Source of the DNA: Alphaproteobacteria bacterium
GTDB taxonomy: Bacteria > Pseudomonadota > Alphaproteobacteria > UBA2966 > CAIVPW01
NCBI GenBank assembly: GCA_018658465.1
Contig: JABHVE010000155.1
Location: 1 to 37,338, forward strand
Direction: 5' to 3'
DNA length: 37,338 nt
The position numbers and the translations under genes are program-made. The notes beneath the pieces are model-generated. The model was not told the origin of the DNA. It did no database searches and saw only the letters and a program-made list of their open reading frames with translations. Shown piece after piece: positions 1 through 37,338 of this stretch. Each line of letters begins with the position of its first letter. Position 1 is the stretch's first letter.

Positions 1-302
1 GACAGGGAATCCGGGCCAGTGGTTCGCAAAAAAGGATCGCCGCCAAGCGCCCGCCGAGTCGGCTGGCCATCGCCGGTTGCTACGGGTCTACCCGCACCGT
101 CCAGGGCGGTAAAGCGAATGGAGAACAACCGTCGACCAGCGTCAATTAAGGTGGGCAGATCAATGATGCCCGTCCCCGCCTGATCCTGGTCCACATGGAA
201 CAACAAGGCCCGTTCATCACCGATGCCTGCGGCCGCCACCGGCGTCGCTGCCAAGGCGGCAACAAAAATCCCGCGCACAATCAGATCGGATTTGCTCTTC
301 AT
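1..302 (-). CDS. Exported protein, N-terminal part; possible di-haem oxidoreductase/cytochrome c family (partial)
   Basis: The gene starts at an ATG at 302 and runs off the left edge, so only about 100 residues are visible. A GGGGAG ribosome-binding site lies about 9 nt upstream. The first 24 residues (MKSKSDLIVRG, then an Ala-rich stretch ending AAAG) form a signal peptide, so the product is periplasmic. The visible part ends with GRRLFSIRFTALDGAGRP, a TGDGQPTRR stretch and PFLRTTGPDSL. This pattern resembles the region just before the first CxxCH in di-haem oxidoreductase (DHOR)-like proteins, where a GPD-x-x-SC-x-x-CHN motif normally follows. The haem motif itself lies outside the window, so the family call is an inference. 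It lies 63 nt downstream of the TPR gene on the same strand and is probably co-transcribed with it. Confidence 0.5.
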   Translation of the reverse strand, partial: MKSKSDLIVRGIFVAALAATPVAAAGIGDERALLFHVDQDQAGTGIIDLPTLIDAGRRLFSIRFTALDGAGRPVATGDGQPTRRALGGDPFLRTTGPDSL

Positions 303-365
303 GTCATGGTCTCCCCGACTACATCTTCGCAAAAAACTGCAACGCCTTAGGCTCTGATCGGCATA

Positions 366-1112
366 CTAGGGGATCAACCCGTATTCCCGATATTTTTCCT
401 GATAGGTCACTTCGTTGGGTTCCATGGTAAAGGCAATCACCAAATCCGCCCGGGCCATTTCGGTTTCGCCCAAACCTTCGAACGCCATGGCCCGGTTGAA
501 CACCGGCAACGCCGTCGCCGCCCCCAGGTTTAGGGCTGTGGTGAAGTCATCGACGGCTTGCTGCCAGAACCGCATTTCCAAAAACGTCCGTCCGCGATTG
601 GAATAAGCAACCGTGTTGCCCGGGTCCAAGGCAATGACGGCGGTGTAATCGATAATTCCCTGTTCGTACAAGCCCATTGCGACCCAAGCGGTTCCGCGAT
701 TGTCCAAGGCAGCGGAAAACGTCGGATCCAACGCCAGGGCTTCTGTGTAATCCTCGATCGCCAAGTCAAAAATGCCGATGGCGTAGAACGCGATGCCGCG
801 ATTGTTTAGAACGCGCACGCGAAACGCCGTGGGGTATCCGATGTCGAGCCCCGCATCGTAATCCTCCACCGCCGCTGCGAAATCTCCTTTTTTGCGCAGG
901 GCATCCGCGCGATACGCCAACACGGCGGCCAAGTCCCCCGGTGGCAAGGTGCCAGCCTCGATGGCGCGGGTGGCATAAAACACAGCCAAGTCCCAATCCC
1001 GGTTCGCCAGGGCTTGATAGGCGGCCAGCCCGTCGGCGGGCGCCTGGGCCATCACCGGCGCAGAAATCAGGCCGACGAAAATTGCCGCCACAAATGCAAA
1101 ACGCATCAACAT
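366..1112 (-). CDS. Exported tetratricopeptide-repeat (TPR) protein
   Basis: The protein has about 248 residues. The ATG at 1112 (or 1106) is preferred because it places a clean signal peptide (MRFAFVAAIFVGLISAPVMAQ) at the N-terminus; the reading frame is open further upstream, but that would bury the signal. The mature part consists of consecutive TPR units with the typical W/Y-LG-Y-A-P spacing, seen in segments such as NNRGIAFYAIG, DNRGTAWVAMG and YSNRGRTFLEM, each followed by an A-x-x-D-Y/F-x-x-A-L-x-L-D-P helix. TPR arrays are protein-protein interaction scaffolds, and this one would act in the periplasm. It is transcribed away from the divergent hydrolase gene (start 1184) and towards the partial exported redox-like gene. 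The binding partner cannot be told from sequence. Confidence 0.8.
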   Translation of the reverse strand: MLMRFAFVAAIFVGLISAPVMAQAPADGLAAYQALANRDWDLAVFYATRAIEAGTLPPGDLAAVLAYRADALRKKGDFAAAVEDYDAGLDIGYPTAFRVRVLNNRGIAFYAIGIFDLAIEDYTEALALDPTFSAALDNRGTAWVAMGLYEQGIIDYTAVIALDPGNTVAYSNRGRTFLEMRFWQQAVDDFTTALNLGAATALPVFNRAMAFEGLGETEMARADLVIAFTMEPNEVTYQEKYREYGLIP

Positions 1113-1183
1113 GGGCGCACGATACCACATGAACACATCTGGTTTATTGGACTTGCCATGCGGCGATGCGCCACACTGATCGG

Positions 1184-1879
1184 ATGACAAAGTTGAAACG
1201 GTTAAAACGATTTCTCGCGCAGGTAATTGTTGTGGCAACCATGACCCCAGCGGCGGCGATCAGCGCTGAATTCACCGCGATAACATTGCCCGGAGGCATC
1301 GTTGTTGAGTTCGCGGTTGTCCTGCCCGACGGCTATTCCGCGGATCGCGAATGGCCCGCCGTTTTGGCATTTCCACCAGGGGGGCAAAACAAGGCCATGG
1401 TGAATTCCGGAATGGGATGGTGGGAATCCGAAGCTAAGCGCCGGGGCTTTTTGGTGTTCAGCCCCGCCGCCCCCACCAGTGGGTTATTTTTCGACGGCAG
1501 CCGCGATTTGATCGGCCCGTTCGCCCAGGCCTTGTTGGATCAGTACCCGATCGCCGGCGGCAAATTCCATGTGGGGGGAATCAGCAACGGTGGCATCAGC
1601 GCATTTACCGCCGCCCTTGATCATCCCGACTTATTTCTGTCCATCACGGTGATGCCGGGGTTCCCCCGGGACGATGATCTGGCTCCAATCAGCCACATGA
1701 AAATCAACATGTTCGCGGGGGAAAGCGATACTCCATGGGTGGCGCAGATGGTCCGAACTAACGATGCGCTGATCGCCTTGGGTGCCGATGTTTTCATGGA
1801 AGTGGTGCCCGGTGCCGGTCACACCATGCCGTCGTTGGCGGGGCCGGGGGCGTCACGGCTGTTCGATCTGTTGCCCTGA
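1184..1879 (+). CDS. Secreted alpha/beta hydrolase, PHB-depolymerase/feruloyl-esterase-like
   Basis: The product has about 231 residues. The start at 1184 (MTKLKRLKRFLAQ) gives a basic N-terminus and a signal peptide ending near AAAISA; an in-frame ATG at 1166 is an alternative. The serine-hydrolase nucleophile elbow is GISNGG (G-x-S-x-G), preceded by GGKFHVG. A C-terminal GAGHTMPSL supplies a candidate catalytic histidine, and FAGESDTPW a candidate acid. The layout (PPGGQNKAM early, nucleophile mid-protein, short lid) matches the esterase D/PHB depolymerase/feruloyl esterase clan. A carboxylic-ester substrate is expected but cannot be named. The 3' end overlaps the converging ABC permease gene by 61 nt. 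Confidence 0.78.
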   Translation: MTKLKRLKRFLAQVIVVATMTPAAAISAEFTAITLPGGIVVEFAVVLPDGYSADREWPAVLAFPPGGQNKAMVNSGMGWWESEAKRRGFLVFSPAAPTSGLFFDGSRDLIGPFAQALLDQYPIAGGKFHVGGISNGGISAFTAALDHPDLFLSITVMPGFPRDDDLAPISHMKINMFAGESDTPWVAQMVRTNDALIALGADVFMEVVPGAGHTMPSLAGPGASRLFDLLP

Positions 1880-2859
1880 TTCCAGCGGTTGTTTAGCCAC
1901 AGCATTGGCGTTGCAATCAGCCCCTGGGGCAGCAGCACGACTGAGGCCATAAACACCATCCCCAGAGCCAGCAGCCAGAAATCCCCCAGCAGGCCCGACA
2001 GGAAGGATTCTGCCAGGCGTACGGCGACGGCCCCCAAGAATGCCGCCAGCAAAATGTTGCGCCCCCCAAGTGCCACCCAAATCAGCACCTCGGCAGACAA
2101 GCCAAACCCGATCAGGCTGGGAGACGCGAAGCCGTCGGTGGCAACAAACAAAGCCCCCGCCAACCCGGCGATGGCAGCCCCCAGAACAAACGCCCCCAGG
2201 CGCACAACGAACACCGAATAGCCAAAATGCCCAAGACGATCGGGGTTGGCACTGACCGCCGTCAACAAGGCGCCCATTCGGGATCGCAACAGGCGGTCCA
2301 GGCCCACATAGACCACGGCCGCGATCACCAGCACGGTGTAGAACATGGGCACCGGATTAAAGGGATCGGCGGCCCAGGTTGCCAAGGCAGGCACCCCCAC
2401 CAATCCGTTGTCACCGCCTAAGGCGTAAAACCCGCGCACGGCCTGTTCGACGACCACCGCCACCGACAAGGTGATGATCGCCAGATAGGCACCGGACACA
2501 CCCCGACCCCAGAATAAAAACCAGCCCAGAGCGGCGGCGGCCAGGGCGGCCCCGCCCACCGAAACCGGCAACGCGATCCACGGCTGAGCCAACAGTTCGG
2601 AAAGTATGCCGTCGCCAAAAAGCCCCATGGTCATGGTCGCCATGACATAGCCGCCGATGCCGAAAAACACCGCGTGGCCAAATGTAAGCATGCCCGCCCG
2701 GCCCCACAGCAAAGACAACGACATGGCGAACATGCCGAACAGCACATAGCGGGTGGCTTGGCCGGTCCAATAGCCACTGCCCAGGACCGGGATCAATGCC
2801 AGGGCGACAAAAACAATCGCCGCCAGGGTCAGCGAAAAAGATGCGCTAAGGCGGTTCAA
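1819..2859 (-). CDS. ABC transporter permease, LivM/UrtC type
   Basis: This inner-membrane permease of a branched-chain amino acid/urea/amide-type importer has about 346 residues if it starts at the TTG at 2859, which overlaps the TGA stop of the upstream permease gene (TTGA). The reading frame extends to 2961, but that part lies entirely inside the neighbour and is unlikely to be translated. Many hydrophobic segments are visible, together with the family pattern YVLFGMFAMSLSLLWGRAGMLTFGHAVFFGIGGY in the first third (stretch G-x-x-(S/T)-x-G-x-A-x-F) and the cytoplasmic EAA-like loop near SRMGALLTAVSANPDRLGHFGY. It is the last gene of the minus-strand operon. Its C-terminal tail (after WLNNRW) is hydrophilic and overlaps the end of the converging hydrolase gene. 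Confidence 0.88.
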   Translation of the reverse strand: MNRLSASFSLTLAAIVFVALALIPVLGSGYWTGQATRYVLFGMFAMSLSLLWGRAGMLTFGHAVFFGIGGYVMATMTMGLFGDGILSELLAQPWIALPVSVGGAALAAAALGWFLFWGRGVSGAYLAIITLSVAVVVEQAVRGFYALGGDNGLVGVPALATWAADPFNPVPMFYTVLVIAAVVYVGLDRLLRSRMGALLTAVSANPDRLGHFGYSVFVVRLGAFVLGAAIAGLAGALFVATDGFASPSLIGFGLSAEVLIWVALGGRNILLAAFLGAVAVRLAESFLSGLLGDFWLLALGMVFMASVVLLPQGLIATPMLWLNNRWNQGNRSNSRDAPGPANDGMV

Positions 2860-3719
2860 GGTCGCCGCCCCCGGCCCGGAAACAGCCCACCGGGACGCAG
2901 GCGGATAACCAGGATTGCCAAAACGAACACGGTGATCTGCGCCAGCACTGGCGAGATCCATCCCCCCAATACGCTATCCAAACCGCCAACCAGCCCGCCG
3001 CCCGCCACTAGGCCAGTCATTGATCCAGCACCGCCCACCAAGATCGCCAAAAATGCCGGGACCAAGAATCCCAATCCCATCTGGGGGTCGACGCTGATCA
3101 GGGGCGCGACCAAGGCCCCGGCCAATCCGGCCAGGGCTGCGCCAATGGCAAAGCTGACCTGGGTCACGCGCCCAGTGTTGATGCCCAGACTGGCGGAGGT
3201 GCCTGGACGGGCGATGACCGCCCGGGCCAGCAGCCCAAACCGGGTGCCCACCAGAACGTATCCGGCCCCGGCAATCACCGCGGTGGCCACAATCATCAAC
3301 ACAATGCGATAGGCGGGATAGCTGAACTCACCAACGGAAAAGGCCCCGTCGATGGGAACAGCGACGCTGTGGGATCCCGGGCCAAACGCCAGCACCACAA
3401 GTTGCTTGATAACAATGGAAAGGCCCCAGGTGGCCAAAATGGTATCCAACGGTCGGTGCACCACAAATCGCACCAACAAAAATTCGATGGCCAGGCCCGC
3501 CACCCCCACAACAATCGGCGCCAATGCGGCTGCCAGCCAAAATGGCGCACCGAACCCTTGGGCCACCACAACGGTGTAGGCCCCCAGCAAAAATAGCTCC
3601 CCGTGGGCAAGATTGATGATGCCCATCATGCCGAACACGATCACCAACCCCGATGCCACCAGCACCAGGATCAAAACGAACGACAATGCGTCTAAAAAAA
3701 TGGGGAAGGCTTCGATCAT
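2856..3719 (-). CDS. ABC transporter permease, LivH/UrtB type
   Basis: This is the second membrane component of the importer, about 287 residues from the ATG at 3719 (MIEAFPIFLDALSF). A TTG at 3734 overlapping the upstream stop is an alternative start. The N-terminal segment GLVIVFGMMGIINLAHGELFLLGAY is a hallmark of LivH-type permeases (G-x-x-N-x-A-x-G). About eight hydrophobic helices follow, with a conserved NTGRVTQVSFAIGAALAGLAGAL stretch and a C-terminal LIRLRPGGLFPG ending. It lies between the ATPase gene (overlap or 11-nt gap) and the LivM-type gene (4-nt overlap), so translation of the operon is probably coupled. The substrate is inferred from the binding protein and ATPases to be urea-, amide- or amino-acid-like. 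Confidence 0.9.
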   Translation of the reverse strand: MIEAFPIFLDALSFVLILVLVASGLVIVFGMMGIINLAHGELFLLGAYTVVVAQGFGAPFWLAAALAPIVVGVAGLAIEFLLVRFVVHRPLDTILATWGLSIVIKQLVVLAFGPGSHSVAVPIDGAFSVGEFSYPAYRIVLMIVATAVIAGAGYVLVGTRFGLLARAVIARPGTSASLGINTGRVTQVSFAIGAALAGLAGALVAPLISVDPQMGLGFLVPAFLAILVGGAGSMTGLVAGGGLVGGLDSVLGGWISPVLAQITVFVLAILVIRLRPGGLFPGRGRRP

Positions 3720-3730
3720 CGTGAACCCGG

Positions 3731-4420
3731 TCAAATACTCAGGTGCCGATGCACCGGGCCTTCATTATCGTTCAGGCTGTCCGATAGAACGGCGATGGGA
3801 ACTTGTTCGGCAATAACGCCGTCCGCCAAAAAGGCCACGGAGCCAGCCACGGCTTGGACCAATTCCACATGCTGTTCCACCAACAAAATTGTCAGGCCCA
3901 CGTCGTCGACGATCCGACGCAACACCGCGCCCATATCATGGATCACCGAAGGCTGAAGGCCTTCTGACGGTTCATCGAGCAACAATACCTTTGGCTTGCG
4001 CGCCAAGGCCCGGCCAATGGCCACCATTTGCTGCTCGCCCCCCGACAGTGTCCCCGCCAAACGATTGCGCAGGGGCACCAAGCCTGGAAACCAATCATAG
4101 ATTTCGACCGGCACTGGGCCGCCTAGGCCCAAATTTTCATCCACCGTGAAGTCTTCGAACAAGTCCCGCCCTTGGGGGACCGTTGCCATGCCTTGCTGAG
4201 CAATTTCAAACGCTGGGTTTCCGGTGACCAGGTGGCCATCCAAACGCACCGACCCCGACGCTGTGGCCAACAGCCCATTGCACACGTTGCACAGGGTCGT
4301 TTTGCCCATACCGTTGCGGCCCATCAACCCCATGACGGTACCCGGTTCAACGACCAGGCTAACCCCACGCAGGACGGGAACTTGGCCATACCCCGCGTGA
4401 ATATCGGCAAGCTCAAGCAT
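3731..4420 (-). CDS. ABC transporter ATP-binding protein, LivF/UrtE type
   Basis: This ATPase subunit has about 229 residues. The ATG at 4420 (MLELADIHAGYGQVPVLRG) is preferred because LivF-family proteins begin exactly at this beta-strand. The motifs are complete: Walker A GRNGMGKTT, signature LSGGEQQM, Walker B KVLLLDEPSEGL, and the switch histidine in LLVEQHVEL. The gene overlaps the 3' end of the upstream ATPase gene by 8 nt. Together the two ATPases would form the heterodimeric motor under the LivH/LivM permeases on the cytoplasmic face of the membrane. Confidence 0.92.
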   Translation of the reverse strand: MLELADIHAGYGQVPVLRGVSLVVEPGTVMGLMGRNGMGKTTLCNVCNGLLATASGSVRLDGHLVTGNPAFEIAQQGMATVPQGRDLFEDFTVDENLGLGGPVPVEIYDWFPGLVPLRNRLAGTLSGGEQQMVAIGRALARKPKVLLLDEPSEGLQPSVIHDMGAVLRRIVDDVGLTILLVEQHVELVQAVAGSVAFLADGVIAEQVPIAVLSDSLNDNEGPVHRHLSI

Positions 4421-5135
4421 CTGATCTGTTGCCGAAATACAGGGCGCGGACCTGGGGGTCATTGTGGATTTCCTGGTAGGTGCCGGTGGCCAAGATTTTG
4501 CCCTTGGCCATGACGGTCACCGGACAATCCAGGCGTTCCAGAAACCCGGTGTCGTGCTCGATGACTAAAATAGTGGCGCCGTTTTCCCCTGCCATGGTGC
4601 GGATCAAATCGACCGTGGCCGCAGTCTCAAACGCCGTCATCCCGGCGGTTGGCTCATCCAGCAGCATCAATCGGGGGCGCGCGGCCAAGACCATGCCGAT
4701 TTCCAACCATTGGCGCTGGCCATGGGACAACACGCTGGCAAGGTCGCCTGTTTTGTCCGCCAAATGGACCCGGTCTGCCAAGTGGGATTGGGGGCGGGCA
4801 CCAGATCCCCAGCGATCCCCGGCAGCCCCGGCCAAATCCAGATTTTCGGCCACGGTCAGGTCCCCGAACACGCTGGGGACTTGGAATTTGCGGCCAACAC
4901 CTAAGCGCGCGATCCGGTGCGGTGCCTGGCCACCCAATTCGGTGCCATCCAAGGTGATCCGCCCGGCAGTCGCCCGCAGGGATCCACTTATTAGATTGAA
5001 CACTGTCGATTTGCCGCAGCCGTTGGGCCCCACCAAGGCGCGCAGTTCCCCTGCGGCCAGCCCCAAGTCCACGCCATCGACTGCCGCCACACCGCCAAAA
5101 TCTTTGTGGACGTTTTGCAAAGAAAGAAAAGGCAT
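4413..5135 (-). CDS. ABC transporter ATP-binding protein, LivG/UrtD type
   Basis: This first gene of the importer operon encodes 240 residues. Walker A is GPNGCGKST, Walker B is RLMLLDEPTAGM, and the H-loop is LVIEHDTGF. The signature is unusual: LSHGQRQWLEIGM replaces LSGGQ. That SHGQ-W form, together with GRKFQVPSVFGDLTVAENL, is typical of UrtD of urea importers rather than of generic LivG. It supports a urea/short-amide type transporter, although the call rests on remembered family patterns. The start is the ATG at 5135. The divergent binding-protein gene begins 115 nt away, so both promoters share that gap. Confidence 0.9.
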   Translation of the reverse strand: MPFLSLQNVHKDFGGVAAVDGVDLGLAAGELRALVGPNGCGKSTVFNLISGSLRATAGRITLDGTELGGQAPHRIARLGVGRKFQVPSVFGDLTVAENLDLAGAAGDRWGSGARPQSHLADRVHLADKTGDLASVLSHGQRQWLEIGMVLAARPRLMLLDEPTAGMTAFETAATVDLIRTMAGENGATILVIEHDTGFLERLDCPVTVMAKGKILATGTYQEIHNDPQVRALYFGNRSDA

Positions 5136-5250
5136 GGTCTTTCGGATTTGTAGTTGACGATGGGTAGCGCCGGGTAATTACACCGCGCTATAGTACTCGG
5201 ACGGCTTCGAGCGGTCGTCCAACCGCTTGCTTCGATAACGGTACCCTAAA

Positions 5251-6447
5251 ATGCTGCGCCTACAACGTAGGAAGTTTCTGGCAACTGCCGGAGCCACTTC
5301 CCTTGCGGCTGCCGTATCGCCCTTGGGGTTCCCTGCCATCGCTCAAGGTGCCACCGTCAAAGTCGGCGCGGCGCTGCCGTTTTCCGGAGGCTTAGAACTG
5401 TTCGGCGAACAGGCGCGCTTGGGGCTAGATTTGGCCGCCGCCGAAATCAACGCATCGGGCGGCATTCTGGGGCGGGACGTCGAAATCCTGTACCGCGATA
5501 TGAAGACCGACCCCAAGACCGCCGCCGAACGCGCCAGGGAGCTGGTCCAGCGTGAAGAGGTGATGGCTGTGGTTGGCCCCATCACATCGTCAGCCCGCAA
5601 CGCCATGGTGCCGGTGATGGAAGGCCTGAAAACCCCGTTGTTATACGCCACCAATTACGAGGGCGCGGACGATGCCGGCGGCGGATGTGGGCGCTATTTG
5701 TTTTTCTTCAATACCGTCCCCAACCAAGACACCGCGCCCTTGATCCCCTGGCTTGCGGCCAACGGATATGGCGACAGTTTTTATATGTTCGGGATGAATT
5801 ATGTGTGGCCGCGCAACATGTTCCGCGCCGCGCGGGGTGTGATCGACGCCACCAAAGGCACGGTGTTGGGGGAAGAATACGCCCCGGCTGGGGAGAAAGA
5901 TTTCACCCCCGTCATCCGCAAAATCGCCAACGAAGCCCCGGAAATTTTGTTGTTCGCCCTGCCTGGTGCCGACGGCATTACCTTCATCAAACAGGCCGAA
6001 GAATTCGGATTATTGGATCAAGTCACCGTGGCGTTTTTGGGATTTTCGGAAACGTATTTGGGAGCATTCGGAGCGGGCAAGGGTGAGAACATGATCACCG
6101 GCGTGCCGTTTGTAGCGTCCGACAACGATCCAGGGGTCGCCGATTTTGTCGGCCGAGTGCGGTCCTTGCACGGCGAGGACGTGGGCATTTCGCATTATGT
6201 GTTTGCCCACTACAACGCCTTGATGGCGTTGAAATTGGGCCTTGAGGCATCCGGGGATTTGACCCGGGAAGCCGCCGTGGACGGCATGGAAGGATTGGTG
6301 TTCGACATTGCCACCGGTCGCGCTTCGATCCTCGGCAACGATCACCACACCGCCATGCAGATGTATATTGCCAAGACCGAAGATGGCACCCTGCGGGTGG
6401 CGGATCGGCTAGGAGTTATCGGGCCGGAGTCCGGCTGCAGCGTCTAG
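5251..6447 (+). CDS. Periplasmic substrate-binding protein, UrtA/AmiC-like (urea/short-chain amide or branched-chain amino acid)
   Basis: The 398-residue protein starts at the ATG at 5251. The N-terminus LQRRKFLATAGA followed by an Ala-rich stretch is a twin-arginine signal ending near AIAQG. The mature protein has the type I periplasmic-binding fold: KVGAALPFSG, the AAAEINASGGILGRDV loop, and VVGPITSSARNAMVPV. The section PLLYATNYEG followed by a C-G-RYLFFFNTVPNQ stretch is close to the UrtA/AmiC/FmdD group that binds urea or short amides. It is divergent from the four-gene permease/ATPase operon at 1819-5135, which it must serve. The ligand is uncertain without comparing the binding-pocket residues. 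Confidence 0.88.
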   Translation: MLRLQRRKFLATAGATSLAAAVSPLGFPAIAQGATVKVGAALPFSGGLELFGEQARLGLDLAAAEINASGGILGRDVEILYRDMKTDPKTAAERARELVQREEVMAVVGPITSSARNAMVPVMEGLKTPLLYATNYEGADDAGGGCGRYLFFFNTVPNQDTAPLIPWLAANGYGDSFYMFGMNYVWPRNMFRAARGVIDATKGTVLGEEYAPAGEKDFTPVIRKIANEAPEILLFALPGADGITFIKQAEEFGLLDQVTVAFLGFSETYLGAFGAGKGENMITGVPFVASDNDPGVADFVGRVRSLHGEDVGISHYVFAHYNALMALKLGLEASGDLTREAAVDGMEGLVFDIATGRASILGNDHHTAMQMYIAKTEDGTLRVADRLGVIGPESGCSV

Positions 6448-6462
6448 GCTCGTTGAGCGCCC

Positions 6463-6978
6463 ATGGAAATCGTCGCCATCGATTTTGAGACCGCCGACAA
6501 CGGTCGGGACAGTGCCTGTGCCGTTGGCTTGGTTCGCATTGTTGATGGTCAAGTCACCGACACAGACGCCTTTTTGATAAGGCCCCCCCGCGAAGATTTC
6601 ATGTTCACCCATATTCACGGCATCACGTGGAACGATGTGGAGGATGCGGACCCGTTCGAGCAGGCTTGGCCAAGGTTCAGCAAATTTCTGGAGCCTGCCG
6701 ATTTTTTTGTGGCTCACTATGCTGAGTTCGACCGGGGGGTGCTGCGCGCCTGTTGCGAAATGGCGGGGGTCGCGGCCCCTGAGACACCGTTTTTGTGCAC
6801 CGTTCGCTTAGCCCGGCAAGCGTGGGATATTCGGCCGACGAAGTTACCGGACGTTTGTGCGCATTTTGGCATCCCGCTGATCCATCACGATCATGCTTCG
6901 GATGCCATGGCCTGCGCGAAAATTACTGTGGAAGCCATTTCCCAAGATTTCGCCATCGAGTCGGCGAGACTTAAGTAA
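6463..6978 (+). CDS. DnaQ-like 3'-5' exonuclease (DEDD superfamily)
   Basis: The protein has 171 residues, with its start 15 nt after the binding-protein stop. The exonuclease motifs are visible: ExoI as AIDFETAD (Asp and Glu metal ligands), ExoII as FFVAHYAEFDRGVL (Asp), and ExoIII as HHDHASDAMACA (His and Asp, the DEDDh form). It resembles stand-alone epsilon-subunit-like exonucleases. The protein is soluble and cytoplasmic and has no extra domains. The close spacing suggests read-through from the ABC binding-protein gene, but no functional link is evident. Its role (DNA proofreading or repair, or small-RNA trimming) cannot be decided from sequence. Confidence 0.85.
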   Translation: MEIVAIDFETADNGRDSACAVGLVRIVDGQVTDTDAFLIRPPREDFMFTHIHGITWNDVEDADPFEQAWPRFSKFLEPADFFVAHYAEFDRGVLRACCEMAGVAAPETPFLCTVRLARQAWDIRPTKLPDVCAHFGIPLIHHDHASDAMACAKITVEAISQDFAIESARLK

Positions 6979-6998
6979 ATTGGCTGAAAGTTTGTACC

Positions 6999-7283
6999 TT
7001 AAGCTGCCTTGCGCTGGGCTAGGCGCACATAACAGATCAAATTCCCCTGGGGGTCGGTCTCTTCCACCACCAAACGGACATGGCGGCGGGAAATCTGCTG
7101 TGTCAGGCGGTGGTGCGCCAGCTCCCCCGCAGTCGTTGATGGGTGAGGCGCCTTTGTTCCGTGAATACGGACCGATTGGGAAACCGGGTATTTGCGCGTG
7201 TTGTTTTCTCCGTAATGGGTGATCTTTGCTTTGAATGTGCTGCCATCAAGCACTTCCACGACGTCGGCCCACAAAATATCCAC
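6999..7283 (-). CDS. Small SNase-fold (thermonuclease-like) protein lacking catalytic residues
   Basis: The protein has about 94 residues. I chose the GTG at 7283 because AAAGGA lies 6 nt upstream; a TTG at 7349 is an in-frame alternative. The pattern ADVVEVLDGSTFKAKI, then SVRIHGTKAPHP, then a TAGELAHHRL helix, then RRHVRLVVEETDPQGN follows the staphylococcal-nuclease beta-barrel. The usual DGDT is DGST and the usual R-L-x-G-I-D-A-P-E is R-I-H-G-T-K-A-P-H, so the Asp and Glu of the active site are gone. No signal peptide is present. It is probably a non-catalytic nucleic-acid-binding or structural barrel. It faces the exonuclease gene tail-to-tail with a 20-nt gap. Confidence 0.6.
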   Translation of the reverse strand: MDILWADVVEVLDGSTFKAKITHYGENNTRKYPVSQSVRIHGTKAPHPSTTAGELAHHRLTQQISRRHVRLVVEETDPQGNLICYVRLAQRKAA

Positions 7284-7423
7284 AGCTCGTCCTTTTGTAA
7301 CTACCACATATAGTGAGTTGGGTAATTGAGCACACACAATCCGGTGCAAGTCAACGGCATTGTTTCTGGTTTGTTCAAAGACTTAGGCGGTTTTCTTGAT
7401 TTGAGCATACAAGATTTCCTAGT

Positions 7424-7478
7424 AGGCAAAATCTTCCGACCGCCAATTCTTGCCGACCATGGGAGGCAAATTCTTCCG
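7424..7478. promoter_or_regulatory. Direct repeat pair upstream of the flagellin promoter (candidate activator sites)
   Basis: AGGCAAAATCTTCCG (7424-7438) and AGGCAAATTCTTCCG (7464-7478) differ at one base and are exactly 40 bp apart, about four helical turns. A weaker related stretch (GCCAATTCTTGCCG) lies between them. They lie roughly 70-120 bp upstream of the candidate -24/-12 promoter, the usual place for enhancer-binding-protein sites. That a flagellar sigma-54 activator binds here is an inference. Confidence 0.4.
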
Positions 7479-7543
7479 GGTAAAATCGCAGCAAGGCGGT
7501 ATTTTCGTGTTTATTTTCAACGCATTAGAGCTACGCCATAAAC

Positions 7544-7559
7544 AGGCATGCTCGTTGCG
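7544..7559 (+). promoter_or_regulatory. Candidate sigma-54 promoter of the flagellin gene
   Basis: AGGCATG-CTCG-TTGCG matches the -24/-12 consensus (TGGCACG-N4-TTGCW), with the invariant GG and GC exactly 10 bp apart. The predicted start near 7570 leaves a leader of about 35 nt before the ATG at 7605. Flagellin genes of alphaproteobacteria are commonly sigma-54 dependent. In the remainder of the 321-nt gap (7284-7604) I see no gene, only the direct repeats noted separately. Confidence 0.55.
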
Positions 7560-7604
7560 AGGGATATTGCGCACAAAGTCCTGGGAAGGTCCGAGGTCGA
7601 CCCT

Positions 7605-8438
7605 ATGGCGATGTCTATCAACACCAATGTCGGCGCAATGCTGGCCTTGCAAAATTTGAACAAAACCAACCGAGGTCTGGAACAGACCCAGTTGCGCGTC
7701 ACCACGGGTCTGCGGATCAATGGTCCCAAAGACGATGCTGCGACGTTCGCCATCGCCCAAAATATGCGCGGCGATATCGCCGGGATGACAGCGGTAAAAA
7801 CCAACCTCAGCCTGGGCCAATCTGTGGTCAACGTGGCGATCGACGCCGGTAAGGCCATCGAAGATCTGCTGATCGAAATGAAAGCCAAATCGGTCCAAGC
7901 CAGTCAGGCGGGCCTTGATACGGATTCCTACACTGCCCTGAACCAAGAATTCACGTCTTTGCGGGCGCAGATCGAGGCCATCGTCGCGTCAGCCGAATTC
8001 AACGGCAAGAATTTGATTAATTCGGCGGCAACAAATTTTGACGTTCTCAGCACGGTTGATGGCAGCACGATTACCATTACCAAGCAGGCCATCGACGCCA
8101 CGACCCTTACCATCCACACCGCCGCCCTCACCGACGCAACAGTCGCCGGTACGGCGCTCACCGCCATCAGTCAGGCCATTATCTCGGTATCTAACGCCCT
8201 GGCTTCCTTGGGTTCTTCGGCCAAACGGGTTGATATCCAAACCGAATTCACCGGCAAGCTGCAAGACATTCTGAAGCAAGGTGTCGGCAATTTGGTGGAT
8301 GCTGATCTGGCCGAAGAAAGCGCCAATTTGCAGGCCTTCCAGATCAAACAACAATTGGGCGTCCAGGCCCTGGCCATCGCCAATTCCGGGCCCCAGAGCA
8401 TTTTGGATCTGTTCTCCGCCCAGCCACTGCGTCTGTAA
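7605..8438 (+). CDS. Flagellin
   Basis: The filament subunit has about 277 residues. The start at 7605 (MAMSINTNVGAMLALQNLN) gives the standard flagellin N-terminus. An in-frame ATG at 7548 falls inside the candidate promoter and is rejected. The N-terminal D0/D1 helices carry TNVGAMLALQNL, RVTTGLRINGPKDDAA and AIAQNMRGDIAGM. The C-terminal D1/D0 part has NLVDADLAEESANLQAFQIKQQLGVQALAIAN, in which Asp-Leu-Ala-Glu-Glu and the final QALAIAN are typical. The variable centre (about residues 130-210) is short and Thr-rich, giving one of the smaller flagellins. It is a single-gene unit with its own promoter and a bidirectional terminator. No other flagellar export or hook genes are in the window apart from a FliL-like gene at 36322. 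Confidence 0.95.
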   Translation: MAMSINTNVGAMLALQNLNKTNRGLEQTQLRVTTGLRINGPKDDAATFAIAQNMRGDIAGMTAVKTNLSLGQSVVNVAIDAGKAIEDLLIEMKAKSVQASQAGLDTDSYTALNQEFTSLRAQIEAIVASAEFNGKNLINSAATNFDVLSTVDGSTITITKQAIDATTLTIHTAALTDATVAGTALTAISQAIISVSNALASLGSSAKRVDIQTEFTGKLQDILKQGVGNLVDADLAEESANLQAFQIKQQLGVQALAIANSGPQSILDLFSAQPLRL

Positions 8439-8459
8439 ATTCAGGCAATCGGACAACAA

Positions 8460-8494
8460 AAAGCCGCGCTGGGCAAAAGCGCGGCTTTCTATTT
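8460..8494. terminator. Bidirectional rho-independent terminator
   Basis: AAAGCCGCGCT (8460-8470) and AGCGCGGCTTT (8478-8488) form an 11-bp stem around a 7-nt loop, followed by CTATTTTTCTT on the plus strand. Read on the minus strand it is followed by TTTTTGTT. It lies between the converging flagellin and ApbE genes and can end both transcripts. Confidence 0.88.
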
Positions 8495-8512
8495 TTCTTC
8501 TTCGGCGACTGC

Positions 8513-9526
8513 TTAGGCGCGGATCACCCGTTCCCGTCCATCGGCCAACGTCAGCAATGCCGTAACATTCCCGGCCTTGCGGGCAATGGCGTCGGCGCGA
8601 TCGGTGGGCGACACATATATCGCGGTGGATAACGCGTCCGCCACCGTGGCCCGGGGTGTAATCACCGACACGCCAAGATGCTGAAGCGCGCTGGTGCCCA
8701 TGCCGGGATTGAACAGATGGTGGAAACGCCCCGCCGTATCGAATTCGGTCCCATACCCGCCAGATGTCGCCACCGACATGTCGGTCAAATCAATGGTGCG
8801 ATCGGTGCGGTTAGGATTGGACGGATCTTTCAACGCCACCAGCCAGGGCCGACCGTTGGGATGGGTATCCAATGCCCGGGTTTCCCCCAAGGAAACCAAA
8901 ACGTTGGTGATGCCGTTGGCCCGCAACAGTTCCGAAACCTTGTCCGTGATGTAGCCTTGGGCAATGCCGTTCAGGGTTATTTCCATGCCCTTTTTGTCTA
9001 AGTTAATAAACAAGGGATTCACGTCGATGCGGCGGTAATCCACCAATTTTACAACATCGTCGATCTCGCCTTGGGCGGGACCCTTGGCGTCGCCTTTGTT
9101 GTTACGGAAATGCGCTGAATACAGCTTCCACAAAGGCTGAACACTGACGTCGAAGGCTCCGTCCGAAATGCTGCCAAAGCGCACTGCCTCGGTCATCAAG
9201 GTCAGCATATCCATGGACGGACGGGACAGGCGGCCATCGCGGTTCAATGCCGCCAATTCGCTACTCTCCAGGTGCAGGCTGAAAATAGCCTCTAATCGGC
9301 GCACTTCGGCCACCGCCAAATCAATGATGCGTTCCGCACCTTCGCGGCTGGGGTGGGCCAATGTCATGCTGGCCTGGGCACCAAGAGCGGCACCCTCCCA
9401 GGTATACAAATTCGCAGCCGCTGCCCCCGATTGGGTGGCGATACCAGCCAGGGGCAAGCCAGAGGCGGCGCCCATGATTGTGATCGCCCTGCGGCGGGAC
9501 ATTAGAGTGGTGTTTTTCAAGCCCAT
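8513..9526 (-). CDS. apbE: FAD:protein FMN transferase (ApbE family)
   Basis: The enzyme has about 337 residues. The start at 9526 (MGLKNTTLMSRRRAITIMG) is preferred because GGAG lies 7 nt upstream. SRRRAIT followed by an Ala/Gly-rich stretch is a twin-arginine signal, so the enzyme acts outside the cytoplasm. ApbE attaches FMN through a phosphoester bond to a Thr/Ser in FMN-binding domains. The family landmarks are GAQASMTL near the start, RLEAIFS, SDGAFDVSVQPLWKL, LNGIAQGYITDKV, VSLGETRALD, SVATSGGYGTEF, FHHLFNPGMG and TPRATVADALSTA. It is the last gene of the minus-strand operon. Its neighbour 60 nt upstream is a NosR-type protein with the FMN-acceptor motif, the obvious substrate. Confidence 0.93.
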   Translation of the reverse strand: MGLKNTTLMSRRRAITIMGAASGLPLAGIATQSGAAAANLYTWEGAALGAQASMTLAHPSREGAERIIDLAVAEVRRLEAIFSLHLESSELAALNRDGRLSRPSMDMLTLMTEAVRFGSISDGAFDVSVQPLWKLYSAHFRNNKGDAKGPAQGEIDDVVKLVDYRRIDVNPLFINLDKKGMEITLNGIAQGYITDKVSELLRANGITNVLVSLGETRALDTHPNGRPWLVALKDPSNPNRTDRTIDLTDMSVATSGGYGTEFDTAGRFHHLFNPGMGTSALQHLGVSVITPRATVADALSTAIYVSPTDRADAIARKAGNVTALLTLADGRERVIRA

Positions 9527-9552
9527 TTGAGTCTCCGATCTATCCATTCTAA

Positions 9553-9569
9553 ACCGGCTCCCCGCCGGT
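9553..9569. other. Small hairpin between the NosR-type and apbE genes
   Basis: ACCGGC (9553-9558) pairs with GCCGGT (9564-9569) around a 5-nt loop. On the transcribed minus strand only TTT follows, so it is a poor terminator. It may be a processing or stability element between two co-transcribed genes. Confidence 0.3.
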
Positions 9570-9586
9570 CGAAATATGTGCAGGCC

Positions 9587-11800
9587 TTATTCAGCCGGCT
9601 GTGGCACCAAGCCACCTGGGAATGTCTTACGCCCTGGCGCTTGGGCACTCTTTGGGGGCAAACCCCGTTCCCTGCGCTTTCGTTCCACGGCCAATGGCGG
9701 GCACCGTTGGTCGTCAAAATACTCCACTTGGCAATCCAAGCAATAGAAACACTCACTTTCGTCAATTCTGCCTGACGGCTCGATCGCCTGGAATTCGCAA
9801 GAAACTTCGCATAAATGGCAGCCGCCAGCGGTTTCGCCCTCGGGCGTCCCGCATTCGGGTTTACGCTTCAGGAACCGCACAAGATTGAACCGCCCCGCTG
9901 CGGCCAGCCCAGCGCCCAAGGGGCACAAGAACCGGCAATAAGCGCGCTCCATCACTAACCCGACGGCCAGCACCGCAACTGCGTACACGACAAACCAAAA
10001 CCCGCGATTTTGGAAATGGGAGGTAATGGCGGTCTTAAACGGTTCCACTTCGACCGCACCCACCATCACCTCGGGCGAGAAAAACGCCAAAGGCACCAGG
10101 GCGGCAAACACCACATATTTCAACGGCCAAAGTTTTTTGTGGGTTTCGCGGGAAACCTGAAATTGCGGGATCCGAAAAAGTTTGGCGATGCGTGCCAAAA
10201 ATTCCTGCAAGGCGCCAAACGGGCACAGCCACCCGCAAAACAGCGAGCGACCCCAAATGAATAACGAAAACACGGTGTACCCGGCGACGATGACGATCAG
10301 GGGCTCCACCATGTAGGACGTCCAAGCCAAGTCCCTAAACGGAGCTTGGAGATACACCAGAACATTGATCATCGACAATTGGGCGTTGGCGTACCAACCC
10401 AGCCAACCCAGGGTAAACGCCAAAAACCCAAGGCGAATGAATTTGTATGCGTAGCGGTGGCGAGAGATTGCGTCTTGTTTGATCAACATGATGGTGAGGA
10501 TGATCAAAGCCACCGCCAAAACTGCCACGTCGATTTGCTGGTCGATCCACGCCTGAACCCAAATCGGTCGGGCATCCGACGACGACAACGCGCCCATGGC
10601 CATTTCTTCTTCTTCCAGACCCAAAATGTGCCGAGCGGGCAACTGGTACGCCACTTCGAAGGGGATGGTGATGGCGGCATCATCAGCCGTGCCGTGGACC
10701 AGAACCTGGATCATGAACGGCGCCAAGGGATCAAATAGGGGGTCATCAACCCCGAACACCCCGGCTTGGTTTAGAACCTTTCCTTCGCGGCCCTGACCGG
10801 TTTCCAGGCGGCCCTTGTATTTGTATTGGTCCCCGTGGAAATAAATGACGTTGCCATTTTGGACAATCTGCACCCGGTCAAAGCGTTTTTGGTTGGCCGC
10901 GTGGCGATAGGCTTCGCCTTTGAAATCGTATTCGCCAACACCGGCCAGAATGAACATTTGATCGGCGAACTCGCGGCTGAAATTTTCGTATTCTTTTTGC
11001 CGCAGAATATTTTGGCCAATGGAAGCAGGCGTCGCCAGTGCGGCAAAAAATTCTAGGAACGTGCCATCGGGATCTTCGCCCAAGGGGATATCCGGCCGGG
11101 CTTCGTTGTATCCGGCCAAGGCAAAAGCTTCGGCAACATCGCGGTTGGTCAGGGACAAACGCACCATGGAACCGCCGCTAATCAAATCTTCCCATGCCAA
11201 GGCTTCGAACCCGGTGCGGTCCACGGTTGGCGGACCGACGTACACATCGCCACGGGTGCGAATGACCACCCGAGCGCCCAAAATTACCGCGTCACGCATT
11301 AGGCCCGCGGAAATGGTCGCCCCCTGGGTGACATTGGGTTGCAGGGCCGCCGTGTAGCGGTTCCAGATGTGAACCGTGTTGAGCTGGGCCAGATACCGTT
11401 CAAGGCGGGATTGCGGCACCCCGTGGCCAATGATGGGCTCGGAATGGCTCAGCAGCATCGCCGCGCCCGTCACTTGGCCGGTGTTGGTGAAGCCAGCCAC
11501 CACATCAAACGGTGAACCGGCGTAGCCGCCGTAATTCCCAACCTGCTTGGTGGAAATCAGGTAGCCCACTTGTTCGCCATCAACAAAAACCGGGATCGCC
11601 AGGGGTCTGCCTTCCGGTTCCCCCAAGGTGATTTCCTCGCCGGGCCAAACCTGGGCCAAAAATTCGGGGGTAAGCAGATCTTTGACGTCATCCACCCAAT
11701 TTGCTTGGGCGGCGGGCACAGTAAACAGCGTCCCGGCCACGGCCATAACCAGCCCGACCGCGATGTTCCGCATGGCACGCAGTACCAAATTCGCTGGCAT
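9587..11800 (-). CDS. NosR/NirI-type membrane protein: FMN-binding domain, polytopic core, polyferredoxin tail
   Basis: The protein has about 737 residues from the ATG at 11800; 11773 is an alternative that starts right at the signal peptide MRNIAVGLVMAVAG. A periplasmic FMN_bind domain (about residues 70-190) contains NVTQGATISAG, with Thr162 in the GAT position as the expected covalent FMN attachment site. About five membrane helices follow, containing the paired CGWLCPFGAL and CRFLCPLGAG motifs. A C-terminal Fe-S region has CHLCEVSC and CFYCLDCQ, with DQRCPP completing the second cluster. This is the full NosR architecture, known to move electrons between the quinone pool and the periplasm in N2O reduction. 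Here its neighbours are ApbE and quinoprotein-type ABC genes and no nosZ is visible, so a different electron-transfer partner is likely. Confidence 0.9.
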   Translation of the reverse strand: MPANLVLRAMRNIAVGLVMAVAGTLFTVPAAQANWVDDVKDLLTPEFLAQVWPGEEITLGEPEGRPLAIPVFVDGEQVGYLISTKQVGNYGGYAGSPFDVVAGFTNTGQVTGAAMLLSHSEPIIGHGVPQSRLERYLAQLNTVHIWNRYTAALQPNVTQGATISAGLMRDAVILGARVVIRTRGDVYVGPPTVDRTGFEALAWEDLISGGSMVRLSLTNRDVAEAFALAGYNEARPDIPLGEDPDGTFLEFFAALATPASIGQNILRQKEYENFSREFADQMFILAGVGEYDFKGEAYRHAANQKRFDRVQIVQNGNVIYFHGDQYKYKGRLETGQGREGKVLNQAGVFGVDDPLFDPLAPFMIQVLVHGTADDAAITIPFEVAYQLPARHILGLEEEEMAMGALSSSDARPIWVQAWIDQQIDVAVLAVALIILTIMLIKQDAISRHRYAYKFIRLGFLAFTLGWLGWYANAQLSMINVLVYLQAPFRDLAWTSYMVEPLIVIVAGYTVFSLFIWGRSLFCGWLCPFGALQEFLARIAKLFRIPQFQVSRETHKKLWPLKYVVFAALVPLAFFSPEVMVGAVEVEPFKTAITSHFQNRGFWFVVYAVAVLAVGLVMERAYCRFLCPLGAGLAAAGRFNLVRFLKRKPECGTPEGETAGGCHLCEVSCEFQAIEPSGRIDESECFYCLDCQVEYFDDQRCPPLAVERKRRERGLPPKSAQAPGRKTFPGGLVPQPAE

Positions 11801-11811
11801 CACCCTGCCCC

Positions 11812-11840
11812 CAAAAATGCCGCCCACAACCACGGGCGGC
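11812..11840 (-). terminator. Terminator or attenuator just before the NosR-type gene
   Basis: On the minus strand GCCGCCC-GTGGTTGT-GGGCGGC is followed by ATTTTT, the form of an intrinsic terminator (stem 11840-11834 with 11825-11819, U-run 11818-11813). It ends only about 12 nt before the ATG at 11800, so the downstream genes can be expressed only by read-through or anti-termination, or if the hairpin is weak in vivo. Confidence 0.6.
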
Positions 11841-11938
11841 CTACTCGACCATGGTAAGAATTGTATCGGAACAGCGGCCCCGATACCACTGGGAGAACGC
11901 TTGGGCGTTGCGAGCGAGTCGCAAACGACGGGGGCAAA

Positions 11939-12862
11939 TTACCCGGCTGGCGGGCCCCCGGCAGGCTTGCCCGTGCGCTTCAACATGCCCCGTTGTGGGT
12001 CATATCCGATGGCGGCAACGATGAAAAATACCAGTGCGAACGCCAGCACGATCCCGAACGAAAGGAAATTGAATTTGCCGTATGCGGCATATCGGATCAG
12101 TTCGATCGTGTGAGTGAATGGATTTACCTGGGCGATCCAATAAATATATTCCGCCCCTTGTTCACGCAATTTCCACAAGGGGTACAGAGCCGGAGAGATA
12201 AAGAACATTGGGAAAATCACAAAGTTCATGGTGCCGGCAAAGTTTTCGAGCTGGCGAATGTAGACCGACAGCAGAAGCCCCAAGGCCGACAACATCAAGC
12301 CGCCGCCGATCAACGGCGGCAAAATATAGAGCCAGCCCGTGGCCGGAATGCGCACACCCAAATAGGGAACGACAAAGCTGACGGCGAACACAATCAGCAA
12401 GAAAACATAGGATTGGGCAACTGCCAGGAACGTCGCGGAAAGCAGCTTGAACAACAGCAAAACCCAGCGCGGAAGCGGCGCCGTTAGCAGCAAGCGCATG
12501 ATTCCCATTTCCCGGTCATAGACCATGGAAAGGGACGATTGCATGCCATAGAACAGCAAAACGATCCCCAGCAGCCCAGGCAAAATGTATTCCTGGTAGG
12601 TCACATAGGTTTCGTACGGGGGCACGATGGACACCCCCAACAGAGACCGAAATCCGGCGGCAAAAACGATCAGCCACAACAACGGCCGCACCAGGGCAGA
12701 TGCCCAGCGACCCTTTTGGCGAACAAATTTTCCGACTTCCCGTCGGGTGATGGCAGCCAGAGCAAGCCCAAGATGGGTCATCGTGCCGGCCCGCAAGGCT
12801 TGGCGTGGTGGCGCGGCACCGTCCAACGTTTCGGTGCGCTCTGCTGTTGTTTGCACTGTCAT
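11939..12862 (-). CDS. ABC-2 type permease of the PQQ-alcohol-dehydrogenase-associated ABC system (PedC-like)
   Basis: The integral membrane protein has 307 residues, with start at 12862 and AGAGG 7 nt upstream. After a cytoplasmic N-terminus it has six hydrophobic segments in the ABC-2 arrangement: RPLLWLIVFAAGF, the periplasmic TYVTYQEYILPGLLGIVLLFYGMQ region, MGIMRLLLTAPLPRW as the cytoplasmic coupling loop, then FLLIVFAVSFV, LMLSALGLLLSV and PMFFISPALYPLW. This pattern matches permeases found beside PQQ-dependent alcohol dehydrogenases (PedC family). In Pseudomonas putida the PedA1A2BC system was linked to lanthanide-dependent growth. Its ATPase partner is at 18943-19695, in the other half of the locus. 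Whether it imports or exports is not settled by sequence. Confidence 0.85.
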   Translation of the reverse strand: MTVQTTAERTETLDGAAPPRQALRAGTMTHLGLALAAITRREVGKFVRQKGRWASALVRPLLWLIVFAAGFRSLLGVSIVPPYETYVTYQEYILPGLLGIVLLFYGMQSSLSMVYDREMGIMRLLLTAPLPRWVLLLFKLLSATFLAVAQSYVFLLIVFAVSFVVPYLGVRIPATGWLYILPPLIGGGLMLSALGLLLSVYIRQLENFAGTMNFVIFPMFFISPALYPLWKLREQGAEYIYWIAQVNPFTHTIELIRYAAYGKFNFLSFGIVLAFALVFFIVAAIGYDPQRGMLKRTGKPAGGPPAG

Positions 12863-12910
12863 CGGTCTACCTCTGTGGTCCTGCGAATTTTGAGCCCGAA
12901 AAAGGGTCTC

Positions 12911-14152
12911 CTAAAACACGCACTTGTTTTCGGGTTCGTCGATTCCCAGGGTGTCCAGATCGTTAACCGCGTGCTCGAACTTGTCGATCGGCGCCCGGGC
13001 GATCACGGCATTGTTAACACTGACCAACAGGTTTTGACGAAGCTGATTGTTCCACGGGCGGAAATCCGACTGGAAACCTTTGTAGGTATCCATATTCAGC
13101 TCTTCATTTTGGATAACCTCGCGAATCGCCTGAAACTCCAAAGACTCAGCCCGGATCGATGCCTGGGTAATGGCTTTTACCGCCGCCCACGCCGACCAAT
13201 CTGGTCCGGTCATAAAGCGGTCGGCGGAACGGAAAAACCGACCGTTCAATTGCGGTGCGCCGTGGCGTTCGAAGGTCCATTGCCAGGCCTCGGCCATCAG
13301 CCCCGATGTGCCCACCACTGGCCGTGGGCGCACGGTCTGATACGGCACATAGCGACCGAACTCGCCGTCGGTATCGGCGATGAACACCACGTCGTAGTCG
13401 CGGCGGCCAGAGGTCATCAAGCGAATGTTGTTTTGCTCGCGTTCCCGTGGGTCGTTGCTGAGAACGAAATCACGAATATCGACGACGGAGGCACCGTTGC
13501 GCTTGGCAGACCGCTCCAGTGCGGCGACCATTTCTGCGTCATCGGGCAGGGGGCCTTTCAGCACCAACAGTCTGGTCCAATCTTGGAAAATCAAATATTG
13601 GGTCAGGGCGTCCATCAGCATGTTGTAGCTGGGGGCCGTATGCATCAGATGGGACGCGCAATTTTCGATGCGCAGGGAATCTGAAGAATTGTTCACATTG
13701 AACAACAATATGTCTGAATCCTTGGTGGCCTCGGTCAAGGCTTCGATCACCGGGGTTTCAGCGTCTACCAGGAAAAAGCTGATGCCTTCTTCATCCCGCT
13801 GACGGAACAGTTCCGCAATCAGCGCGTCGGCATCCACTCCACGAAAGGGCACCAGTTCATAATCCGTCCCCAAAAACCTGCCCGTGGATTGGGCATCCAA
13901 AATGCCTTGCTGGGCCCCGGGCAGCGGCCGGAACCGCGGCACCGCCGGAATACGGGCATACACGAACGCGCGCACGTAGCGAATATCGTCTTCAATATCC
14001 AAATAGCCGATTTTCAGGGGGACGATTTCGGTTTCCTGAGCATCCGCCAGTCCCGGGGTCATGACCACAGACGCCGTGATAAGCCCCGCAAGGGCCAAGA
14101 TCGCTCCAACCAGGAACGCCCGCATACCCAAACCTTTGACCCAGTTCATCAT
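12911..14152 (-). CDS. Periplasmic substrate-binding-like protein of the PQQ-ADH ABC system
   Basis: The protein has 413 residues, with start at 14152 or 14149. It has a signal peptide (RAFLVGAILALAGLITA, cleavage near ADAQ). The mature part starts PLKIGYLDIEDDIRY and has the two-lobed type I binding-protein fold, with LLFNVNNSSDSLRI, LVLKGPLPDDAEMV and YDVVFIADTDGEF. It ends near a single Cys (ENKCVF). The D-I-R-Y start and RPLPGAQQGI segment are characteristic of the binding protein found in PQQ-dependent alcohol dehydrogenase ABC clusters (PedA1/LutA type). Those homologues are implicated in lanthanide acquisition. It lies 17 nt after the propeller gene and 48 nt before the permease gene. 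Confidence 0.85.
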   Translation of the reverse strand: MMNWVKGLGMRAFLVGAILALAGLITASVVMTPGLADAQETEIVPLKIGYLDIEDDIRYVRAFVYARIPAVPRFRPLPGAQQGILDAQSTGRFLGTDYELVPFRGVDADALIAELFRQRDEEGISFFLVDAETPVIEALTEATKDSDILLFNVNNSSDSLRIENCASHLMHTAPSYNMLMDALTQYLIFQDWTRLLVLKGPLPDDAEMVAALERSAKRNGASVVDIRDFVLSNDPREREQNNIRLMTSGRRDYDVVFIADTDGEFGRYVPYQTVRPRPVVGTSGLMAEAWQWTFERHGAPQLNGRFFRSADRFMTGPDWSAWAAVKAITQASIRAESLEFQAIREVIQNEELNMDTYKGFQSDFRPWNNQLRQNLLVSVNNAVIARAPIDKFEHAVNDLDTLGIDEPENKCVF

Positions 14153-14169
14153 GCTTCCCCCCCGGGTTC

Positions 14170-15216
14170 CTATTCGTCCAACAGGACTTGGTACGGGATG
14201 CGCCCCGTGGGAATGGACTTGGTCACTTTTCTAGCCGCGATATCGACCACGGAAACATCATCCGACAGGCCATTGGCCACAAACAACGTTGATTCGTCAG
14301 CGGACAGCGTCACGTTCCAAGCACGGGATCCAACCAGCACATAAAATTCGATTTCGCGGGTCGCCACGTCCACAAAGGCCACGTGGTTCGCCCGGCCAAG
14401 GCTGACGTACGCCGTTTTACCGTCAGCAGTTAGCACAAGCCCCACCGGGGTCACATCCACCTGGCGGAAGCCCGGCGGCAAGAAGTTGATGACTTCGGTC
14501 ACTTTGAAGGTCTCAACATCGATGATGTAAATTTCCCCGGACAGCTCGGCTGACACCCACAATTCTTTTTTGTCGGGAGTCATGCGGATGCGCCGGGGCC
14601 GTGTGCCAACGATCACGTTCGCGGTAATGATGCCCTGGTCCACATCAATGCGGTGGATCATGTCGGCAACTTCCGACGTCAAATACAGGGTCTTGCCGTC
14701 ATCGGTGATGAACACCCCTTCCGGTTCCGCGCCTGTGGGCACTTCGTGCAACAGCACCTTTTCGGCCAGATCGATGATCCACAACGAAGAATCTTCTTCG
14801 TTGGCGATAAACATCAGGCGCTCGTCTGGGGTGATTTCCAGCACTTCGGGGCTAGGGCCTGTGGGGATGGCATCCACCACCTCCAGCAGTTCGGCATCAA
14901 TTACGTCGACCACGTCTTCGTCGCCGCACGCCACGTACAGCAATGTTTTTGCCAAGTTGAAGACCATGCCCCGGGGCCGCCGAGAGGTTTTGATCTGCTT
15001 GATCACCTCTAGTGTGGTGATATCCAGCACCGTGACCGTGTGGCCTTTTTCGTTGCTGACAAACGCCAGGCCACGACCCGCCGCTGATGCCGGGCGGGTG
15101 GCCGCCAATGGCAACGCCGCCAAGGCCACCGCCGCGCCCATGCCCTTTAAGACTTTCCGCCGACCGGAAAACAGGACTTGGTCACCGACCTGGGGGATTT
15201 GTATTTTTGACTGCAT
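14170..15216 (-). CDS. YVTN/YncE-type beta-propeller, PQQ-dependent-catabolism-associated
   Basis: The protein has 348 residues. The start at 15216 is supported by AGGAGT 5 nt upstream. The N-terminus has a twin-arginine-like signal (SGRRKVLKGMGAAVALAAL, cleavage near ASAAG). Seven repeat blades follow, each with a pattern such as NEKGHTVTVLDITTLEV, GDEDVVDVIDAELLEV or NGLSDDVSVVDIAARKV, the YVTN propeller signature. No quinoprotein W-motif docking pattern is seen, so it is probably a binding or scaffold protein rather than an enzyme. The same type of propeller sits in the ABC clusters beside PQQ alcohol dehydrogenases. It is the second gene downstream of the sigma-54 promoter at 15766-15780. 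Confidence 0.88.
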   Translation of the reverse strand: MQSKIQIPQVGDQVLFSGRRKVLKGMGAAVALAALPLAATRPASAAGRGLAFVSNEKGHTVTVLDITTLEVIKQIKTSRRPRGMVFNLAKTLLYVACGDEDVVDVIDAELLEVVDAIPTGPSPEVLEITPDERLMFIANEEDSSLWIIDLAEKVLLHEVPTGAEPEGVFITDDGKTLYLTSEVADMIHRIDVDQGIITANVIVGTRPRRIRMTPDKKELWVSAELSGEIYIIDVETFKVTEVINFLPPGFRQVDVTPVGLVLTADGKTAYVSLGRANHVAFVDVATREIEFYVLVGSRAWNVTLSADESTLFVANGLSDDVSVVDIAARKVTKSIPTGRIPYQVLLDE

Positions 15217-15239
15217 GACTTACTCCTGGGTCCTACGCG

Positions 15240-15659
15240 TTAGCGGACGATAAAGGTTCCGACCATGCCGCGTTCTTTGTGGCCGTCGATGTAAAATTCA
15301 TAATTGCCGGGGCGGATGGGGACGAACCAAATCCTGACCTGGCCTTCGTCATCAAATTCCAGCCCGTACAGACCCATGGGCTTTACTTCCAATTCGCCGA
15401 TGGCGACTTGGTTGATCCACGAGTTGCGCCACAGGTCAGGTGCAAGAAGCAGAAATTCATCACCGCCCATGCTGGTGATATCCCAGCGGTAATATTTCCC
15501 GGTTTCCAGTTCGTATTCGTAGTTGGACATGCTCAGGTCCGGGTTCAGGGTCAGTTCCAACCCTGTCGGACGCGATGCCAAATTGCCCTCTGCCGAAGCC
15601 GGGCCAACAAACGCGAACAGGCCAAACACGGCCACAATCATTTTCAGTGAAATCTTCAT
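15240..15659 (-). CDS. Exported cupredoxin-like protein without the copper cysteine
   Basis: The protein has about 139 residues. The ATG at 15659 follows a strong GGGAGGGG site and opens a signal peptide (MKISLKMIVAVFGLFAFVG, cleavage near ASAEG). The C-terminal end, RPGNYEFYIDGHKERGMVGT, has the shape of the type 1 copper loop of plastocyanin-like proteins (Y-x-F-x-C-x-x-x-x-H-x-x-x-x-M). The His and Met are kept, but the Cys and its spacer are missing. Blue-copper electron transfer is therefore unlikely; the fold may bind another metal or a partner protein. It is the first gene after the sigma-54 promoter and precedes the beta-propeller gene by 23 nt, which ties it to the quinoprotein/ABC locus. 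Confidence 0.75.
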   Translation of the reverse strand: MKISLKMIVAVFGLFAFVGPASAEGNLASRPTGLELTLNPDLSMSNYEYELETGKYYRWDITSMGGDEFLLLAPDLWRNSWINQVAIGELEVKPMGLYGLEFDDEGQVRIWFVPIRPGNYEFYIDGHKERGMVGTFIVR

Positions 15660-15765
15660 ATCCCCTCCCACACATCTTGTTTTCAAACGTTTGCCTACAT
15701 TGAGTTTTCCAATGCTTGGCATTGCCTATGGACGCCATAGAGACAAACCTATCCCAAGCCATAGA

Positions 15766-15780
15766 GCAATATGTGTGCCA
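15766..15780 (-). promoter_or_regulatory. Sigma-54 (-24/-12) promoter of the cupredoxin/propeller/ABC operon
   Basis: Read on the minus strand the site is TGGCAC-ACATA-TTGC followed by T, matching the consensus at every conserved base, with GG and GC separated by 10 bp. Transcription would start near 15755, leaving a leader of about 95 nt before the ATG at 15659. It sits 165 nt downstream of the stop codon of the NtrC-type activator gene. Confidence 0.85.
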
Positions 15781-15875
15781 TGGCCAGCGCCCGGCCTTCG
15801 GGCAATATTTTCGTTATATTTCAGGGAGTTATAGGGCTTGAGACTCGGTCGGGAAAGTCGGCCCCTGTGGGCTGG

Positions 15876-15925
15876 TGGTTTATATCAACCATATGGTCGC
15901 CACGACGGTTGGTATCACACACCAA
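15876..15925. promoter_or_regulatory. Two inverted repeats upstream of the sigma-54 promoter (candidate enhancer sites)
   Basis: TGGTT-TATATC-AACCA (15876-15891) and TTGGT-ATCACAC-ACCAA (15909-15925) are inverted repeats with related half-sites. They lie about 95-150 bp upstream of the -24 element, a common distance for NtrC-family enhancer sites. A palindrome ACCATATGGT (15888-15897) overlaps the first. They are the best candidates for binding by the regulator encoded at 15945-17396. Confidence 0.5.
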
Positions 15926-15944
15926 TGTATGACCGAAAAAGCCC

Positions 15945-17396
15945 CTATCCGTCGCGAAAATCCGACGCTCTGAGCCCATGTTTTTCGATCCGATAGCGCA
16001 ACGCCATGCGGGTGACCCCCAAGGCCCGCGCCGCCTCCGACGCATTGCCTCGTGCCCCACGAAGGGCTCCTGTGATCAATTGCCGCTCCGCATCGTCCAG
16101 GGTGCTACCGCCAACGGCCTGCTCCCCAGGATCGCCGTCGTGGGATGCTTTTTGAGGTTGGGCGCCCATCGCCGACTGGGACAAGGCGAGGGAATCTGCT
16201 GCCACCACCGTCCCGGGGGTCAACAGCACCGCTCGTTCGATCACATTGCGCAGTTCCCGCACATTCCCTGGCCAGTCGTATTGTTCCATGGCGTCCAGCG
16301 CTTCCGCCCCCAATTCAGGAGCATCGCGGCCGTACGACCGTGCGGTAGTCGCCAAGAAATGCCGCGCCAAAAGCGGCAGATCGCCCCGGCATTCCCGCAA
16401 CGACGGCATTGCCACGGACAACACGTTGAGGCGGAAATACAAATCGTCGCGAAATTCGTCCCGAGCCACCATGGCCTTTAGATCCCGGTTGGTGGCGGCA
16501 ATAAACCGCGCCTGAACCGGGCTTTCCCGGGTGCTGCCCACCCGGCGGACTTGGCGGCGTTCCAACACGTTCAGCAGCTTGGCTTGCAAGGCTATGGGTA
16601 ATTCGCCGATTTCATCCAAAAACAGCGTGCCGTCTTCGGCGGCTTCGATCAAACCGGCCCGGGACGCGTGGGCGGAAGTGAACGCACCGCGCACGTGGCC
16701 GAATAATTCAGCCTCGATCATGTCTTTTGGCAAGGACGCACAATCCACCTGGACGAACGGCCGGTCCGGCCTTGGCCCCATGCTGTGCAGTAACCGCGCC
16801 GCCACATCTTTGCCCGTGCCGGTTTCGCCTTGGATCAACACCGTGGGCGGCGGCGTCCCACCAACGCTGGCGATGGTTTCGATCTGGGACCGCACTGCGG
16901 AAATTGCCGGGGAGTTCCCCAAAAATGTTTGCGGTACTGCGGACCGATTTTCTCGGGCCTTGGAAAAATTGAGCCGGGATCTCAGCTTTTGCGAATCCAT
17001 CACCTTGTCCACGGTGACCAAAAGCTCATCCAGATCCAACGGCTTGCGCAGGTAGTCGGCGGCCCCCAATTTCATCGCGTCGACCGCTTGGCCGATGTCC
17101 CCATAAGCCGTGACAACGATCACCGGCGGCGCGGCATCCCCCGCTCCGGTGATGTCAGGGAGCAGATCAAGGCCATCACCATCGGGCAACCGCATGTCCA
17201 GGATGACCAAATCCGGCGGATCTTTGATTTGTTCACGGGCCATTGCCAGGGACGTTGCCACCACGCAGGTATTTCCGGCGCGCACCAAACACGTCGCCAC
17301 CGCCCGGGCAAACACGTCTTCGTCGTCCACCACCAGAATGGACCAACTGGGAGCATTTTCAGCCCCCGGGTTGGGGAGTTCAGCCGGGTCGGTCAC
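15945..17396 (-). CDS. NtrC-family sigma-54-dependent response regulator
   Basis: The protein has 483 residues from a GTG at 17396 that overlaps the kinase stop by 4 nt. It has a receiver domain (about 18-130) with phospho-acceptor Asp67 in LVILDMRLPDG and acidic residues DDE at 24-26. The AAA+ domain (about 155-390) has Walker A GETGTGKD (190-197), Walker B TLFLDEIGEL, and a sigma-54-contact loop reading GAFTSA (237-242) in place of GAFTGA. The C-terminal Fis-type helix-turn-helix (about 440-478) has GNASEAARALGVTRMALRYRI. It should activate sigma-54 promoters when phosphorylated by the adjacent kinase. The perfect -24/-12 promoter directly downstream is the likely target. Confidence 0.95.
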   Translation of the reverse strand: MTDPAELPNPGAENAPSWSILVVDDEDVFARAVATCLVRAGNTCVVATSLAMAREQIKDPPDLVILDMRLPDGDGLDLLPDITGAGDAAPPVIVVTAYGDIGQAVDAMKLGAADYLRKPLDLDELLVTVDKVMDSQKLRSRLNFSKARENRSAVPQTFLGNSPAISAVRSQIETIASVGGTPPPTVLIQGETGTGKDVAARLLHSMGPRPDRPFVQVDCASLPKDMIEAELFGHVRGAFTSAHASRAGLIEAAEDGTLFLDEIGELPIALQAKLLNVLERRQVRRVGSTRESPVQARFIAATNRDLKAMVARDEFRDDLYFRLNVLSVAMPSLRECRGDLPLLARHFLATTARSYGRDAPELGAEALDAMEQYDWPGNVRELRNVIERAVLLTPGTVVAADSLALSQSAMGAQPQKASHDGDPGEQAVGGSTLDDAERQLITGALRGARGNASEAARALGVTRMALRYRIEKHGLRASDFRDG

Positions 17397-18865
17397 GCTG
17401 CGCTCCGTTCTGCTTTGCTAGCGGGCAAGGTGATGATGACTTCGGTACCGCCGTGCGCGCCAGGTTCAAAATCAACCGTGCCATGGTGCAAATCACAAAT
17501 TTTGAATGCGAACGGGATCCCCAATCCGCTGCCAAAGCTTTTTGTGGTGGGCCCGGGGCTTAGTTCCCCGGGTGCCGGACGGAATGGCATACCCGGACCC
17601 TGATCGGCGATGACCAACTGCACCAAATTTTCCGGGGTCTTTATGGACACGGAAATCACGCCATTGTCCGGCGATGCCTCGATGGCGTTCGACAACAATC
17701 CGACCACGGCCTGTTCCATCAAATGGATATCCACGGTCACTTCCGATACCCCATCCCAACCAATGCGTTCGACGGCAAGGGATTTCCCGTCTATGCGAGG
17801 TGCCAACAAATCAATGGCGGTCGCCGCAACGTCGGCCAAGGGCACGTGGCTGCGCGCCAGTCGCAGGGGATTCAAATAGGACAACAGGGAAGATAGCCAC
17901 TGTTCCAAGCGATCCACAGTGACGCGAATGTCCTTCAAGCCTTGGGCGACATCCGGGGCAACATCTGAGCTGTCATGGACCTGGGCGGTGGCGCGAATGC
18001 TGGCCAACGGATTGCGGATGTTGTGGGCGACAACGGGAACCAGTGACCCAAGGGCTGCTTGTTTTTCCGACCGCACCAAGGCTTCCCGGCTTAGGGCCAA
18101 ATCGTCCGACATTCGGTTGACCGCACGCTGCAATGTTACCAGCTCCGTGGCGCCGGATTCCTTCACCTTGTGATCCAGGCGACCCTGGCCAAACGCCGCG
18201 ACCCCCGCCAGCAATGCATTCACCGGGCGCACGAACGCCTGTTGAACAAATACCCGGGAAACCAACAACAAGCCCCCAGCCAAGGCGATTGGGATCAACA
18301 AGATCAGGCTGGCGGTGCGGCTTAGCCGGGCAACCCTGTCTTCCTCGGCACCCTGAGCGATGGACATCAATTCGTCGTTGGCGGCGAATACCCGTTCATA
18401 ATCTGCCAACCACACCATTTCCAAATCGGCAGTGAAAAACACCGTGAGGTGATCGGCTTCGCGAAACGCGCTGGACGGCGTGGTCATAATCAAATCGGTT
18501 TGCTGGCGCACTTGTTCAAACGCCAACTGCAAGCCTTCGATGGCGGCGGCTTCCGCCGGGTGAACAGCCACTGCTTCCATTTTTGCGAAGTTCGCGGCGA
18601 TGCGGCTGCCGGTCGCACGGTATTCTGTGGCTGCCCGTGGTGCCGCCAAAAAATGATGGTCGAAAACTTCGGTCATCTGGCGGTAAACGTCACCGCGGGT
18701 TTCTTGAACCAAGTTGACCAGGGAGCTAAGGCGTTGGGATTCTTCCGCTGCCCGTTGGCGCAGCTCCACCCCCAACAGACCCATCGCCCCGGTGACAACG
18801 ATCAGCAACAAAAATGCCAGATTGTGGCCCAGCAACAATCCCTTCATGGAATAGATGCGGAACAC
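17393..18865 (-). CDS. Membrane sensor histidine kinase
   Basis: The protein has 490 residues from a GTG at 18865 (AGTAGG 8 nt upstream); an ATG at 18847 is an alternative. One membrane helix (about 11-31) and a second (about 186-205) flank a helical periplasmic sensor domain of about 150 residues. A HAMP linker (about 206-260) follows. The dimerisation/phospho-acceptor part has His281 in VVAHNIRNPLASIRA, and the ATPase domain has the N-box LLSNAIEASP, G1 ADQGPGMP and G2 GSGLGIPFA. Next to the His the usual acidic residue is Asn (H-N-x-x-N). It pairs with the NtrC-type regulator. Its ligand is unknown, but context suggests an alcohol, a metal or redox state in the periplasm. Confidence 0.93.
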   Translation of the reverse strand: MFRIYSMKGLLLGHNLAFLLLIVVTGAMGLLGVELRQRAAEESQRLSSLVNLVQETRGDVYRQMTEVFDHHFLAAPRAATEYRATGSRIAANFAKMEAVAVHPAEAAAIEGLQLAFEQVRQQTDLIMTTPSSAFREADHLTVFFTADLEMVWLADYERVFAANDELMSIAQGAEEDRVARLSRTASLILLIPIALAGGLLLVSRVFVQQAFVRPVNALLAGVAAFGQGRLDHKVKESGATELVTLQRAVNRMSDDLALSREALVRSEKQAALGSLVPVVAHNIRNPLASIRATAQVHDSSDVAPDVAQGLKDIRVTVDRLEQWLSSLLSYLNPLRLARSHVPLADVAATAIDLLAPRIDGKSLAVERIGWDGVSEVTVDIHLMEQAVVGLLSNAIEASPDNGVISVSIKTPENLVQLVIADQGPGMPFRPAPGELSPGPTTKSFGSGLGIPFAFKICDLHHGTVDFEPGAHGGTEVIITLPASKAERSAA

Positions 18866-18942
18866 CGGCGCGCCTACTGAACGATTTGATTGGGGTTATT
18901 CAATGTGCCGCTGTCGGTTGGTGTCATTGGATCAAAGTGCGC

Positions 18943-19695
18943 CTAAGCCACTTCCTCTTTGTCCGGGTCGGTCAACTTCAAGAACGCTTCGCTCAAATTT
19001 TCGACACCTTGCTGTTCGATCAGGGTATCGATTGGCCCGTCGTTCAAGATGTTCCCGTGATGCAGGATTACCACCCGGTTCGCGGTCTTTGCTTCGTCCA
19101 CCAAGTGGGTGGCCCACAGCACGGCGAGATTGCGATCACGGCGTAACACTTCGACGGATTCCAAAATGTCTTGGCGGCTGCGATGATCCAATCCCACGGT
19201 GGGTTCGTCCATCAACAAAATTTTGGGTTCATGCAACAACGCCCGGGCTAATTCAACCCGGCGCTTGTTGCCCCCCGACAACGTGCGCACGGCCTGCTTG
19301 GATTTACCACCAAGGCCGATGCGTTCAAGTTCTTCGTCGATGCGCCGCTGGGCTACCTTTGCCGGGACCCCATGCAAATCCGTGTGAAAGCGCAAATTCG
19401 CATTGATCGACAGTTCGGGATCCAACGTTGGCGTTTGAAAGACGATCCCAAGGCCACCCAGGGCCGGAACAGAATTCACCGCCAAGTCATGACCATCCAC
19501 AATGATTTGACCCTCGTCCGCCACAAACAGGCCGGTCAAAAGCTGAAACAACGTGGATTTACCGGCACCGTTCGGCCCCAACAAAATTACGAACTCGCCG
19601 GGATCGACCCGCAAGTTGATGCCATTCAAGGCGCGCGTGGCACCATATGATTTCACGACATTGATCACGTTCAGAGCGGCTTGGGACTCTGCCAT
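18943..19695 (-). CDS. ABC transporter ATP-binding protein, PQQ-ADH-associated (PedB-like)
   Basis: The 250-residue ATPase has Walker A GPNGAGKST, signature LSGGNKRR (N replacing Q), Walker B KILLMDEPTVGL and H-loop LWATHLVDE. The sequence follows the ABC-2 exporter-type ATPases with a DHRSRQ stretch after Walker B, matching the ATPase found with PQQ alcohol dehydrogenase ABC systems. It is not next to its permease (11939-12862). The two-component genes and the sigma-54 promoter lie between them, so ATPase and permease would come from separate transcripts. The start is 5 nt after the stop of the NitT-type ATPase gene, suggesting one transcript from the importer through to the regulators. Confidence 0.9.
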   Translation of the reverse strand: MAESQAALNVINVVKSYGATRALNGINLRVDPGEFVILLGPNGAGKSTLFQLLTGLFVADEGQIIVDGHDLAVNSVPALGGLGIVFQTPTLDPELSINANLRFHTDLHGVPAKVAQRRIDEELERIGLGGKSKQAVRTLSGGNKRRVELARALLHEPKILLMDEPTVGLDHRSRQDILESVEVLRRDRNLAVLWATHLVDEAKTANRVVILHHGNILNDGPIDTLIEQQGVENLSEAFLKLTDPDKEEVA

Positions 19696-19700
19696 ACGCT

Positions 19701-20498
19701 TTACTCCTGTTGATGGGCGGGGACGATCGCCGCCTCTTCTTTATCCAGCCCCGCCAAAATATCCGGGTGATCCTTCAACAATTGGCTGCGGAAGGCTTCC
19801 ATTTCTTCGCTGTCGGACACCCGTGGCCGGGCAAGGTCTATGGGTTGATCCAACACCACCCGGCCGGGGCTGGGAGACATGAACAATATCCGATCCCCCA
19901 ATTGTACCGCTTCCCGCAGATCATGGGTGACGAACACCACAGTCGCATTATGGGCGCGGCAAAGATCTAGCAAAAGATGGCGCAGACGATCGGCGACGGG
20001 GGTATCCAAAGAAATGAACGGTTCGTCCAACAACAGCATGGGCGGTTGATTGACGAAGGCACGGGCCAAAGCTGCGCGACGCTGCATGCCCCCCGAAAGC
20101 CGATTGGGGAAGGTTTCCATGAACCCACCCAAATCCATTTCTTCCAACAACTTTTCTGCACGGTTTTCGTTACGCGCCGATTCGTTGGCAACAATGCGGA
20201 TGTTTTCTAATACCGTCAGCCATGGCATCAAGCGCGGTGATTGAAACATGTAGCCAAGGGGTGGTGCCTCTTTTGGCGTATTGCCATCGATGGTCACGGA
20301 CCCTTGGTATTTCGTATCCAAACCACTGAGAATATTCAGCAATGTCGTCTTGCCGGTGCCGGACGGCCCGACAATGCACGTGAACTGCCCCTTCGGTACC
20401 GAAAAATTTAGGCCCGACAGAGCGATAAATTCACCGCCTTCGACAGCCGGGAATTTCTTTTCGGCGATATCCACCTGAAGAAACGTCACATCCGCCAC
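19701..20498 (-). CDS. ABC transporter ATP-binding protein, NitT/TauT (SsuB) type
   Basis: The protein has 265 residues from a GTG at 20498 that overlaps the permease stop by 13 nt. Walker A is GPSGTGKTT, Q-loop YMFQSPRLMPWLTV, signature LSGGMQRR, Walker B LLLLDEPFISLD and H-loop FVTHDLREAV. The Q-loop wording and DEPF-x-x-L-D are typical of nitrate/sulfonate/taurine-type importers. With the permease (20486-21343) and binding protein (21377-22399) it makes a complete importer. It lies directly upstream of the quinoprotein-associated ATPase. Confidence 0.93.
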   Translation of the reverse strand: MADVTFLQVDIAEKKFPAVEGGEFIALSGLNFSVPKGQFTCIVGPSGTGKTTLLNILSGLDTKYQGSVTIDGNTPKEAPPLGYMFQSPRLMPWLTVLENIRIVANESARNENRAEKLLEEMDLGGFMETFPNRLSGGMQRRAALARAFVNQPPMLLLDEPFISLDTPVADRLRHLLLDLCRAHNATVVFVTHDLREAVQLGDRILFMSPSPGRVVLDQPIDLARPRVSDSEEMEAFRSQLLKDHPDILAGLDKEEAAIVPAHQQE

Positions 20499-21343
20499 CG
20501 TGTGGCCTTGCGATCCATCGGTCGCATGATGAAGGTTTCAATCAGCATCACCACTGCGATAAACGAAAACGTATAGGCGAGAACTTTTTCGATCTCGAAA
20601 TTGCTGAAAAAGATTTGGAATTGGAAACCAACACCGTTGCTGCGGCCAATGAATTCCAGGACCAACACAATTTTCCAAATCAACGCCAAACCGGCACGGG
20701 CTGACGCCATAAAATACGGAAACAGTTGGGGCAAATAGACCTTTCGCATGGTCTGAAACCACGACATGCGAAACGCCTTTGCCACCTGGATCAGGTCGGG
20801 TTGGATTGACGCCGCGCCTTCGCGCACCATCACCGCAACCAACGGCACCTTGTTGATCGCCAAGGCCAAAATAAGCGCAAATTCAGTAAGCCCGAACCAC
20901 ACATAGCAAAGGATCCCGACAACCAATGCCGGCAGATTCAGGCCAAGAACGATCCAACCATCAAAGAAGCGGTCCAGGGTCCGGTAGCGACCCAGCAAAA
21001 TTCCGATCACGCTGCCAATGATCATCGCCGAGAAAAACCCGGCGGCGGCCCGAAACAGGGTGAACCCCAGGTTACAGGCCAATCCGGATTGGGAAATGAT
21101 TTCCCAAAATATATTGGTATCCCGATGACACGACCACGGACCGGGGGTCGTGGCCAATGTCCAGAATGCCTCTGCTACCGCGGAAAGGTGCGGCAGATGA
21201 TTGGGCTCGAACGCCCAAATGATGAGCTCCCAAATCGCTGCAACGGCAACGAGTGAGAGAACCCTGATCCATCCACCGCCCTCTGTAGGCGACAGGGGCC
21301 GCACTTTCGTACGGCCCCTGGGCTGTTGAACGCTTTGTCCCAT
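20486..21343 (-). CDS. ABC transporter permease, NitT/TauT (SsuC) type
   Basis: The inner-membrane permease has 285 residues and about six helices. After the first helix (VLSLVAVAAIWELIIWAF) a periplasmic loop of about 50 residues contains PGPWSCHRDTNIFWEI. The EAA loop is EGAASIQPDLIQVAKAFRMS, followed by a G-x-x-x-x-P-like LPQLFPYFMASARAGLALIW. These are the standard binding-protein-dependent transport features. The gene overlaps the ATPase start by 13 nt, so the two are probably translationally coupled. The substrate is unknown. Confidence 0.9.
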   Translation of the reverse strand: MGQSVQQPRGRTKVRPLSPTEGGGWIRVLSLVAVAAIWELIIWAFEPNHLPHLSAVAEAFWTLATTPGPWSCHRDTNIFWEIISQSGLACNLGFTLFRAAAGFFSAMIIGSVIGILLGRYRTLDRFFDGWIVLGLNLPALVVGILCYVWFGLTEFALILALAINKVPLVAVMVREGAASIQPDLIQVAKAFRMSWFQTMRKVYLPQLFPYFMASARAGLALIWKIVLVLEFIGRSNGVGFQFQIFFSNFEIEKVLAYTFSFIAVVMLIETFIMRPMDRKATRWRM

Positions 21344-21376
21344 ACCTTCAAGTATGGCCGTTAAAAAGCCGTATGG

Positions 21377-22399
21377 CTAGAACGCGAAGCCACCCCAGAA
21401 AGTTCCCGCTTCCAATTCTGGATTGGGACCCATCAGAGCCTCGCCGCCAAGGTCAGACAAAATGCTGAACGCTTGACGGGCACGGGCCTGATCGTCGGCA
21501 TCGAACGACGACACAATGCCAGCGCGGTAATTGGTTTTATAGGTTTCGAACAGTGACGGGTTTTCTGTCACGTTCATGCGGTCCTTCAAGGTGGCCCACG
21601 CTTGGTCGCTGTTGGCCAGCAATTGCGTGGCATCCTGGGAAGCACGCAAGAATCCTGCGATGGCATCCGGATTTGCCTCGGCCCATGCTTGGCTAAAGGT
21701 CCAGCCCAAAAGCGGAACAGAGCCCTCCACGCCAAGAACACCAAGGATTTCACCAGTACCAATCAGCTGATGGTAATTTTCTGGATCGTTCAGCAAACGG
21801 GCGTTCCAGTTCCAGAAGCTCATGACCGCGTCGACTTCACCTTTGTTGATCATGCTGTTGACCAGGAACGGCGAGCCGAATTTCACTTCGCCAACGGCGT
21901 CGCGAATGTTCATGCCAAGTTGGTCAAGGGTCCAGGCCTGAAGCAGCAGCCAGCTTTTATCCACCGGACCACCGGCAATGCCGATGTTCTTGCCAATCAG
22001 ATCTTCGACCGTGTTGATGCCAGAATCGTTGCGAACGATCACGCCGCCGACGGTGTTGGAGTACGGCACCCAGACAAAATCATTGCCTTCGGCCCGTTGC
22101 TTTGAAACCCAAAACGCGTCGGTGATGATGACATCCACTTCGCCGCCCTGAAGGGCGATTGCCGTGGCGTCGTTGCCGCCATAACCCTGAACCACCAATT
22201 CGAAACCGTTGCGAATATCGAACGCCCTGTTCTTGATGGTGTCAGCGGCCCAATTGACCGTGCCAAAGCTAAGTAGGCCAATGCGGACTTCTGGGGTCTG
22301 TGCTTGGGCAGAGCTTGCGCCCATGGCCAACGCGGCAGTCGCTGCGAACGCGGCGGCCCCAATGGTCCGTGTCAAAAAATTGCGCTTGGTGAAATTCAT
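21377..22399 (-). CDS. Periplasmic binding protein, NitT/TauT (SsuA-like) family
   Basis: The protein has 340 residues; the start at 22399 follows a GGAGGGG site. The signal peptide runs MNFTKRNFLTRTIGAAAFAAT to about SSAQAQ. The mature type II binding fold includes VRIGLLSFGTVNWAADTI, YGGNDATAIALQGGEVDVIITDAFW, NTVEDLIGKNIGIAGG and DAVMSFWNWNARLL. The GG-x-x-D-V-x-x-x-D pattern is shared with SsuA/TauA/NrtA. Aromatic and polar residues around DAFW and WNWN could bind a small polar ligand. Its operon position, leading into the quinoprotein-associated ATPase and the two-component regulators, suggests that the imported compound belongs to the same pathway. This is inference. Confidence 0.88.
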   Translation of the reverse strand: MNFTKRNFLTRTIGAAAFAATAALAMGASSAQAQTPEVRIGLLSFGTVNWAADTIKNRAFDIRNGFELVVQGYGGNDATAIALQGGEVDVIITDAFWVSKQRAEGNDFVWVPYSNTVGGVIVRNDSGINTVEDLIGKNIGIAGGPVDKSWLLLQAWTLDQLGMNIRDAVGEVKFGSPFLVNSMINKGEVDAVMSFWNWNARLLNDPENYHQLIGTGEILGVLGVEGSVPLLGWTFSQAWAEANPDAIAGFLRASQDATQLLANSDQAWATLKDRMNVTENPSLFETYKTNYRAGIVSSFDADDQARARQAFSILSDLGGEALMGPNPELEAGTFWGGFAF

Positions 22400-22632
22400 G
22401 ATCCCCTCCTGAAAAGGTTTTGCCGTTTTTCTGGTTCAGCGACCTGCGACCGGTTATCGCAGGCACCGTTTGGCGACGCCGAAAACACCCGCAGAACCTG
22501 TCGCCACCGGACACGGGCAAATTAACAATCCTGGCCTGCCGGCCAGGGGAGCCCATTGCATACGGAGGATGGATTGCGATTCCAACCTATGCCCGCCATT
22601 GGTTTTTTCACTAAATAGGGGCGCGGGGGTTC
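22400..22632. other. Intergenic region upstream of the NitT-type operon
   Basis: No gene is seen in the 301-nt gap 22400-22700. It contains a short perfect hairpin CTGGCC-TGCC-GGCCAG (22531-22546) and the GGAGGGG ribosome-binding site of the binding-protein gene. No convincing -35/-10 or -24/-12 pair was found, although the promoter of the operon must lie here. The terminator at its right end is listed separately. Confidence 0.4.
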
Positions 22633-22664
22633 AAAAAAAAACCCCGTACACAAGGTACGGGGTT
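22633..22664 (-). terminator. Rho-independent terminator of the TolQ-like operon
   Basis: On the minus strand AACCCCGTAC-CTTGT-GTACGGGGTT (22664-22640) is followed by a run of at least eight T (22640-22633). It ends transcription of the three-gene operon at 22701-24708. Confidence 0.92.
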
Positions 22665-22700
22665 AATTTTGGGCGCATTGAAGCGCCAAAGTTTATTGGT

Positions 22701-23288
22701 CTATTCGCCAGCGCCCTTGGCCGGCAGTACCACCAATTCCAATTCCTGGAACTGCAGTACCATATCTTCGATTTTTAGCTCGTCCACGTCGGCATAACCT
22801 TGGCCTTCGACGTCTTCGGGCAATTCAGCGAAGGGATCAGGTTCTTCGCCTTCTTCTTGTTCTTCTTCGTCATATTCTTGTGCGGTTCCACCTACATCCT
22901 GGCCATTGCTGATCATATCCAGGGCATCGTTGACCCCATTGTCCAACGGCACGGTATAGGGCAGGCGGAACGCCCGCGGGATCCCGTACGGGATGTTTTG
23001 GTCATCCAGTTCTTCGACCCACAGGAAAATGGCACCCGGCGTGTTCAGCAGCTTATCGGGCTCGATAATTCTGGCCCAATGGAGCTGGAATTTTTCCGGC
23101 ATGTCGTCTTTAACCGGCCACCCCATGATGTCGATAATGGAGTAGTAGGTGACAATGAAAAAAGCCGAAGTCACGACGATCGACGTGGCCTTTACCCACC
23201 ACGACCACCTGGGTGCAACATTCAGGCTAAGCAACAGGACCGCGACAATGATGTACGCGGAGATTGTTCCAATAAATCCAAGAGTCAT
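22701..23288 (-). CDS. Unknown membrane protein with acidic C-terminal domain
   Basis: The protein has 195 residues. Two N-terminal membrane helices (ISAYIIVAVLLLSLNV and KATSIVVTSAFFIVTYYSII) are followed by a soluble part with HWARIIEPDKLLNTPGAIFLWVEELDD and YGIPRAFRLPYTVPL. It then has a strongly acidic linker (EYDEEEQEEGEEPDP) and a short hydrophobic-acidic tail. I recognise no family. It is the last gene of a three-gene operon with a MotA/TolQ/ExbB-like protein and a single-span periplasmic protein; gaps are 8 nt and a 1-nt overlap. It may be a third component of that membrane complex. Confidence 0.7.
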   Translation of the reverse strand: MTLGFIGTISAYIIVAVLLLSLNVAPRWSWWVKATSIVVTSAFFIVTYYSIIDIMGWPVKDDMPEKFQLHWARIIEPDKLLNTPGAIFLWVEELDDQNIPYGIPRAFRLPYTVPLDNGVNDALDMISNGQDVGGTAQEYDEEEQEEGEEPDPFAELPEDVEGQGYADVDELKIEDMVLQFQELELVVLPAKGAGE

Positions 23289-23296
23289 AGCGGTGC

Positions 23297-23911
23297 TTAC
23301 GCCCCTTTCCGGGAGCGGACCAACGTCTTCGGCCGCCGATTGACGTCAGAGATTTGCCCTTCATCATCCATGGTGAAGCGCGCCGCCGTCAGTTCCTGGC
23401 CTTTGTGATCCATTTGCAAGGTCGTGTAGAACACCAAAGTCACTTCGGGGTTCAATTTTTCGACCTTCACTTCCACCGGGACGTCTTCGGTCCCGTTGGC
23501 CAGATAGTGATGGACGTTGATGACAAACTCACCGGGGATAATCCCACGAATAGTCACCGTTTCTTGGTTCAGAGGATTGTTGATCTTTTGGCCATCCACC
23601 GTGATCGTATCCCGGTAATTGCCACGATCATCCCGGTCCAAGTGCATCAGACCGGCCTCTTTGACGTGATACCAGACCACCCCACCGTTTGGGTCTTCCA
23701 CGTACAGATCAATGTCGTCCGGATGCTGGTCGGGCCAGGTCACAGTAATAAGAACCTCGGCCTTTGGATCAACCTTCCCCGTATCGGAAATCGGGTTGAT
23801 CAGCATGAACGCGATCAAGAACATGAACACGAAACCCAACAGCGCATTGAACAGCAAGTCCGTGAAGACATCGAACTGTTCGCGCTCGGCTAGGAAGCCG
23901 TCAGAGTGCAT
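23297..23911 (-). CDS. Single-span membrane protein with periplasmic domain, ExbD/MotB-position partner
   Basis: The protein has 204 residues. After a short cytoplasmic N-terminus (EREQFDVFTDLLFNALLGF) comes one membrane helix (GFVFMFLIAFMLI) and a periplasmic domain of about 150 residues. The Asp-x-x-x-D-L-L-F-N just before the helix is reminiscent of the proton-path Asp region of ExbD/TolR/MotB. The periplasmic part has TWPDQHPDDIDLYVEDPNG, then WYHVKEAGLMHLDRDDRG and a GEFVINVHHY strand, like the beta-sandwich of DUF2135/YfaP-type proteins (D-x-D-L-x-V-x-x-P-x-G). It overlaps the channel-like gene by one base. Function unknown; the energised-partner idea is inference. Confidence 0.7.
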   Translation of the reverse strand: MHSDGFLAEREQFDVFTDLLFNALLGFVFMFLIAFMLINPISDTGKVDPKAEVLITVTWPDQHPDDIDLYVEDPNGGVVWYHVKEAGLMHLDRDDRGNYRDTITVDGQKINNPLNQETVTIRGIIPGEFVINVHHYLANGTEDVPVEVKVEKLNPEVTLVFYTTLQMDHKGQELTAARFTMDDEGQISDVNRRPKTLVRSRKGA

Positions 23912-24708
23912 TACTTGCTCTCCCGCAGAGCTGGGATCACATAGACATCAGTGGTTTCTGCGGTAATTGTGTGAAGCTCGGTGGTGCCGATTTCCAGGAA
24001 GTAATATTCCAATTTCAAAATCAGACCGCCGACCAAGCCAGCAAGGGTGGTGTACAAAGCCACGGCCATACCCGAAGACATGGTGGACATGGCTGCCTTC
24101 ATGGTCAGCGGATCAAAGGTCTTGATCGCGTTGATCGGTGACAACATGAAGATGAACCCGATTAGGGTCCCCAGCAGTCCCAGCTTGAACATAGAATCTG
24201 AAATGAACCAACCCACCTGCAAGCGACCACGCAGGCCGTCTGCAAAGGTACGCATCAGCAGTGACTGATCGACCCGAGATTCAAGCCCGCGGGCCTTTAC
24301 GATCAGATTGCGAATGTGATCGGTCATGATCCCCGGCAACAGCTGAGTGCCGTCGCCGATGACGACTTTGTCGTCCATCACCTTAAAATTTGTCGGATTT
24401 TTCTGGATCAACCGCTGAACCCGCCGTGCGGCGTTCAGTTCCCGGGAGACCGTCACAACGCCGGTGGCGCAGTGGACAGACGTGCCGACAAACAAAAGGG
24501 TGATTGCCAGCGAGATGTAGCTTTTGTCGCTGCGTAGCATTTCGCCCAGCAGCCCAAACTGCCAAACGGCTACAAACGCCGCGACCGCTACACCGGCCAG
24601 AATCAACCACTTAAGAAGAAGCGCGTAGTCCCGAATTTCAAATGGCGTAACAAAGGGGCCCGGCGCGTCGCCACGCCCGCGCGCTGACGCGAGATCGGAT
24701 GTGCTCAT
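23911..24708 (-). CDS. MotA/TolQ/ExbB-family proton-channel-like protein
   Basis: The membrane protein has 265 residues. Early helices (LLLKWLILAGVAVAAFVAVW and YISLAITLLFVGTSVHCATGVV) are followed by a cytoplasmic domain of about 90 residues with an RVDQSLLMRTFADGLRGRLQ helix. The diagnostic pair of C-terminal helices comes next: MFKLGLLGTLIGFIFML, then MKAAMSTMSSGMAVALYTTLAGLVGGLIL. The G-L-L-G-T-x-x-G and G-M-x-x-A-L-x-T-T-x-x-G patterns define the MotA/TolQ/ExbB family, which turns ion flow into work in the periplasm. It is first in its operon. The flagellar stator and Tol systems have different partners, so this is a separate, uncharacterised complex. Confidence 0.85.
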   Translation of the reverse strand: MSTSDLASARGRGDAPGPFVTPFEIRDYALLLKWLILAGVAVAAFVAVWQFGLLGEMLRSDKSYISLAITLLFVGTSVHCATGVVTVSRELNAARRVQRLIQKNPTNFKVMDDKVVIGDGTQLLPGIMTDHIRNLIVKARGLESRVDQSLLMRTFADGLRGRLQVGWFISDSMFKLGLLGTLIGFIFMLSPINAIKTFDPLTMKAAMSTMSSGMAVALYTTLAGLVGGLILKLEYYFLEIGTTELHTITAETTDVYVIPALRESK

Positions 24709-24860
24709 TTCGTTCTATACCTGACTATGTGAGGGCCGGAGTGCCCAGTTCCGTCGAATTGGCTGCCAGCACGATAGGCGGGAAACCTTCCAAAAATCAA
24801 GGCCTCTCTCGGAACTTTGAATACCGTGAAATTCCCTTGAATCCGCCAATTTCTCCAAAA

Positions 24861-25352
24861 CTAGATCCCCCGCAATCTATCCCTGTATTCCCAGGGTGGT
24901 ACAAAATTGCCCTGCCAGGCACCGACCCCTTCGGCTTCGGCGGCAATCTGGGCGGGGAGATATTGTTCACTTTGGTCCATTACAACAAATGCAAGACCGG
25001 CACGGACCATGGCTTCGGCCAAATCAACGCCGCCTGCGGTGCAGGTGCCCCAGGGAAACCGCATGCGACGGGGGTTGCGATCTTGCTGGCGAACGCAGGT
25101 CACTGGGCCCACATCGGCCAAAATTTGTAATTCACGAAAGGCAACGGCGCCACAAGCCCAGGGCTCACCATTGATGTAGCAATTTTGTGGCTCATCGAAT
25201 CCATCAATTCCGAATAAAAAGAATTGATTGTCACCGACCATAAGACGGTCGGCAGTCAGCACAGTTGCTGTTCCGGTGACCGTATCCTGAGCCGCAACAG
25301 GCGCCGCAACCAAAATGCAAAGCCCGGCAGCAATAAACGCCAAATGTTTCAT
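24861..25352 (-). CDS. Exported thermonuclease-fold protein, probably inactive
   Basis: The protein has about 163 residues, starting at 25352 (MKHLAFIAAGLCILV) with signal cleavage near VAAQ. The whole length aligns by eye with exported SNase-like proteins: GTATVLTADRLMV, FLFGIDGFDEPQNC, GEPWACGAVAFRELQ, TCVRQQD, CTAGGVDLAEAMVRAGLAF, then a YLPAQIAAEAEGVGAWQG helix and PPWEYRDR. The usual DGDTL is TADRL, the catalytic Arg of V-R-L-x-G-I-D is Phe, and the D-x-Y-G-R stretch is replaced. Nuclease activity is therefore doubtful. Four Cys residues in the mature part suggest disulfides. It is divergent from the pentapeptide-repeat gene (start 25492). Confidence 0.75.
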   Translation of the reverse strand: MKHLAFIAAGLCILVAAPVAAQDTVTGTATVLTADRLMVGDNQFFLFGIDGFDEPQNCYINGEPWACGAVAFRELQILADVGPVTCVRQQDRNPRRMRFPWGTCTAGGVDLAEAMVRAGLAFVVMDQSEQYLPAQIAAEAEGVGAWQGNFVPPWEYRDRLRGI

Positions 25353-25491
25353 CCACATCTTCCCAAATCCCCATTTCGAATTTCACCCCAAATCAGGGGC
25401 CTTGTTCTTTCTGATTGCCCGGCGCAGCATAGATCAACCGGGCCCCACGAGTCCGATTCAACAATTTCTGGCGAAACACCCACAAAGGTTC

Positions 25492-26472
25492 ATGCACATT
25501 TTCCTTCTCCGCAATCTAAATTTTCACAGTCGGCCAATCGCCGCTTTGATCGTCGTTGCTGGCCTTTTCACAAACCCGGCCACCGCCCAAGATTCAGAGG
25601 CCTTTCGCGCCGGAACGACCATTGACTGCCCGGGCTGTGATCTAACTGGGTTGGAAATGACAGCCGTCAGCTTGGTTGGCGCCAATTTGGCCGGCGCAAT
25701 TTTGACCGGGGCGAATTTGGCGGGGACCGACCTGACCGGGGCGAATTTAGAGGACGCAAACCTTGAATTGGCCAATTTGGAGCGCACGGTTTTCGATCAG
25801 GCAAAAATGGCCCGGGCGGAAATGACCGACGCCGACCTAGCGCGGGCCTCGTTGGCCAATACCGACCTGACAGACGCCATTTTAGTACGCGCGAATTTTC
25901 ACCGGGCGGTTATGCCCGGGGTAAATTTGGCAGGTGCGGATTTGAGCGTGGCCTCGTTCAACGTCGCCAACCTGCGCGAGGCCAATCTTTCAAACACCTT
26001 GCTTAGCTATGCCGATTTCTTTTTGGCCGATATGACCAAAGCGAATTTGACCGACGCCTATATGTGGCGAGGCAACACCCGTCGGGCGCGGATGCAAAGC
26101 GTCGACGTGTCCGGTGCGCAATTTATCGAGTGCGATTTCCGCGAGGCTAGAATGTCGGGGGCCGTCACCAGCCCGGAAACCGATTTCACGGATTCGCGCA
26201 TGGAGGACACTAACTTCCGCGGCATTGATTTCACCGGTGTGAATTTCACCAACGCCAGTCTGATCGGCGCCATGCTGCGAGATACAATTTTGGTGGGAAC
26301 AAATTTCCACCGCGCCAACCTCCAAGGCGCGGACCTTGCCGATACCGATCTGACGGGCACAATTTTTACCGACGCCAATCTTTCAAGAGCCATATTCCCA
26401 TCGGATGGGGAAGGCCGCGAATTGGCTGTGTACGGCAACACCACCATGCCCGACGGTGTAAAACGGGATTAG
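25492..26472 (+). CDS. Exported pentapeptide-repeat protein
   Basis: The protein has about 326 residues. The start at 25492 (MHIFLLRNLNFHSRPIAAL) is chosen because AAAGG precedes it and a signal peptide follows (cleavage near TATAQ); the upstream in-frame region has no such features. After a CPGC motif the rest is a right-handed beta-helix made of A(N/D)LXX repeats, seen as ANLAGAILTGANLAGTDLTG and onwards for about 45 repeats. A slightly irregular middle contains MWRGNTRRARMQS. Pentapeptide helices can mimic nucleic acid or serve as scaffolds; in the periplasm a structural role is more likely. It shares a divergent promoter region with the nuclease-fold gene. Confidence 0.9.
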   Translation: MHIFLLRNLNFHSRPIAALIVVAGLFTNPATAQDSEAFRAGTTIDCPGCDLTGLEMTAVSLVGANLAGAILTGANLAGTDLTGANLEDANLELANLERTVFDQAKMARAEMTDADLARASLANTDLTDAILVRANFHRAVMPGVNLAGADLSVASFNVANLREANLSNTLLSYADFFLADMTKANLTDAYMWRGNTRRARMQSVDVSGAQFIECDFREARMSGAVTSPETDFTDSRMEDTNFRGIDFTGVNFTNASLIGAMLRDTILVGTNFHRANLQGADLADTDLTGTIFTDANLSRAIFPSDGEGRELAVYGNTTMPDGVKRD

Positions 26473-26539
26473 CTCTTTGCATGTCGCGCGGGTTCACTTG
26501 TTTGCCGGAAGGCCCGCCAAACAAGATTCGCGCTTACCA

Positions 26540-26576
26540 GTGCAGATCGCGGCACATATTGCGGCGTGAATCTGAA
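26540..26576. repeat. REP-like palindromic repeat, copy 1
   Basis: GTGCAGATCGCGGCACATATTGCGGCGTGAATCTGA begins and ends with the same flanks (GTGCAGATCG and CGTGAATCTGA) as the copies at 30630-30763. It lies between the converging pentapeptide-repeat and unknown exported genes, where a stabilising or terminating hairpin would be useful. Confidence 0.75.
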
Positions 26577-26594
26577 CGACAAAGTCAAAAGTCT

Positions 26595-27398
26595 TTAGAG
26601 GTCGGGGACGTCCAGGCCGAAGATTTCGAACCGAGCCGAGCTTTCAAAATCACCGGCTTTAAAGTTACCAAGGTCGTCCAGGCCATCCTGGCCGCGCTTG
26701 CGGAACAGATTGGTGTCGACGTTGATTCGCTTTTCATCATCTACAACCTTTGAGCATCGCTGCTTTACGAACATCCCACCAACCTCGGTTTCCCCTTGGG
26801 TGGCTTCTAGATCCTCGCACTCCCACCCGCTGCGCCCATACCGGGCCATGATGGGGATGCGCATCAGATAGGCATAGCGCCGCTGATCAAGCCCAGCGCG
26901 CGGATCGGATACCACTCGAATACCTTGGACTGTGCCCGGCTCGTCGAAAAGTACCGACAAAATAACCGGATGCCCGGCGACTTTGGTGCCCGTGAATGTT
27001 TCCAACCACAAGGCTTGGCCCTCTAATTCCCGATAGAGGCGGACCACAAATTCGTTTTCATCGTCATACCGCACATAGATCTCGTGCAGCCCGGTCCCGG
27101 CTTCGGCAGGGCATTCCATGTAATCGGCGAATCCATTCACTGGGTTGAACGGGGGCCCGCCGTTGCTGCCACACGCATGTTCAAAATAAAATTGCGGCAG
27201 AATCTCGGTGTGGTGCATGCCGATCCGCAAATCGCGCACTTCCCCCCGCTCGTAATCCTCGGTCACAAGTTCGCCCAGCACCCCAACGCCAAAATTTTGC
27301 GCCTGGGCTGGTGCCAACAACCCACCGATCAAAAGGGCAGTCGCGCCAATCGCACCAATGGCGGCAACCCACCCAATATTCAATTTTACCAATCGCAT
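26595..27398 (-). CDS. Exported protein of unknown function
   Basis: The protein has about 267 residues. The ATG at 27398 (MRLVKLNIGWVAAIGAIG) is placed 7 nt after AGGAG. A signal peptide ends near APAQA. The mature part is a mixed alpha/beta domain with FEHACGSNGGPPFNP, YMECPAEAGTGLHEIYVRYDDENEFV and GWECEDLEATQGETEVGGMFVKQRCSKV. Four Cys residues (HACG, MECP, WECE, QRCS) suggest two disulfides. I recognise no family. It has no close partner on its strand; it is divergent from a cytochrome c gene (start 27604) and ends at a REP-like repeat. The divergent gap may hold a shared control region with the cytochrome. Confidence 0.7.
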   Translation of the reverse strand: MRLVKLNIGWVAAIGAIGATALLIGGLLAPAQAQNFGVGVLGELVTEDYERGEVRDLRIGMHHTEILPQFYFEHACGSNGGPPFNPVNGFADYMECPAEAGTGLHEIYVRYDDENEFVVRLYRELEGQALWLETFTGTKVAGHPVILSVLFDEPGTVQGIRVVSDPRAGLDQRRYAYLMRIPIMARYGRSGWECEDLEATQGETEVGGMFVKQRCSKVVDDEKRINVDTNLFRKRGQDGLDDLGNFKAGDFESSARFEIFGLDVPDL

Positions 27399-27603
27399 CC
27401 ACATTCTCCTTTTGCCCACTATATACGATCAAGATTGGCGAAGCGAAAGATGGCCAATGTGAAATTCGCCCACAAAGCTGTGACCCACGGGGATTCCGCT
27501 GGATTCGCCTTGGCAGGCGGCGGGCGCCAAATTATACTTCGGCCACATTTTTCGATATGAATCACGGAGAACGCGCCAAGTGATCCGGCCAGTTGAGGGT
27601 AAA

Positions 27604-28143
27604 ATGAATAAAATCTTGAGAATTCTGACGATTTCAGCATTTGCGCTGTCCGGTTCGGTCCCATTGATGGCGATTGCCGGTGCCGCATCATTTTTGGTGG
27701 CAATTCCGACCGTTGCGGTTGCCCAAGACGAGCCCAGGAACATTTCCCGGGGACGGGAAATTTTTCGCGACAAGGCAAAATGCGTCTGGTGTCACGGCTG
27801 GGACGGCCGCGGATCGCAATCTGACATGGGCTTTGGCCCCTCCCTGCGTGAGTCCTTCCTGGATTATGAAGGGGCAGTGGAGGTGATCAAATGCGGGCGC
27901 ATCGGCAGAGAAATGCCTGCCCATGATCAGCGCGCCTATGACGACGGTCGCTGTTACGGAATTACCAAAGCAGACCTGACACCCGAGGAAACGCCTACAC
28001 CCGGGTTGGCGAATCTACGCCAAAGTGAGATTGAAAGTGTGGCAGCGTTCTTGGTGGAGTGGGTGTTCCAAAAGGAACTGACCCTGGATTATTGCGTTCG
28101 CTTCTACAGCGAAACCGCTGTTATTTGCGAAGAGTTCAAATAA
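27604..28143 (+). CDS. Periplasmic monohaem cytochrome c, PQQ-ADH-cluster type (copy 1)
   Basis: The protein has 179 residues. The ATG at 27604 follows GAGGG; an in-frame ATG at 27580 is less likely. The signal peptide ends near VAVAQ. Haem is bound at CVWCH (60-64), and Met104 in REMPAHD is the probable sixth ligand. Extra Cys at 97, 117, 164 and 175 are conserved in the other two copies and would form two disulfides. The protein should carry electrons from a periplasmic dehydrogenase; the PQQ alcohol dehydrogenase at 31370 is the obvious donor. It is followed by two strong hairpins before the next copy. Confidence 0.88.
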   Translation: MNKILRILTISAFALSGSVPLMAIAGAASFLVAIPTVAVAQDEPRNISRGREIFRDKAKCVWCHGWDGRGSQSDMGFGPSLRESFLDYEGAVEVIKCGRIGREMPAHDQRAYDDGRCYGITKADLTPEETPTPGLANLRQSEIESVAAFLVEWVFQKELTLDYCVRFYSETAVICEEFK

Positions 28144-28159
28144 GCACCTGATCTGTTAA

Positions 28160-28198
28160 GCCGGGGGAGAGCGCGGCCATTGGCCGCATCCCCCCGGC
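28160..28198 (+). terminator. Large hairpin after cytochrome c copy 1
   Basis: GCCGGGGG (28160-28167) pairs with CCCCCGGC (28191-28198), enclosing an inner GCGGCC-ATT-GGCCGC stem (28173-28187). Only AAAACATTTT follows, so it may act as a stabiliser or partial terminator. Confidence 0.6.
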
Positions 28199-28218
28199 AA
28201 AACATTTTCCAATAGACT

Positions 28219-28247
28219 GACCGCCGTCGTTGATCGCGGTCTTTTTT
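28219..28247 (+). terminator. Rho-independent terminator between cytochrome c copies
   Basis: GACCGC (28219-28224) and GCGGTC (28236-28241) form a stem followed by TTTTTT (28242-28247). Together with the preceding hairpin it suggests that the two cytochrome genes are separately transcribed. Confidence 0.8.
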
Positions 28248-28284
28248 CGTCCGCGAGCCATCCAGCATCGGGAAGGTCGCGGGT

Positions 28285-28806
28285 ATGACTAGTTTTCGAC
28301 ATTTCGCTTTGCGCTGGATTTTGGCACTTGCCGCGGGTTTGTTGCTGACCGTAGCGGTGCCAACCATCGCTAGTGCACAGGACGAAACCAGAAACATCAC
28401 ACGCGGTCGAGAGGTATACCGGGACAAAGCCCAGTGTCATTGGTGTCATGGCTGGGACGGTCGCGGTGCCGAATCTCATATGGGCAACGGCCCATCCCTG
28501 CGCGAATCGTTTTTGGATTTGGCGGGCTTAATCGAAGTCATCGCCTGCGGGCGCATTGGATCCAAAATGCCGGCCCACGATACAAAGGCCTATGACGACG
28601 ACCGTTGCTATGGCATCCCCCGGGCCGACCTAGACGAAAAAGAAGTCCCGACCCCGGGATTGGCTATGCTGCGGGCAAACGAAATCGAATTCGTCGCGCG
28701 GTTTTTAGTCGAACAGGTCGTGCAGTTTGAACTGACGTTGGATTACTGCGTTCGCTATTACGGAGAAGGTGCCAGCCCCTGCGCTGAATTAGCCCCCGGG
28801 CTTTAG
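28285..28806 (+). CDS. Periplasmic monohaem cytochrome c, PQQ-ADH-cluster type (copy 2)
   Basis: The 173-residue paralogue of the preceding gene has a signal peptide ending near IASAQ, haem motif CHWCH (51-55) and probable axial Met95. Extra Cys at 88, 108, 155 and 166 sit at the same relative positions as in copy 1. The body differs moderately (for example ESFLDLAGLIEVIACG against ESFLDYEGAVEVIKCG), so the duplication is not recent. It is followed by a GC-rich hairpin and the FG-GAP gene. The copies may serve different electron donors or growth conditions. Confidence 0.88.
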   Translation: MTSFRHFALRWILALAAGLLLTVAVPTIASAQDETRNITRGREVYRDKAQCHWCHGWDGRGAESHMGNGPSLRESFLDLAGLIEVIACGRIGSKMPAHDTKAYDDDRCYGIPRADLDEKEVPTPGLAMLRANEIEFVARFLVEQVVQFELTLDYCVRYYGEGASPCAELAPGL

Positions 28807-28835
28807 CAAAGCGTAAATTTGGCAGGTGCAGTTTG

Positions 28836-28858
28836 GGGCGCGACCGTTGGCCGCGCCC
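28836..28858 (+). terminator. Hairpin after cytochrome c copy 2
   Basis: GGGCGCG (28836-28842) and CGCGCCC (28852-28858) form a 7-bp GC stem, followed by GTTCTGTT. The T-tract is weak, so this is only a possible terminator. Confidence 0.45.
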
Positions 28859-28926
28859 GTTCTGTTGGTGGCGATAGCATCGGCGTTGTGTGGTAGATTT
28901 CGGGAAATTTATTGGGAGTGGGACGG

Positions 28927-30630
28927 ATGAAACCGAGATCTGCAATCGCGATCGGCGGGCGGCTCGCCGCGTTGACGGCAATGCTCACCGCATCCACGGC
29001 TTTGGCCGACGGCGTGATGTTTACGGACGTCACAAGGGATGCAGGGCTCATGTATATCCAACACGAACTGCCCGCAGATTTGTATTACCCGGTACACATG
29101 AGCGGCGGTGCCGCTGCGGGTGATTTCGACAACGACGGCTATGTGGATTTGGTCGTTACCCGATTGGACAAGCCAGACATTTTATTCCGCAACATGTGCA
29201 ACGGCACCTTCGCCGATGTCACCGCAGGGTCTGGGTTGGAAGGCGTGATTATGGACTCCAACGGGGTCGGCTTGGCCGACATTGATCACGACGGAGACCT
29301 GGACCTGTACCTGACGGGGCTGTGGGAAAATCGATTCTATTTGTACATCAACGACGGCACCGGGCATTTCACCGAAGAGGCTGTCCGCCGGGGTGCCGCC
29401 ATCGAAGGCGAAGACAATCATTTTGGTTATAGCCCCACCTTTGGCGATTTCGATCGCGACGGGTTTTTGGACATTCACACCACGGAATGGCGCCACGACG
29501 AGGTCAACCCAACCGGCGCCCCATCAAATTCCCGATTGCTCCGTAATCGCGGTGCGGCCGCACCGGGACTGGCCGGATTTTTTGAAGACGTAACCGTGAC
29601 CGCCGGTGTTTCCATGGACAATATCACCAGCACCAGCGCCAACAGCCAGCCCGGATCCTTTGCGTTTACATCGAAATTCACCGATATGGACGGCGACGGC
29701 TGGCTTGATTTGGCGGTGACAAGTGATTTCGGTCGCTCCAGACTGTTCTGGAATAACGGCGACGGAACGTTCACCGACGGAACGTTGGATGCCGGTGTGG
29801 GTGGTGACGAAAACGGCATGGGTGCCACCATCGGCGATGCCAACGGCGACGGTTTGATGGATTGGTTCATCACCGCTATTTCCGGCGGCCAGCGGATCAA
29901 CCACACCGGCAACCGATTGTTTCTGAACACGGGGGATCGGACGTTCCGGGACGCCACCGACGAAGCCGGATTGCGCGACGGATTCTGGGGATGGGCTGCC
30001 ACGTTCATCGATTACGACAATGACGCGGATATGGATTTGGTCATGGCCAACGGCGTGCTGTTTCCCGACAACACCGACGGTGAAGGCTTCGGCGATGACA
30101 TTACCCGGTTTTGGCAAAACGACGGCAACGGGCAGTTCACCGAAATTTCCCAGGACGTTGGCATCACCGACACCCGAGCCGGAAAAGGATTGCTGACATT
30201 TGATTACGACAACGACGGGGATTTGGATCTGTTTGTGGTCAACAACCGCGACCAACCAATTTTGTATCGCAACGACGGCGGCAACGAAAACAGTTGGCTA
30301 AATGTGCGGGTCGTTGGGCCAGAAACCGGGATTGGCTCACGATTTACGCTTTCCCCAGGAAATGGCGCCCCGGACCAAGTGCGTGATCTATCTGCAGGCA
30401 ATAATTTTTTGGGTCAGAACCAAATGTTGGTGCATTTCGGATTGGGTGCAGAGGACGCCCCCCTGGCCAATTTGAGCGTCCGCTGGCCTGACGGTATCGA
30501 ACAAACCTGGACGGACGTTGGCAGAAATCAAACCCTGACATTGTCCCGTAGTCCCGGGCCAGAAATCCATGGGGCCCAGCCTGCACCTGGATGCACCTTC
30601 CCGCCGCTGTCATTGTCACCGACAGATTAG
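28927..30630 (+). CDS. Exported FG-GAP/VCBS-repeat protein with C-terminal ASPIC/UnbV domain (CRTAC1-like)
   Basis: The protein has about 567 residues from the ATG at 28927 (MKPRSAIAIGG), with signal cleavage near TALAD. Repeated calcium-binding loops of D-x-D-x-D-G form are visible: GDFDNDGYVDLV, ADIDHDGDLDLYL, GDFDRDGFLDIHT, TDMDGDGWLDLAV, GDANGDGLMDWFI and DYDNDGDLDLFVV. They mark an integrin-like seven-bladed propeller. The final 100 residues match the ASPIC/UnbV module: NVRVVGPETGIGSRF, a GNNFLGQNQMLVHFGLG segment and VRWPDGIEQTW. Such proteins are extracellular or periplasmic and of uncertain function. Its last stop base forms the first base of a tandem repeat array. Confidence 0.92.
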   Translation: MKPRSAIAIGGRLAALTAMLTASTALADGVMFTDVTRDAGLMYIQHELPADLYYPVHMSGGAAAGDFDNDGYVDLVVTRLDKPDILFRNMCNGTFADVTAGSGLEGVIMDSNGVGLADIDHDGDLDLYLTGLWENRFYLYINDGTGHFTEEAVRRGAAIEGEDNHFGYSPTFGDFDRDGFLDIHTTEWRHDEVNPTGAPSNSRLLRNRGAAAPGLAGFFEDVTVTAGVSMDNITSTSANSQPGSFAFTSKFTDMDGDGWLDLAVTSDFGRSRLFWNNGDGTFTDGTLDAGVGGDENGMGATIGDANGDGLMDWFITAISGGQRINHTGNRLFLNTGDRTFRDATDEAGLRDGFWGWAATFIDYDNDADMDLVMANGVLFPDNTDGEGFGDDITRFWQNDGNGQFTEISQDVGITDTRAGKGLLTFDYDNDGDLDLFVVNNRDQPILYRNDGGNENSWLNVRVVGPETGIGSRFTLSPGNGAPDQVRDLSAGNNFLGQNQMLVHFGLGAEDAPLANLSVRWPDGIEQTWTDVGRNQTLTLSRSPGPEIHGAQPAPGCTFPPLSLSPTD

Positions 30631-30763
30631 TGCAGATCGTGGCGCGCTAGCGCCGCGTGAATCTGAACGGAAATGTTAAGTGCAGATCGTGGCGCGCTAG
30701 CGCCGCGTGAATCTGACCGGAGTGGCTAAGTGCAGATCGTCGCCGCAGGCGGCGTGAATCTGA
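30630..30763. repeat. Tandem array of three REP-like palindromic repeats (copies 2-4)
   Basis: Three units start 50 bp apart at 30630, 30680 and 30730. The first two are identical over GTGCAGATCG, GGCGCGCTAGCGCC core and GCGTGAATCTGA flank. The third has a shortened CGCCGCAGGCGGCG core. Each unit can fold: the core is a perfect palindrome and the flanking CAGAT/ATCTG pair extends it. The array fills the gap between the converging FG-GAP and small exported genes. Confidence 0.9.
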
Positions 30764-30783
30764 ACGTCACATAGAAGAAAAAC

Positions 30784-31227
30784 CTATTCTTCCGGGGGGG
30801 CCATCCAGCCGGTTGCCACCGGTAAATCCAGCGCGACGTTGTACATAAACAATCCCCAGTCAGAGAGGTCATCGGGGTTTAGCATGATGAAGACCAGGGC
30901 CCGTTCATTGAACGTCCATTCGCTGGTCATACAGGCGCGGATGTTTTCCGGGCCGTACTCTGCCAACGTCGCCAGCCGGTCGATCGTCGGCTGGACTTCG
31001 AATGCGGGGTCGAAATCAATCATGAACCCCAAAGCCGTGACAATCTTATTGGCAGTCCCAAGGCCGGCGAAATTGCTGTTCGCGTGGGCTTCGATGACTG
31101 CCTCGGAAGCGACCTGAAAAACGTCTTCGTTGCCGCATTGAGGGATTTCCTGGGCTTGGCCGACACTGGCTAGCGTCAAGGAAAGGACGACGCCAAAAAG
31201 CGTGCGGACGAGTGTTTTAACGATCAT
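30784..31227 (-). CDS. Small exported protein of unknown function downstream of the PQQ dehydrogenase gene
   Basis: The protein has about 147 residues. The ATG at 31227 opens a signal peptide (MIVKTLVRTLFGVVLSLTL, cleavage near VGQAQ); longer in-frame starts would run into the upstream terminator. The mature part is helical, with EDVFQVASEAVIEAHANSNF, then IDFDPAFEVQPTIDRLATLAE, IRACMTSEWTFNERALVFIML and DLSDWGLFMYNVALDL. Two Cys (PQCG and RACM) could pair. I recognise no family. The gene is separated from the dehydrogenase by a strong terminator, so it may have its own promoter in 31228-31312. A chaperone, electron-transfer or substrate role in the quinoprotein system is possible but unproven. 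Confidence 0.7.
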   Translation of the reverse strand: MIVKTLVRTLFGVVLSLTLASVGQAQEIPQCGNEDVFQVASEAVIEAHANSNFAGLGTANKIVTALGFMIDFDPAFEVQPTIDRLATLAEYGPENIRACMTSEWTFNERALVFIMLNPDDLSDWGLFMYNVALDLPVATGWMAPPEE

Positions 31228-31312
31228 GAATTTGGTCTCGATTACAATGGAGTCGGTGCATTTGCGCGCCCAAGTCATAACGACAATTTCGGGGGTCGGC
31301 AACGCAGAGCGC

Positions 31313-31345
31313 AAAAAAATGGGGCCGAGGAAATTCCCCGGCCCC
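31313..31345 (-). terminator. Rho-independent terminator of the PQQ dehydrogenase gene
   Basis: On the minus strand CGGCCCC-type arms (31345-31339 with 31327-31321) plus inner GG/CC pairs form a strong stem, followed by ATTTTTTT (31320-31313). It lies 25 nt after the dehydrogenase stop. Confidence 0.9.
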
Positions 31346-31369
31346 AAATCTTATCGTCTTTTCAGCTAA

Positions 31370-33220
31370 TTAAAGCGTGAAGACGAACACGGCGTGCATG
31401 AACTGGATGTTTGCCAGTTCAGGCCACGTGTTCCGGTTACCACCGGAAACGTCACCGCCAACCATGATGGCGACATACTGCTTGCCGTCCACCGAGTAGC
31501 TCATCGGGGTCGCCTTAATCGGGGCACCCGTGCTGAACTTCCAGACTTCTTCCAGGGAGTCGCTGTCGTAAGCGACAACGTCACCATTCAGGTAACCAGT
31601 CATGACCCAACCACCTGCGGCGGCGAGCATTCCTGCACGGTTACCATAACGGACCTGGATTTTCTTGACGGTCGCACCGGTGCGGACGTCGATGGCCACC
31701 ACTGAACCGGATTCGGTCATGGTACCAACTTCGTCTTCACCGAACTCACGACCAGTCAGCGCGTTCATGCCGACCATGTCATCCATGGTGATGCCGAAGC
31801 GACCACCAGTCCAGCTGTCACGAGGTTTCACAGCGCCACCCTTGTTGATCGGGTGATCAGCCTGGTTTGTACCAGCCAGCTGGCAACCTTCGATGCCTGG
31901 GACATACATGATGCCACGGACAGGATCGGTTGCAGACGGAGGCCAGTTCTTACCACCGGAAATCCGCGGGCAGTGAATGCCGATGCGGCCATCGCGACGG
32001 GTTGCCGTTCCACGATAATCCTGCAACGCCGTGTTGGGGTTGTAGGAAGTGGGCAGGCCAGTTTTGGGATCGATGCCTTCAGTCCAGATGACATCGTTCA
32101 CATACTGTTGGGCATAAAGGAATTCGCCAGTGGCGCGATCGAAGCCATAGGAGAAGCCATTACGACCGGGGTGATAAACGATCTTACGCATTGTTCCGCC
32201 GATCTCGACGTCGATCAACGGATGCTCCGCAATTTCGTCATAATCGAACGGATCGTTCGGTGTGTACTGGAAGTACCATTTGATGTCGCCGGTATCCGGG
32301 TCCATCGCCAGGAGGCTGTCCGTGTACAGATTGTCGCCAGGACGATACTCGGGATCCCAGTCAGGACCAGGGTTACCAGTACCCCAATACATCATGTTCA
32401 GAGCATCATCGTAGGTGCCCGTCTGCCAGATGGAACCACCGCCGGTTTCCCAAGCGTTGTAATCATCCAACCATGTGGACTTGGCGATTTCGTTCGGATC
32501 GCTGTCGTTACCACCGGCGGTGTGTGTCCGCCACATGGCGGTACCGTCGTTCAGGTTGGTGCCATCGAGCCAGCCGCGAACACCATATTCGGCGCCGGCA
32601 ACACCGACGACGCTGATGTCACGAATGATCAACGGAGCATGGGTAAAGGTTTCAGCGATCGACGGGTCAGCAATGGTGCGTTCCCAATTCACTTCGCCGG
32701 AATCTTTGTCCATCGAGATCATACGACCGTCAAGGGTGATCGAAATGATGTCGTTGCCCCAGAAAACCACGCCACGGTTGTTGTTGCCGCAGCAAGCCAC
32801 TTCAGCAGCCCAGACACGGTCAGTCGCGGGGTCCATCTGCCAAACGATTTCGGAAGAGTTACCAGACCGAACATCGACCTTGTAAACAGTCCCCCAACCG
32901 TTGGGATAGTACATGAAACCATCTTCAACAACCGGTGTGCCTTCCAAGCGGCCAGCACGACGAGCGCCAGCAGCTTCGATGCCGCCAACAGCAATGGTGA
33001 AAGCGAGCTTCATGCCACCGATGTTGCCAGTGTTGATCTGAGCGTCGGACATATAACGATGTCCGAAATAGTTCTTATGGTGATGGATCCAGTTTTGTGG
33101 CTCAGCTTCGACATTTAACAGCCGTTGCATTGTCATTTCGGCCGCGTTGGCCGGAAGAGCCATGGCAACTGCCGCAATGGCAGCGCCAACGATGGCTCCT
33201 GCTTTGGTAAACGTATGCAT
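31370..33220 (-). CDS. PQQ-dependent alcohol (methanol-type) dehydrogenase with lanthanide signature
   Basis: The periplasmic quinoprotein has 616 residues and oxidises alcohols with PQQ and passes electrons to cytochrome c. The start at 33220 follows GGAGGAG; signal cleavage is near ANAAE. Eight-bladed propeller features include the vicinal disulfide Cys143-Cys144 in EVACCGNN, metal ligand Glu211 in GAEYGVRG, Asn283 in WGTGNPGP and catalytic Asp326 in NDPFDYDE. Asp328, two residues later, is the extra acidic ligand found in XoxF/ExaF-type lanthanide enzymes; calcium enzymes of the MxaF type have Ala there. Length and single-domain form (no fused haem) fit type I enzymes. The protein has its own sigma-70-like promoter and terminator. 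It is XoxF-like but I did not assign a clade. Confidence 0.93.
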   Translation of the reverse strand: MHTFTKAGAIVGAAIAAVAMALPANAAEMTMQRLLNVEAEPQNWIHHHKNYFGHRYMSDAQINTGNIGGMKLAFTIAVGGIEAAGARRAGRLEGTPVVEDGFMYYPNGWGTVYKVDVRSGNSSEIVWQMDPATDRVWAAEVACCGNNNRGVVFWGNDIISITLDGRMISMDKDSGEVNWERTIADPSIAETFTHAPLIIRDISVVGVAGAEYGVRGWLDGTNLNDGTAMWRTHTAGGNDSDPNEIAKSTWLDDYNAWETGGGSIWQTGTYDDALNMMYWGTGNPGPDWDPEYRPGDNLYTDSLLAMDPDTGDIKWYFQYTPNDPFDYDEIAEHPLIDVEIGGTMRKIVYHPGRNGFSYGFDRATGEFLYAQQYVNDVIWTEGIDPKTGLPTSYNPNTALQDYRGTATRRDGRIGIHCPRISGGKNWPPSATDPVRGIMYVPGIEGCQLAGTNQADHPINKGGAVKPRDSWTGGRFGITMDDMVGMNALTGREFGEDEVGTMTESGSVVAIDVRTGATVKKIQVRYGNRAGMLAAAGGWVMTGYLNGDVVAYDSDSLEEVWKFSTGAPIKATPMSYSVDGKQYVAIMVGGDVSGGNRNTWPELANIQFMHAVFVFTL

Positions 33221-33281
33221 TATTGGGTCTCCTCCCTCAATACCTTGTTACCCACAAAGACTATCCTTGTGTGTTTCAAGG

Positions 33282-33323
33282 CCAATTGGATTGCAATCCC
33301 CTAACCTCGGGGGGATCCCGAGG
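33282..33323 (-). promoter_or_regulatory. Structured leader of the PQQ dehydrogenase gene
   Basis: Within the 5' leader are a hairpin CCTCGGG-GGGAT-CCCGAGG (33305-33323), a perfect 12-bp palindrome GGATTGCAATCC (33288-33299) and an overlapping palindrome CCAATTGG (33282-33289). They lie 62-104 nt upstream of the ATG and downstream of the predicted transcription start, so they could be an operator or an RNA control element. Confidence 0.45.
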
Positions 33324-33383
33324 CTCGCGCGCACGCACTACTCGATTACTACTGTTAACTTTTTCTTATCGTGCACAGCGGGA

Positions 33384-33412
33384 ATGCTAAGGCGGCGTCT
33401 GCACCCCGTCAA
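33384..33412 (-). promoter_or_regulatory. Sigma-70-like promoter of the PQQ dehydrogenase gene
   Basis: On the minus strand TTGACG (33412-33407), a 17-bp spacer and TAGCAT (33389-33384) match the -35/-10 consensus in 5 of 6 and 4 of 6 positions. The leader would be about 155 nt. No -24/-12 element was found here, so the dehydrogenase is not obviously under the same sigma-54 control as the ABC operon. Confidence 0.6.
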
Positions 33413-33450
33413 GAAATTAGGGGACTGCTAACCGATAAGATCGGGCCGGG

Positions 33451-35523
33451 TTATCCGAAGCCTTCCAAAAAAGTACACCCGGTGGCCCGCGGCCCCACCA
33501 ACACGTCGTAGGCGCGACCGGCCTTAGCCACCATATCTGGTATGTCCGGGGTCAAAATAAACCCGTCCGCCGCTAAGGTATCGGCCGCCAATTTGGTCTG
33601 AGATAAAAATTCTGACCGATTGGAATAGCGCTCCGCCAACGACCGGCGAGGGTCGCCAAGGTCTGCGCGCTCTGCCGCTGTGGTTGAAAAAGGAATAAAC
33701 GAACCCGCCCAGCGGCCTAAACCGTTTGGCGCACCATAATCCCGGTGGCGCAAATTCCAGCCAGTGTAGGTGCCAAGGGGGACCGCCACCCCGGGCAAAC
33801 GAATTCCGCCCAAATCCAGACCATCGGCATCCACCATTGGCACCAATGTCCCATAGGCGTCTCCAAGCACCGCTGGCTGAAGATCAACGATACCCTGGGC
33901 CGTAAATCTGGGGCCAAGGTCCAAACGACGGGGCTGCAAATTGCCCTGGGGCAGTCGCACGTCACCAAGGGTGGGAAAGGCTGCTGTGTATTGGGCCACG
34001 GTTCCCAAGGTTCCGGCTGCCAGGGTCGGATACTGGCTGGGGGGAGGCTCGGCACCCGTGGTCGCCCAACGGTCGGTGGCCAAAAACAAGGCCCGCAGGA
34101 TTGGCCGGTGATCCAACGGATTGCGGCAGTTCTCGAAGATGCCCCGATCAAGGCCAAAGCCATTGTTGTGCTGAGCCCCGGCGATGAAATACAGGCGTGC
34201 CTTGGGGTCCAGCCCCACATCATTGGCAGCGATCACATCGGTATGCAGAAGGGAGGCGGAGCGCGTCCAATATTCCGTCGAGGTCATCGTATAGACCAAG
34301 TTTGGCACTGCCCCCGCAGCCCGCGCCCGGTCCAGAATGCTTGCGGTTTCTCCGGTCACCGGGTCGGTCACTGGGACCGTGGCGAAGGGGAAAAAGTCGG
34401 CCACCGCCCCTTGATCCTCGCGCTGGCTTTGATGGCGAGTGGTGGGGGCAAAGCGATGATTGAACGACCCCTTGCCGCCCCCTGCCACATGGATCATGGC
34501 GGCGTCGAAGACCATGCGACCGGCCGCGTCCACATGCAGCGCCTCCATGACCATGTGCTGTAGCAGCCGCCCGGATTGGGATATGCCATAGGCGATCACG
34601 GCCTGGGGGCCCACCCCATCCACCATCATCGGGTTGGCCTGACCGCCATCATCTGCCCCATCAAATCGGAAAAAGCTGATGGCGTCGCGGATTGCCGCCA
34701 ACCCCAAGCCGACCACCCGGGGATCCTTGGCCGGGTACACCAATTCGTACAAAAGCCCGGGCTGAAAGCCCCCGTCCAACGTGACCTCGGTTGGGCCCGA
34801 AATTCGCCACTGGTCATGGGGGATGACTTGGCGTGGATCGTCTGGGTTCAAGCGCCGGGTCAGCGTGGCCAGGGTGTGATCGGCCGACGCCGGTTCATAG
34901 CCCCGGGAAAATCCCCAGGCAAAGGGCGCGGCGTCTGTCACTTCGTCCACCGTGATTTCCGCCGCCACGGGGCCGGTAATCGTGGTGCTATTTTCCCTGG
35001 CGATCGGCAGATCAATTTGCAAGCGATCGTCGCCTGTCGTCACGTCCCAGTTCCAGGCGCTGGACAAATACGAATACCCCAGAAACATCAGGAAACCGTT
35101 GCCAGCGTCTGCCAAATCGGTCGGATCGTTTGACCATCTGGCGTTGTTCAGGGATCCCAGTGCCGTCAGGCTGCCGCGATTGTTGACGTCATACAGAAGC
35201 CGACCGTTGCCCAAGGATGGGTCGGCGGGCTTCAGCAAGATGAACTCTGCTGAAAACGTGATCAGCCCCCGGAGATCCACCGGCGCCAAATGAATATCGA
35301 CAATGGGGGTGTTGGCCGGGTCCGCGGGATCAATGGCAAAATGCAATCGGCCTTTTATGCGCTCGTACGCACCCGCCGGGCCGAATTCAAAGCCATCGGC
35401 AAACGGCGTCCGGCTCAAAATTTCCAGGCGATCCACCCGGGCGTTGGCAAACGTCGGCCAAACCACGGCCAGGCACACGATGAATTTGGCCAGAATTTTC
35501 ACGGTTTTTAGGTGCCCCAGCAT
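33451..35523 (-). CDS. Large exported alpha/beta hydrolase-domain protein
   Basis: The protein has about 690 residues. The ATG at 35523 begins a signal peptide (MLGHLKTVKILAKFIVCLAVV, cleavage near ANA). The nucleophile elbow is YGISQSGRLLQHM (G-x-S-x-S-G), with a histidine-bearing AGAQHNNGFG later and an FEFGPAGAYERIKGRLHFAIDP opening. The length, the YDVNNRGS segment and the final PDIPDMVAKAGRAYD are typical of the large alpha/beta hydrolase family (Abhydrolase_10-like) common in alphaproteobacteria that oxidise alcohols or degrade xenobiotics. An ester or lactone substrate is likely. It lies directly upstream of the dehydrogenase on the same strand and divergent from cytochrome c copy 3. 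Hydrolysis of an ester to an alcohol for the dehydrogenase is an attractive guess. Confidence 0.82.
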   Translation of the reverse strand: MLGHLKTVKILAKFIVCLAVVWPTFANARVDRLEILSRTPFADGFEFGPAGAYERIKGRLHFAIDPADPANTPIVDIHLAPVDLRGLITFSAEFILLKPADPSLGNGRLLYDVNNRGSLTALGSLNNARWSNDPTDLADAGNGFLMFLGYSYLSSAWNWDVTTGDDRLQIDLPIARENSTTITGPVAAEITVDEVTDAAPFAWGFSRGYEPASADHTLATLTRRLNPDDPRQVIPHDQWRISGPTEVTLDGGFQPGLLYELVYPAKDPRVVGLGLAAIRDAISFFRFDGADDGGQANPMMVDGVGPQAVIAYGISQSGRLLQHMVMEALHVDAAGRMVFDAAMIHVAGGGKGSFNHRFAPTTRHQSQREDQGAVADFFPFATVPVTDPVTGETASILDRARAAGAVPNLVYTMTSTEYWTRSASLLHTDVIAANDVGLDPKARLYFIAGAQHNNGFGLDRGIFENCRNPLDHRPILRALFLATDRWATTGAEPPPSQYPTLAAGTLGTVAQYTAAFPTLGDVRLPQGNLQPRRLDLGPRFTAQGIVDLQPAVLGDAYGTLVPMVDADGLDLGGIRLPGVAVPLGTYTGWNLRHRDYGAPNGLGRWAGSFIPFSTTAAERADLGDPRRSLAERYSNRSEFLSQTKLAADTLAADGFILTPDIPDMVAKAGRAYDVLVGPRATGCTFLEGFG

Positions 35524-35629
35524 AGATATCCCCGTGGAATCGACCGGTCTAAACAGGGGCCAAGTTGCGCCCCCTGACACAGCGCGGATATAGTCGCGCA
35601 CACATTATGATCTTTAGTTGGGGCAGGAC

Positions 35630-36217
35630 ATGCAGAAAAGAGTTGGCAAATCAGTGGCGGTTGAAAGACGTTTTTGGCTGGCAGGGACCTTTGTTGCCGT
35701 CGCAGGCTTGGCGTTAATGCTGGCATGGCCCAACCCGGCAAAATCCACCGCTGAATTGGGCGCATTGAATGCGGACCAAGCGGCCGCCATGGACCAACAA
35801 ACTGCAGCCTCGGTTGACCGAGGGCGCAAGGTATATCGGGATTCCGCCGGATGTGCTGATTGCCACGGCTGGGATGGCAAAGCAGGTATCGACGGCAAAG
35901 ACGCCCCGGCTTTGTACCAAACCGCCCTAACCGCCGAGGAAATTTTGGAAGTCATCCGCTGCGGCGCTGTGGGAACCGACATGGCACGCCATTCTGACAG
36001 CGCCTGGACCGCCGCCGCCCCGTGCTACGACGGCTTGGTAGAGGCGGACATCCAAGAAAATGAATTTCCCCCGGCCGCGCCCCGGTTCATGAGCGGACGG
36101 CAGCTAACTGACGTCGCCATGTTTGTGACCCAGATTTATAAACTGCGGGAAACGTCCTTGGAAGATTGCGAAAATTTTTTCGCGGCTGGCGATGCCAATT
36201 GTGATGCATTGCGGTAG
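35630..36217 (+). CDS. Periplasmic or membrane-anchored monohaem cytochrome c (copy 3)
   Basis: The protein has 195 residues from the ATG at 35630 (GGGGCAGG just upstream); a TTG at 35618 is less likely. One hydrophobic N-terminal helix (FWLAGTFVAVAGLALMLAW) has no clear cleavage site and may be a membrane anchor. The haem motif is CADCH (75-79), the probable axial ligand Met118, and extra Cys are at 111, 132, 180 and 191, matching copies 1 and 2. The sequence is more divergent than between copies 1 and 2. It faces away from the hydrolase gene, sharing a 106-nt divergent control region. Confidence 0.87.
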   Translation: MQKRVGKSVAVERRFWLAGTFVAVAGLALMLAWPNPAKSTAELGALNADQAAAMDQQTAASVDRGRKVYRDSAGCADCHGWDGKAGIDGKDAPALYQTALTAEEILEVIRCGAVGTDMARHSDSAWTAAAPCYDGLVEADIQENEFPPAAPRFMSGRQLTDVAMFVTQIYKLRETSLEDCENFFAAGDANCDALR

Positions 36218-36321
36218 AATTTGCTGAATTGGGTTGGAGATCTTGAGGTGAAGCCCACAAGTTCACTCACAATGACAGCGACCCAATTTGCTGCCAACGC
36301 TGTCGAGGTTTAAGGCCGACT

Positions 36322-36774
36322 ATGGGCGACACAGCCATGCCGAAACTGCCATCCGGGCTGCGCGCCTTTGCAGTAGCGATTTTTGTCGCTCTTTTGATGC
36401 TGGGGGCAAACCCGGCGTCCGCCCAAGGCCACGGTGGGGGCGGCGGCGAGGATGAAGGCGAAGGTCCCCTTTTCATCGAAATGGATACGTTTATTGTTTC
36501 CGTTTTTGATCGCGGAGCGGCCCGTGGCCGTTTGTCATTGGCCCTTGTTCTGGACGTCCCGGACCGTGCGAACGCCGCCAATGTGCGTGGGCGTATTCCG
36601 CGCCTTCAGGACTCATTCCTGAACATTTTGAACACATACCTGCAAACCCGGGCGGCGATCATCGGCGCGCCGGATTTGGATGAATTGATGGGTAAGTTTC
36701 AGGCCTTGGCTGACGAGACCTTTGGCGAGCACGTGGTTACCGTTCTGGTCAGCACTGCCATGCGGACCATGTAA
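36322..36774 (+). CDS. FliL-like protein with exported N-terminus
   Basis: The protein has 150 residues, with AAGG 8 nt before the ATG at 36322. One hydrophobic helix (AFAVAIFVALLMLGA) ends in ASAQG, a possible signal cleavage site. A Gly/Glu-rich linker (GHGGGGGEDEGEG) follows. The rest resembles the FliL periplasmic domain: FIEMDTFIVSVFD, LSLALVLDV, then RGRIPRLQDSFLNILNTYLQTR and LADETFGEHVVTVLVSTAM. FliL associates with the flagellar stator and basal body. The only other flagellar gene here is the flagellin, 28 kb away. The family call is moderate; the possible cleavage of the helix would be unusual for FliL, which is normally anchored. Confidence 0.6.
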   Translation: MGDTAMPKLPSGLRAFAVAIFVALLMLGANPASAQGHGGGGGEDEGEGPLFIEMDTFIVSVFDRGAARGRLSLALVLDVPDRANAANVRGRIPRLQDSFLNILNTYLQTRAAIIGAPDLDELMGKFQALADETFGEHVVTVLVSTAMRTM

Positions 36775-36777
36775 ATA

Positions 36778-36867
36778 CCGTTCAGAGTCACGCCGCGCAA
36801 AGCTGCGGAGCAGCACACCCGTATGCGCGCGAGGAGATCGTGACGCTTTTGCGTCACGTGAATCTGA
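36778..36867. repeat. Inverted pair of REP-like repeats (copies 5 and 6)
   Basis: One copy on the minus strand (36778-36815) ends GCGGCGTGACTCTGAACGG. A second on the plus strand (36834-36867) reads AGATCGTGACGC, a TTTT loop, GCGTCACGTGAATCTGA. Both carry the CGTGA-TCTGA flank of the copies at 26540 and 30630, so the family is dispersed and occurs in both orientations. The pair fills the gap between the FliL-like gene and the converging amidotransferase gene. Confidence 0.75.
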
Positions 36868-36875
36868 TCGGCCAA

Positions 36876-37338
36876 TTAAGAGAGTTCTGGTGCCCAATCC
36901 TTTAGAAATTTGCGCAGCCATCTGACCACTCCCGGATTGTGGCGACGGATTCCGGACAAATGCGATTCCAGCGGCTGGGCCCCAGGAAGCGACAATTGAT
37001 CCGGCGCGCGTGTCGTCCATCGGTTGACGATTTTTGCTGTGACTTCCGGGTGAAATTGCAGACCGATTGCCTGGCCATATCGGAACGCCTGATTTTCGAA
37101 CGTGTCGCCCTGGGCCAATAATTCGGCCGACTGCGGCAATCCGAATCCCTCGCCGTGCCATTGATAAACGTGCATCGGCGCGTCAAAAATCTGCACCCCA
37201 GTGCCGACTGGGCGAATTGACGTGTATCCGATCTCAAAATGGCCTTGGGCATGGGACGAAATTTCGGCACCCATGGACCTAGCCAACAATTGGGCCCCCA
37301 AACAGATGCCCAAAAACGGCTTGCCGGAGTCCACAGCC
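36876..37338 (-). CDS. Class I glutamine amidotransferase (GMP-synthase-like), partial
   Basis: The gene enters from the right edge, so the N-terminus is missing. About 153 residues are visible. The nucleophile Cys is in FLGICLGAQLLARS, and the His-Glu of the triad are in GLQFHPEVTAK. The stretch VYQWHGEGFGLP matches the stand-alone GATase1 proteins that resemble the amidase part of GMP synthase, often acting on gamma-glutamyl compounds. The C-terminal extension after the triad is about 50 residues. The substrate cannot be named. It converges on the FliL-like gene across the inverted REP-like pair. Confidence 0.88.
   Translation of the reverse strand, partial: AVDSGKPFLGICLGAQLLARSMGAEISSHAQGHFEIGYTSIRPVGTGVQIFDAPMHVYQWHGEGFGLPQSAELLAQGDTFENQAFRYGQAIGLQFHPEVTAKIVNRWTTRAPDQLSLPGAQPLESHLSGIRRHNPGVVRWLRKFLKDWAPELS

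Follow-up and report, generated by a model that had tools for sequence, protein, structure and literature searches.

NosR and NirI, the latter a partner of the cd1 nitrite reductase, were in an older view regarded as regulators. The PceC/RdhC proteins of organohalide respiration combine an FMN domain with a NapH-like membrane part. For characterised NosR, the proposed direction of work is outward, towards N2O reductase (PMC7660919). Flavinylated NapH/NosR proteins were already reported beside alcohol dehydrogenases in 2021, together with a proposed electron flow from the alcohol oxidase through NapH-like flavoproteins (PMC8238504). The systems PedA1A2BC and LutAEF take up lanthanides (PMC6839425, PMC7391723). 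The locus described here joins a NosR-type protein to an operon of the Ped/Lut type. It lies in a stretch of 37,338 nucleotides, hereafter the window, with the following features:

8513..9547 (-), ApbE, FAD:protein FMN transferase (PF02424, 205 bits)
9587..11800 (-), NosR-type transmembrane flavo-iron-sulfur protein, 737 aa
11939..12862 (-), ABC-2 permease of the PedC/LutF type (TIGR03861, 338 bits, above the cut-off of 241)
12911..14152 (-), periplasmic substrate-binding protein of the PedA1/LutA type (TIGR03863, 391 bits, slightly below the cut-off of 414)
14170..15216 (-), YVTN beta-propeller protein of the PedA2 type (TIGR03866, 327 bits, above the cut-off of 287)
15240..15722 (-), small exported cupredoxin-like protein lacking the type-1 copper cysteine
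15765..15780 (-), sigma-54 -24/-12 core TGGCACACATATTGCT, no mismatch, upstream of the six-gene unit
15945..17396 (-), NtrC-family sigma-54-dependent response regulator (Response_reg, Sigma54_activat, HTH_8)
17393..18865 (-), sensor histidine kinase (HAMP, HisKA, HATPase_c)
18943..19695 (-), ABC ATPase of the PedB/LutE type (TIGR03864, 314 bits, above the cut-off of 302)
27580..28143 (+), c-type cytochrome near the quinoprotein (Cytochrom_C)
28285-28806, second c-type cytochrome, a homologue of the previous one (70% match)
31370..33220 (-), PQQ-dependent dehydrogenase; the nearest solved structure is XoxF (6dam)

The NosR-type reading frame is open up to a GTG at 11833 (9587-11833), and we preferred the ATG at 11800 as its start because a GGGGGCAGGG box stands before it. 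Counted from this ATG, the protein has a periplasmic FMN domain with the acceptor Thr162 (the T of QGATIS), a transmembrane part with two CxxxCP motifs (C522/C526 and C622/C626), and a C-terminal two-[4Fe-4S] domain with eight ferredoxin cysteines (650, 661, 664, 668 and 684, 687, 690, 700). With these motifs located and ApbE adjoining, the complete NosR architecture claimed in the initial annotation is borne out. Each of the twelve cysteines is conserved in no fewer than 35 members of the 36-protein clade described below. The first ferredoxin motif is unusual in having C-x10-C instead of C-x3-C, an insertion found only in the window protein and its ortholog. The protein resembles NosR associated with NosX/ApbE in architecture, with an FMN domain carrying a T/S acceptor, CxxxCP pairs, and two ferredoxin clusters, and the operon shares with that of NosR an ApbE and an ABC-2 type transporter. 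It also has the features of a NapH-like flavinylated carrier, i.e., a PF12801 membrane iron-sulfur protein with an FMN domain and ApbE in the cluster, and it resembles PceC/RdhC, as described in the literature, in its FMN domain and NapH-like membrane part. The NCBIfam profile TransRegNosR matches it over the whole length with 497 bits (E 5.6e-149), well below the equivalog cut-off of 1000 bits. Its FMN domain matches RnfG structures (E 1e-5); a fold search with the AlphaFold2 model (mean pLDDT 71, pTM 0.56) retrieved RnfG alone, weakly (E 7e-3), and nothing at E 0.001. From these motifs and the adjoining transferase, we infer that ApbE would attach FMN covalently to Thr162.

We found no match to nosZ (TIGR04244) in the window or in its genome. 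The L-NosZ profile gave only weak beta-propeller matches in this genome, the best at 54.9 bits for a cut-off of 700, and we rejected L-NosZ as a hidden N2O reductase since these were YVTN-type propellers far below the cut-off. A split NosZ, made of the propeller and its cupredoxin-like neighbour, was also rejected, because the former scores above the cut-off of PQQ_ABC and the latter has no copper Cys. Across the eight genomes of the window's family nosZ was undetected, apart from one stray match of 18.7 bits (G002), while the same order-wide search recovered it with about 1100 bits in G010 and G011, relatives belonging to that order. The nos_propeller profile (PF18764) was uninformative, with no match in any control genome. 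Within the window there is no nirS, and no reductive dehalogenase was seen. These results agree with the initial report of no nosZ in the window, and a nosZ cluster elsewhere in the genome, which without a nosR of its own would have spoken against a role apart from N2O reductase, was looked for and not found. The protein could still be a true NosR whose nosZ was missed through incompleteness of the metagenome-assembled genome, which is 94.9% complete, but the consistent lack of nosZ in the family with positive controls, a score of half the NosR cut-off, and the placement in a separate clade make this extremely improbable.

This placement comes from a tree of 93 proteins, in which the protein falls in a clade of 36 (SH-aLRT 99), apart from nosZ-linked NosR and nirS-linked NirI. 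The clade has no nosZ or nirS neighbours, and the nirS-linked proteins fall outside it. The protein therefore does not group with true NosR partners of NosZ. Of the comparison with NosR, NirI, and PceC-like proteins that had been suggested, the first two could be made and both are separate; the tree contains no PceC/RdhC sequences. NirI has the same architecture, and several nirS-linked members adjoin ApbE, but these are on other branches. pqqE matches near NirI genes turned out to be nirJ. In GC-rich loci, gene calls used a third-position GC score, against shadow ORFs.

The NosR-type gene and apbE are the last two genes of a six-gene unit that begins with the genes of the cupredoxin-like protein, the propeller, the substrate-binding protein, and the permease. 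All the subunits PedA1, PedA2, PedB, and PedC are present, three of the four above the cut-off and the substrate-binding protein at 391 of 414 bits. The likeness to PedA1A2BC/Lut lies in these family-level scores for permease, ATPase, substrate-binding protein, and YVTN propeller, and in PQQ dehydrogenases of the window genome that bear the lanthanide-type Asp. By analogy, the system probably transports a lanthanide. It differs in that its ATPase gene is split from those of the other subunits by the histidine kinase and response regulator genes, and in the addition of the cupredoxin-like subunit, the NosR-type protein, and ApbE. The terms NosR, FMN, and ApbE never occur in the text of a paper on the ped cluster (PMC12997753). 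Homologues of the cupredoxin-like protein are found in Ped operons of the window's family, Ciceribacter, and Thioclava, and in the Thioclava homologue the His and Met are absent too.

Only 0.06 perfect sigma-54 cores are expected per window. Perfect or one-mismatch cores occur at the same place in other loci (L033, L208, L213, L214, L215), so that each of the six family loci mapped has one upstream of the unit. The operon is probably regulated by the neighbouring NtrC-type two-component pair. The adjacency of this pair and of the sigma-54 site raises the question of whether the NosR-type protein is itself a redox sensor that reports the state of the periplasmic quinoprotein to the pair. This would fit the older, regulatory view of NosR and NirI, and the other paralogues of the window genome also adjoin histidine kinase genes. 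In addition, NosR affects nosZ transcription (PMC7660919). However, all redox motifs are intact, including both ferredoxin clusters, a domain search found no DNA-binding or signalling domain in the protein, and family operons that lack NosR have the kinase and regulator too. We regard such a role as very unlikely.

Among the six family loci mapped, the NosR-type gene stands between permease and ApbE in two; the other four have the same operon, including ApbE, without it. The NosR-type protein is therefore not essential to the transporter. Genus g4 (L033) keeps the whole series (cupredoxin-like protein, propeller, substrate-binding protein, permease, NosR, ApbE) with 54-71% identity, in a gene order common to g1 and g4. 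The distribution of ApbE is more regular. The one at 8513-9547 is the sole match in the window genome, each of the eight family genomes has exactly one full ApbE, and it sits inside the Ped-type operon in 6/6 mapped loci. Set against three to six NosR-type matches in each of these genomes, this distribution links flavin attachment to the operon. Two of these matches are further paralogues in the window genome, one truncated by a contig end; they adjoin genes for histidine kinases and response regulators and no recognised dehydrogenases.

The initial annotation had placed the NosR-type protein and ApbE in a quinoprotein-type ABC operon and not with N2O reductase. This holds, with the precision that the quinoprotein (31370-33220) is about 20 kb from the NosR-type gene, and the pair is therefore directly attached to the Ped/Lut ABC operon. 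This quinoprotein has the vicinal CysCys and, two residues past the catalytic Asp, the extra Asp of the lanthanide type (FDYD), which is shared by the four PQQ dehydrogenases that the genome encodes; pqqE is present as well. Members of the clade are found next to PQQ dehydrogenases (L034, L037, L038, L039, L044, L046, L126, L185), a sulfite-dehydrogenase-type molybdoenzyme (L170, with the same cluster in L185), and an aldehyde-oxidase-type molybdoenzyme (L081, with the same cluster in L041 and L082), in counts that are small and drawn from related genomes. Cytochromes c also adjoin clade members. In f77, a complete NosR is joined in one polypeptide with a cytochrome c and an additional NapH-like module, and the neighbouring gene encodes a lanthanide-type PQQ dehydrogenase. 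The neighbours with molybdenum enzymes, and the four operons with ApbE but without NosR, would also fit a copy that merely resides in the operon and serves a molybdenum or other dehydrogenase encoded elsewhere, ApbE being the actual operon member. Yet the identical order and 54-71% identity between g1 and g4 argue against this, as does the recurrence of the PQQ and Ped links in a second NosR-type group, and we find it unlikely.

This second group is a distant one, and it shows the association with these PQQ/Ped genes in members of the Rhodobacterales and Rhizobiaceae and in Variovorax. The set of NosR-type protein, ApbE, ped, and PQQ dehydrogenase or pqq genes occurs in SC52, Pseudosulfitobacter, Phaeobacter, and Thioclava, and also in Ciceribacter, Variovorax, G042, and G188. 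In a class sample of 385 genomes, NosR-type and PedC genes are close together only in the family of the window and in a small number of second-group genomes. A joint clade of all PQQ-linked NosR types was weakly rejected (AU test, p 0.026), which weakly favours two origins over one and suggests that the PQQ/Ped link may have arisen independently in the second group.

Since the operon resembles a lanthanide-uptake system and nosZ is undetectable in the family, the NosR-type protein probably transfers electrons for alcohol oxidation. We consider it reasonably probable that it is a transmembrane conduit for periplasmic lanthanide/PQQ dehydrogenases, with regulation and inward flow as proposed here. 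It would be a flavinylated NapH-like carrier of NosR build that has departed from N2O reduction, to which ApbE would add FMN at Thr162 on the periplasmic side. Electrons would pass between FMN, the membrane CxxxCP region, and the two [4Fe-4S] clusters on the cytoplasmic side. The carrier would serve periplasmic oxidation together with the PQQ dehydrogenases, its likely partner enzymes, and the Ped/Lut uptake system, and the sigma-54 promoter and adjacent pair would induce the uptake system, the carrier, and the flavin transferase as one set. Flow would most likely be inward: the dehydrogenases or their cytochromes c would donate the electrons, and the quinone pool or the cytoplasm would receive them. 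PQQ is more oxidising than typical FMN, and inward flow from the quinoprotein alone would therefore be uphill at the flavin. Of the earlier suggestions, the one with the best support is electron exchange, in either direction, with the periplasmic quinoprotein/cytochrome pool, given the clade neighbours and cytochrome c fusions. Redox maintenance of a transporter component has less in its favour: the substrate-binding, propeller, and cupredoxin-like subunits have no recognisable redox centre, and NosR is not fixed in the operon.

The protein could instead carry low-potential electrons outward, drawn from the cytoplasm or from quinol and delivered to the periplasm. There they would serve the activation or repair of the quinoprotein/cytochrome system or, during uptake, the reduction of a metal or thiol. 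Lanthanides except Ce and Eu remain trivalent, which speaks against the reduction of the metal. None of the operon's genes was recognised as encoding a periplasmic reductase, and the recognised redox neighbours in the clade are mostly dehydrogenases. On the other hand, a thioredoxin-like CxxC protein and cytochromes c stand beside some paralogues (L039, L044, L047), and outward is the direction proposed for NosR towards NosZ (PMC7660919). We judge this reading rather unlikely and prefer the inward conduit.

The locus differs from NosR in lacking a detectable nosZ in genome and family, in its C-x10-C insertion, and in belonging to a Ped/Lut operon preceded by a sigma-54 site. The closest precedent is the association of NapH-like proteins with exaA-type alcohol dehydrogenases (PMC8238504), where a NosR/NapH-type protein, flavinylation genes, and a PQQ alcohol dehydrogenase also share a context; there the term "ABC transporter" is absent from the text, whereas the window pair closes a Ped/Lut ABC operon with a sigma-54 site and its clade shows paralogue expansion and cytochrome c fusions. 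Literature searches on NosR and lanthanide returned nothing relevant apart from one paper on N2O-respiring methanotrophs (PMC11102522), and no paper combined 4Fe-4S, PQQ, FMN, and lanthanide. The link of a NosR-type carrier to a lanthanide ABC operon and sigma-54 control appears to be new.

Tentatively, at somewhat less than even chance, these proteins might form a third physiological class besides NosR and NirI, connecting periplasmic dehydrogenases (lanthanide/PQQ and molybdenum) with the membrane, with the flavin transferase encoded in a sigma-54-controlled lanthanide-uptake operon and with cytochrome c-NapH-NosR polypeptides beside an XoxF-like enzyme. N2O reduction should not be deduced from a NosR/NirI-type gene call, since all eight family genomes have such matches and nosZ is undetected in them. 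If the proposed function is true, lanthanide-dependent periplasmic alcohol dehydrogenases would have a second electron exit besides cytochrome c, an idea that could be tested in cultured marine Rhodobacterales.

The initial annotation placed a NosR-type gene and an ApbE gene at 8513-11800, and both are indeed there. The NosR-type ORF spans 9587-11833 when read from a GTG, but the ATG at 11800, preceded by a GGGGGCAGGG box, is a better start and yields 737 residues; counted from it, the numbering of Thr162 as FMN acceptor agrees. The protein matches the NCBIfam NosR model over its whole length with 497 bits, half of the model's equivalog cut-off. Its FMN domain matches RnfG structures and all redox motifs are retained. 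The first ferredoxin motif has 10 residues between cysteines 1 and 2 (vs the usual 3), and an insertion at this place was otherwise found only in the ortholog of genus g4 (locus L033).

The gene order, going downstream, is given below; the last six genes form a unit with internal gaps of 17 to 138 bases.

22399-19701, minus strand: NMT1/taurine-type ABC
minus strand: PedB-type ATPase (TIGR03864)
minus strand: histidine kinase
minus strand: NtrC-family regulator
minus strand: cupredoxin-like gene
minus strand: YVTN propeller, PedA2-type (TIGR03866)
minus strand: binding protein, PedA1-type (TIGR03863)
minus strand: PedC permease (TIGR03861)
minus strand: NosR-type gene
minus strand: ApbE gene

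The cupredoxin-like gene is preceded, at a distance of 42 bases, by a perfect sigma-54 core, TGGCACACATATTGCT, located directly behind the gene of the sigma-54-type regulator (0.06 perfect cores are expected in the window). Perfect or one-mismatch cores precede the corresponding unit in five other family genomes (G001, G004, G005, G006, and G007). A terminator-like hairpin with a T run (11840-11819) separates the permease and NosR-type genes, overlapping the GTG start of the latter, and therefore the last two genes of the operon, NosR-type and ApbE, may be attenuated. At L033, the stretch from the sigma-54 site to the cupredoxin-like gene contains several direct repeats (GCGGCTCGCAAATC..., about 2560-2700). 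Genera g2 and g3 carry this gene in duplicate (L208, L213, L214, L215), in most cases with each copy preceded by a sigma-54-like core. In Ciceribacter thiooxidans (L166:14516-16147), one ORF comprises a YVTN propeller and a cupredoxin-like protein, by fusion or a lost stop. Elsewhere in the window, a flagellin gene (7548-8438) adjoins ApbE, and ABC transporter genes of the branched-chain amino acid/urea type occupy 1819-6447, with their binding protein encoded in the opposite orientation.

The proposal that the pair is attached to a quinoprotein-type ABC operon and not to N2O reductase holds. Model TIGR04244 detected nosZ neither in the window genome nor across its family (8 genomes), while giving about 1100 bits in two genomes of the same order as positive control. 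The lactonase-type NosZ model gave weak propeller matches only. nosZ was also not found in G042, G188, G264, or the genomes of families f77 and f126 carrying NosR-type proteins. The 8 family genomes have 3-6 NosR-type matches each, some being fragments at contig ends.

A single full ApbE match was obtained for each of these 8, plus a 27-bit fragment in G003. ApbE is the final operon gene in all six genomes with a mapped locus. Of these six, the window genome and G007 have a NosR gene between those of the permease and ApbE, and G001, G004, G005, and G006 lack one there; in G001, G004, and G005 a paralogue occurs further upstream within the region. ApbE is thus the constant element of the operon, whereas the adjoining NosR copies vary. 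This flavin transferase presumably acts on every NosR paralogue in the cell. The window genome has two others (G000:C12:17650-19788 and C38:1-1329), next to an NMT1-PAS histidine kinase and to HK/RR/Hpt and EAL genes. A conserved three-gene unit at 22701-24708 of the window (one weak MotA/ExbB-type match, the other two proteins lacking Pfam matches) also stands next to a NosR paralogue in L042 and L048; its middle protein is 82% identical, the highest value among everything compared there.

In a tree of 93 proteins (710 columns), the window protein grouped with neither nosZ-linked NosR nor nirS-linked NirI, the latter assigned by nirS, nirF, and nirJ neighbours found by tblastn. Both fall outside its 36-row clade (SH-aLRT 99), whose other members are all family paralogues used, proteins of families f77, f126, and f6, and some named MAGs. 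Among the recognisable neighbours of its members are genes for PQQ dehydrogenases or Ped-type ABC systems (L033, L034, L037, L038, L039, L044, L046, L047, L126, L185). A sulfite-dehydrogenase-type molybdoenzyme adjoins a member in L170 (same cluster in L185), and an aldehyde-oxidase-type one in L081 (same cluster in L041 and L082). In f77, cytochrome c, NapH-like module, and entire NosR are parts of a single ORF (about 1160-1190 residues), and the next gene encodes a lanthanide-type PQQ dehydrogenase:

L060:94-3588, cytochrome c/NapH-like/NosR fusion ORF
L061:1483-5037, same fusion
L063:1-3567, same fusion

In L185, the fusion lies between a molybdopterin-oxidoreductase cluster gene, on its upstream side, and the gene of a lanthanide-type PQQ dehydrogenase on its downstream side. 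PedC occurs in 9 of the 10 clade genomes that are both placed by the tree and part of the 385-genome sample of the class, vs 57/385 overall, a comparison over four families only that is descriptive and not a test.

NosR-type proteins labelled '4Fe-4S binding protein' are encoded immediately before ApbE in Rhodobacteraceae SC52, Pseudosulfitobacter, Phaeobacter gallaeciensis, and Thioclava, near pqqABCDE, pedF, SBP, YVTN propeller, ABC permease/ATPase or PQQ dehydrogenase genes. Comparable neighbourhoods occur on Ciceribacter and Variovorax plasmids and in G042 and G188. The six plasmid proteins in the tree form another clade, distant from that of the window, and joining the two is weakly rejected (p-AU 0.026). 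This suggests two origins for the association with the PQQ/Ped system, consistent with the repeated evolution of NapH-like links with nirS and exaA (PMC8238504). That survey had already revealed flavinylated NapH/NosR-type proteins with alcohol dehydrogenase (172 genomes), but the term 'ABC transporter' does not occur in it, nor do NosR, FMN, or ApbE in the 2026 ped-cluster paper (PMC12997753). In a search of mostly open-access literature, we found no report placing such proteins in Ped/Lut ABC operons, which does not prove novelty.

PedA1A2BC and LutA/E/F are required for growth at low Ln3+ and for uptake (PMC6839425; PMC7391723), and from these relatives we infer that the window operon would import lanthanides. 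The closest solved structure to the window PQQ dehydrogenase is XoxF 6dam; this enzyme and the genome's three other PQQ dehydrogenases carry the extra Asp known from the lanthanide type, and pqqE is present. PQQ is more oxidising than typical FMN. This, and the outward role proposed for NosR (PMC7660919), call for caution on an inward flow of electrons. Considering its architecture, the dehydrogenase neighbours, and the cytochrome c fusion, we favour a role of the NosR-type protein as the predicted electron carrier of a periplasmic lanthanide/PQQ oxidation system, in which electrons would more likely flow inward than outward.
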